59,955 bases of DNA from Streptomyces hainanensis (GTDB lineage Bacteria; Actinomycetota; Actinomycetes; Streptomycetales; Streptomycetaceae). Under the pieces are notes generated by a model. It worked only from the letters and a program-made list of their open reading frames with translations. It did no database searches and was not told the origin of the DNA. Of this stretch, positions 1 through 59,955 are shown in pieces. The position numbers and the translations under genes are program-made. Each line of letters starts with the position of its first letter. Within the stretch, counting starts at the first letter, position 1. The DNA is taken from contig NZ_SMKI01000001.1 in the NCBI RefSeq assembly GCF_004348415.1, positions 1 through 59,955 on the forward strand. Direction: 5' to 3'.

Positions 1-1
1 C

Positions 2-790
2 CACCAACCCGCCGCCACCCCCCGCTGGGACCGCGACGCCGGCCGCTGGGACATCGCCCAGGGCTGGGACATGGTTGTGAGCGGTCTGGAGTTGCTTGGC
101 CTGATCGAGAACGAACCGTACGTGCCGGACCAGTTGCAGTCAGAGGATCCACAAGGTGGAAGCGGGCCGGGAAGCGGCACTGCTCAGCGCACTATCCCCG
201 ACTGCCGGCGGTCCGGAGAAGGTTGGGTCGACTATCAGCCCAGGGACACGGCGCATGGCGGCCGAGCGGTCGGCGTACAGGCCTGCCTTGACGACACCTA
301 CCTCAACACTCACGAAGGTAGTCCGGCCGGAAGGCGGAAACCTCCTGGCTACTATTGGGCGCAGAACGAGGCGAGATCCAACAATCTTGTCCCCCAGCAG
401 TCCATAAATAACTGCCATCTCTTGGGGGACCAACTCAGCGGAAGTGGCAAAAATCTGGACAATCTCGCCACGTGCTCGCGGCAGGCGAATGCGGCGGTTC
501 GGGGCGATGGGAGGATCGGCGATTATATGGCGAGCATCGAGACGCGGGTCAGAAGTGCAGTTGAATCGGGGCAGATTGTTCAATACACCGTGACGCCTCA
601 GTATCTTGGGCCAAGAACGGTTCCTGTGTCGTTCGAGATCTCGGCGCTCGGGAGTTGGCCAGGTGGGGCTCCGGGGGTCAGGATTCATGAAGCCGTGCCA
701 AATTCCATCTACTACCCTGGCGTTGGATGGCGAAATCTAGGACTCCGTGATGTCAACGGGAGTCCGGTGCCCGTTGGTGCGATGCGGTGA
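2..790 (+). CDS. C-terminal part of a polymorphic toxin, DNA/RNA non-specific endonuclease domain
   Basis: The reading frame is open from the window edge, so the N-terminus lies outside. The last ~180 residues resemble the Endonuclea_NS_2-type nuclease found at the C-terminus of secreted polymorphic toxins: an early ATGVxA-like strand (GRAVGVQACL), a PPGY turn, and the core NNCHLLGDQLSGSGKNLDNL, whose His is the expected catalytic base and whose downstream Asn residues would help bind metal. A TRVRSAVESGQIVQYTVTP segment matches the conserved beta strand that follows in the family. The residues before it (RWDRDAGRWDIAQGWD) look like linker from a large secreted carrier. Two SUKH immunity genes directly downstream support a toxin role. 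Domain assignment is by motif recognition; the delivery system cannot be judged from this fragment. Confidence 0.7.
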   Translation, partial: HQPAATPRWDRDAGRWDIAQGWDMVVSGLELLGLIENEPYVPDQLQSEDPQGGSGPGSGTAQRTIPDCRRSGEGWVDYQPRDTAHGGRAVGVQACLDDTYLNTHEGSPAGRRKPPGYYWAQNEARSNNLVPQQSINNCHLLGDQLSGSGKNLDNLATCSRQANAAVRGDGRIGDYMASIETRVRSAVESGQIVQYTVTPQYLGPRTVPVSFEISALGSWPGGAPGVRIHEAVPNSIYYPGVGWRNLGLRDVNGSPVPVGAMR

Positions 791-814
791 ACCTGCGATA
801 GGAGCGAGTGATCG

Positions 815-1393
815 ATGTCGGCAATCGAAGATCTGTCGCGCATTATGCCGCCGCATGACGGTGCTGGTGATGAGATCGACTGGGATCGAGCAGAGCGAAC
901 TTGGGGTGTCGCCTTCCCGGCCGATTATCGAGAGTTTGTGGGTGCCTATGGCGAGGGGGTCATCGAAGATTTTCTCGCGCTCTTGATCCCCTATTCTTCA
1001 CGATTCAACCACGATCACTATGGTATGGCGTACGAAACGGGAAACGCTCGCGAGGCGTGGAGGGCCACCCGTGCCGGTGAGGAGCCTCAGGGTGTCGAGA
1101 GGTCTTCGCTCATTGCGTGGGGCGTTGACAGTGGTGCAGACATTCTCTGCTGGGGTGCTGTGTCTCCTGATCCGAACGAGTGGCCCGTTGTCGTATACAG
1201 GCGTCAGGGGCGGGACCCGTGGAGGGTTTATCGGTGCGGTATGGTCGAATTTCTATTGAAAACGATCCGAGGTGACCTGGAGGGGTGCCCGCTGAGCGGC
1301 GATGATATTTGGGAGTGTGACAACCCGCGTTTCCTTCACTGGCGCGAGGAGGCGAGAATTGTGGAAGCCGGAGAGATCCCCTGGCTGTATTGA
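815..1393 (+). CDS. SUKH (SMI1/KNR4) family immunity protein
   Basis: This 192-residue protein has the SUKH signature near its N-terminus: an acidic helix (IDWDRAERTWGVAFPADYREF) followed by the V-x-A-Y-G-x-G turn (FVGAYGEGVIEDFLALL). SUKH proteins bind and neutralise the nuclease toxin encoded beside them. It starts 24 bases after the toxin stop, behind an AGGAG at about 799-803. Base composition is clearly lower in G+C than the rest of the window, as in the following gene, which fits recent acquisition of the toxin-immunity unit. Which of the two tandem SUKH proteins protects against the adjacent nuclease is not known. Confidence 0.75.
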   Translation: MSAIEDLSRIMPPHDGAGDEIDWDRAERTWGVAFPADYREFVGAYGEGVIEDFLALLIPYSSRFNHDHYGMAYETGNAREAWRATRAGEEPQGVERSSLIAWGVDSGADILCWGAVSPDPNEWPVVVYRRQGRDPWRVYRCGMVEFLLKTIRGDLEGCPLSGDDIWECDNPRFLHWREEARIVEAGEIPWLY

Positions 1394-1418
1394 TCGCGGC
1401 GATGGGCGGCGCTGAGTG

Positions 1419-1964
1419 ATGGATCTGAGCGTATTTGTGAGGCTTATTGGGGCGCCGCTCTATGTCGATCGCTCACTCCGGGAGGACTGGAGCGAATATG
1501 AGGAAATCGTTGGGTGTGTGCTGCCCTCGGATTACAAACGGTTTATGTCGGCATATGGGCCCGGCTGTATTGGTGACACGCTGCTGCTATTTCATCCGAA
1601 AGTGAATCGCGGCGATAGCGACCTCAACTTGTTCGATGAGCTGGAGGGGGTTGCTGGCACCTATGCTGAACTTCGACGTCAGGGAAACTTTGCACATCCC
1701 TTTCCGGTGTACCCCGAGAGGGGGGGTTGCCTTCCAGTGGGGCGCACTTCGGGCGGGAATCAACTATTCTTGCATCCGTCCACTTCAGAAAGTGATAACT
1801 GGGGCATTGTTCTCGATCTGGGTGAATGGGTGCACTACCCTTGGGGCTTCGCTTATTTCCTTCACCAGGCGTTGAGTGGGTGCTTGGACGTACCGTTCTT
1901 GGCGGAGCAGGAGTTGTCCTTTGAGCCTGTGGGAGTCCTGCTGCCGCAAAGCCGCAGTCGATAG
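1419..1964 (+). CDS. second SUKH (SMI1/KNR4) family immunity protein
   Basis: A 181-residue paralogue of the preceding gene. It shows the same SUKH pattern (WSEYEEIVGCVLPSDYKRFMSAYGPGCIGDTLLLF) and a similar layout, with a Trp-rich C-terminal half. A GTG three bases upstream is an alternative start; neither has a strong ribosome binding site, so translation may depend on the upstream gene 25 bases away. Tandem immunity genes with divergent sequences behind one toxin are common where the C-terminal toxin domain is exchanged by recombination: one copy may be immunity for a toxin tip that is now lost. Confidence 0.72.
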   Translation: MDLSVFVRLIGAPLYVDRSLREDWSEYEEIVGCVLPSDYKRFMSAYGPGCIGDTLLLFHPKVNRGDSDLNLFDELEGVAGTYAELRRQGNFAHPFPVYPERGGCLPVGRTSGGNQLFLHPSTSESDNWGIVLDLGEWVHYPWGFAYFLHQALSGCLDVPFLAEQELSFEPVGVLLPQSRSR

Positions 1965-2120
1965 GGCCGGTTGGTGATCCGGTGGAGCGTCGGCGACAGG
2001 GTCAACGCCAGCCCCGTTTTGGTGCGCCGTAGACTTCGCCAGCGCGGGCTTGACGCAAGATCTGAGTGGGAGTCTCCACGGCTTGGCGGTCACGGTTGTT
2101 TGACCGGCTTTTGCCCGCAG

Positions 2121-2207
2121 ATGAACACATCCACACAGATCGGACCCACCGGAGAGAAGCTGCTGCCGCTGCAGGTGGTGAAATGGGGTGCTGACCAGGG
2201 GAAATAG
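2121..2207 (+). repeat. repeated 28-codon frame, copy A, beside the trailer end of CRISPR array 1
   Basis: An 87-base ATG-to-TAG frame whose product begins MNTSTQIGPTGEKLL and ends QGK. It recurs with the same length and stop at 40199-40285 and 52582-52668. Most differences between copies A and C are at third codon positions and silent, the pattern expected of selected protein sequence. Copies A and B share about 200 further bases on their right side, up to the degenerate first CRISPR repeat; the motif TTTTGCCCGCAG precedes the ATG in copies A and C. There is no clear ribosome binding site. The 1965-2120 stretch before it holds nothing recognisable. It could be the C-terminal tail of a displaced gene or a small protein; function unknown. 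Confidence 0.55.
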
Positions 2208-2407
2208 ACCTGGAGGCCGCGGTTGGTGAGTGTGATGGACGTCACGCTGCTGGTTGGGCGGCGCGTCCGCTGAACGGGTGACGGTGGCGCCCCGCCTCGT
2301 AGGGGGCACCATCGCGGCGTGGGGAAGCGGGTCGGATCAGTGCTCCCCACTGCGGAATATGCTCGGGACGTTCTTTGGGCCTTGCTTCTTGGATCGCCGT
2401 GGCTTGC

Positions 2408-3570
2408 ACCTCGAACCCACCTCGGTTGATGGCGGGCCTGGCCCGCCGGCGTAGCGGTCCTGGCCGGATACCTATTGTGAACCTGCCTGGGTTGATGACG
2501 GACGCAGTATCGCGACCGGCATCATGCAGCGCCGGATCGCGTTGCGAACCCTCCGGGGTTGATGACGGACCCCGGATTGGCGGTGCGTAGCGTCTCCTCG
2601 GCGAACGGGTGTTGCGAACCCTCCGGGGTTGATGACGGACACGGCGCCAACACCCCCAAGGAGACCAGCTCATGACGTTGCGAACCCTCCGGGGTTGATG
2701 ACGGACCCACGGTGTTCTGGTCGCGGGCGCCGTCGAGGTGCAGTTGCGAACCCTCCGGGGTTGATGACGGACAGCGGCCGGCCGCCGAGTACGTCGCGGC
2801 GGCGCTGGGTTGCGAACCCTCCGAGGTTGATGACGGACTCCTCATCGAGGGCCCGCTGGCCCTGCCGCCCGGGTTGCGAACCCTCCGGGGTTGATGACGG
2901 ACCGGAGAGGCGGCGGGGCGGCGACGAGCTCGAGGTCGTGTTGCGAACCCTCCGGGGTTGATGACGGACCCGCTCCTTGGGGCTCAGCCGGAGTTCGTCC
3001 TCCGCCTGTTGCGAACCCTCCGGGGTTGATGACGGACCGAGGATCCGGACCGGACGATGTGTGAGTGGTGCGGGTTGCGAACCCTCCGGGGTTGATGACG
3101 GACTTGCGGATCAGGTGCAGGTCAAGGGCGAGCAGTACCAGTTGCGAACCCTCCGGGGTTGATGACGGACACAGACCCGCCCGCCCGTCGGCTCCGTCGA
3201 CCAACCGACGTTGCGAACCCTCCGGGGTTGATGACGGACCTCCACGCGCGCCCTGCGGGCCTTGCCCCGCACGTGTTGCGAACCCTCCGGGGTTGATGAC
3301 GGACTTTCACCGCCGGTTCGAGACCGGCGGGTCAAGCAACTGTTGCGAACTCTCCGGGGTTGATGACGGACCGTCTGGTTCGAGAGCGACCACCCGGCCA
3401 GGACCGCGTTGCGAACCCTCCGGGGTTGATGACGGACACGCCAAGGCCGTGGCCCGCGCGATGGCAGCGCTCGAGTTGCGAACCCTCCGGGGTTGATGAC
3501 GGACGTCGGCGGCGAGGACGACCCCGGGGAAGCTGCCCGCGTTGCGAACCCTCCGGGGTTGATGACGGAC
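2408..3570 (-). CRISPR. CRISPR array 1 (18 repeats, 17 spacers)
   Basis: Repeats of 30 bases, written on the plus strand, start GTTGCGAACC and end TTGATGACGGAC, with the core CTCCGGGG. Repeat starts are 2408, 2474, 2541, 2611, 2677, 2743, 2809, 2873, 2940, 3008, 3074, 3141, 3210, 3275, 3342, 3408, 3475 and 3541, giving spacers of 34-40 bases. The first two repeats are degenerate and carry a CACCTCGG or TGCCTGGG core like arrays 2 and 3. Decay at the left end and the shared leader at the right end show that transcription runs leftward. On that strand the repeat has an AACCC/GGGTT hairpin followed by TTCGCAAC, the likely crRNA 5-prime handle left by Cas6. Confidence 0.98.
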
Positions 3571-3668
3571 CCGACGGTAAAGGTGCTGGTCAGAGTACTG
3601 GCGGGGATCGCTGTGACGCGGCTTTCTGCAGCGACTCGACGGTAGTGCATCGTTGCAGGTCAGAGCGG
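3571..3668 (-). promoter_or_regulatory. CRISPR leader of array 1
   Basis: Starts with CCGACGGTAAAG directly after the last repeat. A second block beginning CTGCAGCGACTCGACGG lies 55 bases from the repeat edge and continues through GTAGTGCATC and GCAGGTCAGAGCGG. The same two blocks, with the same 55-base offset, flank all four arrays. This is where the array promoter and the signals for spacer insertion by Cas1-Cas2 are expected. Confidence 0.8.
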
Positions 3669-3718
3669 GTGGGCCCGGTGGCCAGGTGCGGGCACACGAG
3701 CCATTGGAATGGGACGGT

Positions 3719-4288
3719 TCAGGCGTCTCCGTCGGCCCGAAGGGCTTCGTCTTCCAACTCCTCCCACCGGTCGTCGTCGGCGTCGAGCATGCCGGCCTCG
3801 TCGTTGACGAAGAAGATGCCCTCGCCGTAGCAGCGGTTGAAGACGCTCAGCATCTGTTCGATGCTCTGGTAGGCGAGGCGCGGTGGGTAGCCGGTCATCA
3901 CGGAGAAGACGCGTGAGTGAGTTCCTTCAGGGGCAGGGACCGCGGCGTAGAGGTCGCCGCCGCCGGTGGCCAGGAGAGGGAACCAGGTCTTCTCCGGTAG
4001 GGGCGGGGAGTCGCCGAAGTCCGCGCGGATCGCTGCGGCTTCCTGGAGGGACAGCGGCTCGTAGCCGGGGATGAAGGCGGCGTCGTCCTGGGTTTGGTCC
4101 GGGGTGTGGGTCACGCCGTTGCACAGGGTGAACCACGTGGTGACGTCGGCAGGGACTTCGCCGCTGAAGGCGTCGGCCACCTCCGTTGGGGCCGCTCCGG
4201 GGGCACGGTGCCGGATGATCGGGCGGTCGAGTCTTTCCAGGTGGGCCCAGATCTCCCGCATCAGTGTTTCGACCGTGGGTCCGCTCAC
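3719..4288 (-). CDS. SUKH-family immunity protein of the Rhs toxin
   Basis: A 189-residue protein starting at GTG four bases after the Rhs stop, so the two are translationally linked. A SUKH-like core is visible (EVPADVTTWFTLCNGV, then FIPGYEPLSLQEAAAIRADF, the usual 'what is displayed/what is the surface residue' layout of SMI1/KNR4 proteins), with an acidic C-terminus (DADDDRWEELEDE) suited to binding a basic nuclease. In the family such a protein blocks the nuclease made by the upstream gene. Identification of the cognate pair rests on adjacency. Confidence 0.75.
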   Translation of the reverse strand: MSGPTVETLMREIWAHLERLDRPIIRHRAPGAAPTEVADAFSGEVPADVTTWFTLCNGVTHTPDQTQDDAAFIPGYEPLSLQEAAAIRADFGDSPPLPEKTWFPLLATGGGDLYAAVPAPEGTHSRVFSVMTGYPPRLAYQSIEQMLSVFNRCYGEGIFFVNDEAGMLDADDDRWEELEDEALRADGDA

Positions 4289-4292
4289 GACG

Positions 4293-7200
4293 TCACCTCA
4301 CCCTCACGAGGTACCGGTCTCCGTCCGCGAGGCCGGCGTTCTCGTAGAACTGTCCAAGCGCGTTTCCGTGGCTGGAGTTTACCGAGTGTGGGCTGAGAGT
4401 GAGGGTCGCGCCGGCGCCGCCCTCGTAGGTGCTGGCGAATGGGTACTCCTCCCAGGTGCCGTCCGAGGCGAACCTTCGGGGACGGGGGCGTCCGGCCTGG
4501 GCCTGTCGTCTGACCGACCGTGCTTGCCGCTCGGTCAGTTGGCGATAGGTCACCAGGGCCGGTGCCCCGTTCTCCGTGGCGCGGAGGAAGTTGCTGGCCT
4601 GTGGTCCCCATCGGGTCGAGTCGATGACGTGGACGGGAAGTGATTCGGCGACGCCGGCGGAGTTGACCGCGAACTCCCGTGGGACGTGAGCGGCGAGGCC
4701 GAAGGGGTCGCACCACAGCAGGGGGTTGTGCGGGTACGTCCACGGGTTCGGGGCTGGCAGCAGGCCCAGGGGGTCCTGAGTGACGTACCGCCCGGTGGTC
4801 GGGTCGTAGTGGCGGAAGTAGTTGTAGTGCCAGCCGGTCTCGTCATCGATGTACTGGCCCGGAAAGCCGAGGGGGGCCGGTACGGCGTCGTCGTCGGGGC
4901 CTGCTCGGAGGCCCCACAGGCTGGTGCCCGCCGTCCAGGCCGCCGTGCCCCGCTCGTCGACGAGTTCGACGGGGCTGCCGACGAGGTCGGTGACGATCGC
5001 GAAGAAGCGTCGGTCGATCTCGTCCTGGCCGGAAACATGGTGGGACTGGGTGAGGGGTTGGGCCTCGTGGTGGTTCCAGGTGATCGTGGCACCGGCAGTG
5101 GTCTGCTCGACCAGCTCACCGTCGTGCCACGTGAACCACACCTCGTCAAGGATCGTGCCGTCCTCGGGGCGGACCTGGCGCTTGGCCACGCGGCGGCCGA
5201 AGGGGTCGTAGAGGTAGCGCCAGACGCTGCCGTCAGGGGTGGTGGTCTCGGTGAGCTGGTTCCGTGCGTTCCAGGCGTAGCGCCAGGTGTCGGGCTTGCG
5301 GGAGAGGCGGGTCACCTGGCGGCGCGTCGGTCGGCCGGCGGCGTCATGGGAGTAGCGGGTGCCGCCGGCGCGGGTCAACAGGGTCCCGGCGTAGTCGCGT
5401 TCGCCCTCGGCCGGGGTCCCCGTCGCGGTCCAGCGCGCGCTGGTCTGGTTGCCGGCGAGGTCGTAGGCGTAGGTCTCGTGCCGGCCGGAGGAGTGGGTGA
5501 CGGCGGTCGGCCGGCCGACGGGATCGAGGGCGAAGGTGCTGGTGGTACCGGTCCGGTGGTCGGTGACGGCGGTCGGGTAGTGGTCCTGGCGGTAGGCATA
5601 GCTGCGCCCGCTCAGGACTCGTCCCGTGGGGTCGGAGAGGGCGTGCTGCTCGAGTGCGCCGGCTCCGTTCCACTGGTGGGTGAGGGTGAGGTGTTCGCCG
5701 ATGTGGCGGGCGATCTCGCGCCCGGTGGGGTCGTGGTCGAAGGTGATGGTGCGGCCGTCGGTGCTGAGGGTCGCGGGCCGGCCGTTGGGGGCGTGGGTCC
5801 AGGTGCTGGTGTGACCGGCCGGGGTGCGGCGGGCGAGGAGCTGCCCCTCGGAGTCATGGGTGAGGGTCAGGGTGCGTCCGTTGACGGTTTCGCTGACGAG
5901 GTTGCCGAGGGTGTCGTGGACGCGGCTCAGCTCGACGCCCGGCGAGGTCGCGGAGACGACGCGGCCCATCGGGTCGTGGACGTAGGCGCAGGTGTCGCCG
6001 TCGGAGGTGGTCGTGGCGGTGAGCCGGCCGAGCGGATCGTAGGAGCACGACACGGTCTCGCCGGCGGGGCCGGTGAGTTCGGTGAGCTGGCCGACGGCGT
6101 TGCGTCGGTAGGTGGTCTCGCGGCCGTCGAAGTCCGTCTCGGAGGCGAGACGGCCGGTGGCGTCGAAGGTGTAGGTCCAGGTGGCGCCGAGGGCGTTGGT
6201 GACCTGGACGAGGTTGAGTTCCGTGTCCCGTGTGAGGCGGTGCGTGGCGCCGTCGGGCGTCGTGTAGGAGGTGAGCAGGTCGAACGGGCCGTAGGTGTGG
6301 CTGGTCTCGGCGCCCCTGGCGTCGGTGTGGGTGAGGAGGTTGTCCTCGCCGTCCCAGGTGAAGACGTCGGCGGCTCCGGTGGGGTCGGTGCGGCGCAGCA
6401 GCCTGCCCTCGACCGACCAGGTGAACGTCGTCTCCGCGCCGTTGGGGTCGGTCAGGCGTGAGGGACGTCCGAAGGAGTCGCGGACGACGGCGGTGCCGCC
6501 ACCGAGGGGGTCGGTGACCTCCAACGGCAGCCCGGCGGCGTCGCAGCGCACGTGGGCGGTGTGGCCAAGGGTGTTGGTGACGGAGGTGATGCCGCCGTGC
6601 GCGTCGTAGGTGAAGTGGGTGCGCCGGCCGGCCGGGTCCAGGATGGCGACGACGTTTCCGCGGGCGTCGTACGCGCGGCTCCAGGTGCCGCCGTCCGGGT
6701 GGACGACGGTGCTGGGCAGTCCGAACTCGTTGTACTCGGTGCGCTGGCTGCTGCCGTCGGGGCGGATGACGGCGACGAGGTTGTCCTGCGGGTCGTAGTC
6801 GTAGCGGGTGGTGTGGCCGAGCGGGTCGGTGACGGAGAGCAGGTCGTGGTACTCGGTCCACTCCTTCCGCGTGACGTGTCCCAACGCGTCTGTCTCAGCG
6901 ACCAGTTGGAAGAAGTCGTTGTACTCGTAGGTCGTCGGGTGCCCGAGGCTGTTGGTGGCGGTGGTGCGCTGGAGCTCGGGCTCGTAGTGGTAGCGGTAGG
7001 CGAGGACGCCGTCTGTGCCCGTGGTGAACACGCACCGGCCGCCCTCGTCGTACTCGTACCGGTACCAGGTGCCGTTGCGGTCCTCCCAGCGGGTGATCCG
7101 GCGCTCGTGGTCGTACTCGTAACGCAGCGGCAGGCCAGAGGAGTTGTAGACGCCGGCGAGGTTGCCCGCCGTGTCGTACGCGAAGGCGCGCAGGAGCGGC

Positions 7201-8771
7201 CGGTCGGGATCGTTGAGCAGGGTGAGGGCGGTGACGCGGCCTTCGCGGACCGCGACGCCGATCCGGTAGCCGCCGGAGTGGGCCACCTCGGTCGGGGCAC
7301 CGTGCTCGTCGTAGACGAAGGTGATCCGGTTGTCGTTGCGATCGGTGATCGCGGTGATCGGCAGTTCGGTGCCCGGCCGGCCGGGGACAGGGGCGAAGTG
7401 GAGTGTCAGGCCCGTGTCTCGTTGGCGGATGGTGAGTTCACCGGCGTGGCGACCGTCCCAGGACAGGCCCCAGCGCGGTCCCTCGACCGGCATCACCGGC
7501 CGGTCGGGCTCCTTGCGCGGCACCGGGTAGTGGAGGCACATCCCGTCGTCGGCGTAGTAGTCCACGCCGTAGTCGTCGAGCACGAGCCGCTGGTCGAGGG
7601 TGGAGGCCCAGGACGGGCCGAACCAGCGGCCGGCACGGTGGGTGCTGAGGTGTTCCCTGGCGAGGGCCAGTGGGAGGACGCCGGGGAGCTCGACGTCGGT
7701 CTCGCGCAGGGTCATCTCGCCGGTGATGACGTCGATCGGGTCGCCGATCAGGACCCGGCCGATGCCGCGGATGCCCTGCTGGCGGAACATCGGGCCGAGA
7801 TTCCTGAAGTTGGCGGCGTACCGCCTGATGCCGGTGGCCAGGCCCGCGGCGGTGGTGAGGCCCTTCAGCCCCGGGATGCAGTCGAGGGCGGCGAACGCGA
7901 CGTCCCACAGGGTCGCCTCGCCGTTGGCGTAGCGATAGAGGGTGTCGGCGAGGACGACCAGGGCGGCGGCGACGACGACCCAGGCCAGGGGGCCACCGAT
8001 GATCAGGACGACGATGCCGAGGACGGCGACGACGACCTTGCATACCTCGACGATGGTGTCCCAGTTCTCGGACACCCAGTGGACCGCGTCCTCCCACCAA
8101 CTCCGGTTCTGAATACCGGCGTCGGACGCTTCGTCGATGTCGCGGGCGGCCTGACCCGCGGCCTCCTCCCGCATCTCGCGGGCCTGCTCGGCCAACTCCC
8201 GCGCGGCGGACAGCCGCTGTTCGGCGTCGTCCACCCGGGCCTGTGCCGCCGAGGCGGCCTCGCCGGCGGCGTTCGCGTCGCGGGTGGCCGCCCGCACCTC
8301 GGCCTCGGACGGCGGTTCGACCTCGTCGTGTTCGCCCTCGCGCTCCAGGCGCTCGGCCTCCTCGCCGGCCCGGGACACCCAGTCCTGGGCGTCGGACAGC
8401 GCACCTTGCGCGGAGCCGAGGTCGGCCTGCGCGGCGATGGCCCGGTCGAGGGCCCGATCCGCCATGCCCTGGGCCGTCTCGAGCTTGGGCCAGTACGTCT
8501 GGAGTGCCTGCGCGCATAACGCGTACGATGTCTCCAGCTTCTCCAGATTGCCGGGGACGCCATCGAACTCGCTGCGGAAGGCATCTGCCGACAACCCCGC
8601 CCAGTCCTGCACGGCACGGTCGCTGGCCATCCCCCGAACCCGACCGAGCGCCTCACCGACATCGTCGGCGAAGGTCTGTAAGTCGTCGGCCAGGGACCTG
8701 ACCTCTTCGGGATCCCCTGGCGTCGGATCGGAGTCCATGCCTACGGGACTCCAGTCAGTCGGTCGCATCAT
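4293..8771 (-). CDS. Rhs/YD-repeat polymorphic toxin with NucA/NucB-type nuclease tip
   Basis: A 1,492-residue protein. Residues ~1-220 form a WXG100-like, Ala-rich coiled-coil segment; ~240-275 are two hydrophobic membrane segments; ~340-410 match the DUF6531 entry domain (GDPIDVITGEMTLRETDV); ~480-1250 hold many YD repeats of the Y-D-x-x-G-R type that build the Rhs cocoon. The Rhs core ends near residue 1327 with YDPTTGRYVTQDPLGLL and DPFGLA. The last ~130 residues are the variable toxin: EEYPFASTYEGG (~1440) and SVNSSHGNALGQFY (~1463) match the NucA/NucB deoxyribonuclease core, whose acidic residue and His/Asn coordinate metal. The WXG-like N-terminus suggests type VII-like export. The immunity gene follows directly. 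Start at the double ATG behind a G-rich ribosome binding site. Confidence 0.9.
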   Translation of the reverse strand: MMRPTDWSPVGMDSDPTPGDPEEVRSLADDLQTFADDVGEALGRVRGMASDRAVQDWAGLSADAFRSEFDGVPGNLEKLETSYALCAQALQTYWPKLETAQGMADRALDRAIAAQADLGSAQGALSDAQDWVSRAGEEAERLEREGEHDEVEPPSEAEVRAATRDANAAGEAASAAQARVDDAEQRLSAARELAEQAREMREEAAGQAARDIDEASDAGIQNRSWWEDAVHWVSENWDTIVEVCKVVVAVLGIVVLIIGGPLAWVVVAAALVVLADTLYRYANGEATLWDVAFAALDCIPGLKGLTTAAGLATGIRRYAANFRNLGPMFRQQGIRGIGRVLIGDPIDVITGEMTLRETDVELPGVLPLALAREHLSTHRAGRWFGPSWASTLDQRLVLDDYGVDYYADDGMCLHYPVPRKEPDRPVMPVEGPRWGLSWDGRHAGELTIRQRDTGLTLHFAPVPGRPGTELPITAITDRNDNRITFVYDEHGAPTEVAHSGGYRIGVAVREGRVTALTLLNDPDRPLLRAFAYDTAGNLAGVYNSSGLPLRYEYDHERRITRWEDRNGTWYRYEYDEGGRCVFTTGTDGVLAYRYHYEPELQRTTATNSLGHPTTYEYNDFFQLVAETDALGHVTRKEWTEYHDLLSVTDPLGHTTRYDYDPQDNLVAVIRPDGSSQRTEYNEFGLPSTVVHPDGGTWSRAYDARGNVVAILDPAGRRTHFTYDAHGGITSVTNTLGHTAHVRCDAAGLPLEVTDPLGGGTAVVRDSFGRPSRLTDPNGAETTFTWSVEGRLLRRTDPTGAADVFTWDGEDNLLTHTDARGAETSHTYGPFDLLTSYTTPDGATHRLTRDTELNLVQVTNALGATWTYTFDATGRLASETDFDGRETTYRRNAVGQLTELTGPAGETVSCSYDPLGRLTATTTSDGDTCAYVHDPMGRVVSATSPGVELSRVHDTLGNLVSETVNGRTLTLTHDSEGQLLARRTPAGHTSTWTHAPNGRPATLSTDGRTITFDHDPTGREIARHIGEHLTLTHQWNGAGALEQHALSDPTGRVLSGRSYAYRQDHYPTAVTDHRTGTTSTFALDPVGRPTAVTHSSGRHETYAYDLAGNQTSARWTATGTPAEGERDYAGTLLTRAGGTRYSHDAAGRPTRRQVTRLSRKPDTWRYAWNARNQLTETTTPDGSVWRYLYDPFGRRVAKRQVRPEDGTILDEVWFTWHDGELVEQTTAGATITWNHHEAQPLTQSHHVSGQDEIDRRFFAIVTDLVGSPVELVDERGTAAWTAGTSLWGLRAGPDDDAVPAPLGFPGQYIDDETGWHYNYFRHYDPTTGRYVTQDPLGLLPAPNPWTYPHNPLLWCDPFGLAAHVPREFAVNSAGVAESLPVHVIDSTRWGPQASNFLRATENGAPALVTYRQLTERQARSVRRQAQAGRPRPRRFASDGTWEEYPFASTYEGGAGATLTLSPHSVNSSHGNALGQFYENAGLADGDRYLVRVR

Positions 8772-9043
8772 CTCGTTCGCCCCCCCCGGGCTTCCGCAGT
8801 GACGATCAGATCGTGCTGACTACGCGTCATTGACCATAGATGGGCCGGTTTTGCAGTTCAACAGTCGTGAAGATCGAAATTCCCGCGTTGTCCGACCGGT
8901 GGGCATGGATTCTGCGACGCGCCTGCTCGCCGGTTGTCGGACTGGCGTCCTCCCGCAGGCGGCTCAGCCACCATGTGATGAGTGCGGCTTCTAGCGGCTG
9001 CCGCTTGCGTGGGGACTGACGGGGCTGCTTGCGGGGGGCGTGG

Positions 9044-9073
9044 GCTTTTGCGCCCCCTGGGTTGATGACGGAC
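9044..9073 (+). repeat. solitary CRISPR repeat remnant
   Basis: Positions 9056-9073 read CCTGGGTTGATGACGGAC, identical to the 3-prime 18 bases of the array 2/3 repeat on the plus strand; a TTGCG just to the left may be the rest of the repeat with a small internal deletion. There is no second repeat at the expected ~66-base spacing on either side and no leader. The right edge of the repeat is also the point where the CHAT-like reading frame begins, so this is a rearrangement scar rather than an array. The 8772-9043 stretch on its left holds no convincing gene. Confidence 0.8.
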
Positions 9074-9441
9074 ACCTCACGGACATCGTCGGCGGCGGCG
9101 CGTTCGCCCGGGCCATGGCTGCCGTGGATGAGAAGCCGCTGCTCGTCGTGCTGAATTCCTGCCACTCCGCCGCCCAAGCCGAACGCCTCGTCGAGACCGT
9201 CCCGTTCGCCATCGGCATGGCCGAGTCCATCGGCGACGTCGACGCCATCACCTACGCCGCGCGGTTCTACGCCGCCATCGCCGAAGGGCAATCCGTGCAG
9301 GGAGCCCACCTGCTGGGTCGGGCGGCGGTCGAGATGAACGGGCTGCCGGACCACGAGGTCCCCACCCTCACCTGCGCCCTGGACGTCGACCCCAGCGCGA
9401 CGCGGTTGGTGACGCCGCCGGCGACTTCGGAGATCGCGTAG
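9074..9441 (+). pseudogene. C-terminal stump of a CHAT (caspase-like) protease gene
   Basis: About 120 codons match the C-terminal half of a CHAT/caspase-like domain: KPLLVVLNSCHSAAQAERL carries the catalytic Cys (NSC), followed by FAIGMAESIGDVDAITYAARFYAAIAEGQSVQGAHL, the typical ending in which an active-site loop is followed by the FY-x-x-L/I helix. The half holding the catalytic His is missing. The frame can be read from a GTG at 9040 but that would translate the CRISPR repeat remnant, so the gene is judged truncated. CHAT proteases act in bacterial defence and cell-death systems, but this copy cannot be active. Confidence 0.7.
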
Positions 9442-9453
9442 CGCACCCGACGG

Positions 9454-9966
9454 TCAGCGGAACCGTCGGGTGTACGCGGCGAGGTCGTGTTGCTCGAAGT
9501 GCTGCAGGTTCCAGTCGGTGGGTAGGACGTCCGCGTCGATCGTCCAGAGGTAGGCCATGGCGTGGCTGCCGCTGGCCAGGGTGACTGGGCTGAGTTCGTA
9601 GGGCTGGCCCTCGAAGTCGTCCAGTACCCGCCACTCGGCCGGCGTGAGGTCGCTCAGCACGGCGCCTGCGGCGGCGCCCGGGCCGGGAACGAGCCCGGGG
9701 TAGACGCGGCCGGCGAGGTTGGCGGCGCGCCAACCCGGTGCGGAGTCAGGGACGCCGCGGGGCGTCCGACCTATGAGCCCACGCAGGACGGGCGCGCAAC
9801 GCAGCGTGCCGTAAACGAACAACTCCGTGGGCACTTCGCCAAGTGCCCTCACACGGTCATACCGACCTGACGGTGTGGCGTCGGCCTGGCTGGGCTGGTT
9901 GGGCACGAGTTCGCTCCTTCGTGACGACGCGTGCTGGCCAGCGGGGACAGGGGCATTGGGCCTCAT
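9454..9966 (-). CDS. gamma-glutamylcyclotransferase (AIG2)-like protein
   Basis: A 170-residue protein with the family's opening strand ELFVYGTLRCAPVLRGLIG (YGTLR binds the substrate) and the acidic catalytic motif in LDDFEGQPYELSPV, where the Glu acts as general acid/base. Members release 5-oxoproline from gamma-glutamyl peptides or amines. The first ~45 residues are outside the conserved fold, and the true start may be further in, just ahead of VPTELFVYG. It converges with the CHAT stump and has no clear operon partner. Confidence 0.72.
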   Translation of the reverse strand: MRPNAPVPAGQHASSRRSELVPNQPSQADATPSGRYDRVRALGEVPTELFVYGTLRCAPVLRGLIGRTPRGVPDSAPGWRAANLAGRVYPGLVPGPGAAAGAVLSDLTPAEWRVLDDFEGQPYELSPVTLASGSHAMAYLWTIDADVLPTDWNLQHFEQHDLAAYTRRFR

Positions 9967-10108
9967 TGCGCCGCCGGCCTTTCTCCACCGGCCCCGCGCA
10001 TGTCGACGGGACGCCCGACACGAGCACTGTCTACCCGGCTGAGCGATGCTTCGCGCCAGTAGGCGAGGCGACGGTGTGCTGGCTTCTCGTGCCGGGGAGA
10101 CAGCGGGT

Positions 10109-10720
10109 ATGTCCCTGGACCTCTTCGGTTACGAGGCTCTGATCTTCGACTTCGACGGCACGCTCGTTGATTCGCAACCGCTGAACCATCGTGCCCTGGT
10201 TGCTGCCCTGAGCGGGCACGGCGTCACCGTCGCCTGGGAGTGGTACGCCCAGCGGCTTGGCACCTCCGGCCTCGATCTGCTGGCGCAGCTCGGCGTCTCC
10301 CAGGAGGTCGCCGTGGAGGTGATCGAGGTGTGGAGCGAGCTGATCATCCGCGAGGCCGCGACACTGCGGCCCCACCTGACGGTGGTGGGCTGGGCCGAGG
10401 AATCGCGTCGAGCTGGTCTCCGATGTGCTGTCGCCTCCGGAGGCGGCGGACCCGTCGTGCGAGCCGGGTTGGCTGCCACGGGACTGGCTGACCTGTTCGA
10501 TGTCGTGGTGACCCGGGAGGCGGCGGCGAGGGGCAAGCCCGCGCCTGACCTGTTCCTGCTCGCCGCCAGCCGGCTGGGCGTTCTCCCGAGCCGGTGTCTC
10601 GTCCTGGAGGACGCGGACGAAGGGCTCGCCGCGGCGCGGGCCGCCGGGATGGACGCCATCGATGTCCGGGCTTGGGTGGGCGACCTCCCGCACGAGACCG
10701 GTGATCGTCCCGTCGCGTGA
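10109..10720 (+). CDS. HAD-superfamily hydrolase (phosphatase)
   Basis: A 203-residue HAD subfamily IA protein. The four motifs are present: DFDGTLVDS with the nucleophile Asp and acid Asp, CAVASGGGG with the Ser of motif II, a Lys in GKPAPDLFL, and LVLEDADEGLAAARAAG with the Mg-binding acidic pair. The cap domain lies between motifs I and II. It is likely a small-molecule phosphatase of the phosphoglycolate phosphatase/beta-phosphoglucomutase type; the substrate is not predictable. Start chosen at ATG 10109 behind GGGGAGA; the frame runs open further upstream but without family sequence. The D-amino-acid oxidase follows after 25 bases and may share its transcript. Confidence 0.85.
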   Translation: MSLDLFGYEALIFDFDGTLVDSQPLNHRALVAALSGHGVTVAWEWYAQRLGTSGLDLLAQLGVSQEVAVEVIEVWSELIIREAATLRPHLTVVGWAEESRRAGLRCAVASGGGGPVVRAGLAATGLADLFDVVVTREAAARGKPAPDLFLLAASRLGVLPSRCLVLEDADEGLAAARAAGMDAIDVRAWVGDLPHETGDRPVA

Positions 10721-10745
10721 GACGGGAGGAAGGGCAAGGTGGGGC

Positions 10746-11723
10746 GTGAACGGGCTCGGTCGGACGAGCACCGAGGTGACGGTCGTCGGCGGTGGGGTGA
10801 TCGGGATGACCACGGCGGTGGTGCTGGCCGAGAGCGGACACCGCGTGCGGGTCGTGACGCGGGAACCCGTCGGACGCACCACGTCAGCGGTTGCCGGCGC
10901 TCTGTGGGAGCCCTACCTCGCGGAACCACGGCAGACCGTTGCCGAGTGGGCTCACCGCTCCTATCGGGTCTTCGCCGAGCTGGCGGAGGAGCCGGGCACA
11001 GGTGTACGGATGGCGGGAGGAACCAAGGCACACCCGCGGCCTGGGTTGCCCGCTCCGTGGTGGGCAACCAACCATCCCGGCACGGTCCGTCCCGCGGCGC
11101 CGGACGAGTTGCCGGCCGGCTACCAGTCGGGTTGGAGCGCGAGGCTCCCACTCGTGGACATGCCCACCTACCTCGACTACCTGACGCGGCGACTGGTTCG
11201 AGCCGGGGGCGAGATCGGCCTCGGCACCGTCTCGTCGTTGGCCGAGCTCGACACACCGTTGCTCGTCAACTGCACCGGACTGGGAGCGCGGGAACTGGTG
11301 CCCGACCCGATGCTGCGGCCCGTGCAGGGGCACCTCGTCGTCGTCGCCAACACCCCCCGGATCGACCGCTGGTTCGTTGAGGCGGGGGGAGGCGAGGAGA
11401 CGACCTACATCTTCCCGCAGCCCGGGGCGGGGGTGGTGCTGCTGGGCGGCACCGCCTTCGCCGACCAGTGGGACACCGATCCGAACCCCAAGGTCGCGGC
11501 CCGCATCGTCCAACGGTGCGCCCGAGTGATTCCGGCACTCTCCGACGCCCCGGTGCTCGACCATCGTGTCGGACTGCGTCCCGTGCGTTCGCAGGTCCGG
11601 ATGGAGCGAGAGATCATGCCGTCCGGCGCGATGTGTGTGCACTCCTACGGGCATGGCGGCTGCGGTGTGACGGTGTCCTGGGCGTGCGCCGCCGACGCGG
11701 CAGACCTCCTGACCACCCAGTGA
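10746..11723 (+). CDS. D-amino-acid oxidase-like FAD-dependent oxidoreductase
   Basis: A 325-residue protein with the N-terminal FAD-binding TVVGGGVIGMTTAVVLAESGH (GxGxxG) and the C-terminal DAO signature GLRPVRSQVRME followed by HSYGHGGCGVTVSWACA. It oxidises D-amino acids to 2-oxo acids with release of ammonia and hydrogen peroxide. An Arg that binds the substrate carboxylate is expected in the GLRPxR stretch. The internal PVQGHLVVV loop also fits. Start GTG 10746 was chosen because it is 11 residues before the FAD motif and follows a purine-rich stretch; a longer frame exists but overlaps the HAD gene. Length is typical for actinobacterial members. Confidence 0.88.
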   Translation: MNGLGRTSTEVTVVGGGVIGMTTAVVLAESGHRVRVVTREPVGRTTSAVAGALWEPYLAEPRQTVAEWAHRSYRVFAELAEEPGTGVRMAGGTKAHPRPGLPAPWWATNHPGTVRPAAPDELPAGYQSGWSARLPLVDMPTYLDYLTRRLVRAGGEIGLGTVSSLAELDTPLLVNCTGLGARELVPDPMLRPVQGHLVVVANTPRIDRWFVEAGGGEETTYIFPQPGAGVVLLGGTAFADQWDTDPNPKVAARIVQRCARVIPALSDAPVLDHRVGLRPVRSQVRMEREIMPSGAMCVHSYGHGGCGVTVSWACAADAADLLTTQ

Positions 11724-11828
11724 CGCGGCGCCGGGTGAGGCACGAGTTCGGATCCGAAGGGACGCCCGTAGCTCATCGGGCCGCCAGTACCTGTTCAGGA
11801 CCACGGCTTGACCAAATGCTCCGGGCTG

Positions 11829-12227
11829 TCAGGCTGCCAACGCCGCGTGCAGCGCATCGAACTTCTCACGGAGTTCCGACGTGGCGATCGGATCGATCTC
11901 CATCTGTACGTGGCACGCGCCGTCGTCGCCGTTGGGAGTCAGGCGCACAAAGAAGGCGAAACCGTCCCCGACTGGCTCCGCCTTCAGCGTCAGCGGATTG
12001 TTGCGACCGGAGGTCACCGCAGCCGAGAAGCGCACACCCGACGGGGCGCGTAGACGAGCGAGCATCCGCGTCACGAAGTCCATGACCTCCGTGATGCTGA
12101 GATCCGCAGCGAAATCAGCCGTCAGCGAGGAGCACCAGTCCGCCGTGATCCGCCAGCTGTCCGCGTCGGTCCGAGCCAGTTCCAGCCACACATCACCGTC
12201 GCCGAGACGTATCCCAGGCTGTTCCAC
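11829..12227 (-). CDS. hypothetical protein
   Basis: Not recognised. Read from GTG 12227 the protein has ~132 residues beginning VEQPGIRLGDGDVWLELAR; an ATG at 12260 would add 11 residues. It alternates short beta-strand-like segments with one helix (ITEVMDFVTRMLARL) and ends in an Ala-rich helix, with no signal peptide or membrane segment. The layout, a small soluble alpha/beta protein with a conserved-looking Trp-Cys (DWCSSL), is like many actinobacterial proteins annotated only as DUFs or immunity-like. Third-position G+C supports coding. Confidence 0.6.
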   Translation of the reverse strand: MEQPGIRLGDGDVWLELARTDADSWRITADWCSSLTADFAADLSITEVMDFVTRMLARLRAPSGVRFSAAVTSGRNNPLTLKAEPVGDGFAFFVRLTPNGDDGACHVQMEIDPIATSELREKFDALHAALAA

Positions 12228-12351
12228 GATCGCCCTCCGACATCCGTAGCCCGGGCTCAAGATCCTATGGGCATGCCCGAAGGACCAGGGCCCGGCGCCG
12301 TGGTGGCGTCGGGGCCCTGCTCGCTGTGAGCCGAGAAGGCCGGCGACGTCC

Positions 12352-12537
12352 TCAGTCCTCGTATATCGGTGTGAGGAAGTATCGGAAGCCGGCTCGCTCC
12401 CCGGGCAGTTCCCGGACGCGTTCTGCTACGGCGGTCGTGCTGCGCTCGGGCTGGGCGTCCGAGCGGTCAGGTTGTGCAGCGTGCCCGGTCGTTATGGGGT
12501 GGCACTCTCTTGAGGGTGCGTCGCCTGTGCCGTTAGC
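12352..12537 (-). pseudogene. gene fragment (C-terminus) against CRISPR array 2
   Basis: On the minus strand an open frame with no start codon runs from the trailer end of array 2 to a TGA at 12352-12354 and ends AERVRELPGERAGFRYFLTPIYED, which has the look of a genuine C-terminus. Upstream the frame ends at a stop inside the degenerate first repeat. It looks like a gene whose 5-prime part was removed when the array region was rearranged. Family not recognised; a chance frame cannot be excluded. Confidence 0.3.
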
Positions 12538-13024
12538 TCACCTGGGTTGATGACGGACCCCCGCCCCGGGGCACGAGGACAGCCCGGCGCCAGCGTTGCG
12601 AACCCACCTGGGTTGATGACGGACCCACCGCATCGCGGAGGCTCTGGTGGTGTCGCCAGCGTTGCGAACCCACCTGGGTTGATGACGGACTGGGCAGGTC
12701 CCATCCCGTGGTGGGGATGAGGATGTGGTTGCGAACCCACCTGGGTTGATGACGGACCGGTCGGCGCGGCTGTATCCCGTGCGGTGGTGGCCGCGTTGCG
12801 AACCCACCTGGGTTGATGACGGACCGGCACTGCCCTTGATGCGCGACATCGCAGCTCAGTGGTTGCGAACCCACCTGGGTTGATGACGGACAGGCCAGCC
12901 GGCGGGCCGACCCCTGCCAGCCCTCCCCGTTGCGAACCCACCTGGGTTGATGACGGACCCGCTGGGACCCCGAATCGTCCGGGCGAGTGGTCATGTTGCG
13001 AACCCACCTGGGTTGATGACGGAC
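12529..13024 (-). CRISPR. CRISPR array 2 (8 repeats, 7 spacers)
   Basis: Repeats of 30 bases with core CACCTGGG in place of CTCCGGGG. Repeat starts are 12529 (degenerate left part), 12595, 12661, 12729, 12795, 12862, 12929 and 12995, giving spacers of 36-38 bases. The decayed repeat is at the left, the leader at the right, so transcription is leftward as in array 1. This variant makes a longer perfect stem (AACCCA/TGGGTT with a GG loop) than the array 1/4 variant. It lies ~28 kb from the cas genes. Confidence 0.98.
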
Positions 13025-13123
13025 CCGATGGTAAAGCGCCTGGTTAGAACGGTGCTGCGACCCGGATGGGCAAGGGACTCTGCAGCGACTCGACGGTAGT
13101 GCATCACCGCAGGTCAGATCGGG
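13025..13123 (-). promoter_or_regulatory. CRISPR leader of array 2
   Basis: Begins CCGATGGTAAAG after the last repeat; CTGCAGCGACTCGACGG starts at 13080, again 55 bases from the repeat edge, followed by GTAGTGCATCACCGCAGGTCAGA. It is nearly identical to leader 1 in these blocks while the sequence between them differs. The remaining 13124-13355 stretch holds no convincing gene. Confidence 0.8.
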
Positions 13124-13355
13124 TGTCTTGGCTGATCAGATTGTGTCTCCTGCAGGTGAATCGCCGTTTCGCAGGCCGACCGAAGTGTCTCACGGGCAGG
13201 GCGCGGGCGGCAGGAGACGGCAGTAGCGATCAGCACCCCCCCCGTGGGCAGGTCTGCCGGCCGACCACAGCCACCTGGACATGCCATCCGATGATCGCTG
13301 ATGGCACTGGTCACGGGCGCCGAAGGACCTGTGAACAGACGAGCCGGGGCGTAGT

Positions 13356-13366
13356 CTATTTGAAAT
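13356..13366. promoter_or_regulatory. putative operator CTATTTGAAAT upstream of the first TIM-barrel gene
   Basis: An AT-rich palindrome-like word in a G+C-rich intergenic region. The same word with one change (CTATTTCAAAT) precedes the ABC-transporter binding-protein gene at 35441, and related words precede most other units of the island. Probably bound by the island's IclR or GntR regulator. Confidence 0.4.
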
Positions 13367-13571
13367 TAAGTGTTGCCATCTTGCGTGATCCGCATCGGCT
13401 TGGAATGCTGGCGCCGGCGGGTGGTCGTGCGGCTGCCGGCGTCAGCGACTCGGTTCGTCTGGTCATGCGTCGTACGCACTCTCCCGATGCCACCACGTCG
13501 GCGAGCCTGCTGTCGACGCGATGCATCGACGACTCCACGCGCCGCCCACGCAGTCAGGAGCGGAGACAACG

Positions 13572-14756
13572 ATGACTTCACACCAGATTGACCGGCGGGA
13601 CCTCCTGCGATACTCGGCCGTCGGAGGCATTGCTCTTGCGCACATCGCGCCTGGCCCCTTCGATGCCAACGCACGCGCTGTTGGTGACGCACCCTCGCCA
13701 ACTCCGAGGATTCCAAGGCACTACGGCGTCGTCTACGACGTCGGCCTGAGATTCAGCCCGGAGAGCCTGTCCGTCGACCCCTTCGACGCGGCGCTCGCCG
13801 AGTACGACATCAACACGATCGCGAACGAACTCCATGCCAACGCGGTCCGTATCGAGGGTGAGGTGATCGATCGGCTCTCGGTCACAGCGAGAATCGCCCA
13901 CGCGGCCGGGCTGACTGTCTACTTCAATCCGTGGAAGATGAACGCGGGCATCGATGAGACCAGGCGGTATGTCGGGCGGGCGGCGCGAGTCGCCGAGCGG
14001 CTGCGGCGCGAGGGCGTGGACATCGTCTTCGTCGTCGGGTGCGAGCTCACGATCTTCACCGACGGCATCTACCCTGGCTCTTCGTACATGGAGCGGGGGA
14101 TGTGGCTCGCGGAGCAGTTGCGACTCGGGAACACCTCGCTCCTGGCGGAAAAGGCCGAGCTTCTGAACGAGACGTTGCACAGCTACGTCGAGACCGTCCG
14201 GGCGCGCTTCGGCGGCCTCGTGACGTACGCGTCCGGGCTTTGGGAGGACGTCGATTGGGGCGCCTTCGACGTTGTCGGACTCGATGCCTATCGTGACCGT
14301 CAGACCGAGGAAGAGTACGTCGAGATCTTCGAGCGTCATCGGGTGCACGGCAAGCCGGTCGCCACCACGGAATTCGGGGCGTGCAAGTACGTGGGTGCCG
14401 GTGCGCTTGGCGCGGGTGGATTCGCCGTCCTGCAGGGTGCGAACGCGGACGGCACGGGTATCTGGGAAGGCGGCGTTGCCCCGACGCGCAGTGAAACAGA
14501 GCAGGCCGATTACATCGAGACGCAGGCTGGTCTGATGACGGACGCCGGAGTCGACGCGCTCCTTGTGTTCGAGTTCTCGAAGCCGGCCTTGCCGACCGGC
14601 GAGGGAGCGAAGGACCTGGACATGGCCTCCTTCGCGATCGTGAGCACCTTTCCTGCTGAGGACCCGCGGTCACAGCAGATGCCGCCATGGAAGCGCACGG
14701 AGGGATTCCGGCGCGTATCCGAGATCTTCGCCAGGTTCGCCAGCCGGGGCTTGTAG
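13572..14756 (+). CDS. Tat-exported TIM-barrel glycosidase-like protein (paralogue 1)
   Basis: A 394-residue protein. Residues 1-45 are a twin-arginine signal (DRRDLLRYSAVGGIALAH), so this copy should act outside the cytoplasm, unlike its three paralogues here. The mature part opens with HYGVVYDVGLRF and has HANAVRIEGE early. Two glutamates sit where clan GH-A glycosidases carry acid/base and nucleophile: E158 in GCELTIF after a strand, and E267 in TTEFGACKY. Similar proteins are, as far as I recall, often labelled 'abortive infection protein' in databases without evidence. The context (GH2 enzyme, sugar-acid enzymes, importer) favours glycoside cleavage. It stands first in the island, behind an ATTTGAAAT motif, and may release substrate for uptake. 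Function is inferred from fold and residues. Confidence 0.7.
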   Translation: MTSHQIDRRDLLRYSAVGGIALAHIAPGPFDANARAVGDAPSPTPRIPRHYGVVYDVGLRFSPESLSVDPFDAALAEYDINTIANELHANAVRIEGEVIDRLSVTARIAHAAGLTVYFNPWKMNAGIDETRRYVGRAARVAERLRREGVDIVFVVGCELTIFTDGIYPGSSYMERGMWLAEQLRLGNTSLLAEKAELLNETLHSYVETVRARFGGLVTYASGLWEDVDWGAFDVVGLDAYRDRQTEEEYVEIFERHRVHGKPVATTEFGACKYVGAGALGAGGFAVLQGANADGTGIWEGGVAPTRSETEQADYIETQAGLMTDAGVDALLVFEFSKPALPTGEGAKDLDMASFAIVSTFPAEDPRSQQMPPWKRTEGFRRVSEIFARFASRGL

Positions 14757-15091
14757 AGCCGGCGACCCTGTCTCGTTTTCGGGGTGCTGTTGGTGATCTT
14801 CGTTTGCCCTGGGCACGTTGCCTGGGGCCCGCCGTCGGTCCGCGCGGTGCGCTGAGTTCGTTGTGGTGGCCGTGAGGGCGATGGGTTCGAGGTCGGGGCA
14901 GTCGACCCCACCGTTGATGGTGCGGATGGAACGGGCGAGCAAGCCGCGGGCACGTCGGCGATGCAGATGCGCAGTGGGGCTGGCGTGGCCCGAAGGGCAC
15001 GAAGGGCCGGCTCGCGGTCCAGGAGGCGGGCTGCCGGTGTCGTCCGGTTGAGGCGCACTGGCTGACCCGTCACGGAGCTGCGGCGGAGCCC

Positions 15092-15120
15092 TTGACATTA
15101 CCTCTATGTTACGACAATAG
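15092..15120 (+). promoter_or_regulatory. putative promoter and operator of the GntR gene
   Basis: TTGACA at 15092-15097 is a perfect -35 box; GACAAT at 15113-15118 or CAATAG at 15115-15120 can serve as -10. Over it lies the imperfect inverted repeat CTATGTTACGACAATAG (15104-15120), a plausible autoregulatory GntR site. The rest of the 415-base gap (14757-15091) shows no gene. Confidence 0.45.
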
Positions 15121-15171
15121 TCGGTATCCCGAATCCTGAATCCTGAAACTCGATGTTGAGGAGCCGTTCCA

Positions 15172-15933
15172 GTGACAGTCGCCTTGGATCTGCTCCGTCA
15201 CGTGGAGGCGAACGCAGGTGCGCCGCCTGACCGGCGGGCTGTGCGGGATTGGGCCTTGCGCCGCCTCTACGAGGGCATCTTCAGCGGCGAGTTCGGCCCG
15301 GGGGCGCCGCTGTCCGAGGCTGACCTCGCCAAGCACCTGGGTGTGAGTCGGCAGCCTGTCCGGGACGCGATGCGTCAGCTCGAGGCGGACGGGCTGATCG
15401 CTGAGGCCGCGGGGAACGGCGCCCGCGCGGTCGTGGCGTTCGAACGGCATCACATCATCGAGCTCTACACCCTGCGCGCGGCGCTGGAGGCGGTGAGCTT
15501 TCGGGCTGCGTGCAGCCGCATCACCGACGAGCAGCTCGCAGCTCTGGCGGAAGTGCAGGAACAACTTGAGGCTCGGCTGAGCCTCGGGGAACCGGCTCCC
15601 GGCGAATACGACGCCGCTCCTGACTTCCGTTTCCACGAGATCGTCGCGGAATCAGCGGGCATGCCGCAGCTGCACAGTTTTCTGGTGAGCATCTGGCTCA
15701 AGACATGGGCCCTGCTCAACCAAGTGCAGCTCGCTGGTTCCTATCCCAACCAGAGCGAGATCGCCGACTCCTACAGTAACCGCAGACTCCTCCTCAACAC
15801 TCTGCGCACTCGTGATGGTGACCGAGCCGCGAGCACCGTGGAAGCCCATGTGACGGCGCGCATGAACCAACTGCTGGCGGCCCTGGATTCCGGGCGGGGG
15901 AGTTTCCGCTTCCAACCTGCGGTCCCCTCATAA
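15172..15933 (+). CDS. GntR-family (FCD domain) transcriptional regulator
   Basis: A 253-residue regulator of the FadR/FCD type. Residues ~20-90 are the winged helix (LRRLYEGIFSGEFGPGAPLSEADLAKHLGVSRQPVRDAMRQLEADGLI), with the LGVSRxPVRDAxRxLExxGL signature. Residues ~100-235 form the all-helical FCD domain, with a metal-binding His/Asp set expected in FHEIVAESAGM. Such proteins respond to organic acids or sugar acids. The gene opens the left arm of the catabolic island, behind a strong TTGACA promoter overlapped by an inverted repeat, which suggests self-regulation. GTG start behind AGGAGCC. Confidence 0.88.
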   Translation: MTVALDLLRHVEANAGAPPDRRAVRDWALRRLYEGIFSGEFGPGAPLSEADLAKHLGVSRQPVRDAMRQLEADGLIAEAAGNGARAVVAFERHHIIELYTLRAALEAVSFRAACSRITDEQLAALAEVQEQLEARLSLGEPAPGEYDAAPDFRFHEIVAESAGMPQLHSFLVSIWLKTWALLNQVQLAGSYPNQSEIADSYSNRRLLLNTLRTRDGDRAASTVEAHVTARMNQLLAALDSGRGSFRFQPAVPS

Positions 15934-16050
15934 AGGTCGGAGTCCGCTTCGATGCTGGGCTGCGGTTCTTCAGAGAGCAACATGCTGTCGCGCGAGCACC
16001 TCGACCCGGTGCGGGCGGAGCACGACATGCACGATCGCCATTGAATCGAG
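15934..16050 (+). pseudogene. fossil of a fifth TIM-barrel paralogue
   Basis: Between the GntR and SDR genes a ~115-base stretch translates, with two frame changes, to GVRFDAGLRFFRE, then HLDPVRAEHDMH, then IAIES. This aligns in order with the N-terminus of the four intact paralogues (GVVYDVGLRF, DPALVAHDM, VIA-VRIEG). It resembles the LRF subgroup (copies at 13572 and 20819). The rest of the gene is gone, replaced by the SDR. Too short for statistics by eye, but the collinear match makes chance unlikely. Confidence 0.5.
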
Positions 16051-16059
16051 GAGGGTGAC

Positions 16060-16854
16060 ATGCGTGACGGAGTGGTCGTGGTGACGGGAGCCGCCGGCGG
16101 AATCGGCGCGGCGATCGTGACCGAACTCCTGGCGACGGGGTACCGCGTTGTTGGTGTGGACCGTCAGCCTCGCCAGCTGGTGGACGAGCGACTGGCCTGG
16201 GTCCACGGGGATGTCGGGAAGCCCGGCACCCACCGACTGGCCGTTTCGGCTGCCGCGGAGATCGGCTTGCTCGAGGGCTGGGTGAACAACGCGGGAAGGA
16301 TCGAGAACACTCCACTGCACGCCCTGTCCGACGCCGAGGCCGAGGACACTCTGCGGTGCAATCTCTATGGAACGCTTGCGGGAACACGTGCCGCGCTGCA
16401 GTCCTTCGTGGCCACCGGTGTCCAGGGTTCCATCGTCAACGTCAGCTCCATCCATGCCCGCGGCGCCTTCCCCGGCACTCCGGCCTACGACGCGACCAAG
16501 GGCGCGATCGAGGCGCTGACCAGGAACGCGGCGGTCGAGTACGGACATCTCGGTATTCGCGTCAACGCGATCGCGCCGGGCGCGATACGAACGGCAATGA
16601 TCATCGACGCGCTCAAGGCCGCGGACGAACCGACCCGCCTTGAACGTGACTTCGCCGCACTGCATCCCCTGGGACGCCTCGGAGAGCCCCACGAGGTGGC
16701 CCGCGCGGCCAGGTTTCTCCTGTCGGCTGACGCGAGCTTCGTCAGCGGAGCGGTTCTGGCCGTCGACGGTGCGGCGGGAGCGCGCGTGTACCCGTTTCCT
16801 CCGCATGCGGACGTCCCGATCCGGGCAGCCGCGGCACCGGCTCCGGAGGAGTGA
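16060..16854 (+). CDS. short-chain dehydrogenase/reductase
   Basis: A 264-residue classical SDR. It has the cofactor motif TGAAGGIGAAI, the NNAGR turn (WVNNAG), the catalytic Ser in IVNVSSIHA, and Tyr and Lys in YDATKGAIEALTRNAA. The acidic residue at the end of the second strand (GVDRQP) suggests NAD preference. It ends with GAVLAVDGAAGA, typical of the family. It probably oxidises a sugar or a keto-acid intermediate. ATG follows GGAGGGTGAC. The next 1 kb has no intact gene. Confidence 0.85.
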   Translation: MRDGVVVVTGAAGGIGAAIVTELLATGYRVVGVDRQPRQLVDERLAWVHGDVGKPGTHRLAVSAAAEIGLLEGWVNNAGRIENTPLHALSDAEAEDTLRCNLYGTLAGTRAALQSFVATGVQGSIVNVSSIHARGAFPGTPAYDATKGAIEALTRNAAVEYGHLGIRVNAIAPGAIRTAMIIDALKAADEPTRLERDFAALHPLGRLGEPHEVARAARFLLSADASFVSGAVLAVDGAAGARVYPFPPHADVPIRAAAAPAPEE

Positions 16855-17931
16855 GAATGACCAGCGGCGGACCGCTCACGCGGTTGCCGGACGATGGCCG
16901 GGCCCGCTTCGGGACGACGGTACGGCCGCACAAGGCGGCGGGACATCAGCACGACCAGACCCACCGGCCACCGACTCGTCGCGAGCCTCAGGGCGACCTC
17001 TTATCTGGCAGTCGAGCGGCCTGACACCGTGACCGTCCTCGGCGGACGTGCCGTGTATCCCGACCATCGAGGTCACCGCGTTCGTCAGCGGCGTCGAAAA
17101 GGGGCGCTCCTCACTGAGTAGCGCGGGACCCAGGCGACCCGTGTCGAGGTCGCATCACGCCCGGACGATCGACATCGCCCGACGCGACGCCGACGGTGGT
17201 CGCCGAGGTGGACGGGGCGGCGTTGCTCCAGGCGCTCGGAACCGCACACCTTCCTGCGAACCGCATGACCTATCAGGGCAAGCGCCTGGCACCGGATAGG
17301 GCGGATGTTGCTGGCGGAGCCCAGGCCCGGCGTTGCTTTGGCCCCCGCGGGCGGCTCCATGGTCGGACACCGCCTCCAGCTCGCAGAGGAGAAGAACGCC
17401 TCGCCCTGCGAGAACAGAGCCGGTCCCTTGTGCTCCGAGCAGGGGTGCCAGTGGGCCCACGCACAGGTCAAGGGGGTCAGGCGTTCGCCCGCCAACGCGT
17501 GGAGCCCTTCTCCAACCCCCGCCCATACTTTCAGCATATGTAGCGCACTTTCATAGTGTGAGTATCTGCGTGTAAGGTCTTCGTGTTGCAGGTCCTACCG
17601 GAGTCGAATCCGGGAACCGGGAAGCCGACCGAGGAGGGTTGGATGCGCGGCGATGTCGTGGCTACCGCGTGGTCGGCGTGCATCGCTCGGCGCCATCGAC
17701 CGAACCGCCGGACGGGCGGCATCCCATCGGTCGCTCGGGACGCGGCGGCCGAGTTCGGCGAGTGCGCGGAGGTCGCCACCGTGGCGTGCTTCCCGCTCTC
17801 CGACGCGTCGAGGGGTGCGTGCGGTGCCGTCGTCCAGGCGGCAAGGGAGCGGCCGGACGCGTCCATGCCTTCCTACCGCATCAAGACATGCCGGCGACGT
17901 TTGTCGGTACCGAACGACAGGAGCCGATGAC
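16855..17931. other. 1.1-kb stretch without an intact gene
   Basis: Several short open frames occur on both strands but none has a family signature, consistent codon bias over its length and a ribosome binding site together. A 55-codon frame from ATG 16857, overlapping the SDR stop by coupling distance, is preceded by GAGGAGTGAGA and may be the beginning of a decayed gene. An operator-like site sits at 17546-17560. The stretch looks like gene decay within the island. Confidence 0.4.
17546..17560. promoter_or_regulatory. putative operator CACTTTCATAGTGTG
   Basis: An imperfect palindrome whose complement contains CACTATGAAAG, matching the half-site seen at 27271-27307 and 24574. It lies 370 bases ahead of the lactonase gene at 17932, in the only AT-rich part of this gap, and may mark the promoter of the lactonase-SDR-TIM-barrel unit. 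Confidence 0.35.
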
Positions 17932-18789
17932 GTGGCTGTTCGCACGATCTCGACCGGGCACACCTTCCTGGAGAGCCCGCGCTGGCACGACGGGGACCTG
18001 TACGTCTCCGACTTCTTCGTCAACCAGGTGCTGCGCTTCCCAGGTGGCGAGGGCGAACCGGAGGTCGTGGCGACGGTGCCGGGCATGCCCTCCGGTCTCG
18101 GCTTCCTCCCCGACGGCGAGTTGCTCATCGTGTCCATGGGCCGCCAGACCGTCTACCGCAACACCCCGTCCGGCCTCGTGCCCTACGCCGATCTCCGCGG
18201 TCGGGTGCGAGGCAACCTCAACGACATGCTCGTCGACGACGAGGGGCGCTGCTACATCGGCGGCGTCGGCCATTCCAACGGTGACGAGAGCGACTTCGAC
18301 GGCACCTCGCTGCTCGTGGTGCAGCCCGACGGCGAGGTGCACGAGGCGGTCGGGGACCTCAACTTCCCCAACGGCGTTGTCAAGCCGGATGCCGCCAGCC
18401 TGCTCGTGGCCGAGACCTACGCGGGCACGGTGCGCGAGCTGCGGCTGGATGATCGTGGCGTGCCGATCTCCAGCAGCGTATGGGCGCACTGGGGTGCCGA
18501 GATCGACTACTTCGACATCGAGCGCGCGCACGCGGTGCTCGATGTCGAGCCCGACGGCCTCTCGCTCGGGCGGGACGGCACGCTCTGGGTGAGCGACGCC
18601 AACGGACACGGCATCGCCCGGGTCAGGGAGGGCGGCGCCGTCGAGGAGTTCGTCGACACCGGCGACCTGAGCGTGTTCGCGGCGCATGCCGTCGGCCAGC
18701 GCCTGTACCTGTGCTGCTCGCCGCGGAACCGCACGGTCGACTGGAGCACCCTGCGCAGCAGCGAGCTCCGGGTCGCGGACATCTCCTGA
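17932..18789 (+). CDS. SMP-30/gluconolactonase-type lactonase
   Basis: A 285-residue six-bladed beta-propeller of the SMP-30/gluconolaconase/LRE family. The typical opening is present (TFLESPRWHDGDLYVSDFF), whose Glu is a metal ligand, with later ligands in NLNDMLVDDEG and FPNGVV and DPDG-like LGRDGTLWVSDANGHG. Such enzymes open aldonolactones with a divalent metal. GTG 17932 behind ACAGGAG is the likely start, since upstream codons in this frame lack family sequence. It is the first gene of a run lactonase-SDR-TIM barrel, mirrored at 37200-40013 by SDR-lactonase-TIM barrel. Confidence 0.82.
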   Translation: MAVRTISTGHTFLESPRWHDGDLYVSDFFVNQVLRFPGGEGEPEVVATVPGMPSGLGFLPDGELLIVSMGRQTVYRNTPSGLVPYADLRGRVRGNLNDMLVDDEGRCYIGGVGHSNGDESDFDGTSLLVVQPDGEVHEAVGDLNFPNGVVKPDAASLLVAETYAGTVRELRLDDRGVPISSSVWAHWGAEIDYFDIERAHAVLDVEPDGLSLGRDGTLWVSDANGHGIARVREGGAVEEFVDTGDLSVFAAHAVGQRLYLCCSPRNRTVDWSTLRSSELRVADIS

Positions 18790-18836
18790 TCCGCCCGCAC
18801 ACGGACAACCGAAAGCATCGAGAAGGACGAATTCCC

Positions 18837-19646
18837 ATGGTCGGAGTCAGTGAAGGGCCCGTCGCCCTGGTGATCGGCGGCGCGAGCGGGATCGGTGAGG
18901 CGACGATCGACGAGCTGGTGCGGCAGGGCTGGCGTGTGGTCGTGGCCGACCGAGACGTCGAGGGAGCCGAGCGCGTCGCCGCCCGCATCAACGCGTCGGG
19001 AGCGGCGGCCCATTCGGTCGCCGTGGACGTCACCGACACGCCGTCGGTGGAGGCCGCGACGCGCGCCGCCGCGGAGCGCTGGGAACGGCTGGACGCCGTG
19101 ATCCCGTGCGCCGGCATCATCGACCCGTCGCCGTCGGACACGCTTGAGGATGCCGCGCTGCTCCGGATGCTCGACATCCACCTGGTCGGGACCGTTCGCT
19201 GTGTGCGTGCGGCCTTCCCCTATCTGCGCGAGGCCGCCGAGCCGGCGATCGTCGCCGTCTCCTCGGTGGCGGCCCACATCGGCACGCCACACCGCCTCTC
19301 GTACACGGCGGCCAAGGGCGGTATCGAGGCGGTCGTGCGCACCCTGGCGGTGGAATGGGCGCCCTACGGAATCCGGATCAACGCGGTCGCTCCGGGGTGG
19401 GTCAGGACGCCCATGATCGCCCGGGCGATCGGCGAGGGCCGTCTCGACGCCGGGACGCTGGAGAAGCTCAGCCCGTTCGAGCGGTTCGCCGAGCCCGTGG
19501 AGGTCGCGGGGGCGATCGCCTTCCTGGCCTCGCCCGCCGCGAGCTATGTGAGCGGCACCACGCTCCTCGTCGACGGCGCACTCACCGTGCGCGGGCCGTG
19601 GCCGCAGGGGGTCGTGCCACCGCCAGTCCGCGGCCGCGAGAACTGA
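18837..19646 (+). CDS. short-chain dehydrogenase/reductase
   Basis: A 269-residue classical SDR: GGASGIGEATI (cofactor loop), ADRDVEGAERV with Asp for NAD, CAGI in place of NNAG, SSVAAHIG and YTAAKGGIEAVVRTLAVEWAP for the Ser-Tyr-Lys triad, and VSGTTLLVDGAL at the C-terminus. It is 48 bases downstream of the lactonase, in the same unit, and probably makes the lactone or oxidises the keto-deoxy acid. The TIM-barrel gene follows after 24 bases. Confidence 0.87.
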   Translation: MVGVSEGPVALVIGGASGIGEATIDELVRQGWRVVVADRDVEGAERVAARINASGAAAHSVAVDVTDTPSVEAATRAAAERWERLDAVIPCAGIIDPSPSDTLEDAALLRMLDIHLVGTVRCVRAAFPYLREAAEPAIVAVSSVAAHIGTPHRLSYTAAKGGIEAVVRTLAVEWAPYGIRINAVAPGWVRTPMIARAIGEGRLDAGTLEKLSPFERFAEPVEVAGAIAFLASPAASYVSGTTLLVDGALTVRGPWPQGVVPPPVRGREN

Positions 19647-19670
19647 CCAGAGCATCCACAGAGAAAGGTA

Positions 19671-20747
19671 GTGAGGGTGAAGTACTACGGAGTTGTCTAC
19701 GACGTCGGCTTTCGCGTGCTCGGGGAGGATCCGTCGTCGGTCGAACCCTTCGTGCCGGAGGTGGTCCGCAACGACATGCGGATCATCGCCGAGGAACTGC
19801 ACGCCAACGCGGTGCGGATCGAGGGCGAGAACATCGAGCGGCTGCTGATCGCGAGCCGGGCGGCCCTTGACGCGGGACTCGCGATCTTCTTCTCGCCGTG
19901 GAAGATGAACGTCGACCTCGAGACCTCAAAGGAGTACATCGCCGAGGCGGCCGCCGTGGCCGAGCAACTCCGCCAGGACGGCGCGGACATCGTGTTCGTC
20001 ACCAACTGCGAGTACTCGATCTTCTGCGACGGCGTGTACCCCGGCTCGAACATCTTCGAGCGCAGCGCGTGGGCGAAGGGCTTTTTCGAGGGCGGGGCGC
20101 TGCCGCTGACGCCGGAGGGGCTGCACAGCGATCTCGACGCCCCACACCGGCGGCTCAACGAGGCCCTTCGTGAACTCGCCGGCACCGTGCGGGAGTCGTT
20201 CCACGGCCCGGTGACCTACTCCGCCGCGTCGTTCGAAGACGTCGACTGGACCATCTTCGACCTCACAGGACCGAACTTCTACCGTGAGCGCCAGAACGAC
20301 GAGGAGTACCTCGCCGGGCTCGAGTACTACCGCTCTTTCGGCAACCCGGTGACCGTGCCGGAGTTCGGATGCTGCACCTACGTCGGCGCGGCGGACCTGG
20401 GCGCCCGAGGCTGGCGGGTCGTGAAGGACGTACTTCCCGACGGCACCGGTGTGTGGGTGGACGACGTCGTGCCGACGCGCAGCGAGCAGGAACAGGCCGA
20501 CTACATCGAGCGCCAGCTCACCTTCTTCGAGGAGCACGACGTTCACGCGGCGTTCGTGTTCATCTTCTCGCAGATCTCCCGACCTGGCGGCGAAGGGCCG
20601 CGGGACCTCGACCTGGGTTCCTACTCACTCGTGCGGTTCTACCCGCCCGAGGATCCGCGGTCGCTGGGTACCCAGCCGTGGCAGCGCAAGGAGTCCTTTC
20701 ACCGGGTGGCCGAGATGTTCCAGAAGCTGGGCGCCGCGAGCGACTGA
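19671..20747 (+). CDS. TIM-barrel glycosidase-like protein (paralogue 2)
   Basis: A 358-residue cytosolic paralogue without signal peptide. It opens MRVKYYGVVYDVGFRVLGED and keeps HANAVRIEGE. The candidate acid/base is E114 in TNCEYSIFCDGVYPG, the nucleophile E231 in VPEFGCCTYVGA. A third conserved block is DVDWTIFDLTGPNFYRE. It groups with the copy at 38934 (FRVLGE and EFGCC) rather than with copies 1 and 3. GTG 19671 follows AGAAAGG; GTG 19677 is an alternative that would match the MKY start of the others. Being cytosolic and beside a lactonase and SDR, it likely cleaves an imported, perhaps already oxidised, glycoside. Reaction not demonstrated. Confidence 0.7.
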   Translation: MRVKYYGVVYDVGFRVLGEDPSSVEPFVPEVVRNDMRIIAEELHANAVRIEGENIERLLIASRAALDAGLAIFFSPWKMNVDLETSKEYIAEAAAVAEQLRQDGADIVFVTNCEYSIFCDGVYPGSNIFERSAWAKGFFEGGALPLTPEGLHSDLDAPHRRLNEALRELAGTVRESFHGPVTYSAASFEDVDWTIFDLTGPNFYRERQNDEEYLAGLEYYRSFGNPVTVPEFGCCTYVGAADLGARGWRVVKDVLPDGTGVWVDDVVPTRSEQEQADYIERQLTFFEEHDVHAAFVFIFSQISRPGGEGPRDLDLGSYSLVRFYPPEDPRSLGTQPWQRKESFHRVAEMFQKLGAASD

Positions 20748-20760
20748 CGCTCGCAGCACA

Positions 20761-20802
20761 CGTGGAGGGTGGGCCGGGCCCGATCCCGGTCCACCCTCCA
20801 CG
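20761..20802. terminator. bidirectional terminator between convergent TIM-barrel genes
   Basis: A perfect 12-bp inverted repeat, CGTGGAGGGTGG at 20761-20772 and CCACCCTCCACG at 20791-20802, with an 18-base loop. It lies between the stops of two convergent genes and can serve both. Confidence 0.75.
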
Positions 20803-20818
20803 TCACCCACGCCTGGCG

Positions 20819-21868
20819 TTACGACACCGCGATCCGCGCGAGGCCTTCCGCGACGCGGTGGAACGACTCCTTGGGCTCCCACGGCGGCATCTGCCGCGAG
20901 CGTGAGTCCTGTGCGGGATACGTCTTCACGATGGCGAAGTTGACCATGTCGAGGTCGTTCGGCCCCTCGCCGAGCGGATAGGTGGGAAAGGAGAAGACAT
21001 AAACGAACACGCCGTCCACCTTCCCCTTGAGCAGGTCGAGTTGACGCCCGACGTAGTCGGCCTGCTCGCGCTCGCTGCGCGTCGGTGCGACGCCGTTCTC
21101 CCACTGGGCGGTGCCGTCCGCGTTCACGCCCCGCAGGATGGCGAAGCCCCCGTCGCCTTTGACGGCCGCGCCCTCGTAGGCGCAGCAGCCGACCTCCATG
21201 ACGATGAGTTCCTTGCCAGCGCGGCGGTAGGCGTCGAGGGCGCCGACGTACTCCTCCTCGCTCTCACCGCGGCGGTAGTGGTCGATGCCGACGATGTCGA
21301 ACGGCTCCCAGTCGACGAACTCCCACGCGCCGGCCGAGTACGTGACCCGGCCTTTGAAGCTCTTGCGCGTGGTCTCGACGAACCTGCGCAGCGCCGCGTT
21401 GAGCTCAACCGACTTCTGGACGAGCTCCTCGCTCGGGTCGGAGTGCGCCCCGCCGAAGGAGAACTGGCCGCCCAGCCACGCGCCGCGATCCATGTAGGAG
21501 TCGCCGGGGAAGATGCCGTTGGCGAAGAAGGAGATCTCGCATCCGGTCACGAACACGATGTCGACGCCCTCGTCGCGCAGCTTCTCGGCGACGACTGCCG
21601 CCTCGCCGAGGTAGGCGTCGATCTCGTCGAGGCCCGTATCGATCAACCACGGGTTGAAGAAGACCTTCAGCCCGGCGGCGTGCGCCAGGCGAGACGCTGT
21701 CTCGAGCCGATCGAGCTTCTCGCCCTCGATCCGCACCGTGTTCGCGTGCAGGTCGCTCGCGATGACCTGCATGTCGTGCGCGACGAGAGCCGGGTCGAAC
21801 GACTCGACCGACAGTTGGTCCGGGACGAATCGAAGACCGACATCGTAGGCGACACCGTAGTGCTTCAT
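20819..21868 (-). CDS. TIM-barrel glycosidase-like protein (paralogue 3)
   Basis: A 349-residue cytosolic paralogue, the only island gene of this family on the minus strand. It opens MKHYGVAYDVGLRFVPD, like paralogue 1 without the signal. E111 in TGCEISFFANGIFPGDSY and E225 in VMEVGCCAYEG are the candidate catalytic pair; the residue after the nucleophile Glu is Val instead of Phe. VDWEPFDIVGIDHYR replaces the NFYRE block. ATG follows GAGGAGAG. It diverges from the dehydratase gene, with two ACTATTTG words in the shared intergenic region, so both may be controlled together. Confidence 0.7.
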   Translation of the reverse strand: MKHYGVAYDVGLRFVPDQLSVESFDPALVAHDMQVIASDLHANTVRIEGEKLDRLETASRLAHAAGLKVFFNPWLIDTGLDEIDAYLGEAAVVAEKLRDEGVDIVFVTGCEISFFANGIFPGDSYMDRGAWLGGQFSFGGAHSDPSEELVQKSVELNAALRRFVETTRKSFKGRVTYSAGAWEFVDWEPFDIVGIDHYRRGESEEEYVGALDAYRRAGKELIVMEVGCCAYEGAAVKGDGGFAILRGVNADGTAQWENGVAPTRSEREQADYVGRQLDLLKGKVDGVFVYVFSFPTYPLGEGPNDLDMVNFAIVKTYPAQDSRSRQMPPWEPKESFHRVAEGLARIAVS

Positions 21869-21905
21869 CGCGTTCTCTCCTCGTTGAGCGATGGCGTCAA
21901 TGATC

Positions 21906-21933
21906 ACTATTTGAAGCAGCACTCGACTATTTG
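21906..21933. promoter_or_regulatory. direct repeat ACTATTTG x2, putative operator between divergent genes
   Basis: ACTATTTG occurs exactly at 21906-21913 and again at 21926-21933, 20 bases apart, two helical turns. It sits in the 115-base gap between the divergent TIM-barrel (minus) and dehydratase (plus) genes and matches the first part of the CTATTTGAAAT word found elsewhere in the island. This arrangement suits cooperative binding by a dimeric regulator. Confidence 0.5.
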
Positions 21934-21983
21934 TCAATGCTGCTGGTAGGTTGAGGGCGTGACATGGGTGATGGGCTGGGTGT

Positions 21984-23141
21984 ATGACTCACAGTGACAG
22001 GAAGGTGGCGACTCGCGCCGTCGAGCGTGCGGATTGCCGCGTGGCGTTCGCCGAGATCGCGGTCTGCTCGCTCGAGCTCCCGGCGCCGGTACGTCTCGGT
22101 GACTCGATCTATCCCACTCGCGACTACGTCGTCCTGCGGCTTGTCGACGGCGAGGGCACGGAGGGCTTCGCTTTCGGATACTCGCGGGGCACACCCCTCG
22201 CGGCCACTCTCGAGTCGATCCTCGGCTCCGTGGTCGGAACACGGGCCGGTGCCCGGGCGGGAACGGTCCAGCGGATCCTGTCCGCGAGCCCGGCGGTGCG
22301 GCCGTTGCTCGTCCGCGCGGTGAGTCTCGCCGACATCGCGCTCTGGGATCTCACCGCGAAGTCCGTCGGCGCCCCGCTCGTCGAACTGCTCGGCGCGACG
22401 CGCGACCGAGTGCCGGTGATGCCGGTCGCCGGATACTTCCGCGACGTCCGTGGTGATGACGCCGTCATCGAGGAGATCGCGGAGTTGGAGCGGCGCGGCC
22501 ACCGCCAGATCAAGCTCATGGTCGGTGCCGTGGGCTCTCCGCAGGCGATCGCGTTTCTCGGCCGTGCCCGTGAGGCGCTCGCGTCGGAGACCCGGCTGGC
22601 GGTTGACGCCCACTACTCCCTCTCGACCGTGCCCGAGGCCGTCCGCACCGCCCGGGCGCTCGAGGATGCCGGGGTCACCCTGCTCGAGGACCCGTTCGTG
22701 CCCACCGAGTGGCGCAAGCTCCGCGAACTGCGCCGGGGATCGCGGATCGAGTTGGCCGCCGGTGAGGACGTCGTCGATCCGGTGCAGTACCTCGACCTCC
22801 TGGAGAGCGTCTCGGTCCTCCGGGTCGACCCGACGACGTGCGGCGGTGTTCGCGCGGCGCTCAGCGGGATCGAGGCGGCGAGCCATCGTGGGGTCGAGGT
22901 CATCCCGCACGTGTTCACCGCCATCGCCGCACAACTGGCCGGCGCCTTCCCGATCGTCACCAGCGTCGAACACATCTCGGTGGCGAGCGGATCGGACCCG
23001 ATCGACCGCTACTTCGACGGCGAGCTCGCGATCGAGGCGGGCGAGGTGGTCGTGGACCGCAGACCCGGTGTCGGCATCCATCTGGACTGGGAGCGGCTGC
23101 GCCGCGAGGCCGTCTCCGTCGTCCGAATCGACGCGGCATGA
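21984..23141 (+). CDS. enolase-superfamily (mandelate racemase-type) sugar acid dehydratase
   Basis: A 385-residue member of the mandelate racemase/muconate lactonising enzyme group. The metal ligands are D208 (AVDAHYS), E235 (LLEDPF) and E261 (AAGED). The K-x-K position reads K177-L-M179, so only the first Lys is kept. H309 in VIPHVF would be the His general acid/base of the mandelate racemase subgroup. This points to dehydration or epimerisation of an acid sugar, most likely an aldonate made by the lactonases. The altered second Lys may change stereospecificity. It is followed after 22 bases by a VOC gene and then by IclR. Confidence 0.85.
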   Translation: MTHSDRKVATRAVERADCRVAFAEIAVCSLELPAPVRLGDSIYPTRDYVVLRLVDGEGTEGFAFGYSRGTPLAATLESILGSVVGTRAGARAGTVQRILSASPAVRPLLVRAVSLADIALWDLTAKSVGAPLVELLGATRDRVPVMPVAGYFRDVRGDDAVIEEIAELERRGHRQIKLMVGAVGSPQAIAFLGRAREALASETRLAVDAHYSLSTVPEAVRTARALEDAGVTLLEDPFVPTEWRKLRELRRGSRIELAAGEDVVDPVQYLDLLESVSVLRVDPTTCGGVRAALSGIEAASHRGVEVIPHVFTAIAAQLAGAFPIVTSVEHISVASGSDPIDRYFDGELAIEAGEVVVDRRPGVGIHLDWERLRREAVSVVRIDAA

Positions 23142-23163
23142 GCCGCGAAGGGGGAGCAGCGTC

Positions 23164-23700
23164 ATGAGTTCACCGGTTTTCCGCCACTGCGGGCTCACCG
23201 TGTCCGACATCGACCGGTCGCTCATGTTCTGGCGCGACGCCCTGGGGCTCGAACTCGTCGCTCGGCAGTCGCAGGACCGTGGCTACATCGAGGTCATCAC
23301 GCAGGAGCCCGGCGCGCACGTGCACCAGGCGCACCTGCGGTTCCCCGGCAGCGACGACTTCATCGAACTGCTGCAGTACGTCACCCCGCGGGGCGAACCC
23401 AGGAAACTGCTGCCGCGCGACCCGGGTGGCGGCCACGTGGCGGTGACCTGCGACGACCTGCCGGCGCTGCTCGCCCGGCTCGAAGCGGCCGGCGGCCGGC
23501 GGTTCGCCGACCCCGTCGCACTCGATCACGGCATCAACGCCGGCGCCCTCGTGGTCTACCTCCGCGACCTCGACGAGCACATCGTGGAGCTCGTGCAGCC
23601 CCCGCGCCCGCGGGCCGAACCGGATCACGGCGGGAGGAAAGCCGCGACCGGCTCTCCATCCGACCCGGCGGAGCCGGAAGCCGTCCGCGATGTCAAATGA
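23164..23700 (+). CDS. VOC-superfamily (glyoxalase/bleomycin-resistance-like) protein
   Basis: A 178-residue VOC protein. Two beta-alpha-beta-beta-beta modules are visible: FRHCGLTVSDIDRSLMFWRDALGLELV and GGHVAVTCDDLPALLARLEAAG, ending VVYLRDLDEHIVELVQ. Metal ligands are expected at the first His, FIEL Glu, the HVAV His and the final VEL Glu, all present. VOC enzymes include isomerases, epimerases, lyases and dioxygenases. A disordered, charged tail (~145-178) follows. Its paralogue at 31137 shares the VSDIDRS/VTDIERS start, so both may act on related intermediates. Confidence 0.8.
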   Translation: MSSPVFRHCGLTVSDIDRSLMFWRDALGLELVARQSQDRGYIEVITQEPGAHVHQAHLRFPGSDDFIELLQYVTPRGEPRKLLPRDPGGGHVAVTCDDLPALLARLEAAGGRRFADPVALDHGINAGALVVYLRDLDEHIVELVQPPRPRAEPDHGGRKAATGSPSDPAEPEAVRDVK

Positions 23701-23716
23701 TGAACGCTACATTTGA
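23693..23716. promoter_or_regulatory. palindrome TCAAAT-N12-ATTTGA over the IclR start
   Basis: A perfect inverted repeat, TCAAAT at 23693-23698 and ATTTGA at 23711-23716, just ahead of the preferred IclR start at 23721. The half-sites match the ATTTGAAAT-like words elsewhere in the island, which links the regulator to those sites and suggests autorepression. Confidence 0.5.
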
Positions 23717-23720
23717 GAGT

Positions 23721-24485
23721 ATGAGTGAACGAGGGGCGATCGACGAGCCACGGAGTCAGACTCGGATCCAGTCCGTCAGCCGGGCGGTCGGGCTGTTGCT
23801 GGCGATCGCCGAGAGCCCGGACGGCGAGACCGCGAAGCAACTCGCCGATCGGGCCGGACTGTCGCTGGCCACGACCTACCACCTCCTGACGACCCTGTGG
23901 GCCGAGGGCATGCTGACCAAGGACGAGTCACGCGTGTTCCGCCTCGGGCCGAAGGCCATGGTCATCGCCGACGCCTACCAACGGCTCACCTGGGTGCCGG
24001 CCGAGTACCGCACGGCCCTGCACTCGGTGGCGCGCAAGACGGGTGAGGCCGTGTACCTGGGTGTCTGGCGCAACGGCGGGGTGCAGGTGATCGACAAGGT
24101 CGAGGGGGCCCACGCGGTGCGGGTCGTCGGCCTGGACGTCGGGTTCACCGAGGACGTGCACGCCCGCGCGAGCGGCAAGCTCCTGCTCGCGTTCGCGCCG
24201 GACGAGCTCAGGACCGCGATTCTCAACCGGTCCCGCCTCCGGCCGGTGACCGCGCACACGATCACGAAGAAGTCCGACCTGCTCGCCGAGTTCGCGACCA
24301 TCCGCGAGACGGGCCTCGCGTACGACCGCGAGGAGTTCCAGATCGGGGTCAAGTGCGTCAGCGTCCCGTTGTGGCGTGCGGGCGAGGTCGCGGCATGCCT
24401 CACCGCGTCGGCGCCCAGCCAGCGGTTCGACGCCACCAAGGACGCGGTGATCGCGGCGTTGCGTGAGGCCGCCTCGTCCGTCTAG
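23721..24485 (+). CDS. IclR-family transcriptional regulator
   Basis: A 254-residue IclR protein. N-terminal winged helix ~15-75 (RIQSVSRAVGLLLAIAE, then KQLADRAGLSLATTYHLLTTLWAEGML); C-terminal effector domain ~85-250 with HARASGKLLLAF, YDREEFQIGVKCVSVPL and ASAPSQRF, all family hallmarks. IclR proteins bind palindromes as dimers or tetramers and respond to small carboxylic acids. ATG 23721 was chosen because the earlier ATGs at 23697 and 23700 overlap the palindrome and the preceding stop. It is the best candidate for control of the island. Confidence 0.9.
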   Translation: MSERGAIDEPRSQTRIQSVSRAVGLLLAIAESPDGETAKQLADRAGLSLATTYHLLTTLWAEGMLTKDESRVFRLGPKAMVIADAYQRLTWVPAEYRTALHSVARKTGEAVYLGVWRNGGVQVIDKVEGAHAVRVVGLDVGFTEDVHARASGKLLLAFAPDELRTAILNRSRLRPVTAHTITKKSDLLAEFATIRETGLAYDREEFQIGVKCVSVPLWRAGEVAACLTASAPSQRFDATKDAVIAALREAASSV

Positions 24486-24512
24486 CGCACGCGAGCGCCC
24501 CGCATCAGCCGC

Positions 24513-24534
24513 GGTCCCCGCCATCGGCGGGGCC
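24513..24534 (+). terminator. terminator after the IclR gene
   Basis: GG-T-CCCCGCC, loop ATC, GGCGGGGCC: a compact G+C-rich hairpin 28 bases after the IclR stop. Confidence 0.6.
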
Positions 24535-24573
24535 GGGGTGCCTGTGCCCTTTCGGTCGACGGCCAGCATCGAC

Positions 24574-24606
24574 AATATGAAATGCACTATCGCTATCTTT
24601 TCTTCC
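24574..24606 (+). promoter_or_regulatory. putative operator/promoter of the GH2 gene
   Basis: AATATGAAAT (24574-24583) is followed by ATCGCTATC, and an ATGAA word followed within a few bases by ATCGCTATC is also found upstream of the binding-protein gene at 35451-35466. The TATC words may be -10 elements with the operator over the -35 region. The following ~240 bases to the start are leader without a convincing gene. Confidence 0.4.
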
Positions 24607-24847
24607 GAGGTAGGCTGTCGGCGCTGGTGGTGATCGTGCGCCATGCGCGGTGGTGAGCGGTGCCGAGCCGACGTGCCCGCGTGACCTCCGTCGCAGTCCT
24701 CGCGTCGTCGACCACCGGCCACCGCGTCGAACCGATGAGTTCGACGCGGCCTCTCGAAGCCGACCGTGTGGCGTCAACCAGGGAATCGCGTGACCAGAGC
24801 GTCGCTTGGCCGCGCCTGCTCGCGCGGCAGGAAGGAGCGCGTGGGGC

Positions 24848-27058
24848 ATGCGCAGCATCATCAGTCTCGACGGTGTCTGGAAGGCGGCCGAAGGAAACCT
24901 CGCGGAGGTTCCCGCGAACTTCGCCCACACCGTGCCGGTACCAGGTCTGCTCGACATGGCGTCGCCTCCCTTCGCGGAGATCGGACTGCGGAGCACCCTG
25001 CGTGAAGCGTTCTGGGTGCGCCGTGAGTTCGACCTCGATCGCGATCCCGCGCCGCTGAATCTCCTGCGGATCGGCAAGGCGCGCTATGGCACGAAGGTGA
25101 TCCTCAACGGTGTGGAGATCGGCGAGCACCGTCCCAACCACACCGTGGGTGAGTTCGACCTCGGTGGTGCGCTCAAGCGCGGCCGCAACGAGCTGCTCGT
25201 GCGGCTCGGGCCGTGGCGCGACGACGAGCCGACTTCGGTGCCCGATGGGCGCGACATTGAGAGCTACCTCGCCGTTCCCGGGCTCTACGACTCGGTCGAG
25301 CTCGTTCTCGCCGACTATCCGTACATCGACGTGGTGAAGACCGCGCCCGACCTGGATGCCGGGTCGGTGCGTGTGCTCGCCCGGCTCCGCGCCGGGGCCG
25401 AGTCGACCGTGTTCGCGCTGGACGCGGTGGTCCACGAGGTGGCCTCCGGTGTCGAGCGCGGCAGTGGGAGCAGCGGTGAGCTCACGCTCGCCCCGCACGA
25501 GACGCGCGAGGTCGAGTTCGAGGTGGCGCTGGAGTCACCGCGACTGTGGAGCCCCGAGGATCCATTCCTCTACGAGCTGCGACTCAACACTCCCGCCGAC
25601 TCGCGAAACGTCAGGTTCGGCATGCGCTCGTTCGCCTTCGACAAGGCGTCCGGGCATGCGCTGCTCAACGGGCAGCGGTACCCCATGCGCGGTTCGGCGT
25701 CGGCGATCTTCCGATTCTTCGAGGATCCCGACCGAGGCGACCGGCCGTGGGATCCCGCGTGGGTTCGCAAGCTGCACCGTCAGTTCAAGGCGATGCACTG
25801 GAACACCATCCGCTACGCCATCGGGTTCCCACCCGCCTTCTGGTACGACATCGCCGACGAGGAGGGCCTGCTCGTCATCGACGAGTTCCCACTCTTCTAC
25901 ATCTACCTCGCCGATGACGCCCCCGCCGTCGAAGCCGCGCTCGCTCTCGACCCGAGCGTGCGCAACTACGGTCTGCGCAGCATCACCGCCGGGCAGCCGC
26001 GCACGACCGAACCGGCGCGGGTGGAATGGCCGGCGGCGCTGACGGCCGATGCGCTCGAAACCGAGTTCTCCGAGTGGGTCGACGGCCACTGCAACCACCC
26101 GTCGGTGGTGATGTGGAGTAGCAACTGCGAGGGCCGGTCCCCCGAGACCGGGGTGCTCGTCGAGCGGATCCGTAAGCTCGACCCGCAGCACCGGCCGTGG
26201 AGCGACGGCTGGAACGGTCCCCCTACCGACGCCGACCCGTACATGGTGCACTGGTACCTCCAGTGGAACGCCGCGATGCGCGGGGAGCCCACCGGACTCG
26301 GGATGCTGTCCGCGATGCGCAAGACCGCGATCGGCTATCCCCTCGGTGGGGCCCCTGAGGAGTTGCTCCCGCACCTACGCACGCCGAACAAGGACTTCGA
26401 CGGAGTGCCGGTCAACACCGGCGGCAACACCGTGTTCCTTGAGGAGTACGGCTGGCTGTGGCTCACCCGCGACGGCAAGCCCACGCGGCTCACCGAGCCG
26501 ATCTATGAGTCGATGCAGGGCTGGCCGGTCGCCACCGCCGACGAACGGCGGTACACCCGCGCGCGCCTCACAGCCGCGGAGACCGAGTTCTTCCGCTGCA
26601 ACCGCACGCTGGCGGGTCTGCTGCTGTATTGCGCGCTGTCGAGTTCCCACGATCGGGTCTCGACCGCGGACGCGTTCACCGACCTCGACTCGCTGGACTA
26701 CGAGCCGCACTTCTGGGAGTACGTGCGCGACGCGTTCGCACCCGTCGCCCTGATGGTCGACGTCTGGGATCGCGAACTGGCCGGCGGCGTCCTCCACGAG
26801 ATACCGGTCACCGCCATCAACGACCTGCCCGACGACTGGAACGGCGAGCTGGTCGTGCGTGTGGTTACTGCCGTCACCGGCGTGGTGGTCAGCGAGCACC
26901 GGCGCGCCATCCGCATTCCGGCGCTCGGTCAGGAGCGCCGGTACTTCGGCCTGACGACCGTGATCCCCGACGGCGAGCACCAGATCGTCGCGGAACTCAC
27001 CGACGGCGACGGCTCCTCGGTGCGGAGCGTGCGCGATGTCCGCGTCGTCTCGGGCTGA
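24848..27058 (+). CDS. glycoside hydrolase family 2 protein
   Basis: A 736-residue GH2-type enzyme. Residues ~5-170 form the jelly-roll sugar-binding domain (SLDGVWKAAEG, FWVRREFDLD, GTKVILNGVEIGEHRP); ~175-275 an immunoglobulin-like domain; ~280-600 the TIM barrel, with GMRSF, NGQRYPMRG and NTIRYAIGFPPAFWYDIADEEGLLVIDEFP. The acid/base should be E428 in WSSNCEG, the nucleophile E533 in FLEEYGW. A C-terminal Ig-like domain follows. No signal peptide, so it acts on imported substrate. Beta-galactosidase, beta-glucuronidase or beta-mannosidase activity cannot be told apart by eye. ATG follows GGAAGGAG; it is a single-gene unit with its own terminator. Confidence 0.87.
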   Translation: MRSIISLDGVWKAAEGNLAEVPANFAHTVPVPGLLDMASPPFAEIGLRSTLREAFWVRREFDLDRDPAPLNLLRIGKARYGTKVILNGVEIGEHRPNHTVGEFDLGGALKRGRNELLVRLGPWRDDEPTSVPDGRDIESYLAVPGLYDSVELVLADYPYIDVVKTAPDLDAGSVRVLARLRAGAESTVFALDAVVHEVASGVERGSGSSGELTLAPHETREVEFEVALESPRLWSPEDPFLYELRLNTPADSRNVRFGMRSFAFDKASGHALLNGQRYPMRGSASAIFRFFEDPDRGDRPWDPAWVRKLHRQFKAMHWNTIRYAIGFPPAFWYDIADEEGLLVIDEFPLFYIYLADDAPAVEAALALDPSVRNYGLRSITAGQPRTTEPARVEWPAALTADALETEFSEWVDGHCNHPSVVMWSSNCEGRSPETGVLVERIRKLDPQHRPWSDGWNGPPTDADPYMVHWYLQWNAAMRGEPTGLGMLSAMRKTAIGYPLGGAPEELLPHLRTPNKDFDGVPVNTGGNTVFLEEYGWLWLTRDGKPTRLTEPIYESMQGWPVATADERRYTRARLTAAETEFFRCNRTLAGLLLYCALSSSHDRVSTADAFTDLDSLDYEPHFWEYVRDAFAPVALMVDVWDRELAGGVLHEIPVTAINDLPDDWNGELVVRVVTAVTGVVVSEHRRAIRIPALGQERRYFGLTTVIPDGEHQIVAELTDGDGSSVRSVRDVRVVSG

Positions 27059-27139
27059 GGTCGGCACCCGGTCGCTGATCGTGCTGCGGTACGACCCCGC
27101 CGTGTCGTAGAGCCCTCCACACATTCTGTCGTCGACGCT

Positions 27140-27165
27140 CCCCCGGCCGCGAATGCGGCCGGGGG
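27140..27165 (+). terminator. terminator after the GH2 gene
   Basis: Perfect 11-bp stem CCCCCGGCCGC/GCGGCCGGGGG with a GAAT loop, 82 bases after the GH2 stop. Confidence 0.75.
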
Positions 27166-27270
27166 CCTCCGGCGACGGCCTGGCCGAGCGTGTCGCCTTC
27201 GGCTTTGGCGACCAGTGCGCCGTCGGCTGCGGCTTCCGGCCAGCGGCGCCGCACATCCAGACTCCAAAGA

Positions 27271-27307
27271 CTTGAATAGTATGAACTGTTCCTTCATAGT
27301 GTTGAAG
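27271..27307. promoter_or_regulatory. 37-bp imperfect palindrome, putative operator of the E1 operon
   Basis: Left half CTTGAATAGTATGAAC and right half, read on the other strand, CTTCAACACTATGAAG agree at most positions around a 5-base centre. It is the most elaborate form of the TATGAA/ATTTGA word in the island and lies 69 bases ahead of the E1 start. A tetrameric IclR protein could cover both halves. Confidence 0.5.
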
Positions 27308-27375
27308 GCCGCGAGCGCTGTGTGCGCCGTGTGCGCCGGCCCAACGTCGTCGTGGGCGAGCGAGGAAGTGGAGCG

Positions 27376-29331
27376 ATGGTGATCGAACGGCTCGAGATGT
27401 ATCGGCGTATGGCCTTCATCCGGAGGTTCGAGGAGCAGGTCCTCGAACTCGGGCGGGAAGGACACGTCGCCGGATCCATCCACCTGTGTCTGGGGCAGGA
27501 GGCGATCCCGGTCGGCGCCATGGCGGCCCTGCAGCCGGGTGACCGGGTGCTGTCGACCTACCGCGGACACGGCTGGGCGCTCGCGGCGGGTGCCGATCCC
27601 TTCGCCGTCATGGCCGAGATCGCCCAGCGGGCGGAGGGCACCAACGGCGGTCGCTCGGGTTCGCCGCTGCTGAGTGCCCCCGAGGTCGGATTCCTCGGCG
27701 AGAATTCCATCATCGGCGCCGGCCTGCCCATAGCCGACGGTGTGGCGATGGCCTCCCAGTTCCGCGGCGACGGCAAGGTCGTGCTGACGTCACTCGGCGA
27801 CGGCGCCATGAACCAGGGTGCTACCACCGAGGCGATGGTGTTCGCGGCGGCGAAGAACCTCCCGGTGATCTTCGTCTGTGAGAACAACGGGTGGTCGGAG
27901 ATGACTCCGATCACCACCACGACCCGCGGCGAACACCTCGCGACCCGGGCCCAGGGAATCGGCATCGAGAGCCACGTCGTCGACGGCAACGACCCGGTCG
28001 CGGTGTACGAGGTCGTGCGTGAAGCCGCGCAGACGTGCCGCGAGGGCCGCGGCCCGGTGTTCATCGAGTTCAAGACGGCGCGGCTGTCCGGTCACTACAA
28101 CAAGGACATTCAGCACTACCGTCCCGCCCAGGACATCGAGGCGGCCCAGGCGGTCGACCCGCTGACACGGTTCCGCGAACTCGAAGGGTCGTCGGAGGCT
28201 GACATCGCGCGGGTCGACGCCGAGGTGGCCGAGCGGATCGCCGCGCTCGCCGAACGCACCCGACAGGCGCCGGCGCCGTCCGGCGAGGCCGTCTTCGAAC
28301 ACCTCTACGCGCCTGACCTTCCTTCGCCTGCCGTGACCGCGTCGGTCGAGCCCAAGGAGGTCCCGTACTTCCGTGCCGTCAACGAGGCGCTCAAGGACGC
28401 GATGACCCGCCGCCCCGAGGTGCTGTTGTACGGCGAGGACGTCGGGGTCGCCGGCGGCATCTTCGGCGTGACCCGCAAGTTGCAGAAGGAGTTCGGCTCC
28501 GAGCGCGTCTTCGACACGCCGATCGCCGAGGCCGCGATCCTCGGCTCGGCGGTGGGTGCCGCGATGGAGGGGATGCGCCCGGTCGTCGAGATCATGTGGG
28601 CGGACTTCGTCTTCGTCGCGCTCGACCAGATCGTGAACCAGGCGTCCAACGTGCGGTACATCAACCGGGGCAAGGCTTCGGCGCCGTTGGTGATCCGGAT
28701 GCAGCAGGGGGTCACGTCCGGTTCGTGTGCCCAGCACTCCCAGAGCGTCGAGGCGATCCTCGCTCACGTGCCCGGCATCAAGGTCGGCCTCCCGGCGACA
28801 CCACAGGACGCGTACGCGATGACGCTCGCGGCGATCGAGGATCCGGACCCGGTCGTGCTCATCGAACACCGCTCGATGTACCAGGACGTCGGGCTCGTGC
28901 GGTTCGAGGGCCCGTCGGAGATCGCCGCGGGCGCGAAGTTCCACCGCGACGGCGACGACGTCGCCATCATCACCTGGGGCTCGATGGTCGCGCCGGCGCT
29001 CCAGGCCGCCGACCAACTGCAGGCGGAGGGGCTGAGCGCGACGGTCCTCGACCTCCGCTGGGTACGCCCACTCGACAAGGCGGCGATCGCCCGAGCCGTG
29101 GCCCAGTCCGGCGGCCGGGTCGTGGTCGCGCACGAGGCCTTCCTCCACGGCGGGTTCGGCGCCGAGGTCTCGGCGGTGATCACCGAGAGCCACTTCGATC
29201 AGCTGCGGCACCCGGTGGTGCGGGTGGGCACGCCGGACGTGCGGATGCCGTCCGCCCCCGCCCTGCAGGAACTGCTCCTGCCCAACGCGGACTCCATCGC
29301 GGCGGCCGCTCGGGGAGCGGTGGGCAAGTGA
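27376..29331 (+). CDS. fused alpha/beta E1 component of a thiamine-dependent 2-oxoacid dehydrogenase complex
   Basis: A 651-residue fusion. Residues ~1-310 are the alpha part: YRRMAFIRRFEEQV, HLCLGQEAIPVGAMAAL, RGHGWALA, and the TPP motif GDGAMNQGATTEA...CENNGW, plus the ITTTTRGEHLATRA loop. Residues ~330-650 are the beta part: LLYGEDVGVAGGIFGVTRKLQKEFG, DTPIAEAAILGSAVGAAMEGMRPV, the Q-AS-N-x-R-Y motif and a C-terminal domain. Such single-chain E1 proteins decarboxylate pyruvate, branched 2-oxo acids or acetoin and pass the acyl group to E2. No complete E2 or E3 gene lies here, only a degenerate E2-like domain in the next gene, which overlaps by GTGA. It starts a run of four genes. Confidence 0.88.
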   Translation: MVIERLEMYRRMAFIRRFEEQVLELGREGHVAGSIHLCLGQEAIPVGAMAALQPGDRVLSTYRGHGWALAAGADPFAVMAEIAQRAEGTNGGRSGSPLLSAPEVGFLGENSIIGAGLPIADGVAMASQFRGDGKVVLTSLGDGAMNQGATTEAMVFAAAKNLPVIFVCENNGWSEMTPITTTTRGEHLATRAQGIGIESHVVDGNDPVAVYEVVREAAQTCREGRGPVFIEFKTARLSGHYNKDIQHYRPAQDIEAAQAVDPLTRFRELEGSSEADIARVDAEVAERIAALAERTRQAPAPSGEAVFEHLYAPDLPSPAVTASVEPKEVPYFRAVNEALKDAMTRRPEVLLYGEDVGVAGGIFGVTRKLQKEFGSERVFDTPIAEAAILGSAVGAAMEGMRPVVEIMWADFVFVALDQIVNQASNVRYINRGKASAPLVIRMQQGVTSGSCAQHSQSVEAILAHVPGIKVGLPATPQDAYAMTLAAIEDPDPVVLIEHRSMYQDVGLVRFEGPSEIAAGAKFHRDGDDVAIITWGSMVAPALQAADQLQAEGLSATVLDLRWVRPLDKAAIARAVAQSGGRVVVAHEAFLHGGFGAEVSAVITESHFDQLRHPVVRVGTPDVRMPSAPALQELLLPNADSIAAAARGAVGK

Positions 29332-30284
29332 CCGATCTCGTCGAGTTCCTCGTCACCATCGAAATCGACACCGGCGCTCTCGGCCCCGACGCGGTCGACT
29401 ACCTCCGCGCCGCGGAGGGCCGGCGTGCCCGCGAACTGACGGCGGACGGCAGCATCGTCGCGCTCTGGCGGATCGAGGGACGGTGGGCGAACGCGGGGAT
29501 CTGGCGCGCTCGCGACGAGGCGGCACTTCGGCGAATCCTCGACAGCCTGCCGCTACGGCCGTACATGCGGTTCGAGTGGGTCCGGGTCACCGAACATCCG
29601 AGTGATCCCCGCCTCGCGCGCCAGGACGTGACGGATACGAACCCGCGCGGCCGGATCGCGCTCGACCCCATGCCGTCACTGAGTACGGAGGCGCGCGGCA
29701 ACGGCACGCGGCGCGGCCGCGTCGAGCTGCGGGAGCTCCCCGGAGCGCCGGTCCGCGCGCGGAACGATCGGACATTCGGCTCGCCGGCGGTGACCGCGCC
29801 CGGCCGCCGCGCCGACACGGCCGATCGGATCACCGCCCGCGTCGAGGTGGATGTCACCGCGGCGGCCGATTCCGCGAGCGCCGTCTCGGCGATCGCGCGG
29901 AGCATCGAGGCCACGGCGCACGCCCTGGGCGAGGCCCGTATCGAATCCTCCGGCCTCGCCTGCTGCGCCGACCAGACCACGCCGGTCGTGGTCGCACCGG
30001 CCGACGCCGCGATCGTGATCGGCCTGGCACATTCGGGGTGCCGCGACGGCATCGAGATCCGCCAGGAGCACGCCGACCGCGACCTCGACATCCACATCGG
30101 CCCACTCACCCCGCGCGTCGTCGCCAGGGCGCTCGACGGTCACGACGACGTCATGCGGATCCGTCGCCTCATCACGATCGACGTGACCGCTCGAACGGCG
30201 CGGCTCTCCGCCGACCAGGTCCGGTCGTTCCTGCGCGACATCACCTCGCGGGTCGACACGTGGGCGGCCGGCGGTCATCCGTAG
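29328..30284 (+). CDS. muconolactone isomerase-like domain fused to a degenerate E2-like domain
   Basis: A 318-residue protein overlapping the E1 stop. Residues ~1-92 resemble muconolactone delta-isomerase: EFLVTIEID, the RAAEGRRARELTADGSIVALWRIEGRW core, and LPLRPYMRFEWVRVTEHPSDP. A linker with FGSPAVTAP (~145) may be a worn peripheral-subunit-binding remnant. Residues ~165-315 recall the 2-oxoacid dehydrogenase E2 catalytic domain: ITARVEVDVT, then SSGLACCADQTTPVVVAPADAAIVIGLA where E2 has FTPIINPP-AAILGVG, then RLITIDVTAR...VRSFLRDI where E2 has the HxxxDG motif. The catalytic His and Asp are absent and there is no lipoyl domain. The second assignment is inference. Confidence 0.55.
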   Translation: MTDLVEFLVTIEIDTGALGPDAVDYLRAAEGRRARELTADGSIVALWRIEGRWANAGIWRARDEAALRRILDSLPLRPYMRFEWVRVTEHPSDPRLARQDVTDTNPRGRIALDPMPSLSTEARGNGTRRGRVELRELPGAPVRARNDRTFGSPAVTAPGRRADTADRITARVEVDVTAAADSASAVSAIARSIEATAHALGEARIESSGLACCADQTTPVVVAPADAAIVIGLAHSGCRDGIEIRQEHADRDLDIHIGPLTPRVVARALDGHDDVMRIRRLITIDVTARTARLSADQVRSFLRDITSRVDTWAAGGHP

Positions 30285-30348
30285 ACGCCTGCGTGATGCC
30301 CACGGAGCCCCCCCGCACACACCACTCAGCGAAGAGTAGGAGAACCCC

Positions 30349-31140
30349 ATGAGACGGCAGCAACCGTCGTGGAGCTCGGTCACCAGTCTCACCGACAGGG
30401 TGATCGTCGTGACCGGCGCCGCCTCGGGCATCGGTCGCGCCACCGCCAAGGAGTGCGCGCTGGCCGGAGCCCGGGTCGTCGCCGTCGATCGGAACGCGGA
30501 GGGCCTCAAGGAGACCCGCGGGATGATCGAGCAGGCCGGTGCCGCGGCACCCATCGGTGAGGTCGTCGCCGATCTGGCCGATCACGCCGCGGTCGAGTCA
30601 GCGGTCGCGGACCTCGCGCAGTATGAGCCCGACCATCTGTTCCACGCCGCCGGCATCGTCATCCGTCGCGACGACATCGAGGACGTCACCCTCGACGACT
30701 GGGACACCCAGGTCGCGGTCAACCAGCGCGCGTCCTGGTTCCTGACGCGCGGATTCTGCCAGCAACTCGTCGCCCGGGAACGCATCGGCTCCGTCGTGCT
30801 TGTGTCGTCCATCTCCGGCCACCTCGGGGTCATGTCGGGTTCGTGGGTCTACGCGTCCACGAAGGCCGGCGTCACGTCGATGACCAAGGGTTTCGCGAAG
30901 ACGTTCGGTCCACACGGCATCCGGGTCAACGCGGTGGCCCCGGGGCTCGTCGAGACGCCCATGGTGCGCGGCGGCGTGCGCGGCCAGGAGGTCGACGACC
31001 TGATCAACACGAACGTTCCCCTACGTCGCACTGCCGATCCTGTCGAGATCTCCCGGGCCTCCATGTTCCTGCTCTCCGACGCGGCGAGCTTCGTCACCGG
31101 CGCCACGCTCGAGATCGACGGCGGGTGGCTGCGCCGATGA
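30349..31140 (+). CDS. short-chain dehydrogenase/reductase
   Basis: A 263-residue classical SDR with TGAASGIGRATAKE, AVDRNAEGL (Asp for NAD), AAGIVI, VSSISGHLGV and YASTKAGVTSMTKGFAKTF for the catalytic Ser, Tyr and Lys, and GATLEIDGGWL at the end. ATG behind GTAGGAG. Its stop overlaps the start of the VOC gene by ATGA, so the two are co-translated. It probably handles a keto or hydroxy acid intermediate. Confidence 0.88.
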   Translation: MRRQQPSWSSVTSLTDRVIVVTGAASGIGRATAKECALAGARVVAVDRNAEGLKETRGMIEQAGAAAPIGEVVADLADHAAVESAVADLAQYEPDHLFHAAGIVIRRDDIEDVTLDDWDTQVAVNQRASWFLTRGFCQQLVARERIGSVVLVSSISGHLGVMSGSWVYASTKAGVTSMTKGFAKTFGPHGIRVNAVAPGLVETPMVRGGVRGQEVDDLINTNVPLRRTADPVEISRASMFLLSDAASFVTGATLEIDGGWLRR

Positions 31141-31658
31141 ACGCCGACACCGGGATGTTCGCCGACGTACTCCACGTCGGCTTCACGGTCACCGACATCG
31201 AGCGCTCGGTCGACTGGTACGGGCGAGTACTCGGCCTCGAACTGATCCATCGCCAGCGCAGCGACAACGAGTACACCCGCACCCTCGTCGGCGTGTCGGA
31301 TGCCGTTCTCGAGGTCGCGCAGTTCGCCCTGCCCGGATCGCCGCCGCGCTTCTCCACCCACGTTCTGGAGCTGATCCAGTACGTCGAGGGGCCGGGCGAG
31401 CACGCTGTCGAGCTCGGAGTGAACCAGGCCGGCACCGCCCACCTCGGCTTCGTCGTGGCCGATATTCACACCAAGTGTCGCCAACTGCTCGCGGAGGGAG
31501 TCGACTTCGTCAACCTGCCGGTACTCGTGACCGAGGGCGCGAACGTCGGCGGCTACGCCTGCTACCTCCGCGACCCCGACGGCATCGTGCTCGAACTGAT
31601 GCAGTTCGCCCCGGAGCGAGCGCAACGCCTGGGGATCGCGCTGCCGCAGTCCCCCTGA
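31137..31658 (+). CDS. VOC-superfamily protein (paralogue of 23164)
   Basis: A 173-residue VOC protein with modules DVLHVGFTVTDIERSVDWYGRVLGLELIHRQ and TAHLGFVVADIHTKCRQLLAEG, and the ending GYACYLRDPDGIVLELMQ. The metal set His, Glu (VLELIQ), His, Glu (VLEL) is complete. Compared with its paralogue it has a longer middle loop. Coupled to the preceding SDR. Likely an isomerase, epimerase or lyase step of the same pathway. Confidence 0.82.
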   Translation: MNADTGMFADVLHVGFTVTDIERSVDWYGRVLGLELIHRQRSDNEYTRTLVGVSDAVLEVAQFALPGSPPRFSTHVLELIQYVEGPGEHAVELGVNQAGTAHLGFVVADIHTKCRQLLAEGVDFVNLPVLVTEGANVGGYACYLRDPDGIVLELMQFAPERAQRLGIALPQSP

Positions 31659-31767
31659 GCGGCCGATGCCGCTCTCGAACACCACCTACTTTCACTTTAT
31701 GGAATATCGACTCAAACAGCTCAACTGCTGACGCATCCGTCAGCGACACGATGACGTGGAGTTAGCG

Positions 31768-31824
31768 ATGCACATTCCGAGCCCCCTCAACGTGACCCCA
31801 GTGCGCGGCGAGGTCAGCGCATGA
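31768..31824 (+). CDS. 18-residue leader peptide coupled to the permease gene
   Basis: ATG at 31768 behind GTGGAG, ending in TGA that overlaps the permease ATG by ATGA. The product MHIPSPLNVTPVRGEVSA has no stop in between. Its position, own ribosome binding site and coupling suggest a role in setting permease translation. Too short to test by composition; may be fortuitous. The preceding gap holds a weaker regulatory-like word, CTACTTTCACTTTAT, at 31686-31700. Confidence 0.35.
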   Translation: MHIPSPLNVTPVRGEVSA

Positions 31825-32759
31825 TCCCGTTCCTCCTGCGCAGACTCGTGAGCGGGATCGTCGTGATCACCGTCGTCACCTCCATCGTGTTCTTCCTGAC
31901 CTACGGCACGAGCGTCCAGATCGCCCGCAACATCCTCGGCCCCTCCGCGTCCGACGAACAGGTCGCGATCCTCAACGAGGACCTCGGTCTCGACCGACCG
32001 CTGGTCGAGCAGTACCTCGACTGGATCACGAGCGCGGCGCGCGGCGACCTGGGCGCGTCGTACTTCACCTCCGAGCCCATCACCGAGGCTCTGGCCAACC
32101 GGCTACCGGTCACGTTCTCGATGGTGATCGTCGCGGTCCTGATCACCCTGATCGCGAGCCTCGCACTGGGCATCACGGCGGCCGCCCGGGGAGGCGTCGT
32201 CGACCGCGTACTCCAGTCGATCGGCACCGTCTCGTACGTCTTCCCGGTCGTCATCATCGCGATCGGCATGGTCTACCTGTTCGCCATCGTGCTGCGGTGG
32301 GTCCCCGCCATCGGGTTCGTACCGATCACCCAATCCCCCGGCCACTGGCTGGCGTCGATCATCCTGCCCTCCATCACCCTGGCCATCGGCGGTATCGCCG
32401 GTCTCGCCGCGCAGATCCGAGGCTCGCTCGTCGACGAGCTCGGTCGCGACTACATCCGCACGCTCCGCAGCCGAGGGGTCTCCGAGCGCGCGATCCTCTG
32501 CAAGCACGCCCTGCGCAACGCCGCCGGGCCGGCGCTCACGGTGTTCTCGCTCCAGTTCATCGGCATCTTCGGAGCCTCGCTGTTCATCGAGCGGATCTTC
32601 GCACTGCCCGGATACGGCGCCTACGCGATGAACGCCACCGTGCAGGGCGACTTCCCGGTGCTGCTGGGGGTCACGCTCGTGAGCGTCGTGCTCGTCGTCG
32701 CCGTGAACCTGGTCGTGGACGTCGCGCAGGGGTGGCTGAACCCGAAGGTGAGAGTCTGA
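31821..32759 (+). CDS. ABC transporter permease (DppB/OppB type)
   Basis: A 312-residue inner-membrane permease with six predicted membrane helices, first at ~9-30 (VSGIVVITVVTSIVFFLTY). The family loop after it (GLDRPLVEQYLDWITSAARGDLG-SYFTSEPITEAL) and the EAA-like contact loop (DELGRDYIRTLRSRGVSERAIL-KHALRNA) are clear. It pairs with the fused DppC-DppD protein, whose ATG overlaps this stop. These importers move peptides but also oligosaccharides; the context here favours a glycoside. Confidence 0.93.
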   Translation: MIPFLLRRLVSGIVVITVVTSIVFFLTYGTSVQIARNILGPSASDEQVAILNEDLGLDRPLVEQYLDWITSAARGDLGASYFTSEPITEALANRLPVTFSMVIVAVLITLIASLALGITAAARGGVVDRVLQSIGTVSYVFPVVIIAIGMVYLFAIVLRWVPAIGFVPITQSPGHWLASIILPSITLAIGGIAGLAAQIRGSLVDELGRDYIRTLRSRGVSERAILCKHALRNAAGPALTVFSLQFIGIFGASLFIERIFALPGYGAYAMNATVQGDFPVLLGVTLVSVVLVVAVNLVVDVAQGWLNPKVRV

Positions 32760-34558
32760 TGTCCCAGCAACTCGGAGCCCTCGGACCCGATCAGACAGCC
32801 GTCGCGCCGACAAGACGCAAGTGGCGCGTCACACGTGCGCTGCTGCGCAACCCCATGGCGGTCGGGTCGGTCGTCACGCTGGCCGTGATGACGCTGCTGT
32901 GTCTGCTGGCACCACTCATCACCGGCCACGACTCGATGTACAGCTCGGTCGACCACGTCAACGCGCCGATCGGCACGGAGGGATGGCTGCTCGGCGGCGA
33001 CGCCCAGGGGCGCGACATGTGGTCTCGTCTGCTCGCCTCGATCAGCGTCTCCCTGACGGCGGCACTCATCGGCACCGGGGTCGCGGTGATCATCGGCGTC
33101 GTCTTCGGCCTCGTCGCCGGTTACGTCGGGCGCACGATCGACTCGATCGCGTCGTGGGTCTTCGACCTCGTGCTGGCGCTGCCGTCTCTGCTCATGCTCA
33201 TCGTGCTACTACCCGTCACTCGTGGGTCGTATCAGCTGACGATGATGCTGCTCGGCATCATGCTCTCTCCCGGGGTCTACCGCCTGGTGCGGAACATGGT
33301 GATCGGCATCCGGCGTGAGTTGTACATCGACGCCGCGAAGGTGGCGGGGCTGTCGACCTGGCGGATCCTGACACGCCACGTCTTCTTCGTGGTGCGTGGT
33401 CCGATCGTGATCCAGGCCGCGTTCATCGCCACCATCTGCATCAACGTGCAGGCGGGCCTCGCGTTCCTCGGCGTCGGCGCGAACACGCCGAGCTTCGGTT
33501 CGATGATCTCCCTGGCGTTCACGAATCTGTACGGAGAGCCGATCCAACTGGTGTGGCCGACACTCGGGCTGGTCGCACTCACCGGTGCTCTGATCCTGTT
33601 CGCGAACGCCTACCGGGATGCCCTCGCCGGCACGACCACCGCCGCGCGGCGACGAAGCCGTCGTGCGCTCGCGGATGTCGTCAAGCGCGCCGACGAGGCC
33701 GCTCCCACCACGGAGAAGCCGACCGAGAAGGCGCTGCTGACGGTGCGAGACCTTCGCATCGCGTATCCGCGTTCCGACGGGTCGCTCAACGAGGTCGTGC
33801 ACGAGGTCTCGCTGACCGTTGACAGCGGCGAGATCGTCGGCCTCGTCGGCGAGTCGGGCTCCGGCAAGACCCAGACGGCGTTCGCGATGCTCGGTCTGCT
33901 TCCCCACGAGGCGGTCGTCAGCGCCAAGGAGTTGTCGCTCGGTGGCCGGCCCCTGCTCGGGCTGACTCCGACGGAACTCCGCGAACTGCGCGGCCCCGAC
34001 CTGGCGTACATCCCGCAGGAACCGATGTCGAACCTCGATCCCTCGTTCACCGTGGGCAGCCAGCTTGTAGAGCCGCTGCGGCGCACGATGCCGCGCGCGC
34101 AGGCGAAGCAGCGCGTACTCGAACTGCTGGCGCGCGTGGGCATCCCCGACCCGCCGCGCACGTTCCACTCGTATCCGCACCAGATCTCGGGCGGCATGGC
34201 CCAACGCGTCCTGATCGCCGGCGCCGTCGCCACGCAACCGAAGGTGCTCATCGCCGACGAGCCGACCACCGCGCTCGACGTGACGGTCCAGGCGGAGATT
34301 CTCGACCTGCTCCGCGAACTGCAGCACGAGTTGAGGATGGGCGTGCTCCTCGTTACGCACAACTTCGGCGTCGTCGCCGACCTGTGCGACCGGGTGGTGG
34401 TGATGCGGGACGGCCGCGACGTCGAGACCGGCGAAGTGCGGCAGATCTTCCACCACCCCGCGCACGAGTACACGAGGTCGTTGATCGACTCGATCCTCGA
34501 CGAGGAGACCGTCCGCACCGACGCTCCGGCGTCCAGGGCCAAGGAAGGCGTGCGATGA
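32759..34558 (+). CDS. fused ABC permease (DppC type) and ATPase (DppD type)
   Basis: A 599-residue fusion. Residues ~1-290 are the DppC permease: LLRNPMAVGSVVTLAVMTLLCLLAPLI, APIGTEGWLLGGDAQGRDMWSRLLASISVSL, and the contact loop RELYIDAAKVAGLSTWRILTRHV. A charged linker (~290-325) leads to an ATPase: Walker A GESGSGKT, Q-loop IPQEP, signature QISGGMAQRV, Walker B VLIADEPTTALD, H-loop LVTHNFGVVAD, and the DppD C-terminal extension HPAHEYTRSLIDSI. The fusion fixes permease-ATPase pairing. Neighbouring genes overlap at both ends. Confidence 0.92.
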   Translation: MSQQLGALGPDQTAVAPTRRKWRVTRALLRNPMAVGSVVTLAVMTLLCLLAPLITGHDSMYSSVDHVNAPIGTEGWLLGGDAQGRDMWSRLLASISVSLTAALIGTGVAVIIGVVFGLVAGYVGRTIDSIASWVFDLVLALPSLLMLIVLLPVTRGSYQLTMMLLGIMLSPGVYRLVRNMVIGIRRELYIDAAKVAGLSTWRILTRHVFFVVRGPIVIQAAFIATICINVQAGLAFLGVGANTPSFGSMISLAFTNLYGEPIQLVWPTLGLVALTGALILFANAYRDALAGTTTAARRRSRRALADVVKRADEAAPTTEKPTEKALLTVRDLRIAYPRSDGSLNEVVHEVSLTVDSGEIVGLVGESGSGKTQTAFAMLGLLPHEAVVSAKELSLGGRPLLGLTPTELRELRGPDLAYIPQEPMSNLDPSFTVGSQLVEPLRRTMPRAQAKQRVLELLARVGIPDPPRTFHSYPHQISGGMAQRVLIAGAVATQPKVLIADEPTTALDVTVQAEILDLLRELQHELRMGVLLVTHNFGVVADLCDRVVVMRDGRDVETGEVRQIFHHPAHEYTRSLIDSILDEETVRTDAPASRAKEGVR

Positions 34559-35400
34559 ACCACCTCCTGCATATCGACGGCCTGCGGCTGCGCTATCCCG
34601 GTGTCGGGTTCCGTCGCCGGATGCCCGAGGTGCTCAAGGGCGTGTCCCTGCACATCGAAGCCGGTGAAACCCTCGGGCTGGTAGGGGAGTCCGGGTCCGG
34701 CAAGACGACCGTCGGCCGCGCCGTACTGGGGCTCGCACGGGCGACGGGGGGCACGATCACCTTCGACGGCCAGGACATCACCCACCTGCCGGCCGGTCGG
34801 CGCCGAGGGGACGCGCGCGAGATCCAGGTGGTCTTCCAGGACCCCTACACCTCGCTCACCCCGGCGTTGCAGGTGCGCGGCATCCTCACCGAGCCCCTGA
34901 TCGCCCAGGGGATCGCGCGCGCTGACGCGGAGCGGCGGGTGTCCTCGCTACTGGATCGCGTGGGGCTGCCGAAGGACAGCGCCGACCGGTTCGCGCGGGA
35001 GTTCTCCGGGGGCCAGCGTCAGCGCATCGCGATCGCCCGAGCCCTCGCGCTCGAGCCGCGACTCATCGTGTGCGACGAGCCGGTCTCAGCACTCGACCTG
35101 ACGACGCAGTCGCGCGTGCTGGATCTGCTGATCGAGCTGCAGCGCAACACCGGGGTCGCCTATCTCTTCATCACACACGACCTGGCCGTCGTGCGCCATA
35201 TCAGTCATCGGGTGGCGGTGATGTACCAGGGCGAGATCGTGGAGACGGGCCCGGCGGCCACGGTCACGACCCATCCTCAGAACGACTACACCAAACGCTT
35301 GTTGCTCGCGGCTCCCACCGCGGACCCGGAAGCGCAGGCCGAGCGCCGAGCCGCCCGGCAGGCGCTTCTCCGCCGGACCAGGACTCCGGCGACGACCTGA
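34555..35400 (+). CDS. ABC transporter ATPase (DppF/OppF type)
   Basis: A 281-residue ATPase: Walker A GESGSGKTTVGRAVLG, Q-loop VFQDPYTSLTPAL, signature EFSGGQRQRIAIARAL, Walker B LIVCDEPVSALDL, H-loop ITHDLAVVRHISHRVAVMYQGEIVE, and the TTHPQNDYTKRLLLAAP extension. ATG overlaps the preceding stop. It completes the two-ATPase set with the fused protein. The Ala-Arg-rich tail is not conserved. Confidence 0.93.
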   Translation: MNHLLHIDGLRLRYPGVGFRRRMPEVLKGVSLHIEAGETLGLVGESGSGKTTVGRAVLGLARATGGTITFDGQDITHLPAGRRRGDAREIQVVFQDPYTSLTPALQVRGILTEPLIAQGIARADAERRVSSLLDRVGLPKDSADRFAREFSGGQRQRIAIARALALEPRLIVCDEPVSALDLTTQSRVLDLLIELQRNTGVAYLFITHDLAVVRHISHRVAVMYQGEIVETGPAATVTTHPQNDYTKRLLLAAPTADPEAQAERRAARQALLRRTRTPATT

Positions 35401-35440
35401 GCCCCCGACCGGACGGCACTCGGAAACGCAGCGGTTTCCT

Positions 35441-35451
35441 CTATTTCAAAT
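35441..35451. promoter_or_regulatory. putative operator CTATTTCAAAT upstream of the binding protein
   Basis: Differs by one base from the word at 13356-13366. A CGCTATC word follows at 35462-35468, as upstream of the GH2 gene. It gives the binding-protein gene its own regulated promoter, separate from the permease genes, which would allow higher expression. Confidence 0.45.
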
Positions 35452-35526
35452 GAACGAACATCGCTATCATCATCTGTAATCACTGGTGTCGCGACGGCAC
35501 GACAGCGCAAGACAAAGGGGTCACAC

Positions 35527-37035
35527 ATGCGCGATTCACTTCGGTATCGCGGGATCGGCCTGGCCGCCATCGCTGCCATCGCCACACTGGCTCTGAGCGG
35601 ATGCTCGGGCTACGCATCCCCAGAGAACGAGAACCACCACGTGCTCAGCCTCTCCGCCCGCCAGGCGCCGGCGAGCTTCGCCATCGGCGCGTATGGCGGC
35701 GGTGAGATCATGATCCAGACCTCGATCTTCGACACCGTCCTCGCCTTCGACCTGGACGGGGAGATCGTCCCGAACCTGGCGCGGGAGTTCGAGTACAACG
35801 AGGACCGCACGATCCTCACGCTGGCCATCCGGGACGACGCCGAGTTCTCCAGCGGCGAGGTTGTCGACGCCCAGGCCGTCGTCGACAACCTCACGGCGAC
35901 CATGAACGCGGCGAGCACCGCCGGCCTCGTGGGCGTCGAGACGATCGAGGCGACCGACGAGTACACGGTCGTGGTGACGCTGTCGGAGCCCAACGCCTCG
36001 CTCGTGCCAAGCCTGGCCGGCGTCGGCGGTTTCGTCGCGGAACCGTCGACGATCGGGTCCGAGACCGAGGCGACCCAGCCGGTCGGCTCCGGTCCGTACG
36101 TCCTGAACCGCGGCGAGACCCAGATCGGTGAGAAGTACGTGCTCGACAAGGTCGAGGACCACTGGCGGGCCGACGACTACCCGTTCGACCGCATCGAGAT
36201 CTCCGTGATCCCCGACATCACCGCGGCGGTCAACGGCCTGCAGGCCGGTCAACTCGACCACGCGACCGGGCTCAGCCTCGACCAGTCGGAAACCCTCGAG
36301 GGGCAGTTCGTCACGGGCACCGACAACCCCACCACCTGGGGCAACATCTGGATCGCCGACCGAGAGGGCGAACTGGTGCCGGCGCTGGCCGACGTCCGCG
36401 TGCGCCAGGCCATCAACATGGCACTGGACCGCACCGCCGTCGAGAGGCTCGCTCCCGGCCAGCGCCACGGTGTCGACCAACTCTTCAGCGCCGACGGCGG
36501 AGCGTACCTGCCCGAGCTGGAGGGGAACTACCCGTATGACGTCGAAGCCGCCCGTGAGCTGATAGCCGAGGCGGGATACGCCGACGGATTCTCGGTGACC
36601 ATGCCCAGCACGATCGCCTCGACCGAATTCGAGCCGTTCCTCACCCAGTCACTCGCCGAGATCGGCATCACCGTGAACTGGGAGACCGTGTCGCTGCAGG
36701 ACATCGTGGCCAACCTCTCGTCGAAGGAGTTCGCGATGTTCTTCTTCCCCTCCACGTACTCGGGCTCGGACGCGCTCGACGTGGAGTCGGCGCTCGGGCC
36801 CGTGTTCAACCCGTTCGGCACCTCGACCCCGGAGCAGACAGAACTGCTCGACGCGGCGAACGCGTCCGGTGAGCGCGACGCGTTCGCCGACCTGAACCGG
36901 TACTTCACCGAGGAGGCGTGGTTCGCACCGGTGATGGCGAGCACGTTCCTCTGGGCGCACAGCGACTCGGTCGACTACATGCCGCCCACGCTCTGGGGCT
37001 ACTCGGTGCTGCCGTGGACCGTGGCAGAGGACTGA
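35527..37035 (+). CDS. extracellular solute-binding lipoprotein (SBP_bac_5 family)
   Basis: A 502-residue family 5 binding protein. Lipoprotein signal with lipobox LSGC (Cys at residue ~29), so it is anchored outside the membrane. Family blocks: DTVLAFDLDGEIVPNLAREFEYNEDRTILTLAIRDDAEFSSGEVVDAQAVVDNL, PVGSGPYVL, DVRVRQAINMALDR and EAARELIAEAGYADGF. It delivers substrate to the DppB/CD/F transporter just upstream. Family members bind peptides, nickel, or oligosaccharides; island content favours a saccharide. Confidence 0.92.
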   Translation: MRDSLRYRGIGLAAIAAIATLALSGCSGYASPENENHHVLSLSARQAPASFAIGAYGGGEIMIQTSIFDTVLAFDLDGEIVPNLAREFEYNEDRTILTLAIRDDAEFSSGEVVDAQAVVDNLTATMNAASTAGLVGVETIEATDEYTVVVTLSEPNASLVPSLAGVGGFVAEPSTIGSETEATQPVGSGPYVLNRGETQIGEKYVLDKVEDHWRADDYPFDRIEISVIPDITAAVNGLQAGQLDHATGLSLDQSETLEGQFVTGTDNPTTWGNIWIADREGELVPALADVRVRQAINMALDRTAVERLAPGQRHGVDQLFSADGGAYLPELEGNYPYDVEAARELIAEAGYADGFSVTMPSTIASTEFEPFLTQSLAEIGITVNWETVSLQDIVANLSSKEFAMFFFPSTYSGSDALDVESALGPVFNPFGTSTPEQTELLDAANASGERDAFADLNRYFTEEAWFAPVMASTFLWAHSDSVDYMPPTLWGYSVLPWTVAED

Positions 37036-37058
37036 TCACCAGCCGTTGACGGCATCGA

Positions 37059-37087
37059 CCTGCCGCCGGCGACCGGCCGGCGGCAGG
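37059..37087 (+). terminator. hairpin after the binding-protein gene
   Basis: A perfect 12-bp stem CCTGCCGCCGGC/GCCGGCGGCAGG with a 5-base loop, 23 bases past the stop. It probably ends or attenuates transcription before the SDR-lactonase-TIM-barrel unit. Confidence 0.7.
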
Positions 37088-37199
37088 GACAAGGGCCGGA
37101 GCCAACACCCCGAGCGTGCCGGCACTCCGCGGCGTGCCGAGGTGGACCCGCGTCCCGTTCCACGATCGCAAGAGAGATACAGAGAAACGAGGACGTGAC

Positions 37200-37979
37200 A
37201 TGAGCCGGTTCGACGGCAAGGCGTATCTGATCACCGGCGGCGGCAAGGGCATCGGTGCCGCACTGGCCGACGAGGTCGCGGCGGGCGGCGGCGCCGTCGC
37301 CGTGTTCGACATCGATGGCGATGCGGCGACCGAGAAGGCCGCCCAGATCCTCGCCGGCGGGGGGCGTGCGCTGGCCATCAAGGGGGACGCGCGTGACGAC
37401 GCGGCGGTGCGGTCCGCGGTCGCGGCCGTCGTCGACGAGTTCGGGCGGATCAACGGACTCGCGGCCATCGCGGGTGTGTTGCGCCTCGCGCCGATCGCGG
37501 AGGTCCCCGACTCCCACTGGCGCGACGTCGTCGAGACCAACGTGTTGGGGCCCTTCCAGTTCGTCCGTGCGGTCGTGCCGCACCTGCGTGCGGCCGGCGG
37601 CGGCTCGATCGTGCTCGCCGGCTCGGCGATGGCCTTCGCCAGCAACCCGACCGCCGCGCTGTACTCCGCCTCGAAGGGGGCGATCGTCGCGATGGTCAAC
37701 TCGCTCGCTGTCGAGCTGGCCACCGAGGGCATCCGGGTCAACTGCTTCGCCCCCGGCACGGTACGCACGCCCATGGCGCGTGAACTGGCCCAGATGCAGG
37801 GCACCTCCGGCGACATCGAAGCCGTCGTCGACTCCTTCGGGCAGGGGCATCCGATGGGCCGGGTGATCGAGGCCGAGGAGGTCGCCCGGGTCGCGGCCTT
37901 CCTGCTCAGCGACGAAGCGAGCGCGGTCACGGGATCGTGCTACGGCGTGGACGCGGGCATGCTCGCGAATCTGGCGTGA
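37200..37979 (+). CDS. short-chain dehydrogenase/reductase
   Basis: A 259-residue classical SDR: TGGGKGIGAALADEV, FDIDGDAATEKA (Asp for NAD), AIAGVL, AGSAMAFASN and YSASKGAIVAMVNSLAVELA for the triad, and GSCYGVDAGML at the end, where the usual DGG is altered to DAG. ATG follows a purine-rich AGAGAAACGAGGA. Its stop overlaps the lactonase ATG, so the pair is co-translated: a dehydrogenase making a lactone directly followed by the enzyme that opens it. Confidence 0.87.
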   Translation: MSRFDGKAYLITGGGKGIGAALADEVAAGGGAVAVFDIDGDAATEKAAQILAGGGRALAIKGDARDDAAVRSAVAAVVDEFGRINGLAAIAGVLRLAPIAEVPDSHWRDVVETNVLGPFQFVRAVVPHLRAAGGGSIVLAGSAMAFASNPTAALYSASKGAIVAMVNSLAVELATEGIRVNCFAPGTVRTPMARELAQMQGTSGDIEAVVDSFGQGHPMGRVIEAEEVARVAAFLLSDEASAVTGSCYGVDAGMLANLA

Positions 37980-38872
37980 TGGACATGCCTGAGCTCACGG
38001 TGATCAAGACCGGCCTTGCCTTTCCGGAAGGACCGCGCTGGTACGACGGCTGCCTGTACTTCTCCGACATGTACGGGCGGGAGGTGTTCCGCTACCGCGA
38101 CGGCATCGGTGTGGAACCGGTGGGTGCGGTGCCCGAACGGCCGTCCGGGCTCGCCCGGGACGCGAACGGCGACCTGCTCGTCTCGTCGATGCTGGATCGG
38201 CGGATCGTCCGTTTCCGCGATGGCGAGTTGGAGACCTTCGCCGACCTGCGGGGGCTGTGCCCCGGCCCGGTCAACGACATGGTCGAGGACGGCCACGGCG
38301 GGGTCTACGTGGGCAACTTCGGGTTCGATTCCGAGTCGCCCGACGAGGTCATGGCCCCGACGCGCCTGGTGCACGTGAACGCCGACGGTCACGCCACCCA
38401 GGTGGGCGACCCGATCATGTTCCCCAACGGATCCGTGGTCACCGACGGTGGCGCGACACTGCTGGTCGCCGAGACCTTCGACTGCCGGATCCTCGCCTTC
38501 GACATCGCCGACGACGGCTCGCTCGGCAATCGCCGCAACTGGGCCGTGTTCCACGAGATGCGGACCGAACACGACCTCGAGGAGGCGCTCGGCAGCGGCT
38601 CGATCCTGCCGGACGGCATCTGCCTCGACCGGGAAGGAGCGCTCTGGATCGCCGACGCCGGCGGCCAGGGCGCGGTGCGGGTCGCGCGGGGCGGAAAGAT
38701 CCTCGACCGTGTTCCGGCACCGGAGGGGCAGGCCGTGTTCGCCGTCGCGCTCGGCGGCGACCAGGGCGACACCTTGTTCCTGTGCGTCGGGCCCGCGATG
38801 GGGAGCGCCGACCTCACGGCCACGACGCTCGGCAGCCTCGTCTCGTGCCGCGTCGACGTGCCGCGGGCATGA
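37979..38872 (+). CDS. SMP-30/gluconolactonase-type lactonase (paralogue of 17932)
   Basis: A 297-residue beta-propeller lactonase. TGLAFPEGPRWYDGCLYFSDMYGREVFRY gives the first metal Glu; GPVNDMVEDGHGGVYVGNFGF gives Asn; MFPNGSVVTDGGATLLVAETF and LPDGICLDREGALWIADAGG give Asn and Asp. All four divalent-metal ligands of the family are therefore represented. It probably hydrolyses an aldonolactone formed by the coupled SDR. The second lactonase of the island, so two sugars or two anomeric lactones may be handled. Confidence 0.87.
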   Translation: MDMPELTVIKTGLAFPEGPRWYDGCLYFSDMYGREVFRYRDGIGVEPVGAVPERPSGLARDANGDLLVSSMLDRRIVRFRDGELETFADLRGLCPGPVNDMVEDGHGGVYVGNFGFDSESPDEVMAPTRLVHVNADGHATQVGDPIMFPNGSVVTDGGATLLVAETFDCRILAFDIADDGSLGNRRNWAVFHEMRTEHDLEEALGSGSILPDGICLDREGALWIADAGGQGAVRVARGGKILDRVPAPEGQAVFAVALGGDQGDTLFLCVGPAMGSADLTATTLGSLVSCRVDVPRA

Positions 38873-38933
38873 GAACGCACTTCAGCAGAACATCCGTCGT
38901 CACGGGGCGAACACAGAGAGGAACATCCACGAC

Positions 38934-40013
38934 ATGAAGTACTTCGGCGTCGTCTACGACATCGGATACCGGGTGCTCGGTGAAGGCGACTCGTCGGTCG
39001 AGCCGTTCGACCCGGAGCTCGCGCGCTACGATATGAACGTTATCGCGGCCGACCTGCGGGCGAACGCGGTGCGGATCGAGGGCGAGGATCTGGAACGACT
39101 GGAGATCGCCAGTCGGGCCGCACTCGACGCGGGCCTGGCGATCTGGTTCTCGCCGTGGAAGATGAACGTCGACTTCGACGCCACGACGGAGTACCTGGTC
39201 AAGGCGTCGAAGATCGCGGAACGTCTGGCGCGGGACGGCGGCGACGTCGTCTTCATCGTGTCGTGCGAGTACAGCATCTTCTCCGACGGGGTGTACCCGG
39301 GGAACAACATCTTCGAGCGCAGTGCGTGGGTGAAGCAGCACTTCGGGGCGATCGAGTGGCCGAACACCCCGGCCGGTCTACCTGAGCCACTCCCACAGAA
39401 GGCGGGGATCCTCAACCAGTACCTGAAGTCGTTCCGGGACACGGTGCGGGAGCACTTCTCCGGGCCGGTGACCTACTCGGCCGCCATCTTCGAAGAGGTC
39501 GACTGGACGCTGTTCGACTACGCCGGTCCGAACTACTACCGCGAGACCCAGAGCGACGAGGAGTACGCGGCCGGATTCGAGTACTTCCGCACCTTCGGCA
39601 GGCCCATCGCGATCCCGGAGTTCGGCTGCTGTACGTACGCCGGCGCCGCCGATCGTGGCGCACGCGGCTGGCGCCTGCTCCAGGAGCAGTTCCCGGACGG
39701 GTCCATCAAGTGGCAGAACGACGACGTACCGGCGCGGTCGGAAACCGAGCAGGCGGACTATGCCGAGCGCCAGCTCCGGTTCTTCCACGACCAGGGCGTC
39801 GAGGCCGCGTTCATCTTCCAGTACAACGCGCCGGCCTACGTACACGACCAGGGGCCGCGCGACGCCGACCTCGGTTCGTACGGCATGGTGAAGTTCCCGC
39901 CGCGTGGCGACGCCAGGTGGCAGCAGATGCCGCCGTGGGAACCCAAGGAGGTCTACCACCGCGCGGCGAAGCTCTTCCGCGAGCTGCGCGAGACCGCGGA
40001 GAACGGGAAGTAG
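38934..40013 (+). CDS. TIM-barrel glycosidase-like protein (paralogue 4)
   Basis: A 359-residue cytosolic paralogue, closest to copy 2. It opens MKYFGVVYDIGYRVLGEG and keeps RANAVRIEGE. The candidate acid/base is E112 in VSCEYSIFSDGVYPG and the nucleophile E229 in IPEFGCCTYAGA; EVDWTLFDYAGPNYYRE is the third block. It ends the run SDR-lactonase-TIM barrel. The matching gene set around copy 2 suggests an old duplication of the module. No signal peptide. Reaction not demonstrated. Confidence 0.7.
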   Translation: MKYFGVVYDIGYRVLGEGDSSVEPFDPELARYDMNVIAADLRANAVRIEGEDLERLEIASRAALDAGLAIWFSPWKMNVDFDATTEYLVKASKIAERLARDGGDVVFIVSCEYSIFSDGVYPGNNIFERSAWVKQHFGAIEWPNTPAGLPEPLPQKAGILNQYLKSFRDTVREHFSGPVTYSAAIFEEVDWTLFDYAGPNYYRETQSDEEYAAGFEYFRTFGRPIAIPEFGCCTYAGAADRGARGWRLLQEQFPDGSIKWQNDDVPARSETEQADYAERQLRFFHDQGVEAAFIFQYNAPAYVHDQGPRDADLGSYGMVKFPPRGDARWQQMPPWEPKEVYHRAAKLFRELRETAENGK

Positions 40014-40198
40014 GTTGCGGCGGGGCTGATGCCGTCACCGCGCGATGAGCATGCGCGGCCCCGGAATCCTGACACTGGTTCGGGGCTGCGTAGGTTGATC
40101 CTGACCCACGCTTCGCGACCCGGCCGGCATCGGCCGAACACCCGGTCGCCCTACCGGTGGCCAGGGGCTTGCAGCTCGACGCGCGCTTGAGCCCGCAG

Positions 40199-40285
40199 AT
40201 GAATACATCCATACAAATCGGACCCGCCGGGAAGAAGCTGCTGCCGCTGCAGGTGGTGAGGTCGGGCGCTGACCAGGCGAAATAG
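40199..40285 (+). repeat. repeated 28-codon frame, copy B, beside the trailer end of CRISPR array 3
   Basis: The same 87-base ATG-to-TAG frame as at 2121, product beginning MNTSIQIGPAGKKLL. The region on its right to 40470 matches the region right of copy A (for example GGTTGGTGAGTGTGATGGACG and GGCGGCGCGTCCGCTGA), so ~270 bases are shared and end at the degenerate first repeat of array 3. This places the element at the trailer end of two separate arrays. No function is recognised. Confidence 0.55.
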
Positions 40286-40470
40286 ACCTGGGGGCTGCGG
40301 TTGGTGAGTGTGATGGACGTTACGCGGTTGGTTCGGCGGCGCGTCCGCTGATCGGGTTACGGTGGCGCCCCGCCCCGCCTCGTGGTGGGCGGGCCGGATC
40401 GTCTGCTCTCCGCTGCGGAACGCGCTCGGGACATCTCTCGGTGCCTGTTTCTTGGGCCGTCGTGGCTTGC

Positions 40471-41506
40471 ACCTTGAGCCCGCCAGAGTTGATGACGGAT
40501 TCGAGTCGCCGCCGCAGGTCCTCGCCGCCGACGCCGTCACGTTGCGAACCCACCCGAGTTGATGACGGACCCCAGCCTGCCGGACCCGGCCCTCGGCTGG
40601 CGAGTGTTGTGAACCCACCTGGGTTGATGACAGACGCCTTGACCGCCGCTGGAAGCAGGCCCGCACGCTGGCGTTGCGAACCCACCTCGGTTGATGACGG
40701 ACGGACGTCGCGGCGACCTGTACGCGGGTGCGGTCGTGTTGCGAACCCACCTGGGTTGATGACGGACCGTAGGAGGTGGCGACCGTGCCGTTCTCGTGGC
40801 ACACGTTGCGAACCCACCTGGGTTGATGACGGACCCGCCTCTTGTACCGTCAGTTCGCGCGCCAGCCGGTGTTGCGAACCCACCTGGGTTGATGACGGAC
40901 GCGCACTGAAGAACTCCGATTGGTGGCGCGAGAATAGGTTGCGAACCCACCTGGGTTGATGACGGACCCCGAACACTGCGTCGGTATCAACCCGCTTGCA
41001 CGGCCGTTGCGAACCCACCTGGGTTGATGACGGACACCTGTTGGGGGCCGCCCCGTCCGCGACGGTCGCGGGTTGCGAACCCACCTGGGTTGATGACGGA
41101 CCGTCCATGGCCGAGCCGGCGGCCGAGGTGAGCCGCTGTTGCGAACCCACCTGGGTTGATGACGGACCTGTTCTTGACGTAGGCAACCCGAAGATCCCCC
41201 TGCCAATGTTGCGAACCCACCTGGGTTGATGACGGACTGGGCTACATGGCGCTGCTGCGGAACCTGCGGAACTTGTTGCGAACCCACCTGGGTTGATGAC
41301 GGACGTCCGGGGGCGCCACCAGGGAGGGACAGCACATGAGGTTGCGAACCCACCTGGGTTGATGACGGACCCGCGCCGCGAGCGCCTGGAGCTCCTGGCC
41401 GAACTCCTGTTGCGAACCCACCTGGGTTGATGACGGACCCGCATGGTCCTGCACCAGCAGCAGGCCGACGAACCCCGTTGCGAACCCACCTGGGTTGATG
41501 ACGGAC
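40471..41506 (-). CRISPR. CRISPR array 3 (16 repeats, 15 spacers)
   Basis: Repeat starts 40471, 40541, 40606, 40673, 40738, 40805, 40871, 40938, 41006, 41072, 41138, 41208, 41275, 41341, 41409 and 41477. The core is CACCTGGG as in array 2. The leftmost four repeats carry changes (CGCCAGAG, CACCCGAG, a GTTGTG start with CAGAC end, CACCTCGG), the rest are uniform. Spacers are 35-40 bases. Leader and cas6 lie to the right, so array and cas operon are divergently transcribed. Confidence 0.98.
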
Positions 41507-41605
41507 CCGAGGGTAAAGCCGCAGGTCGTCGGCACGCTAAGACGCCTCTTGACGAGCGGTTCTGCAGCGGTTCGGGGGTAGTGCATCAGTGCTGGTCAGA
41601 GCGTT
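41507..41605 (-). promoter_or_regulatory. CRISPR leader of array 3
   Basis: CCGAGGGTAAAG beside the last repeat and CTGCAGCGGTTCGGGGG starting at 41562, 55 bases from the repeat edge, then GTAGTGCATCAGTGCTGGTCAGAGCG. The remaining ~255 bases to cas6 are the likely promoter region of the cas operon; no gene is seen there. Confidence 0.8.
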
Positions 41606-41862
41606 GAAGATGATGGGTTGGAGCGCTCCTCGGAGGCCATTGTCAGTGGGCCTCGCTAGCTTATGACGGCTGGGCTCGGCACAGACAGGCGTCCAACACC
41701 ACGAGCACAAGCGCGGCCAGCGCATATCACAACTTAGGTGGCTTCACTGTGTTTTGCGGGTAATGGCTATGGTTCGCTCCATGTTCGGTTAGAGTGCGCA
41801 GTGGCTGCGGCCGCTTCTCTCGGTATCTCGTTGGTCACTTAGGGCGCCGCCAGGGGGTGTTG

Positions 41863-42552
41863 ATGCGGATCAGGGTGGACGTGGAGACGGATGCCGCGAG
41901 CCTGCGTTGGGAGGACGTGCACGGTCCGGCGCGTGGGGTGGTGTACGCGTTGCTCGGGAGTGAGGACGCGGACATGGCGCGCTCGTTGCACGACAACGGG
42001 TGGAAGGGGCATCCGCTCAAACCGCTCGGGCTGACGAGTCCGCAGTTTCGTGGTGCTCGGCCGGTGGACGGCGTCTACACCACATCCCGCGACGGGGCGA
42101 TCTGGTTCGGCTCGCCCGTCCCGGAGATCGCCTCGGTGCTCGTGAAGTCGTTGGCCTCGCGGACGGAGATCGTGTGGGGGAGTACCCGGTTAAAGGTCCG
42201 CGGCTTCCAGCTCGACTTCGGAGCTACCCCGCAGGGCAAACTCGTTGAGCTCGCGACTGCCACTCCCGTCATCCTCAAGCGAGAGAACCGGTTCCTCCTG
42301 CCGGGGGAGCCGCACTTCATGGAGTGCCTGGAGCGCAACCTGGCCCACAAGGCGGATGTGCTCGGCCTTCCCGCCCCGCGTTCCGTCCAGCTTCTCGAGG
42401 CGGGGCCGCGACGACGATTCACCGTGCGGGGGGCGCCCCGGCACGGGGCGCAGGTGCGCGTCGCCATGGAGGCGGACGGTCGGTTCGTCGGGGCGCTGCG
42501 CTCGTGGGGCCTCGGTTTGGACACCATCCAGGGCTTCGGATGGATCCGATGA
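41863..42552 (+). CDS. cas6: Cas6 CRISPR RNA endonuclease
   Basis: A 229-residue RAMP protein that cuts the repeat hairpin of the precursor CRISPR RNA. The C-terminal Gly-rich loop GLGLDTIQGFGWI is the Cas6 signature. The catalytic His is probably in HDNGWKGHPLKPLG near residue 45-55. A ferredoxin-like start (MRIRVDVETDAA) fits. ATG 41863 was chosen at the start of the first strand. First gene of an eight-gene operon whose members all overlap or abut. Confidence 0.85.
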   Translation: MRIRVDVETDAASLRWEDVHGPARGVVYALLGSEDADMARSLHDNGWKGHPLKPLGLTSPQFRGARPVDGVYTTSRDGAIWFGSPVPEIASVLVKSLASRTEIVWGSTRLKVRGFQLDFGATPQGKLVELATATPVILKRENRFLLPGEPHFMECLERNLAHKADVLGLPAPRSVQLLEAGPRRRFTVRGAPRHGAQVRVAMEADGRFVGALRSWGLGLDTIQGFGWIR

Positions 42553-43991
42553 GCAGCGTCACCGCCACCGATGCCGTTCTCGTCGCCACCGGGCACCCGC
42601 TCCAGCGGGCCGGCGCGTGGGCCGTCGCGGTGCTGGCTGAGCAGCCGAGTCCGGGCGATGTCACCGACCAGCACCTTGACGATGTCGCCCAACGCCTGGT
42701 GGACGATGTCTGCGCCGCCGCGACGGCACCCAGCGACAGCGACGCCTACGACTGGTGGAAGGTGCTGTTCGCCCTCTACCCGAACTCCAAGGCCACCCAC
42801 AGCAAGAGGTCCAGGCTGCGCCGCGACCTCGAGCCGGAGATCGCCGCCCTCTTCGCCCGCGACGAGCCCCGCGGGACGGCCGTGAAGGCGTACCCCTGCA
42901 CCTTCTGCGGGACGCCCGCCACAACGCTCTGGACGAAGTCGAACCTGCCGATGTTCGACACCAACAAGGCATTGAACACGCTGCCCGCGGCCGTCGCCGG
43001 GTGGCCGGCGTGTCGGGGCTGTCGGATCGCGGCGTGGGCGCTGCCCTACGGGGCCTGGGTGACGGCCGGCTCGGCGACCGTGCTGTCGTGTGAGACCGAG
43101 GCCGCCGAGCGTCGTTTCGCCGAGCGGAACGTGTTGCGGGCCCGCCGTGTCATGCAGCTCGGGTTCGGCAAGCTGCGGGTGGGCTCACGCCCCGAGCTGG
43201 TCGCCCTGAACGCCCTCCGCTACGCGGACGTGGAGCTGGCGGCCACGACCCTGTGGAGCTTCAAGAACGACAATCAGGAGCCGTGGCTCCGCGTCACGCA
43301 CGCCCGCCGCGCGGTGCCCCGGTTCCTCGCCATCGTGCAGGGCAACGCCCCGCTGCGCCGCGGCTGGCGGCTGCTTGAGGTGGCGCTCACCCAGCGGGAC
43401 GCCGACGGCGCCGTCGTCAGGAGCGGCCCGGCCGAGGCGGCGCGCCTGCTGTTCGAGTCCGAGGACGGCGACGGCCGGTCGCTGCTGGTCCAGCTGAACC
43501 GGGTGCTGGGAGATCCGGACCGCCGTCTGCCCTTGCGCCACCGGGTCGACGCGACCCGACTCGCCTTCACCTACGCCAAGGAGATCTTGGGCATGGAACC
43601 GGATCTGACGCCGGTGGCGACCATGGTCGCCGACTGGATCGAGCACGGCGGTGGCGGCCCCCGTGGCCGCTGGGCCGAGTTCGAGAGCGCGCACCTGCGC
43701 CCGCACCAACTGGGCCAGGTACTGGACCTGGCCAAGCGCCGGCTGTACGCCACCGGCCGCGAGGTGCCCTGTACCGAGGACGACTGGCGGCCGTTCATCC
43801 TCAACCGCCCCGGCGGCTGGGCGCAGCGGATGCTGCTGAGCATGGCCGTGGTCCGCATCCTCCAGGAGCGGGGCGTCGCGGTCAGCCAGGCGCCGGCGGA
43901 CCCGAACGAGGAAGCGCGGGTGGAGCAGCTGTTGAGCCAACCGATGCTCAGCAGCCAAGAGGACGACGACTACCTGATGGGAGCGGTGTGA
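42549..43991 (+). CDS. cas8b: Cas8b1/Cst1-like large subunit of the type I-B Cascade
   Basis: A 480-residue protein with a zinc-finger-like motif CTFCG...CRGC (~residues 117-158), as in the Cst1/Cas8 proteins of the Tneap-type I-B systems. Its place between cas6 and cas7 is that of the large subunit, which recognises the PAM and recruits Cas3. Sequence in this family is very variable, so the call leans on position, size and the Cys motif. ATG overlaps the cas6 stop. Confidence 0.75.
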   Translation: MSSVTATDAVLVATGHPLQRAGAWAVAVLAEQPSPGDVTDQHLDDVAQRLVDDVCAAATAPSDSDAYDWWKVLFALYPNSKATHSKRSRLRRDLEPEIAALFARDEPRGTAVKAYPCTFCGTPATTLWTKSNLPMFDTNKALNTLPAAVAGWPACRGCRIAAWALPYGAWVTAGSATVLSCETEAAERRFAERNVLRARRVMQLGFGKLRVGSRPELVALNALRYADVELAATTLWSFKNDNQEPWLRVTHARRAVPRFLAIVQGNAPLRRGWRLLEVALTQRDADGAVVRSGPAEAARLLFESEDGDGRSLLVQLNRVLGDPDRRLPLRHRVDATRLAFTYAKEILGMEPDLTPVATMVADWIEHGGGGPRGRWAEFESAHLRPHQLGQVLDLAKRRLYATGREVPCTEDDWRPFILNRPGGWAQRMLLSMAVVRILQERGVAVSQAPADPNEEARVEQLLSQPMLSSQEDDDYLMGAV

Positions 43992-45049
43992 TGGCGTATC
44001 TCGCGGGCAAGATGGTGCTCTCGGTGCGGGCCGGCGCCCCCAACAACGGGAAGGGGGAGGCGACGACGGCCCGGGTGAAGCGCGCCCGGGTGCGCGGCGC
44101 CTCGTACCCGTACATCTCGGCCCAGGCGGTGCGCCGTTGGACCCGGGAGAGCATGGTCGAGCTGGGCGCGGTCCCGTCTCCCGTCACCCGGATCGGGAAG
44201 TCGCAGAACAAGGCGCAGAAGGCGAACACCGCGGCCGATCCGGTGCGGTACGCCGACGACGACCTGTTCGGCTACATGAAGGCCGGGTCAAGCAAGGACA
44301 ACGCGGCGACCACCCTCCGGGACAGCCCCTTCATGATGGGCACCCTGATGGCGGTCGAACCCGCCTTCCCCACCGAGGACTACGGGGTCATGGCCCGGGG
44401 CGTGATCGAGCCCGTCCTGCACGGCCACGAGTTCTACACCGCCGACCTCGCCGCCCCCTTCCTCCTTGACCTGCCGCACATCGGCACCTTCACGCTGCCC
44501 GACGACGCCGGGGTGGGTCGCCCCAACTACCTGACCAAGGAACAGGCGCTGCAGGTCGCCGAGGCCGCCGCCCTTGGCGCGACGACCGCCACCTTCCGCG
44601 ACCGGCCGGCCGTCCGTCTCCCGATCGAGGAGCGGCGAAAGCGCGCCGCGCTGCTGCTGGAGGCGCTGGCCCAGCTGAGCGGCGGGGCGAAGCAGGCCCT
44701 GCACTACGGCGACCGCGTTCCCGACCTCGTCATCCTGGTGCCGTTCAAGGGCGGCATCAATCCGCTGGCGCACTGCGTCGACGGCGAGCCCGGCGTGGGG
44801 CTGCGGGTGCGCGGCGACGTGCTCCGCAAGGAGTTGGAGGCGTGGGCGGGGGAGTGGGAGGCGCCGGTGCGGATCGGCTGGCGGCCGGGCTTTCGCGACG
44901 AGGTGCGGCATGCCTTCGAGAAGCAGTGCGCGCGTGAGCTGGAGGCCGGCACCATGGTCATCGAGCACCCGCGCACCGTCCTCCGCGGTCTGGCCTCCGA
45001 GATCCGCGACGGCAAGCTGGACGACTGGTTCGACGACCCCCGCCGATGA
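43991..45049 (+). CDS. cas7: Cas7 (Cst2/DevR-type) backbone subunit
   Basis: A 352-residue Cas7-family RAMP. The N-terminal strand LAGKMVLSVRAGAPNNGKG and the ARVRGASYPYISAQAVRRWTRES block, in which the Arg-rich loop contacts crRNA, match Cst2/DevR. The Y-G-V-M-A-R-G segment and C-terminal acidic tail fit. Several copies coat the crRNA in Cascade. ATG 43991 overlaps the cas8 stop; a GTG one codon earlier is possible. Confidence 0.88.
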   Translation: MAYLAGKMVLSVRAGAPNNGKGEATTARVKRARVRGASYPYISAQAVRRWTRESMVELGAVPSPVTRIGKSQNKAQKANTAADPVRYADDDLFGYMKAGSSKDNAATTLRDSPFMMGTLMAVEPAFPTEDYGVMARGVIEPVLHGHEFYTADLAAPFLLDLPHIGTFTLPDDAGVGRPNYLTKEQALQVAEAAALGATTATFRDRPAVRLPIEERRKRAALLLEALAQLSGGAKQALHYGDRVPDLVILVPFKGGINPLAHCVDGEPGVGLRVRGDVLRKELEAWAGEWEAPVRIGWRPGFRDEVRHAFEKQCARELEAGTMVIEHPRTVLRGLASEIRDGKLDDWFDDPRR

Positions 45050-45771
45050 CGACCGCCACCCTGGCCACCACCGTGATCCCCGCCCAGCGCGAGCCGTTGC
45101 GGGCCTGGCGCGCCGAATTCCACGCCCCGGTGGCGTCGTTCCGCGACCCCCTCTTCCCCGGGCTCAGCCGAGGACTTCCGCTGCCCTCTCCCTCGACCGT
45201 CCGCGGGCTGCTGGCCGCCGCCACCGGCGCCGACGCCGAGCGGCTGCCGTTCGGCATGGCGGCCTGGGCCGCGGGCGGCGGGGTCGACGCGGAGACGTAC
45301 CACCCCATCAACGCCGACGGCTCCAACCCGGCCGTCGCGGGCCGGGTGCGGGCCGGCAAGGGCGGCATGACCCTTCGCGAGCGGCCGTTCCTCGCCGACG
45401 TCCAGCTGACCCTGTGGCTGCCGGGGCCGGAGGGCGGGCGCGTCGCCCAAGCGCTCAGGCGGCCGTGCTGGCCGCTGCGCCTGGGCCGGTCCCAGGACGT
45501 CGTCCACCTCACGGCGCTGCGGGAGGTCACGTTGGAGCCCGCCGCCGAGGCCGTCGTCGGCCGGGCCCTGGCACCCGCCGGTGGCCATGACGTCGGCTCG
45601 GCCCGCCTGTACCGCATGGCGGCCAGCGTCTCCGTCGACCGTCTCGTCACCTCGTGGGGCGACTACCTGTGGTGCGACCTGACAGCCGGCCGCTCCCGGC
45701 TGCGCGGCGCCTACCGCGAAGCGCCGTCAGCCGAGGAACAGGACCAGGCCGTATGGCTCCTCGACCCGTGA
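45046..45771 (+). CDS. cas5: Cas5 Cascade subunit
   Basis: A 241-residue Cas5 RAMP with the family opening in which a strand leads into FHAPVASFRDPLFPGLSRGLPLPSPSTVRGLLAAATG; the PSPSTVRGLL block is diagnostic. It caps the crRNA 5-prime handle. ATG overlaps the cas7 stop by ATGA. Confidence 0.9.
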   Translation: MTTATLATTVIPAQREPLRAWRAEFHAPVASFRDPLFPGLSRGLPLPSPSTVRGLLAAATGADAERLPFGMAAWAAGGGVDAETYHPINADGSNPAVAGRVRAGKGGMTLRERPFLADVQLTLWLPGPEGGRVAQALRRPCWPLRLGRSQDVVHLTALREVTLEPAAEAVVGRALAPAGGHDVGSARLYRMAASVSVDRLVTSWGDYLWCDLTAGRSRLRGAYREAPSAEEQDQAVWLLDP

Positions 45772-48173
45772 CTCAGCCACCACAGCCCCGCAGCCTGGCC
45801 GATGTGCGCGCCAAGTCCCGCCCGCGCGAGGACCCCGAGCGGCTGACCACGCACTCGCGCATCGTCCGCGACACCGTCGACGCCATCGAGGCGCGCGTCG
45901 CCGACGCCGGGATCTTGGCCACCGAGCCCGGCTTCTGGCGGCGCGTGCGCCGGGCCGCCGTCCTGCACGACACCGGCAAGATCGCGGCCGGTTTCCAGGA
46001 GCAGCTCAGGCCGGGCGGACAACCTTGGGGCCAGCGGCACGAGGTGCTGTCGCTGGCCTACGTCGCCCTGCTGGCCGGGGCCGCGGGGTGGGGCGAGGCG
46101 GAGCGGCTGCTGGTCGGCACCCTCGTCGCCTCCCACCACCGGCCCCTGCACCCGACGTCCGCCCTCGCCTCGCAGCGCATGCTCAGCCTGGCCGAGCAGT
46201 ACAACACCCACACCAACTGGAAGGAGGCGTTCACCGAGACCCCGCTGCCCGGCGGCCAGCCCCTGGTCCAGGTGCGGCGTGGCCTCCACCAGGAGCTGAC
46301 GGCCTGGCTCGCCGGCATGTTCGCCACCGACCCGACGCCGCCGTCCGCCGCTGATCCGCCCCTGGCCGACCGGGCCCGAGACGGCCTCGAGGAACTGCTC
46401 GCCGCCTGGGCCCTGCCGGTCAAGCCCGACGTCGGGCTCCTGGCCGTCCTGGCCCAGGGCGCGTTGACCCTTGCCGACCACGCCGGCTCGGCCCACGTGC
46501 CACTCCAGACCCATATGCCGCTGGACGCCGACTACTTCGCCCGACTTCCGTACCCGCCCTATCCACACCAGCGGCGGGCCGCCGCCACCGACGGCCACCT
46601 CGTGCTCGTCTCCCCGACCGGCAGCGGCAAGACCGAGAGCGGGCTGGCCTGGGCCGCGCGCCAGACGCCCACCATGCCCGGGCAGCCCCGCGTCGTCTGG
46701 ACGCTGCCCTACCGCGCCTCCCTCAACGCGGCACGCCTCCGCCTGCGACGGGACCTCGTCCCCGCGCCCGGCGAGCGGCTCGCGGACATCGGCCTGCTCC
46801 ACGGCACCGTCGCCCACACGCTGCTCAACCAGGCCGTCGCCGACGACTGCGGCACGAACCACACCACTGGCGAAGCCACCGCCGCGCAGGCCGATCAGGC
46901 CCGCGACAGGGCCAACGCCATGCGGCTGTTCAGCCAACGCGTCCGGGTCTCCACCCCCCACCAGCTACTGCGCGGCGCCGTCGCCGGCCCGGCCTACTCC
47001 TCCGTCCTGCTCGAACAGGCCAACTCCCTCTTCGTCCTCGACGAACTACACGCCTACGAGCCCGAGATCTTCGGACGACTGTGCGCCGCGATGGGACTGT
47101 GGGAGCGGCTGGGCAGCCGCGTCGCCGTCCTGTCCGCCACGCTCGCCCCGCCCATGATCAGCCTCATCGACGACAGCCTCGCCCGCTCCGTCACCCTGCA
47201 CCGCGCCCCACCCGGCACCAGCCCCGTCCGGCACCGGCTCGCGCTGGACGAGACTCCGCTCGAAGGAGCCGACGGCCTGGACCGCCTGCGCGGCTGGCTG
47301 GGGGAGGGGCACAGCGTCCTGGCCGTCGTCAACACCGTCGCCCGCGCTCAGCGGCTGTTCGAAGCGCTCGCCGAGGACGCCCGCGACGCCCGGCCCGGCG
47401 ACCCGAACGCCGCCCTGCTGCTGCACTCACGCTTCAAGAACCGCGACCGCGACGCCGTCGAACGCAACCTGCTGCGCCGCCACCCCGAGCGCGACGTGAA
47501 GGAGACCGGTCCGCGCGGCGGGCTCGTCGTCGCCACCCAGGCCGTCGAGGTCTCGCTCCAACTCGACTTCGACCGCGGCGCCGTCGAGTGCGCCCCGATC
47601 GAAGCCGTCGCCCAGCGGGCCGGCCGCGTCAACCGGCGCGGTCGACACCCCGAAGGCGCCGTCGAGTTCCGCGTCCACCGCACCGACGGCGACCGCCCCT
47701 ACGAGCCCGCGGCCGTCGCCGCCGCCTGGGCCGCCCTGACCCGCCTCGTCGAGGACGGGGCCACCGACCTCAGCGAGCAGGACATCGACCGCCTCCTCGA
47801 CCTCGCCTACGAGACCGAGTGGGGGTCCGACTGGCTCAGGCGCGCCCGCCGCGCCCGGGACGAGTTCGCCACCACCTTCCTCACCTTCACCGAGCCCTTC
47901 CACGACCGCTCCCAGTTCGCCGACCGACTCAGCGAGAAACTCGACGGCGTCGAGGTCCTGCACCACGAGGACATCGACGAGTACCGCAGGCGCACCACCG
48001 GCAAGGACGGCGCCCAGCTGCTCGCCGCCGGCCTGCTCATCCCGCTCCGCTACCGCGACCTCAAGACGTACCGCGCCCAGTACGACCGAGGGCTGCGCGT
48101 CCACGTCATCGAGGGGGACTACGACCCCACCATCGGGCTGCGCCCCACCTCGGAAGCGGAGACCATCCTGTGA
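45768..48173 (+). CDS. cas3: Cas3 helicase-nuclease
   Basis: A ~801-residue protein with an N-terminal HD nuclease (TTHSRIV, VLHDTGKIAAGF, ASHHRPL) and a superfamily 2 helicase: Walker A SPTGSGKTES, DELH box in FVLDELHAYEPE, motif III SATLAPP, and ATQAVEVSLQLDFD with QRAGRVNRRGR as motifs V and VI. It is recruited by Cascade to unwind and degrade target DNA. GTG 45768 overlaps the cas5 stop as elsewhere in the operon; ATG 45753 is an alternative adding five residues. Confidence 0.95.
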   Translation: MTQPPQPRSLADVRAKSRPREDPERLTTHSRIVRDTVDAIEARVADAGILATEPGFWRRVRRAAVLHDTGKIAAGFQEQLRPGGQPWGQRHEVLSLAYVALLAGAAGWGEAERLLVGTLVASHHRPLHPTSALASQRMLSLAEQYNTHTNWKEAFTETPLPGGQPLVQVRRGLHQELTAWLAGMFATDPTPPSAADPPLADRARDGLEELLAAWALPVKPDVGLLAVLAQGALTLADHAGSAHVPLQTHMPLDADYFARLPYPPYPHQRRAAATDGHLVLVSPTGSGKTESGLAWAARQTPTMPGQPRVVWTLPYRASLNAARLRLRRDLVPAPGERLADIGLLHGTVAHTLLNQAVADDCGTNHTTGEATAAQADQARDRANAMRLFSQRVRVSTPHQLLRGAVAGPAYSSVLLEQANSLFVLDELHAYEPEIFGRLCAAMGLWERLGSRVAVLSATLAPPMISLIDDSLARSVTLHRAPPGTSPVRHRLALDETPLEGADGLDRLRGWLGEGHSVLAVVNTVARAQRLFEALAEDARDARPGDPNAALLLHSRFKNRDRDAVERNLLRRHPERDVKETGPRGGLVVATQAVEVSLQLDFDRGAVECAPIEAVAQRAGRVNRRGRHPEGAVEFRVHRTDGDRPYEPAAVAAAWAALTRLVEDGATDLSEQDIDRLLDLAYETEWGSDWLRRARRARDEFATTFLTFTEPFHDRSQFADRLSEKLDGVEVLHHEDIDEYRRRTTGKDGAQLLAAGLLIPLRYRDLKTYRAQYDRGLRVHVIEGDYDPTIGLRPTSEAETIL

Positions 48174-48682
48174 GCGAGCCACCCGAGACCGGCGCGTCCG
48201 AGATCGGCGGCGTGCACATCAAGTACCTGCACCACTGCCCTCGACAACTCTGGCTCTACGCCCGTGGCTACCGCCCCGAACAGCGCAGCGACCTCGTCGC
48301 CTTCGGCGAGGTCGTCGACGACACCACCTTCACCCGCCGCCGCGACGTAGACCTCGGCGAGGCGAAGATCGACTGGGTGACGACGGGCGCCGTCGTCCAC
48401 GAGACCAAATCCTCCCGAGCACCCTCCGAGGCGCACGCCGCACAGGTCCGCCACTACTGCCTGCTGCTGGAACGCCGAGGCGTCGCCGTCCGCGGCGGCA
48501 TCGTCCACTACCCGCTGGTCCGCCGCACCATCGACGTCCCCTGGGACAAGGACGCCAGGGCCCAGGCCGAACTGGACGAGGCCCGCGCCCGCGAGGTCAT
48601 CGCCGCCGACACGACGCCGGCCCGCCTACCGCGTGCCCGCTGCCGCGGCTGCTCCTACCTCGACTACTGCTGGGGAGACTGA
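48170..48682 (+). CDS. cas4: Cas4 adaptation nuclease
   Basis: A 170-residue Cas4 with four Cys for an iron-sulphur cluster: one in YLHHCPRQLWLYARG and three in CRGCSYLDYC. RecB-like nuclease residues are in GEAKIDWV (Asp) and VHETKSS (Glu-x-Lys). It trims prespacers and helps choose PAM-flanked ends. GTG overlaps the cas3 stop. Confidence 0.92.
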   Translation: MSEPPETGASEIGGVHIKYLHHCPRQLWLYARGYRPEQRSDLVAFGEVVDDTTFTRRRDVDLGEAKIDWVTTGAVVHETKSSRAPSEAHAAQVRHYCLLLERRGVAVRGGIVHYPLVRRTIDVPWDKDARAQAELDEARAREVIAADTTPARLPRARCRGCSYLDYCWGD

Positions 48683-49662
48683 TGCCCGCCGCCGGCCGCA
48701 CCTACTGGCTCACCGAACCCTGCCGCATCCGGCGCGAGGACAACAGCGTCCGCGTCGAGCGCGCCGACGGCAGCCCCGTCCGGATCCCCATCACCGACAT
48801 CCGCGACCTCGTCACCTTCGACCACGTCGACATCAACACCTCCGCCCTCTCCCTCCTCAGCCGCAACGGCGTGACCGTGCACGTCCTCGACCACTACGGC
48901 AACCACGCCGGCCACTTCGCCCCCTCCGAGTCCATGGCCTCCGCCACCGTCGTCCGCCGCCAGGTCGAACTCACCGCCGACCCCGACCAACGCACCGCCG
49001 TCGGCCGGTCCCTCGTCCTCGCCACCGCCGAGAACCTCCGCTGGGCCCTGGACACCGACCTCCTCGACACCGCCCTGGACACGCTGCGCGGCGCCCTCCC
49101 CGACTGCAAGGACAGCGACACCCTGATGGGCCAGGAGGGCAACTACCGCCGCACCGGCTGGGCCGTCCTCGACACCATCCTCCCCACCTGGCTCCGCCTC
49201 AACGGCCGCACCCGCCGCCCCCCGACCAACGCCGGCAACGCCTTCATCAGCTACCTCAACGCCCTCGTCTACGCCCGCGTCCTCACGGCGCTGCGCACCA
49301 CGCCGCTCCACCCCGCCATCGGCTTCCTCCACGCCGACACCGACCGCCGGCGCAACACCCTGGCCCTCGACCTGGCCGAGCCCTTCAAGCCGCTCTTCGC
49401 CGAACGCCTTCTGAAACGGTGCGCCGCCCAGCGGTCTCTGAAGACCTCCGACTTCGAGACCGAGGTGGGACGAGCCTCCCTGAGCCGCGACGGACGCAAG
49501 AAGGTGGCCGCCCTGATGCGCGAGGAACTGTCGACGACGGTCTACCACCGCAGCCTGAAGCGGAAGGTGAGCTACGAGGAGCTGATCCACCTGGAGGCCC
49601 TCAAGCTCGTACGCCTCTGCCTCGAAGGCACCCTTTACAAGCCGTTCCGCCCCTGGTGGTGA
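48682..49662 (+). CDS. cas1: Cas1 integrase
   Basis: A 326-residue type I Cas1. Metal ligands are the Glu of LMGQEGNYRR, the His of IGFLHADTDRR and the Asp of LALDLAEPFKPL. N-terminal beta domain: TYWLTEPCRIRREDNSVRVE, then LLSRNGVTVHVLDHYGNHAGHF. It inserts new spacers with Cas2 at the leader end. ATG lies directly behind the cas4 stop. Confidence 0.97.
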   Translation: MPAAGRTYWLTEPCRIRREDNSVRVERADGSPVRIPITDIRDLVTFDHVDINTSALSLLSRNGVTVHVLDHYGNHAGHFAPSESMASATVVRRQVELTADPDQRTAVGRSLVLATAENLRWALDTDLLDTALDTLRGALPDCKDSDTLMGQEGNYRRTGWAVLDTILPTWLRLNGRTRRPPTNAGNAFISYLNALVYARVLTALRTTPLHPAIGFLHADTDRRRNTLALDLAEPFKPLFAERLLKRCAAQRSLKTSDFETEVGRASLSRDGRKKVAALMREELSTTVYHRSLKRKVSYEELIHLEALKLVRLCLEGTLYKPFRPWW

Positions 49663-49931
49663 TCCCGATCTTCGTCATCCTCGTCTACGACACCGCGGCG
49701 GAACGCAACCCCAAGGTCCTGAAGACCTGCCGCAAGTACCTGCACTGGACCCAACGCAGCGTCTTCCAGGGCGAACTGTCCGCCGCCCAGTACCGCGCGC
49801 TGATGGGCGCCCTCACCACGATCATCAACCCGGCCCACGACAGCATCGTGACCTACACCGCCCGTGAGCCTGGGCTGGTCCGGTCGGCGACGCTCGGCCT
49901 TGAGCTGGGTGGGCCGGGGGAAATCCTCTGA
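49659..49931 (+). CDS. cas2: Cas2 adaptation protein
   Basis: A 90-residue Cas2 with the first strand IFVILVYDTAAERNPKVLKTCRKYLHWTQRSVFQGELS, carrying the conserved Asp and the QxSVFxG segment. The C-terminal tail is slightly extended. GTG overlaps the cas1 stop. It ends the operon 80 bases before the trailer end of array 4; no terminator is obvious. Confidence 0.93.
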   Translation: MIPIFVILVYDTAAERNPKVLKTCRKYLHWTQRSVFQGELSAAQYRALMGALTTIINPAHDSIVTYTAREPGLVRSATLGLELGGPGEIL

Positions 49932-50011
49932 GCCAGCGGGTGTGAGGGATTCCTGTCTCTTCTTCTCAATTGAGCGCTGATGATCCACGTAGGCAGAGCA
50001 CTGGCGCTCGC

Positions 50012-50641
50012 ATTGGAAACCCTCCTGGGTTGATGACGGACCTGAAGACGCTGGCGGACCAGCGCGACGCCATCAGGTTGCGAACCCCCCTGGGTTGATG
50101 ACGGACCGACGGCGCCACCGCCGAAGTCACCCGCACCGCGACGTTGCGAACCCTCCGGGGTTGATGACGGACGGAGTGGCCGATGCCGTCCGTGATCGCC
50201 CCGGCGAGTTGCGAACCCTCCGGGGTTGATGACGGACCCGGCGAACCCCCGTCCCACCGACCCGAGGAGACCGAGGCCGTTGCGAACCCTCCGGGGTTGA
50301 TGACGGACCCGGGTCATCACCCGAGAGACCTCCCTGGTCTCCCGTTGCGAACCCTCCGGGGTTGATGACGGACGCTGCGGATGGCGGCCGGCCCGGCCGG
50401 TTCAGGAATTGTTGCGAACCCTCCGGGGTTGATGACGGACATCAGGCAGAGGGTATTCACCATCCCCCTGATGTGCTTGTTGCGAACCCTCCGGGGTTGA
50501 TGACGGACGACGGGCTGACGTTGACGGAGAACCGACGGCAGCGGTTGCGAACCCTCCGGGGTTGATGACGGACGGCCTGCTCGGGGGTGCAGGCGCGGGG
50601 GAGTTGGTCGGGTTGCGAACCCTCCGGGGTTGATGACGGAC
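50012..50641 (-). CRISPR. CRISPR array 4 (10 repeats, 9 spacers)
   Basis: Repeat starts 50012, 50077, 50143, 50208, 50279, 50344, 50411, 50479, 50544 and 50612. The two leftmost have a CCTGGG core (ATTGGAAACCCTCCTGGG and CCCCCCTGGG), all others the CTCCGGGG core of array 1. Spacers are 35-41 bases. The leader is at the right, so it converges with the cas operon. Confidence 0.98.
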
Positions 50642-50739
50642 CCGAGGGTAAAGTAGCTGGTCAGCCTGACGATCGCACCGGTGGCGAGGCTCGGTTTTGC
50701 AGTGACTCGGCGGTAATGCATCAGTGCAGGTCAGGGCGA
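50642..50739 (-). promoter_or_regulatory. CRISPR leader of array 4
   Basis: CCGAGGGTAAAG beside the last repeat; the second block is TTGCAGTGACTCGGCGG starting at 50697, 55 bases from the repeat edge, then GTAATGCATCAGTGCAGGTCAG. It is the most divergent of the four but keeps the spacing. Confidence 0.8.
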
Positions 50740-50852
50740 TGTGTGCGACTTAGCCGCGCGGGGCGTCGGTGCTAGTTCGGGACGGGATCCAGCTTAGAGG
50801 TCGATGCTCACGCAGAATCCCAGCGAGCGCCCTTGTTGGCGGGGATGACGAG

Positions 50853-50879
50853 CCCCCGACAAGCGGTGCTTGCCGGGGG
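50853..50879 (-). terminator. terminator of the serine recombinase gene
   Basis: CCCCCG-A-CAAGC, loop GGT, GCTTG-C-CGGGGG: a long hairpin with one mismatch, 30 bases past the recombinase stop on the minus strand. Confidence 0.7.
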
Positions 50880-50908
50880 TGCCGGTGGTCCGGCTCTTGG
50901 TGCGTCGC

Positions 50909-52525
50909 TCAAAGTCGGTCGGCGAAGTCGTCTTCCTTCACCAGGAGGCGCTCTCGTACGTCTTTGGGGATCGACAGCTTCATGTGGATCTTGGGTGCCC
51001 GCATTCTGGGGATCTTGGTTCGGATGACCTCGCACTTGATGCCCACGCGGAGGAGGTCTTCCACCATCGCCTGGACGCCGCCCTCCTCCCAGCGCTGGCG
51101 GAACGTCTTGCCGTTGTCGACCTTCACCCACCGGTCCTCGGTCAAGGCCGGGTCGATCTGGTCCAGGTCGGAGATGAGCTTGTCCAAGGTGGTCTCGGCC
51201 TGTTCGCGGGTGAAGCGGGTCTTCTGGAAGCGGCCGCCGGGCTCGAGTTCCCTCATGTAGTAGGAGATGGAGCTTTCCAGCCGCTTCAGCTGCTTCTTGG
51301 CCTCGGCGCCCTTCACGTACTCGCGGGTCTGAACCGGCTCGTCGCCGAGGACGGTGAGGACGTCGTCGGTCAGCCGCTGGTAGACCGCTTCCGGGTTGGG
51401 CGCGCCGCGGCCGCCGCCGGGGCATTCGGCGCAGCGGAGGTAGGCGTAGGGCTTGCCCTTGGTCGTGGTCTTGTGGACGGTCAGGTTGGTGCCGCAGTCC
51501 ACGCAGACGAGGACGCCGAGGAAGCGGGTGGAGCCGCCGGGGGTCCGGCCGGGCTGGTCCTTCGAGCGGCGGTCGAGCGCGGCCTGGAGTTCGTGGAACT
51601 CGTCCTCGGTGAAGACGGGCTCGGCCACTCTGACGGGCTTGCCGTCCGGACCGAGGACGAGTTTCGAGCGGCGGGCCCCGCTGCTTCTGTCCTCTTCCAC
51701 CCGGTAACCCATGAGTGCGGGGTTGCGGAGGCGGCGGAGGAGCGTGCTGGCGGTGAGTCCGTCTCCGACGAGGCGGGAGCGCCTGAGGATGGTCGTCATC
51801 CGGCGGGCGGAGACGCCTCGAAGGGCGGCGCGCCGGCACCAGTGGAGGATCCGGTACGCGGTCCGGTCGATGCGGAGGCGGACCTTTCCGTTCTCGTCCT
51901 CGAAGGTCTCGTAGCCGTAGGCCGGTTTTCCGACGAGCCAGTCGGTCTGGGTCTTGGCGTAGTTCCAGAGGCTGGCCACCCGGGTGCTGGTGTTCGCGGC
52001 CTCGATCTCGGCCATGCCGCCGATCAGGGTGATGATGATCTTCCCGATGGTGGTGGTGAGGTCGATGGAGTCGTGCTTCGAGACCAGGTTCTTCTGGTAC
52101 TTGAGGCACCAGTCGATCATGGTTGAGAGGTCGGAGATGCGGCGTACGAAGCGGTCGAGTTTCCAGAAGAGGAGGACGTCGAACTCGGGTGCCCGGTTGT
52201 TGAGCCAGTCGCCGAGCTGCTTCCGCTTCCACGGCGGGACCTTCGTGGCCGACACGTTGAGGTCGCTGGCGATGCCGACGACCCGGTAGCCGCGCTCTCG
52301 CGCGAGGAGACGGAGGTCGAGTTCCTGGCGGACGGGGGAGGTGGTGTCGTCGGTGAGGATCGAGAGGCGGACCGAGAGGAGAGCTCGGGGAGCGTCCTCG
52401 GGGAGGAGATCCTCGGCTCGCCTGAGTTCTTCGAGGAGGGTCAGGTCGGCGGCCGACCATTCCGCTTCCAGGGTGTACTGCTGCTTGCGCTCGGGGGCCG
52501 TGCGATGGTTCTTGCGTCGCCGCAT
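50909..52525 (-). CDS. large serine recombinase
   Basis: A 538-residue recombinase. Residues ~45-190 are the resolvase domain: VRLSILTDDTTSPVRQ with the catalytic Ser, then FDVLLFWKLDRFVRRISDL, and the long helix GGMAEIEAANTSTRV. Residues ~200-300 match the Recombinase domain (KPAYGYE, GVSARRMTTILRR, LRNPALMGYR); a zinc ribbon follows (CVDCG...CAEC), then a coiled coil. Such proteins integrate and excise phages or mobile elements between short att sites. It lies between array 4 and a copy of the 28-codon repeat and is the only mobility gene seen. Start ATG at 52525. Confidence 0.93.
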   Translation of the reverse strand: MRRRKNHRTAPERKQQYTLEAEWSAADLTLLEELRRAEDLLPEDAPRALLSVRLSILTDDTTSPVRQELDLRLLARERGYRVVGIASDLNVSATKVPPWKRKQLGDWLNNRAPEFDVLLFWKLDRFVRRISDLSTMIDWCLKYQKNLVSKHDSIDLTTTIGKIIITLIGGMAEIEAANTSTRVASLWNYAKTQTDWLVGKPAYGYETFEDENGKVRLRIDRTAYRILHWCRRAALRGVSARRMTTILRRSRLVGDGLTASTLLRRLRNPALMGYRVEEDRSSGARRSKLVLGPDGKPVRVAEPVFTEDEFHELQAALDRRSKDQPGRTPGGSTRFLGVLVCVDCGTNLTVHKTTTKGKPYAYLRCAECPGGGRGAPNPEAVYQRLTDDVLTVLGDEPVQTREYVKGAEAKKQLKRLESSISYYMRELEPGGRFQKTRFTREQAETTLDKLISDLDQIDPALTEDRWVKVDNGKTFRQRWEEGGVQAMVEDLLRVGIKCEVIRTKIPRMRAPKIHMKLSIPKDVRERLLVKEDDFADRL

Positions 52526-52581
52526 GAGCGCAGGTTAGAGCGGTGGCGGACGATTGTGGACGTGTCGGCTTTTGCCCGCAG

Positions 52582-52668
52582 ATGAACACGGAGATCCAGA
52601 TCGGCCCGACGGGCAAGAAGCTGCTGCCGTTGCAGGTCGTGAAGTCGGGCGCCGACCGGGGGGAGTAG
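52582..52668 (+). repeat. repeated 28-codon frame, copy C, beside the serine recombinase
   Basis: Third copy, product beginning MNTEIQIGPTGKKLL and ending RGE, with the same 87-base length and TAG. It lies 57 bases upstream of the recombinase start, on the opposite strand. Similarity to copies A and B continues to the right through GATCTGCTCCCCGTTGCGGAAC and CTCGGGGCGTTTTTCGG, about 150 bases, then stops; no CRISPR repeats follow here. The rest of 52740-52970 holds no convincing gene. Confidence 0.55.
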
Positions 52669-52974
52669 GCCGGGGGGCTGCGGGCGGGATGATCTGCTCC
52701 CCGTTGCGGAACGTGCTCGGGGCGTTTTTCGGTCCTCCGACCGGGCGCTTGTCGACTCCTGGCACCCGCTGCCCCGCAAACTCGCCCTGGGCAACTGAGC
52801 GGCGGCACCCGGAACCGTATGAGCAGTCCTCACCCCGGGCGGGTTCGGTTCCCCGGGGTGAGGGCGCGCGCACCTGATCCGGTCCGGCGTTCCGCACCAC
52901 CGGCCGGTGACCCGCGGTGGGGATCGCCGGGTACGGAGAGGCCGGGACGACTGCGACGGCCCTCCCGGGGAGGG

Positions 52975-53240
52975 GCGCGCCGTCGCCCACGGCGACGAGT
53001 CGCAGCGCGGGCACGGTCAGGGCGATGCCGGACCAGGCCAACGGCGTCGGCCGGTCGCCGAGGAGGCACACGCCACACGGCACCGACGGCGCGCCCCCCG
53101 TGACGGCACTCACGGGGACCACGACGCTCATGGGCCGCCATTCTCGCGGCCGCCGAGGAACTCGTCGCGCGCGAGGGCAGGACGGCGCTCGCTCCGGACG
53201 TCGTCGGTGGCAACGAGGCGGCCATAGTGGCCGCGAGGTG
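52975..53240. pseudogene. junction of two gene fragments: EamA-type transporter (minus) and TetR-type regulator (plus)
   Basis: On the minus strand from 53131 the frame VVVPVSAVTGGAPSVPCGV...LLGDRPTPLAWSGIAL resembles the C-terminal membrane helix pair of EamA/DMT transporters (VxPLSA...GVLLLGERPS-LAWxGIAL), with polar residues where helices should be hydrophobic, so it has decayed. On the plus strand from 53137, AILAAAEELVAREGRTAL resembles the first helix of a TetR regulator. Neither continues into a complete gene. Confidence 0.3.
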
Positions 53241-53275
53241 TCATCGAGGGCCTGTGAGGCGTGGATCGGGTCTCG

Positions 53276-55288
53276 TCATGCGCCGCGGTGCGCGGTGAAG
53301 AACAGGTCCGGGTCGACGTCGAGCGCCTCGAAGACGAGTGTGTCGTCCTGCGGGTACGTGGCGTAGCCGACCTGGGCGGGTCGGATGTCGCAGTTCTCGC
53401 TCCACCGGGATTCCACGAACGGGCTGAGCAGAATGTTCTGGATGGAGCCCACCGTGGCCAGGTACGCCTCCCACGAACAGCCGGAGTTCTGGGAGGCCGG
53501 CGGCTGGAGTGAGACGACGGCGGCACCGAGGCCACCACCGGTGACGGTCACCTGGTAGGGATCGCCGTCCGGTTCACCCGGAACGCCGAGCAGGCCGGCC
53601 AGATCCTGCTGCGCGACCTCCCACTGGCCGTTGATCGGGGGGAAGTCGATGTTCTGCGGCGCCCACGTCGACTCCAGGTCGACGCCCCCGCCGCTGGCCG
53701 GGATCCACCAGTACATTGTCCCGTCCGCCGCGGCTGCCAGGCCCTGTTCGCCCGGGCAGGAGTCCTCCGGCGCGTCCTCCGGAACCATGCGGACAACGTC
53801 CGGCGTGAAGCGCCACGCCCCCCGCCCGTCGTTGTCGTCGGGATCCCAGGACGACTCCACGATCGTCATCTCGCACAACACGTCGGTGGCCAGCAGCCGG
53901 ACGGTTCCCGCCGGACCTCCTTCGAGGTCGGGCTCCACGTGGACGCGCACCGCCCAGTTGTCGTACTCGTCGCCGTAGTCCCAGGACGCCGTCCCCTGCC
54001 AGTCGCCCACGTACTCCTCGGTGTTCGGTTCGACCGTCGTCTCCTCCCGACCCTCCTGGGGCGGTGTGTCGGACGGGCCCGCCGAGTCCTCCGCCCCTCT
54101 GTCGTCCCCCTCGCCCGCCATGGTGATCAGGCCACGGACCAGTGCCCCGACGCCGATCACCAGGATGAGCACGGCGAACACCAGCACCCGCACCCGGCGG
54201 GTGGCCACGAGTGAGGAGGGTTCCGCCGACGACGCGGACGAAGCGGGTGGGCCGAAGCCGGCGGGCGGGAGCCCGATCGGGGCGGTGGGAAGGGCGGAGG
54301 CGGTTCGAGCCCCGTCCGCCGTGGGCGCGTAGGGAGTGGCGGGAGCGGGAGGCGTGGACACCGGGGCTCCGGCCTCCGCGTCGGCGACGAACGCCCGTAC
54401 CGCGGCGTCGTGGTCCTGGATCGCTTGCAGGGCCGCGGGTGGTAGCCAGGGCCCCGGCGGCTGCGACTTCAGGTAGTCGAACGTCGTGGCGAGTATCGTC
54501 TCCGGGCTCGGCCGGTCGGCCGGATTCCTGTCCAGGCAGCTGGCGATCAGCGGGCGTATCCCGGCTGGCAGGTCGTCCAGACGCGGCGTGCCGCGGGTGA
54601 TCTCCAGCATCAGCGCGTACAGGTCGCTGTCCAGCGGACCGAAGGGCGTGGCCCCGGTGGCGGCGTAGGTGAGGACGGACCCCAGCGCGAAGACGTCGCT
54701 GGCCGGGGTCAGGGCCGTGGGGGTCTCGAACTGCTCGGGTGACATGAAGGCGGGTGTGCCGACGGCTGCCCCCGTCCTGGTCAGCCGCCGCTCGGCCGAC
54801 TCGACGGCATACGCGATGCCGAAGTCGATGACCCGAGGGCCCTCGACGGTGATCATCACGTTGGACGGCTTCAGGTCGCGGTGCACGAGTCCGGCGGCGT
54901 GCACGGCAAGGAGCGCCTGCCCCAACCCGTTGGCCAGCGCGAAGAGATGATGCTCGGCCAGCCCTCGCCCGAGCCGCGTCAGCAGGCTGTCGAGCGGCAG
55001 GCCGGGAACGTACTCGCTCACCACCCACGGCATGGCGGCCTCGACGTCATGGGCCCGGACCGCCGCGACCCACTCACCCTCCACCCGCATCGCCGAGCGG
55101 ATCTCCCGCTCCAACCGCTCCTGGAGCAAGTGGTTGCTGGCCAGGTCGGGCCGCACCAACTTCACGGCGACCAGCCGGCCACGCTGCGAGCGCGCCAGAT
55201 AGACCGCCCCCATGCCCCCCGAGCCGAGCGTTCCCAGCAACCGGTACCCGCCCACCTCACGCGGATCCTGATCCCGCAGTGGCCTCAT
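53276..55288 (-). CDS. membrane-bound Ser/Thr protein kinase with extracellular sensor domain
   Basis: A 670-residue PknB-like kinase. Catalytic domain ~14-275: GSGGMGAVYLAR (Gly loop), VAVKLVRPD (Lys), VHRDLKPSNVMI (catalytic loop), VIDFGIA (DFG) and GTPAFMSPEQF with an Ala-Thr activation loop. A Pro-Ala linker leads to one membrane helix (~VLVFAVLILVIGVGALVRGLI, 365-385). The C-terminal ~270 residues are outside: an acidic linker, then a beta-rich domain with EYVGDWQGTASWDYGDEYDNWAVRVHVE, and Cys pairs. No PASTA repeats. It would phosphorylate cytosolic targets in response to an outside signal. Start ATG at 55288. Confidence 0.92.
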   Translation of the reverse strand: MRPLRDQDPREVGGYRLLGTLGSGGMGAVYLARSQRGRLVAVKLVRPDLASNHLLQERLEREIRSAMRVEGEWVAAVRAHDVEAAMPWVVSEYVPGLPLDSLLTRLGRGLAEHHLFALANGLGQALLAVHAAGLVHRDLKPSNVMITVEGPRVIDFGIAYAVESAERRLTRTGAAVGTPAFMSPEQFETPTALTPASDVFALGSVLTYAATGATPFGPLDSDLYALMLEITRGTPRLDDLPAGIRPLIASCLDRNPADRPSPETILATTFDYLKSQPPGPWLPPAALQAIQDHDAAVRAFVADAEAGAPVSTPPAPATPYAPTADGARTASALPTAPIGLPPAGFGPPASSASSAEPSSLVATRRVRVLVFAVLILVIGVGALVRGLITMAGEGDDRGAEDSAGPSDTPPQEGREETTVEPNTEEYVGDWQGTASWDYGDEYDNWAVRVHVEPDLEGGPAGTVRLLATDVLCEMTIVESSWDPDDNDGRGAWRFTPDVVRMVPEDAPEDSCPGEQGLAAAADGTMYWWIPASGGGVDLESTWAPQNIDFPPINGQWEVAQQDLAGLLGVPGEPDGDPYQVTVTGGGLGAAVVSLQPPASQNSGCSWEAYLATVGSIQNILLSPFVESRWSENCDIRPAQVGYATYPQDDTLVFEALDVDPDLFFTAHRGA

Positions 55289-55736
55289 ATCCCCGTCCCC
55301 ATTCAGCCAGTGCTCGAGACCGGCACACCTTGTCGCCCCACGCGCACGCGGAGCCGACGTTCAGACCGCGTCGGCGCGTCCGAACAGCGGCGCATCGGCG
55401 AAGCGCGTGGGACCGGCCCATGACGCCAACCGGGGCGCCCCGGCCCCACCGATGCCCGGCCGACCGCCGCCGCTCGAACGCGGCGCGGCCACGCCGTACG
55501 GGCCTCTGTTCTCCCGGCGGCCCCACGCGCCGACGACACCACGAAGCCGTGGCCGCGAACCGGACCACGCCCTCGCCATCGTCCCGCGCAGCCGTCAACC
55601 ACGCGCTGACCCGCGAACCTACCACCCGGCCACACCGACCGGCCGAACGTGGTCCCGGTGCCGCTCGGAACGACCGAGCCAGGGTTGGCGAAGGGGCCGC
55701 TGCCGGCAAACACCGGCTGACGGGGAGGGTTCGACG
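55289..55736. other. 450-base gap without a recognisable gene
   Basis: Several overlapping frames exist on both strands, all Arg/Pro-rich with no family signature. It should contain the promoters of the divergent kinase gene and the HTH pseudogene. Confidence 0.4.
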
Positions 55737-56170
55737 ATGCGGAGCAAGGAGAGCGGCACCACGCGCGGCGCGGCACGCACACTGGCGGAGAAGCCGCGGT
55801 GGCCGCGGGACATCAGGACGCCCCGGGGTGAACAGCCGCCCTCCTACGAGACGGCGGCACGGCAGATCGGCGAACTCACGGGCGTATCGATCTCCGGCCG
55901 TATTCCTGGGAGCCCGTCACCGGCCGGACGGCCAACCCGAAGCTCCATCACCTCCAGGCCCTCGCGCGGTTCTTCCACGTCCCCGTCGGATATCTCGCCG
56001 ACCCGGAAGCCGATGGCGACCAGTTCGAGTCCGAGCAGCGAGAACTCGTGGACGGGGCTGCCGCCGACAGCGGGTTCCTCAGGGCTCTGGGGACTGATCG
56101 GGTGCGAGAGATCGCCGTTCGCGTCTCCCGACTCTCCAACGCCGGTCATCGACCGCTCACGGGGAGCGGG
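55737..56170 (+). pseudogene. frameshifted HTH (XRE-like) regulator
   Basis: From ATG 55737, behind GGGAGGG, the frame reads ...RGEQPPSYETAARQIGELTGVSIS; near 55893 the family sequence moves to another frame, YSWEPVTGRTANPKLHHLQALARFFHVPVGYLADPEADGDQFESEQREL. Together they match the actinobacterial XRE regulators whose helix-turn-helix reads SYEEVAxxI...ISxxYLWxLRTGxxxNPTxxHLxALAxFFGVPxxYFxDD. After ~VREIAVRVSRLSNAG homology ends. The second frame has no stop and runs on into the glucanase frame. Probably inactive unless the shift is a sequencing error. Confidence 0.6.
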
Positions 56171-56312
56171 CCTTGCGGCCCGTGCCGTCGCGTTGACCTG
56201 TCGCCTACGGGCGACGGCGTGCCGCGGCATGCGCGGACCGTTGACAAGTTCGCAGTACGGCTGAACTCTCTAACTACTTCGTGCAAGCGCTCAACTTTTT
56301 TGCTTAATTTTC

Positions 56313-56331
56313 CGCAAGTTGAACGCAAGTT
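56313..56331. promoter_or_regulatory. direct repeat CGCAAGTT x2, putative operator of the glucanase gene
   Basis: CGCAAGTT at 56313-56320 and 56324-56331, 11 bases apart, one helical turn, following an AT-rich stretch (AACTTTTTTGCTTAATTTTC) that can hold the promoter. Short direct repeats with this spacing are common control sites ahead of secreted polysaccharide hydrolase genes in streptomycetes. Confidence 0.45.
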
Positions 56332-56428
56332 CGCGGCAGGCGTCCTGTTCGGCCTCTGTCCCGCCCGGCCGTTCCGCGCGCCGCGCAAGGCACTGGCTCT
56401 GTCGTTCCCACAGAACAGAGGACCCCCC

Positions 56429-59400
56429 ATGAAGTGGAAGCATCACGTCCGGAGACTGCTGGTCGGCGCGGTCGTCGCAGGCCTGGCCGTCGTCGGACTC
56501 GTGCCGGGCGCCGCCTCGGCCGACGGGCCCGACCTGGCCCCTGGCAAGGCCGTCTCGGCGAGCGGATCCCATGCGAGCCATCCGGCGCGCGACGTCAACG
56601 ACGGGAACCGGGGGACCTACTGGGAGAGCCCGTCCCACGCGTTCCCGCAGTGGCTCGGGATCGACCTGGGCGAGAGCACCGAGGTCGGGCAGGTGGTGCT
56701 GCGGCTGCCCTCCTCGTGGGAGGCCCGCACCCAGACCCTGAGTGTCGAGGGCAGCGCCGACGGCGGCGACTTCGCGACGCTGTCCGCCTCGGCCGGCCGC
56801 TCGTTCGACCCGGCCACCGGCAACACGGCCACCATCGACTTCCCGGCCACCAGCGTCCGTTACCTCCGGTTGAACGTCACCGCCAACACCGGCTGGCCGG
56901 CGGCCCAGGTCGCCGAGTTCGAGGTCCGCGGGGTCGACGATCCCGGCGGCGAGGACCCCGGCGGGGAGGACCCGGGCGGGGAGGACCCCGGTGCCGAGGA
57001 GCCGGTGGGTGCCGACCTGGCCCGCGGCAAGCCGATCGAGGCGTCCTCGACCACCCAGAACTACGTGGCCGCCAACGCCAACGACGGCGACGTCGGCACC
57101 TACTGGGAGTCGGGCGGCCACCCGGCGACGCTCACCGTCAGGCTCGGCGCCAACGCCGACCTCACCGGCATCGTGCTGCGGCTCAACCCCGACCCGATCT
57201 GGGGCACCAGAACCCAGACGCTCCAGGTCCTCGGCAGGGAACAGAGCGCCAGCGGCTTCGGCTCGCTGGTCGCGCAGGCCGGCTACGTCTTCAACCCGGC
57301 GACCAACCAGAACACGGTGACCATCCCGCTCACCGGCCGCGTCGCCGACGTCCAGCTGCGGTTCACCGGCAACACCGGCGCCCCCGGCGGCCAGGTCGGC
57401 GACCTCCAGGTGATCGGCGCCATGGCGCCCAACCCCGACCTCGCCGTCACCGACGTGACGTGGAGCCCGAGTTCCCCCACCGAGAGCGACCGGATCGCGC
57501 TCAGCGCGCGGGTGGCGAACATCGGCGCCCTCGGCGCCGCCGCGACCACCCTCGACGTCAGCCTCGGCGGCGCGGTCGTCGGCAGCGCCCCGGTCGCCGG
57601 GCTCGCGGCGGGCGCCTCGACCACCGTCGTCGTCGACGTGGGGACCCGCGCCCAGGGCAGTTACGTCGTCTCGGCGATCGTCGACCCGACGGACACCATT
57701 CTCGAACAGGACAACGCCAACAACAGCCGCACCGCCGCCTCGCGGCTCGTGGTCGCCCAGGCCGCGGGCCCCGACCTCCAGGTCCTCGACGTCACCACCA
57801 ACCCGGCGAACCCCGCCGTCGGCGCCGACGTCTCCTTCACCGTCGCCGTCAACAACCGCGGCACCACCGCGGTCACCGCCACCACGGTCACCCGCGTGAC
57901 GGTCGGCGGCACCACCCTCAGCGCCACCACCGGCGCGGTCGCCGCCGGGGCCACGGTCAACGTGCCCATCAGCGGCACCTGGCGGGCCACCGACGGCGGG
58001 GCGACCATCGTGGCCACCGCCGACGCCACCGGGGTCGTCGCCGAGACCAACGAGACGAACAACGCGTTCACCCGCGCGATCGTCGTCGGGCGGGGCGCGG
58101 CCGTCCCGTACACCGAGTACGAGGCCGAGGACGGCCGCTACCGGGGGACGCTGCTCCAGGCCGACGCCGAACGCACCTTCGGGCGCACCAACTTCGCCAC
58201 CGAGTCCTCGGGCCGCGAGTCGGTGCGGCTCAACTCCACCGGGGACTTCGTCGAGTTCACCTCCACCGTGCCGACCAACTCCCTCGTCGTGCGCAACTCC
58301 ATCCCCGACGCCGCCGGCGGCGGTGGTATGGAGGCCACCCTCAGCCTCTACGCCGACGACACCTTCGTCAGGAAACTGACGCTGTCGTCCAGGCACAGCT
58401 GGCTGTACGGCACCACCGACGACCCCGAGGGCCTGACCAACGCGCCGGGTTCCGCCGCCCGGCGGCTGTTCGACGAGGCCCAGGCGCTGCTGGCCGGGAC
58501 CTACCCGGCCGGCACCACGTTCCGCCTGCAGCGCGACGCCGGCGACACGGCGGCGTTCTACATCGTCGACCTGGTCGACCTGGAGCAGGTCGCGCCGCCG
58601 ACGAGCCAGCCGGCCGGCTGCGTCTCGATCACCGAGTACGGCGCGGTGCCCAACGACGGGCTCGACGACACCGCCGCCATCCAGCGGGCCGTCACCGCCG
58701 ACCAGAACGGCGACATCGACTGCGTGTGGATCCCGCCGGGCCAGTGGCGGCAGGAGCAGAAGATCCTCACCGACGACCCGCTCGACCGCGGCCAGTACAA
58801 CCAGGTCGGCATCAGCGACGTCACCATCCGCGGCGCCGGCATGTGGCACTCGCAGCTGTACACCCTCACCCCGCCGCACCAGGCGGGCGGCATCAACCAC
58901 CCGCACGAGGGCAACTTCGGGTTCGACATCGACGACAACACCCGGATCTCCGACATCGCCATCTTCGGCTCGGGCACCATCCGCGGCGGCGACGGCGGTG
59001 CCGAGGGCGGCGTGGGACTCAACGGGCGGTTCGGTGGGAACACCCGCATCTCCAACGTGTGGATCGAACACGCCAACGTGGGCGTCTGGGTCGGCCGGGA
59101 CCACAGCAACATCCCCGAGCTCTGGGGACCGGCCGACGGCCTCCAGTTCAGCGGGATGCGGATCCGCAACACCTACGCCGACGGCATCAACCTCACCAAC
59201 GGCAGCAGCGACTCCCAGGTGTTCAACTCGTCGTTCCGCAACACCGGCGACGACGCGCTCGCCGTGTGGGCCAACCGGTACGTGCGCGACACGGCCGTGG
59301 ACATCGCCCACGACAACCGCTTCGTCAACAACACCGTGCAACTGCCCTGGCGGGCCAACGGCATCGCGATCTACGGAGGGTACGACAACAGCATCGAGAA

Positions 59401-59863
59401 CAACCTGATCTCCGACACCATGAACTACCCCGGCATCATGCTGGCGACCGACCACGATCCGCTGCCCTTCTCCGGGCAGACCCTCATCGCCAACAACGGG
59501 CTGTACCGCACCGGCGGCGCGTTCTGGGGCGCGGCGCAGGAGTTCGGCGCGATCACCGTCTTCGCGCAGGGCCGCGACATCCCGGGCGTCACGATCCGGG
59601 ACACCGAGATCCACGACTCCACCTATGACGGCATCCAGTTCAAGACGGGCGGCGGGCTGGTGCCGGACGTCGCCATCACCAACGTCACCATCGACGACTC
59701 GAACAACGGTGCCGGCATCCTGGCCATGAACGGCGCGCGCGGCAACGCCACGCTGACGAACGTCAGCATCAGCGACTCGGCCGACGGCGACGTCGTCGTC
59801 TCGCCGGGATCGACCTTCGTGATCGACGGCGTGCCGACCGGCCGGCGCGGTCGAGCGGACTGA
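56429..59863 (+). CDS. secreted multidomain alpha-1,3-glucanase/mycodextranase-like protein (GH87-type)
   Basis: A 1,144-residue secreted protein. Signal peptide 1-32 (RRLLVGAVVAGLAVVGLVPGAASA). Discoidin (F5/8 type C) domain ~35-165; linker of GGEDP repeats; second discoidin domain ~190-330; two CARDB-like domains ~345-560; a CBM35/6-like module (TEYEAEDGRYRG, ~565-720); and a C-terminal right-handed beta-helix (~730-1140) opening SITEYGAVPNDGLDDTAAIQRAV. In the helix, YADGINLTNGSS and FRNTGDDALAVW give an Asp followed 23 and 24 residues later by an Asp pair, the layout of GH87 catalytic acids. It probably attacks fungal or bacterial alpha-1,3-glucan. ATG 56429 was chosen because it starts the signal peptide. 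Confidence 0.82.
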   Translation: MKWKHHVRRLLVGAVVAGLAVVGLVPGAASADGPDLAPGKAVSASGSHASHPARDVNDGNRGTYWESPSHAFPQWLGIDLGESTEVGQVVLRLPSSWEARTQTLSVEGSADGGDFATLSASAGRSFDPATGNTATIDFPATSVRYLRLNVTANTGWPAAQVAEFEVRGVDDPGGEDPGGEDPGGEDPGAEEPVGADLARGKPIEASSTTQNYVAANANDGDVGTYWESGGHPATLTVRLGANADLTGIVLRLNPDPIWGTRTQTLQVLGREQSASGFGSLVAQAGYVFNPATNQNTVTIPLTGRVADVQLRFTGNTGAPGGQVGDLQVIGAMAPNPDLAVTDVTWSPSSPTESDRIALSARVANIGALGAAATTLDVSLGGAVVGSAPVAGLAAGASTTVVVDVGTRAQGSYVVSAIVDPTDTILEQDNANNSRTAASRLVVAQAAGPDLQVLDVTTNPANPAVGADVSFTVAVNNRGTTAVTATTVTRVTVGGTTLSATTGAVAAGATVNVPISGTWRATDGGATIVATADATGVVAETNETNNAFTRAIVVGRGAAVPYTEYEAEDGRYRGTLLQADAERTFGRTNFATESSGRESVRLNSTGDFVEFTSTVPTNSLVVRNSIPDAAGGGGMEATLSLYADDTFVRKLTLSSRHSWLYGTTDDPEGLTNAPGSAARRLFDEAQALLAGTYPAGTTFRLQRDAGDTAAFYIVDLVDLEQVAPPTSQPAGCVSITEYGAVPNDGLDDTAAIQRAVTADQNGDIDCVWIPPGQWRQEQKILTDDPLDRGQYNQVGISDVTIRGAGMWHSQLYTLTPPHQAGGINHPHEGNFGFDIDDNTRISDIAIFGSGTIRGGDGGAEGGVGLNGRFGGNTRISNVWIEHANVGVWVGRDHSNIPELWGPADGLQFSGMRIRNTYADGINLTNGSSDSQVFNSSFRNTGDDALAVWANRYVRDTAVDIAHDNRFVNNTVQLPWRANGIAIYGGYDNSIENNLISDTMNYPGIMLATDHDPLPFSGQTLIANNGLYRTGGAFWGAAQEFGAITVFAQGRDIPGVTIRDTEIHDSTYDGIQFKTGGGLVPDVAITNVTIDDSNNGAGILAMNGARGNATLTNVSISDSADGDVVVSPGSTFVIDGVPTGRRGRAD

Positions 59864-59886
59864 GGCCCGCTCACCCGAGGCAGCCT

Positions 59887-59940
59887 CGTGGTCCCGAGCC
59901 GAGGAGGGCGCCGCCGACGCCCTCCGACGCCGGGACCACG
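59887..59940 (+). terminator. terminator of the glucanase gene
   Basis: CGTGGTCCCG at 59887-59896 pairs with CGGGACCACG at 59931-59940, and an inner GGAGGGCG/CGCCCTCC pair extends the stem. It lies 24 bases past the stop. Confidence 0.75.
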
Positions 59941-59955
59941 CGGGGGGTGGGGGGT

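Follow-up and report, generated by a model that had tools for sequence, protein, structure and literature searches.

A solitary CRISPR repeat beside a beheaded CHAT-domain gene in Streptomyces hainanensis: probably a plain rearrangement scar

Decay of the leader-distal end, including the partial deletion of repeats, has been described for CRISPR arrays (PMC4869251), and both CreA guides (PMC8501985) and viral solitary repeats (PMC10651486) are on record. The locus considered here lies in a stretch of 59,955 nucleotides from Streptomyces hainanensis, hereafter the window; its contig, C111, belongs to a draft assembly of 951 contigs and 8.0 Mb. It resembles the degenerate leader-distal repeats of decayed arrays in holding an apparently worn repeat with a small deletion, as seen at the old ends of arrays 1–4 of the same window, but this repeat has no adjoining spacer–repeat unit or leader and stands beside a gene fragment. 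It also resembles the pseudo-CRISPR guides of CreTA, since in both cases a lone, degenerate repeat lies near a toxin gene in a genome with a type I system, but there is no second repeat and no guide–target seed above chance. Among the titles listed by the literature searches, none concerns a repeat joined to a CHAT fragment.

The gene fragment is related to the CHAT proteases, represented here by PDB 8tl0, a CHAT domain-containing protein that we take to be SAVED-CHAT, and by the TPR-CHAT protein of Craspase. In caspase-like CHAT proteases, the His and Cys of two short motifs are the catalytic residues. Full-length relatives of the window gene encode proteins of about 353–357 residues, and one of them (G127; 357 residues) shows 89% DNA identity to the window over 358 bases. 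Residues 168–314 of the G127 protein match chain A of 8tl0 (E 6.5e-10), with HFSGH (216–220) aligned to HFIGH and LNSC (Cys 265) to LNAC. This relative therefore shares the CHAT domain with its His and Cys motifs, whereas the N-terminus of the family looks, by eye, like a coiled region instead of SAVED or TPR. The window copy differs further in having no His half: only the 3' third of the gene is present (9086–9441, + strand), running from about residue 240 to the stop, and it begins after the HFSGH residues. The Cys motif is retained as LNSCHSA, which aligns to LNAC of 8tl0 by way of G127. An earlier reading made from the sequence alone (the sequence-only reading) had described this gene as beheaded, with the catalytic His half missing, and that description holds. 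The missing 5' part, which that reading proposed to look for elsewhere in the genome, was found neither across the assembly nor on the other side of the repeat (best E 1.49).

The fragment forms the larger part of a predicted open frame of 133 residues (9040–9441, + strand, GTG start), which also spans the repeat and the junction. Pfam returned no family for the fragment and none above the cut-off for the G127 CHAT protein, and the PADLOC SAVED_CHAT model gave only E 0.011. Between the fragment and G127, dN/dS is 0.056/0.27; the window branch carries 4 nonsynonymous and 5 synonymous codon changes against 3 and 3, with no sign of relaxed decay, so that the gene was probably truncated only recently when measured against the divergence from G127.

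The assembly holds five CRISPR arrays of one repeat family, four of them in the window and on the − strand: array 1 (2408–3570; 18 repeats), array 2 (12529–13024; 8 repeats), array 3 (40471–41506; 16 repeats) and array 4 (50012–50641; 10 repeats, the second-oldest at 50077–50106). Array 5 is on contig C777 (30429–30721). A block of about 55–100 bases beyond the last repeat on the right is common to all five, and the left-end repeats are degenerate in arrays 1–4, at 2408, 2474, 40471 and 50012, while the terminal repeat of array 2 at 12529 keeps only about its last 19–20 bases, much like the solitary repeat; the leftmost repeat of array 5 differs too, in its first half. The leader would therefore lie on the right and the oldest repeats on the left, which in array 1 are the degenerate pair at 2408 and 2474. 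Three repeat variants occur across the arrays, namely ACCTGGG, TCCGGGG and ACCAGGG. A set of type I cas genes (42324–49662, + strand) stands between arrays 3 and 4 and encodes a large protein with no Pfam match, Cas7, Cas5, Cas3 and Cas1; the Cas7 call rests on a DevR-family match 0.1 bit under the cut-off.

At 9056–9073 on the + strand, the 18 bases CCTGGGTTGATGACGGAC reproduce exactly the last 18 bases of this repeat, and the repeats closest to it on either side are those of array 1, which ends at 3570, and array 2, which begins at 12529, so that the element had rightly been reported as having no partner. It does not form an array in the sense of at least two repeats with spacer-length DNA between them, and its identity with the repeat family is exact over these 18 bases. 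Chance is not a good account of it. With up to 3 mismatches, the repeat pattern occurs 54 times in the window against a mean of 0.12 in shuffles, and its 15-base core GGGTTGATGACGGAC has 52 exact copies in the 8.0 Mb assembly, namely 51 in the five arrays and the solitary one. Allowing one mismatch raises the number of sites to 57, of which 55 are in the arrays, one is the solitary copy at 9059 and one, on contig C157 with a single mismatch, is the sole other near match outside the arrays; the reversed pattern, used as a control, gave no match.

The element had been taken for an 18-base repeat end, and this stands only as the ungapped view. The element agrees with the second-oldest repeat in array 4 (50086–50106) at 21 of 21 bases (9053–9073), as it does with no other repeat, and a 3-base gap lets TTGCG (9048–9052) join, giving about 26 bases, although the added 5' part on its own reaches only p ~0.03 (0.038 of windows, 0.028 of shuffles). 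The feature at 9048–9073 is thus best described as 21 exact bases and probably TTGCG, with a 3-base internal deletion between them, and this alignment suggests that a whole repeat has been worn down here, not just that an 18-base end was left. The donor repeat is not certain because array 3 also offers a close match, the longest near match of all, in which a repeat and four spacer bases (41015–41039) agree at 24 of 25 positions, including ACCT past the repeat.

A joint of this kind could be an artefact, and a chimera in a draft of 951 contigs might be suspected. However, the joint lies 9 kb inside a contig stretch and the shared word is only 18–26 bases, shorter than the usual assembly overlaps, and we consider such an error very unlikely. 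When the 392 genomes of the genus sample were searched for the junction itself, allowing up to 3 mismatches, it was recovered in the source genome alone.

The 18 bases might also be native CHAT sequence that resembles a repeat by coincidence, and the frame is indeed open through them. The sequence-only reading had named an intact relative with this 18-mer in its frame as the observation that would overturn it, and the comparison went in its favour. The 13-base tail GTTGATGACGGAC has no exact copy in the 27 records of 26 relatives (loci of 8–20 kb), where two isolated copies with one mismatch occur at whole-gene loci (G216 and G528) and copies with two mismatches are scattered; the 18 repeat positions agree with ten relatives at 6–8 of 18; and outside the arrays the 8.0 Mb hold only the one other near match. 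In addition, the repeat-encoded codons GTT and GAT end in T, although the third positions of this frame are 89% GC. A native origin is accordingly hard to credit, and these comparisons support the view that repeat-derived sequence adjoins a beheaded CHAT gene whose His half is gone.

The 26 relatives comprise 18 genomes, 7 plasmid loci and 1 further locus, with two Streptomyces clavuligerus records counted as one. They exclude more distant CHAT homologues, short matches with E above ~1e-13, the second copies that G049 and G528 carry at the opposite end of the chromosome, the 52 of 62 plasmid records beyond the nine best together with a third record from S. clavuligerus, and the other five of the six loci among which the single extra locus was found. 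In 19 of the 26 the protein is nearly whole, with no internal stop ahead of its natural end; G118 is counted here on a tblastn match without an internal stop despite "1 TAG" in one listing, and G049 is full length, yet has lost both motifs. The other seven are broken. One carries a frameshift (G171), four start late, at residue 142 (S. clavuligerus), 239 (G016), 263 (G236) and 282 (G602), one retains residues 262–306 only (G311), and in G490 the gene is split between residues 224 and 225 by an IS110-family element. This element, at L149 4231–5560, sits directly after the HFSGH motif. None of the seven broken loci has the GTTGATGACGGAC tail at 0–1 mismatch, and breakage of the CHAT gene therefore requires no CRISPR repeat.

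The position of the joint bears on how it arose. The CHAT homology had been said to start directly after the repeat, with the repeat end as the breakpoint, but alignment with the ten relatives whose gene spans the joint shows the first statement to be inaccurate and lends no support to the second. By blastn, homology starts at 9081–9088 in 9 of the 10 and at 9103 in the tenth; overall, its start is put about 8–12 bases downstream of the repeat edge. In a two-state change-point model, a start at 9075–9090 takes 67–99.7% of the weight for nine of ten relatives but 39% for G049, with the model leaning further right in G049 and partly also in G127 and the TSRI0281 locus. A start exactly at 9074 receives 0.0–0.7% in all ten, and a start inside the repeat 12% in one relative and 0–2.4% in nine. 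Since the 12 positions after the repeat agree with the relatives at only 4–6 of 12, like the repeat positions themselves, the fusion lies off the repeat edge. Between the two lie 8–12 bases, within 9074–9085 (+ strand), that are not repeat and not clearly CHAT either (G127 is identical at 4 of 12); they could be filler or what is left of the oldest spacer.

Microhomology might nevertheless have supplied the breakpoint, if GTTGATGAC in the repeat, read as VDD, had recombined with GTCGACGAC in the CHAT gene, which encodes VDD in G127. Read without gaps, the VDD encoded by the repeat and the His that follows it fall opposite VDD-F-H of G127, and tblastn reaches 9061. At the DNA level, however, the agreement across the repeat is about that of chance, and a joint made in this way should give good homology at once, which the following 12 bases do not; we regard this route as unlikely.

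The proposal that the joint is of Cas1 type, in which strand transfer or disintegration by Cas1–Cas2 used the repeat end and destroyed the gene, gains something from the Cas1 gene within the window and from the intact spacer-side edge of the repeat. However, 8–12 unmatched bases separate that edge from the gene, and off-target integration by Cas1–Cas2 is expected to leave a repeat-like duplication or target on both sides, whereas the site holds a single repeat copy and the rest of the assembly no CHAT 5' sequence. Cas1 joining at the repeat end is disfavoured, with very little probability left to it. A variant in which a repeat end served the adaptation machinery to join the chromosome, with loss of most of the CHAT gene and the 8–12 bases left as filler, is likewise very improbable; were it true, a CRISPR-driven self-rearrangement would have removed a possible cell-death gene.

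The reading that we prefer, and hold to be moderately probable, is that the solitary repeat is a relic of the old end of a lost array, joined to the CHAT gene by ordinary deletion or rearrangement. The element would be what remains of the leader-distal, oldest repeat of an array that once stood at the locus; an ordinary deletion or other illegitimate rearrangement would have taken the rest of the array and the first two thirds of the CHAT gene; and the remnant would have been joined to the gene about 8–12 bases past the repeat, within the former oldest spacer. We favour this because the core is nearly unique outside the arrays and the terminal repeats of the window are eroded, because the only 21/21 match of the element is an old-end repeat of array 4, and because homology begins at 9081–9088 in nine of ten relatives while the N-terminal part of the gene is absent from the assembly. 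The seven breaks without a repeat tail within 1 mismatch and the finding of the junction in a single genome speak for the same reading, as does a possible further relic in the window, a trailer-flank copy with no array at 52566–52736. We infer that the donor array used to stand at this locus and that it was lost by deletion. Both parts now seem to be non-functional, the repeat having neither spacer unit nor leader and the CHAT piece neither N-terminal part nor catalytic His, and the whole configuration has the appearance of a plain rearrangement scar, not of a novel mechanism. Array ends can, it would seem, decay to single repeats that come to precede unrelated gene fragments. Before a solitary repeat is given a mechanistic reading, it should therefore be matched to its repeat family with gaps allowed, and the change point of the adjoining gene should be tested on intact relatives.

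Several observations count against a lost array. Neither a leader (arrays 1, 2 and 5) nor a conserved trailer flank (arrays 1, 3 and 5) matches near the solitary repeat at E 0.01, the leaders of arrays 1, 2 and 5 matching at arrays only; no relative examined has the CHAT gene beside such a repeat (loci of 8–20 kb); and a 12-base stub is too short to be recognised as a spacer. The 84 bases upstream of the repeat were compared with the trailer flanks of all five arrays. When the alignment was anchored at the end, the array 3 score was attained in 9 of 1000 shuffles and in 3 of 1000 windows, and those of arrays 1, 2, 4 and 5 by 198–623 of 1000 shuffles. A local test allowing long gaps gave 10, 20 and 28 of 1000 windows for arrays 3, 1 and 5 (83–142 of 1000 shuffles), and ordinary local alignment of the same flanks gave nothing significant. 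The likeness of this flank to array trailers is at most suggestive.

Eleven relative loci share with the window the CHAT gene only, and the 2.8 kb downstream, searched in 61 genomes, found matches in 15 (the source genome included), at gene level only. The 47 spacers in the window have no 14-mer match to the CHAT gene of G127 or to the window fragment; against the window, a single 16-mer was found, shared in reverse complement by an array 3 spacer and position 3504 in array 1.

Where the genome has a type I CRISPR system and a toxin gene adjoins a lone repeat, the idea also arises that the repeat is functional, giving a CreA-like regulatory crRNA or an anti-CRISPR RNA near the Rhs toxin gene. 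CreTA guides are partly complementary to a nearby promoter. Here, the longest match of the putative guide in 7500–9000 is 8 bases, a length that 281 of 300 random 38-mers equal or exceed, and the single 9-base match in 7500–10500, at 9776, lies within another gene. The pseudo-guide was rejected on this null-level match length. In addition, the repeat has probably lost three bases in its 5'-handle part, and 8000–10500 has no Rfam match up to E 1; a functional guide is most improbable.

The toxin gene in question (4293–8771, − strand) encodes an Rhs polymorphic toxin with a T7SS signal and a C-terminal NucA/NucB DNase, and is oriented divergently to the CHAT fragment. Headless copies that begin inside the CHAT domain number five (the window, G016, G236, G602 and G311), and four of them have a polymorphic toxin or immunity gene no more than about 2.5 kb away: the Rhs gene with NucA/NucB in the window (4293–9441, with SUKH genes further off at 815–1961), a Tox-REase-2 toxin in G016 (L128), SUKH genes in G236 (L105) and a NucA/NucB protein in G602 (L153). 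Toxin and immunity queries from the window and G016 matched at none of the 19 whole and none of the 3 other broken copies at E 0.001; Pfam was run on some neighbours of some of these copies, and the neighbours in G127 include an AbiEii-type protein. The background in five genomes is 4–7 SUKH and 0–2 NucA/NucB genes per genome. The pattern was noticed post hoc and two of its four cases supplied the queries, so that a tendency of headless CHAT copies to adjoin such genes is offered as a lead only.

Finally, arrays 1, 3 and 5 have about 300 leader-distal bases in common, with a conserved small ORF of 28 residues (MNTSxQIGPxGxKLLPLQVV...). Copies of this segment are located at 2121, 40199 and 52582 in the window and at 30142 on C777. 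The fourth of them (52566–52736) stands without an array, upstream of a serine recombinase gene, and is possibly another relic in the window. The most diverged copy has changed mainly at synonymous sites (dN 0.11–0.13, dS 0.95–1.2). Three genes with no Pfam match (13521–14756, 19671–20747 and 38448–40013) have DNA repeats of 62–73% in common with one another, the first lying near array 2 and the last near array 3.
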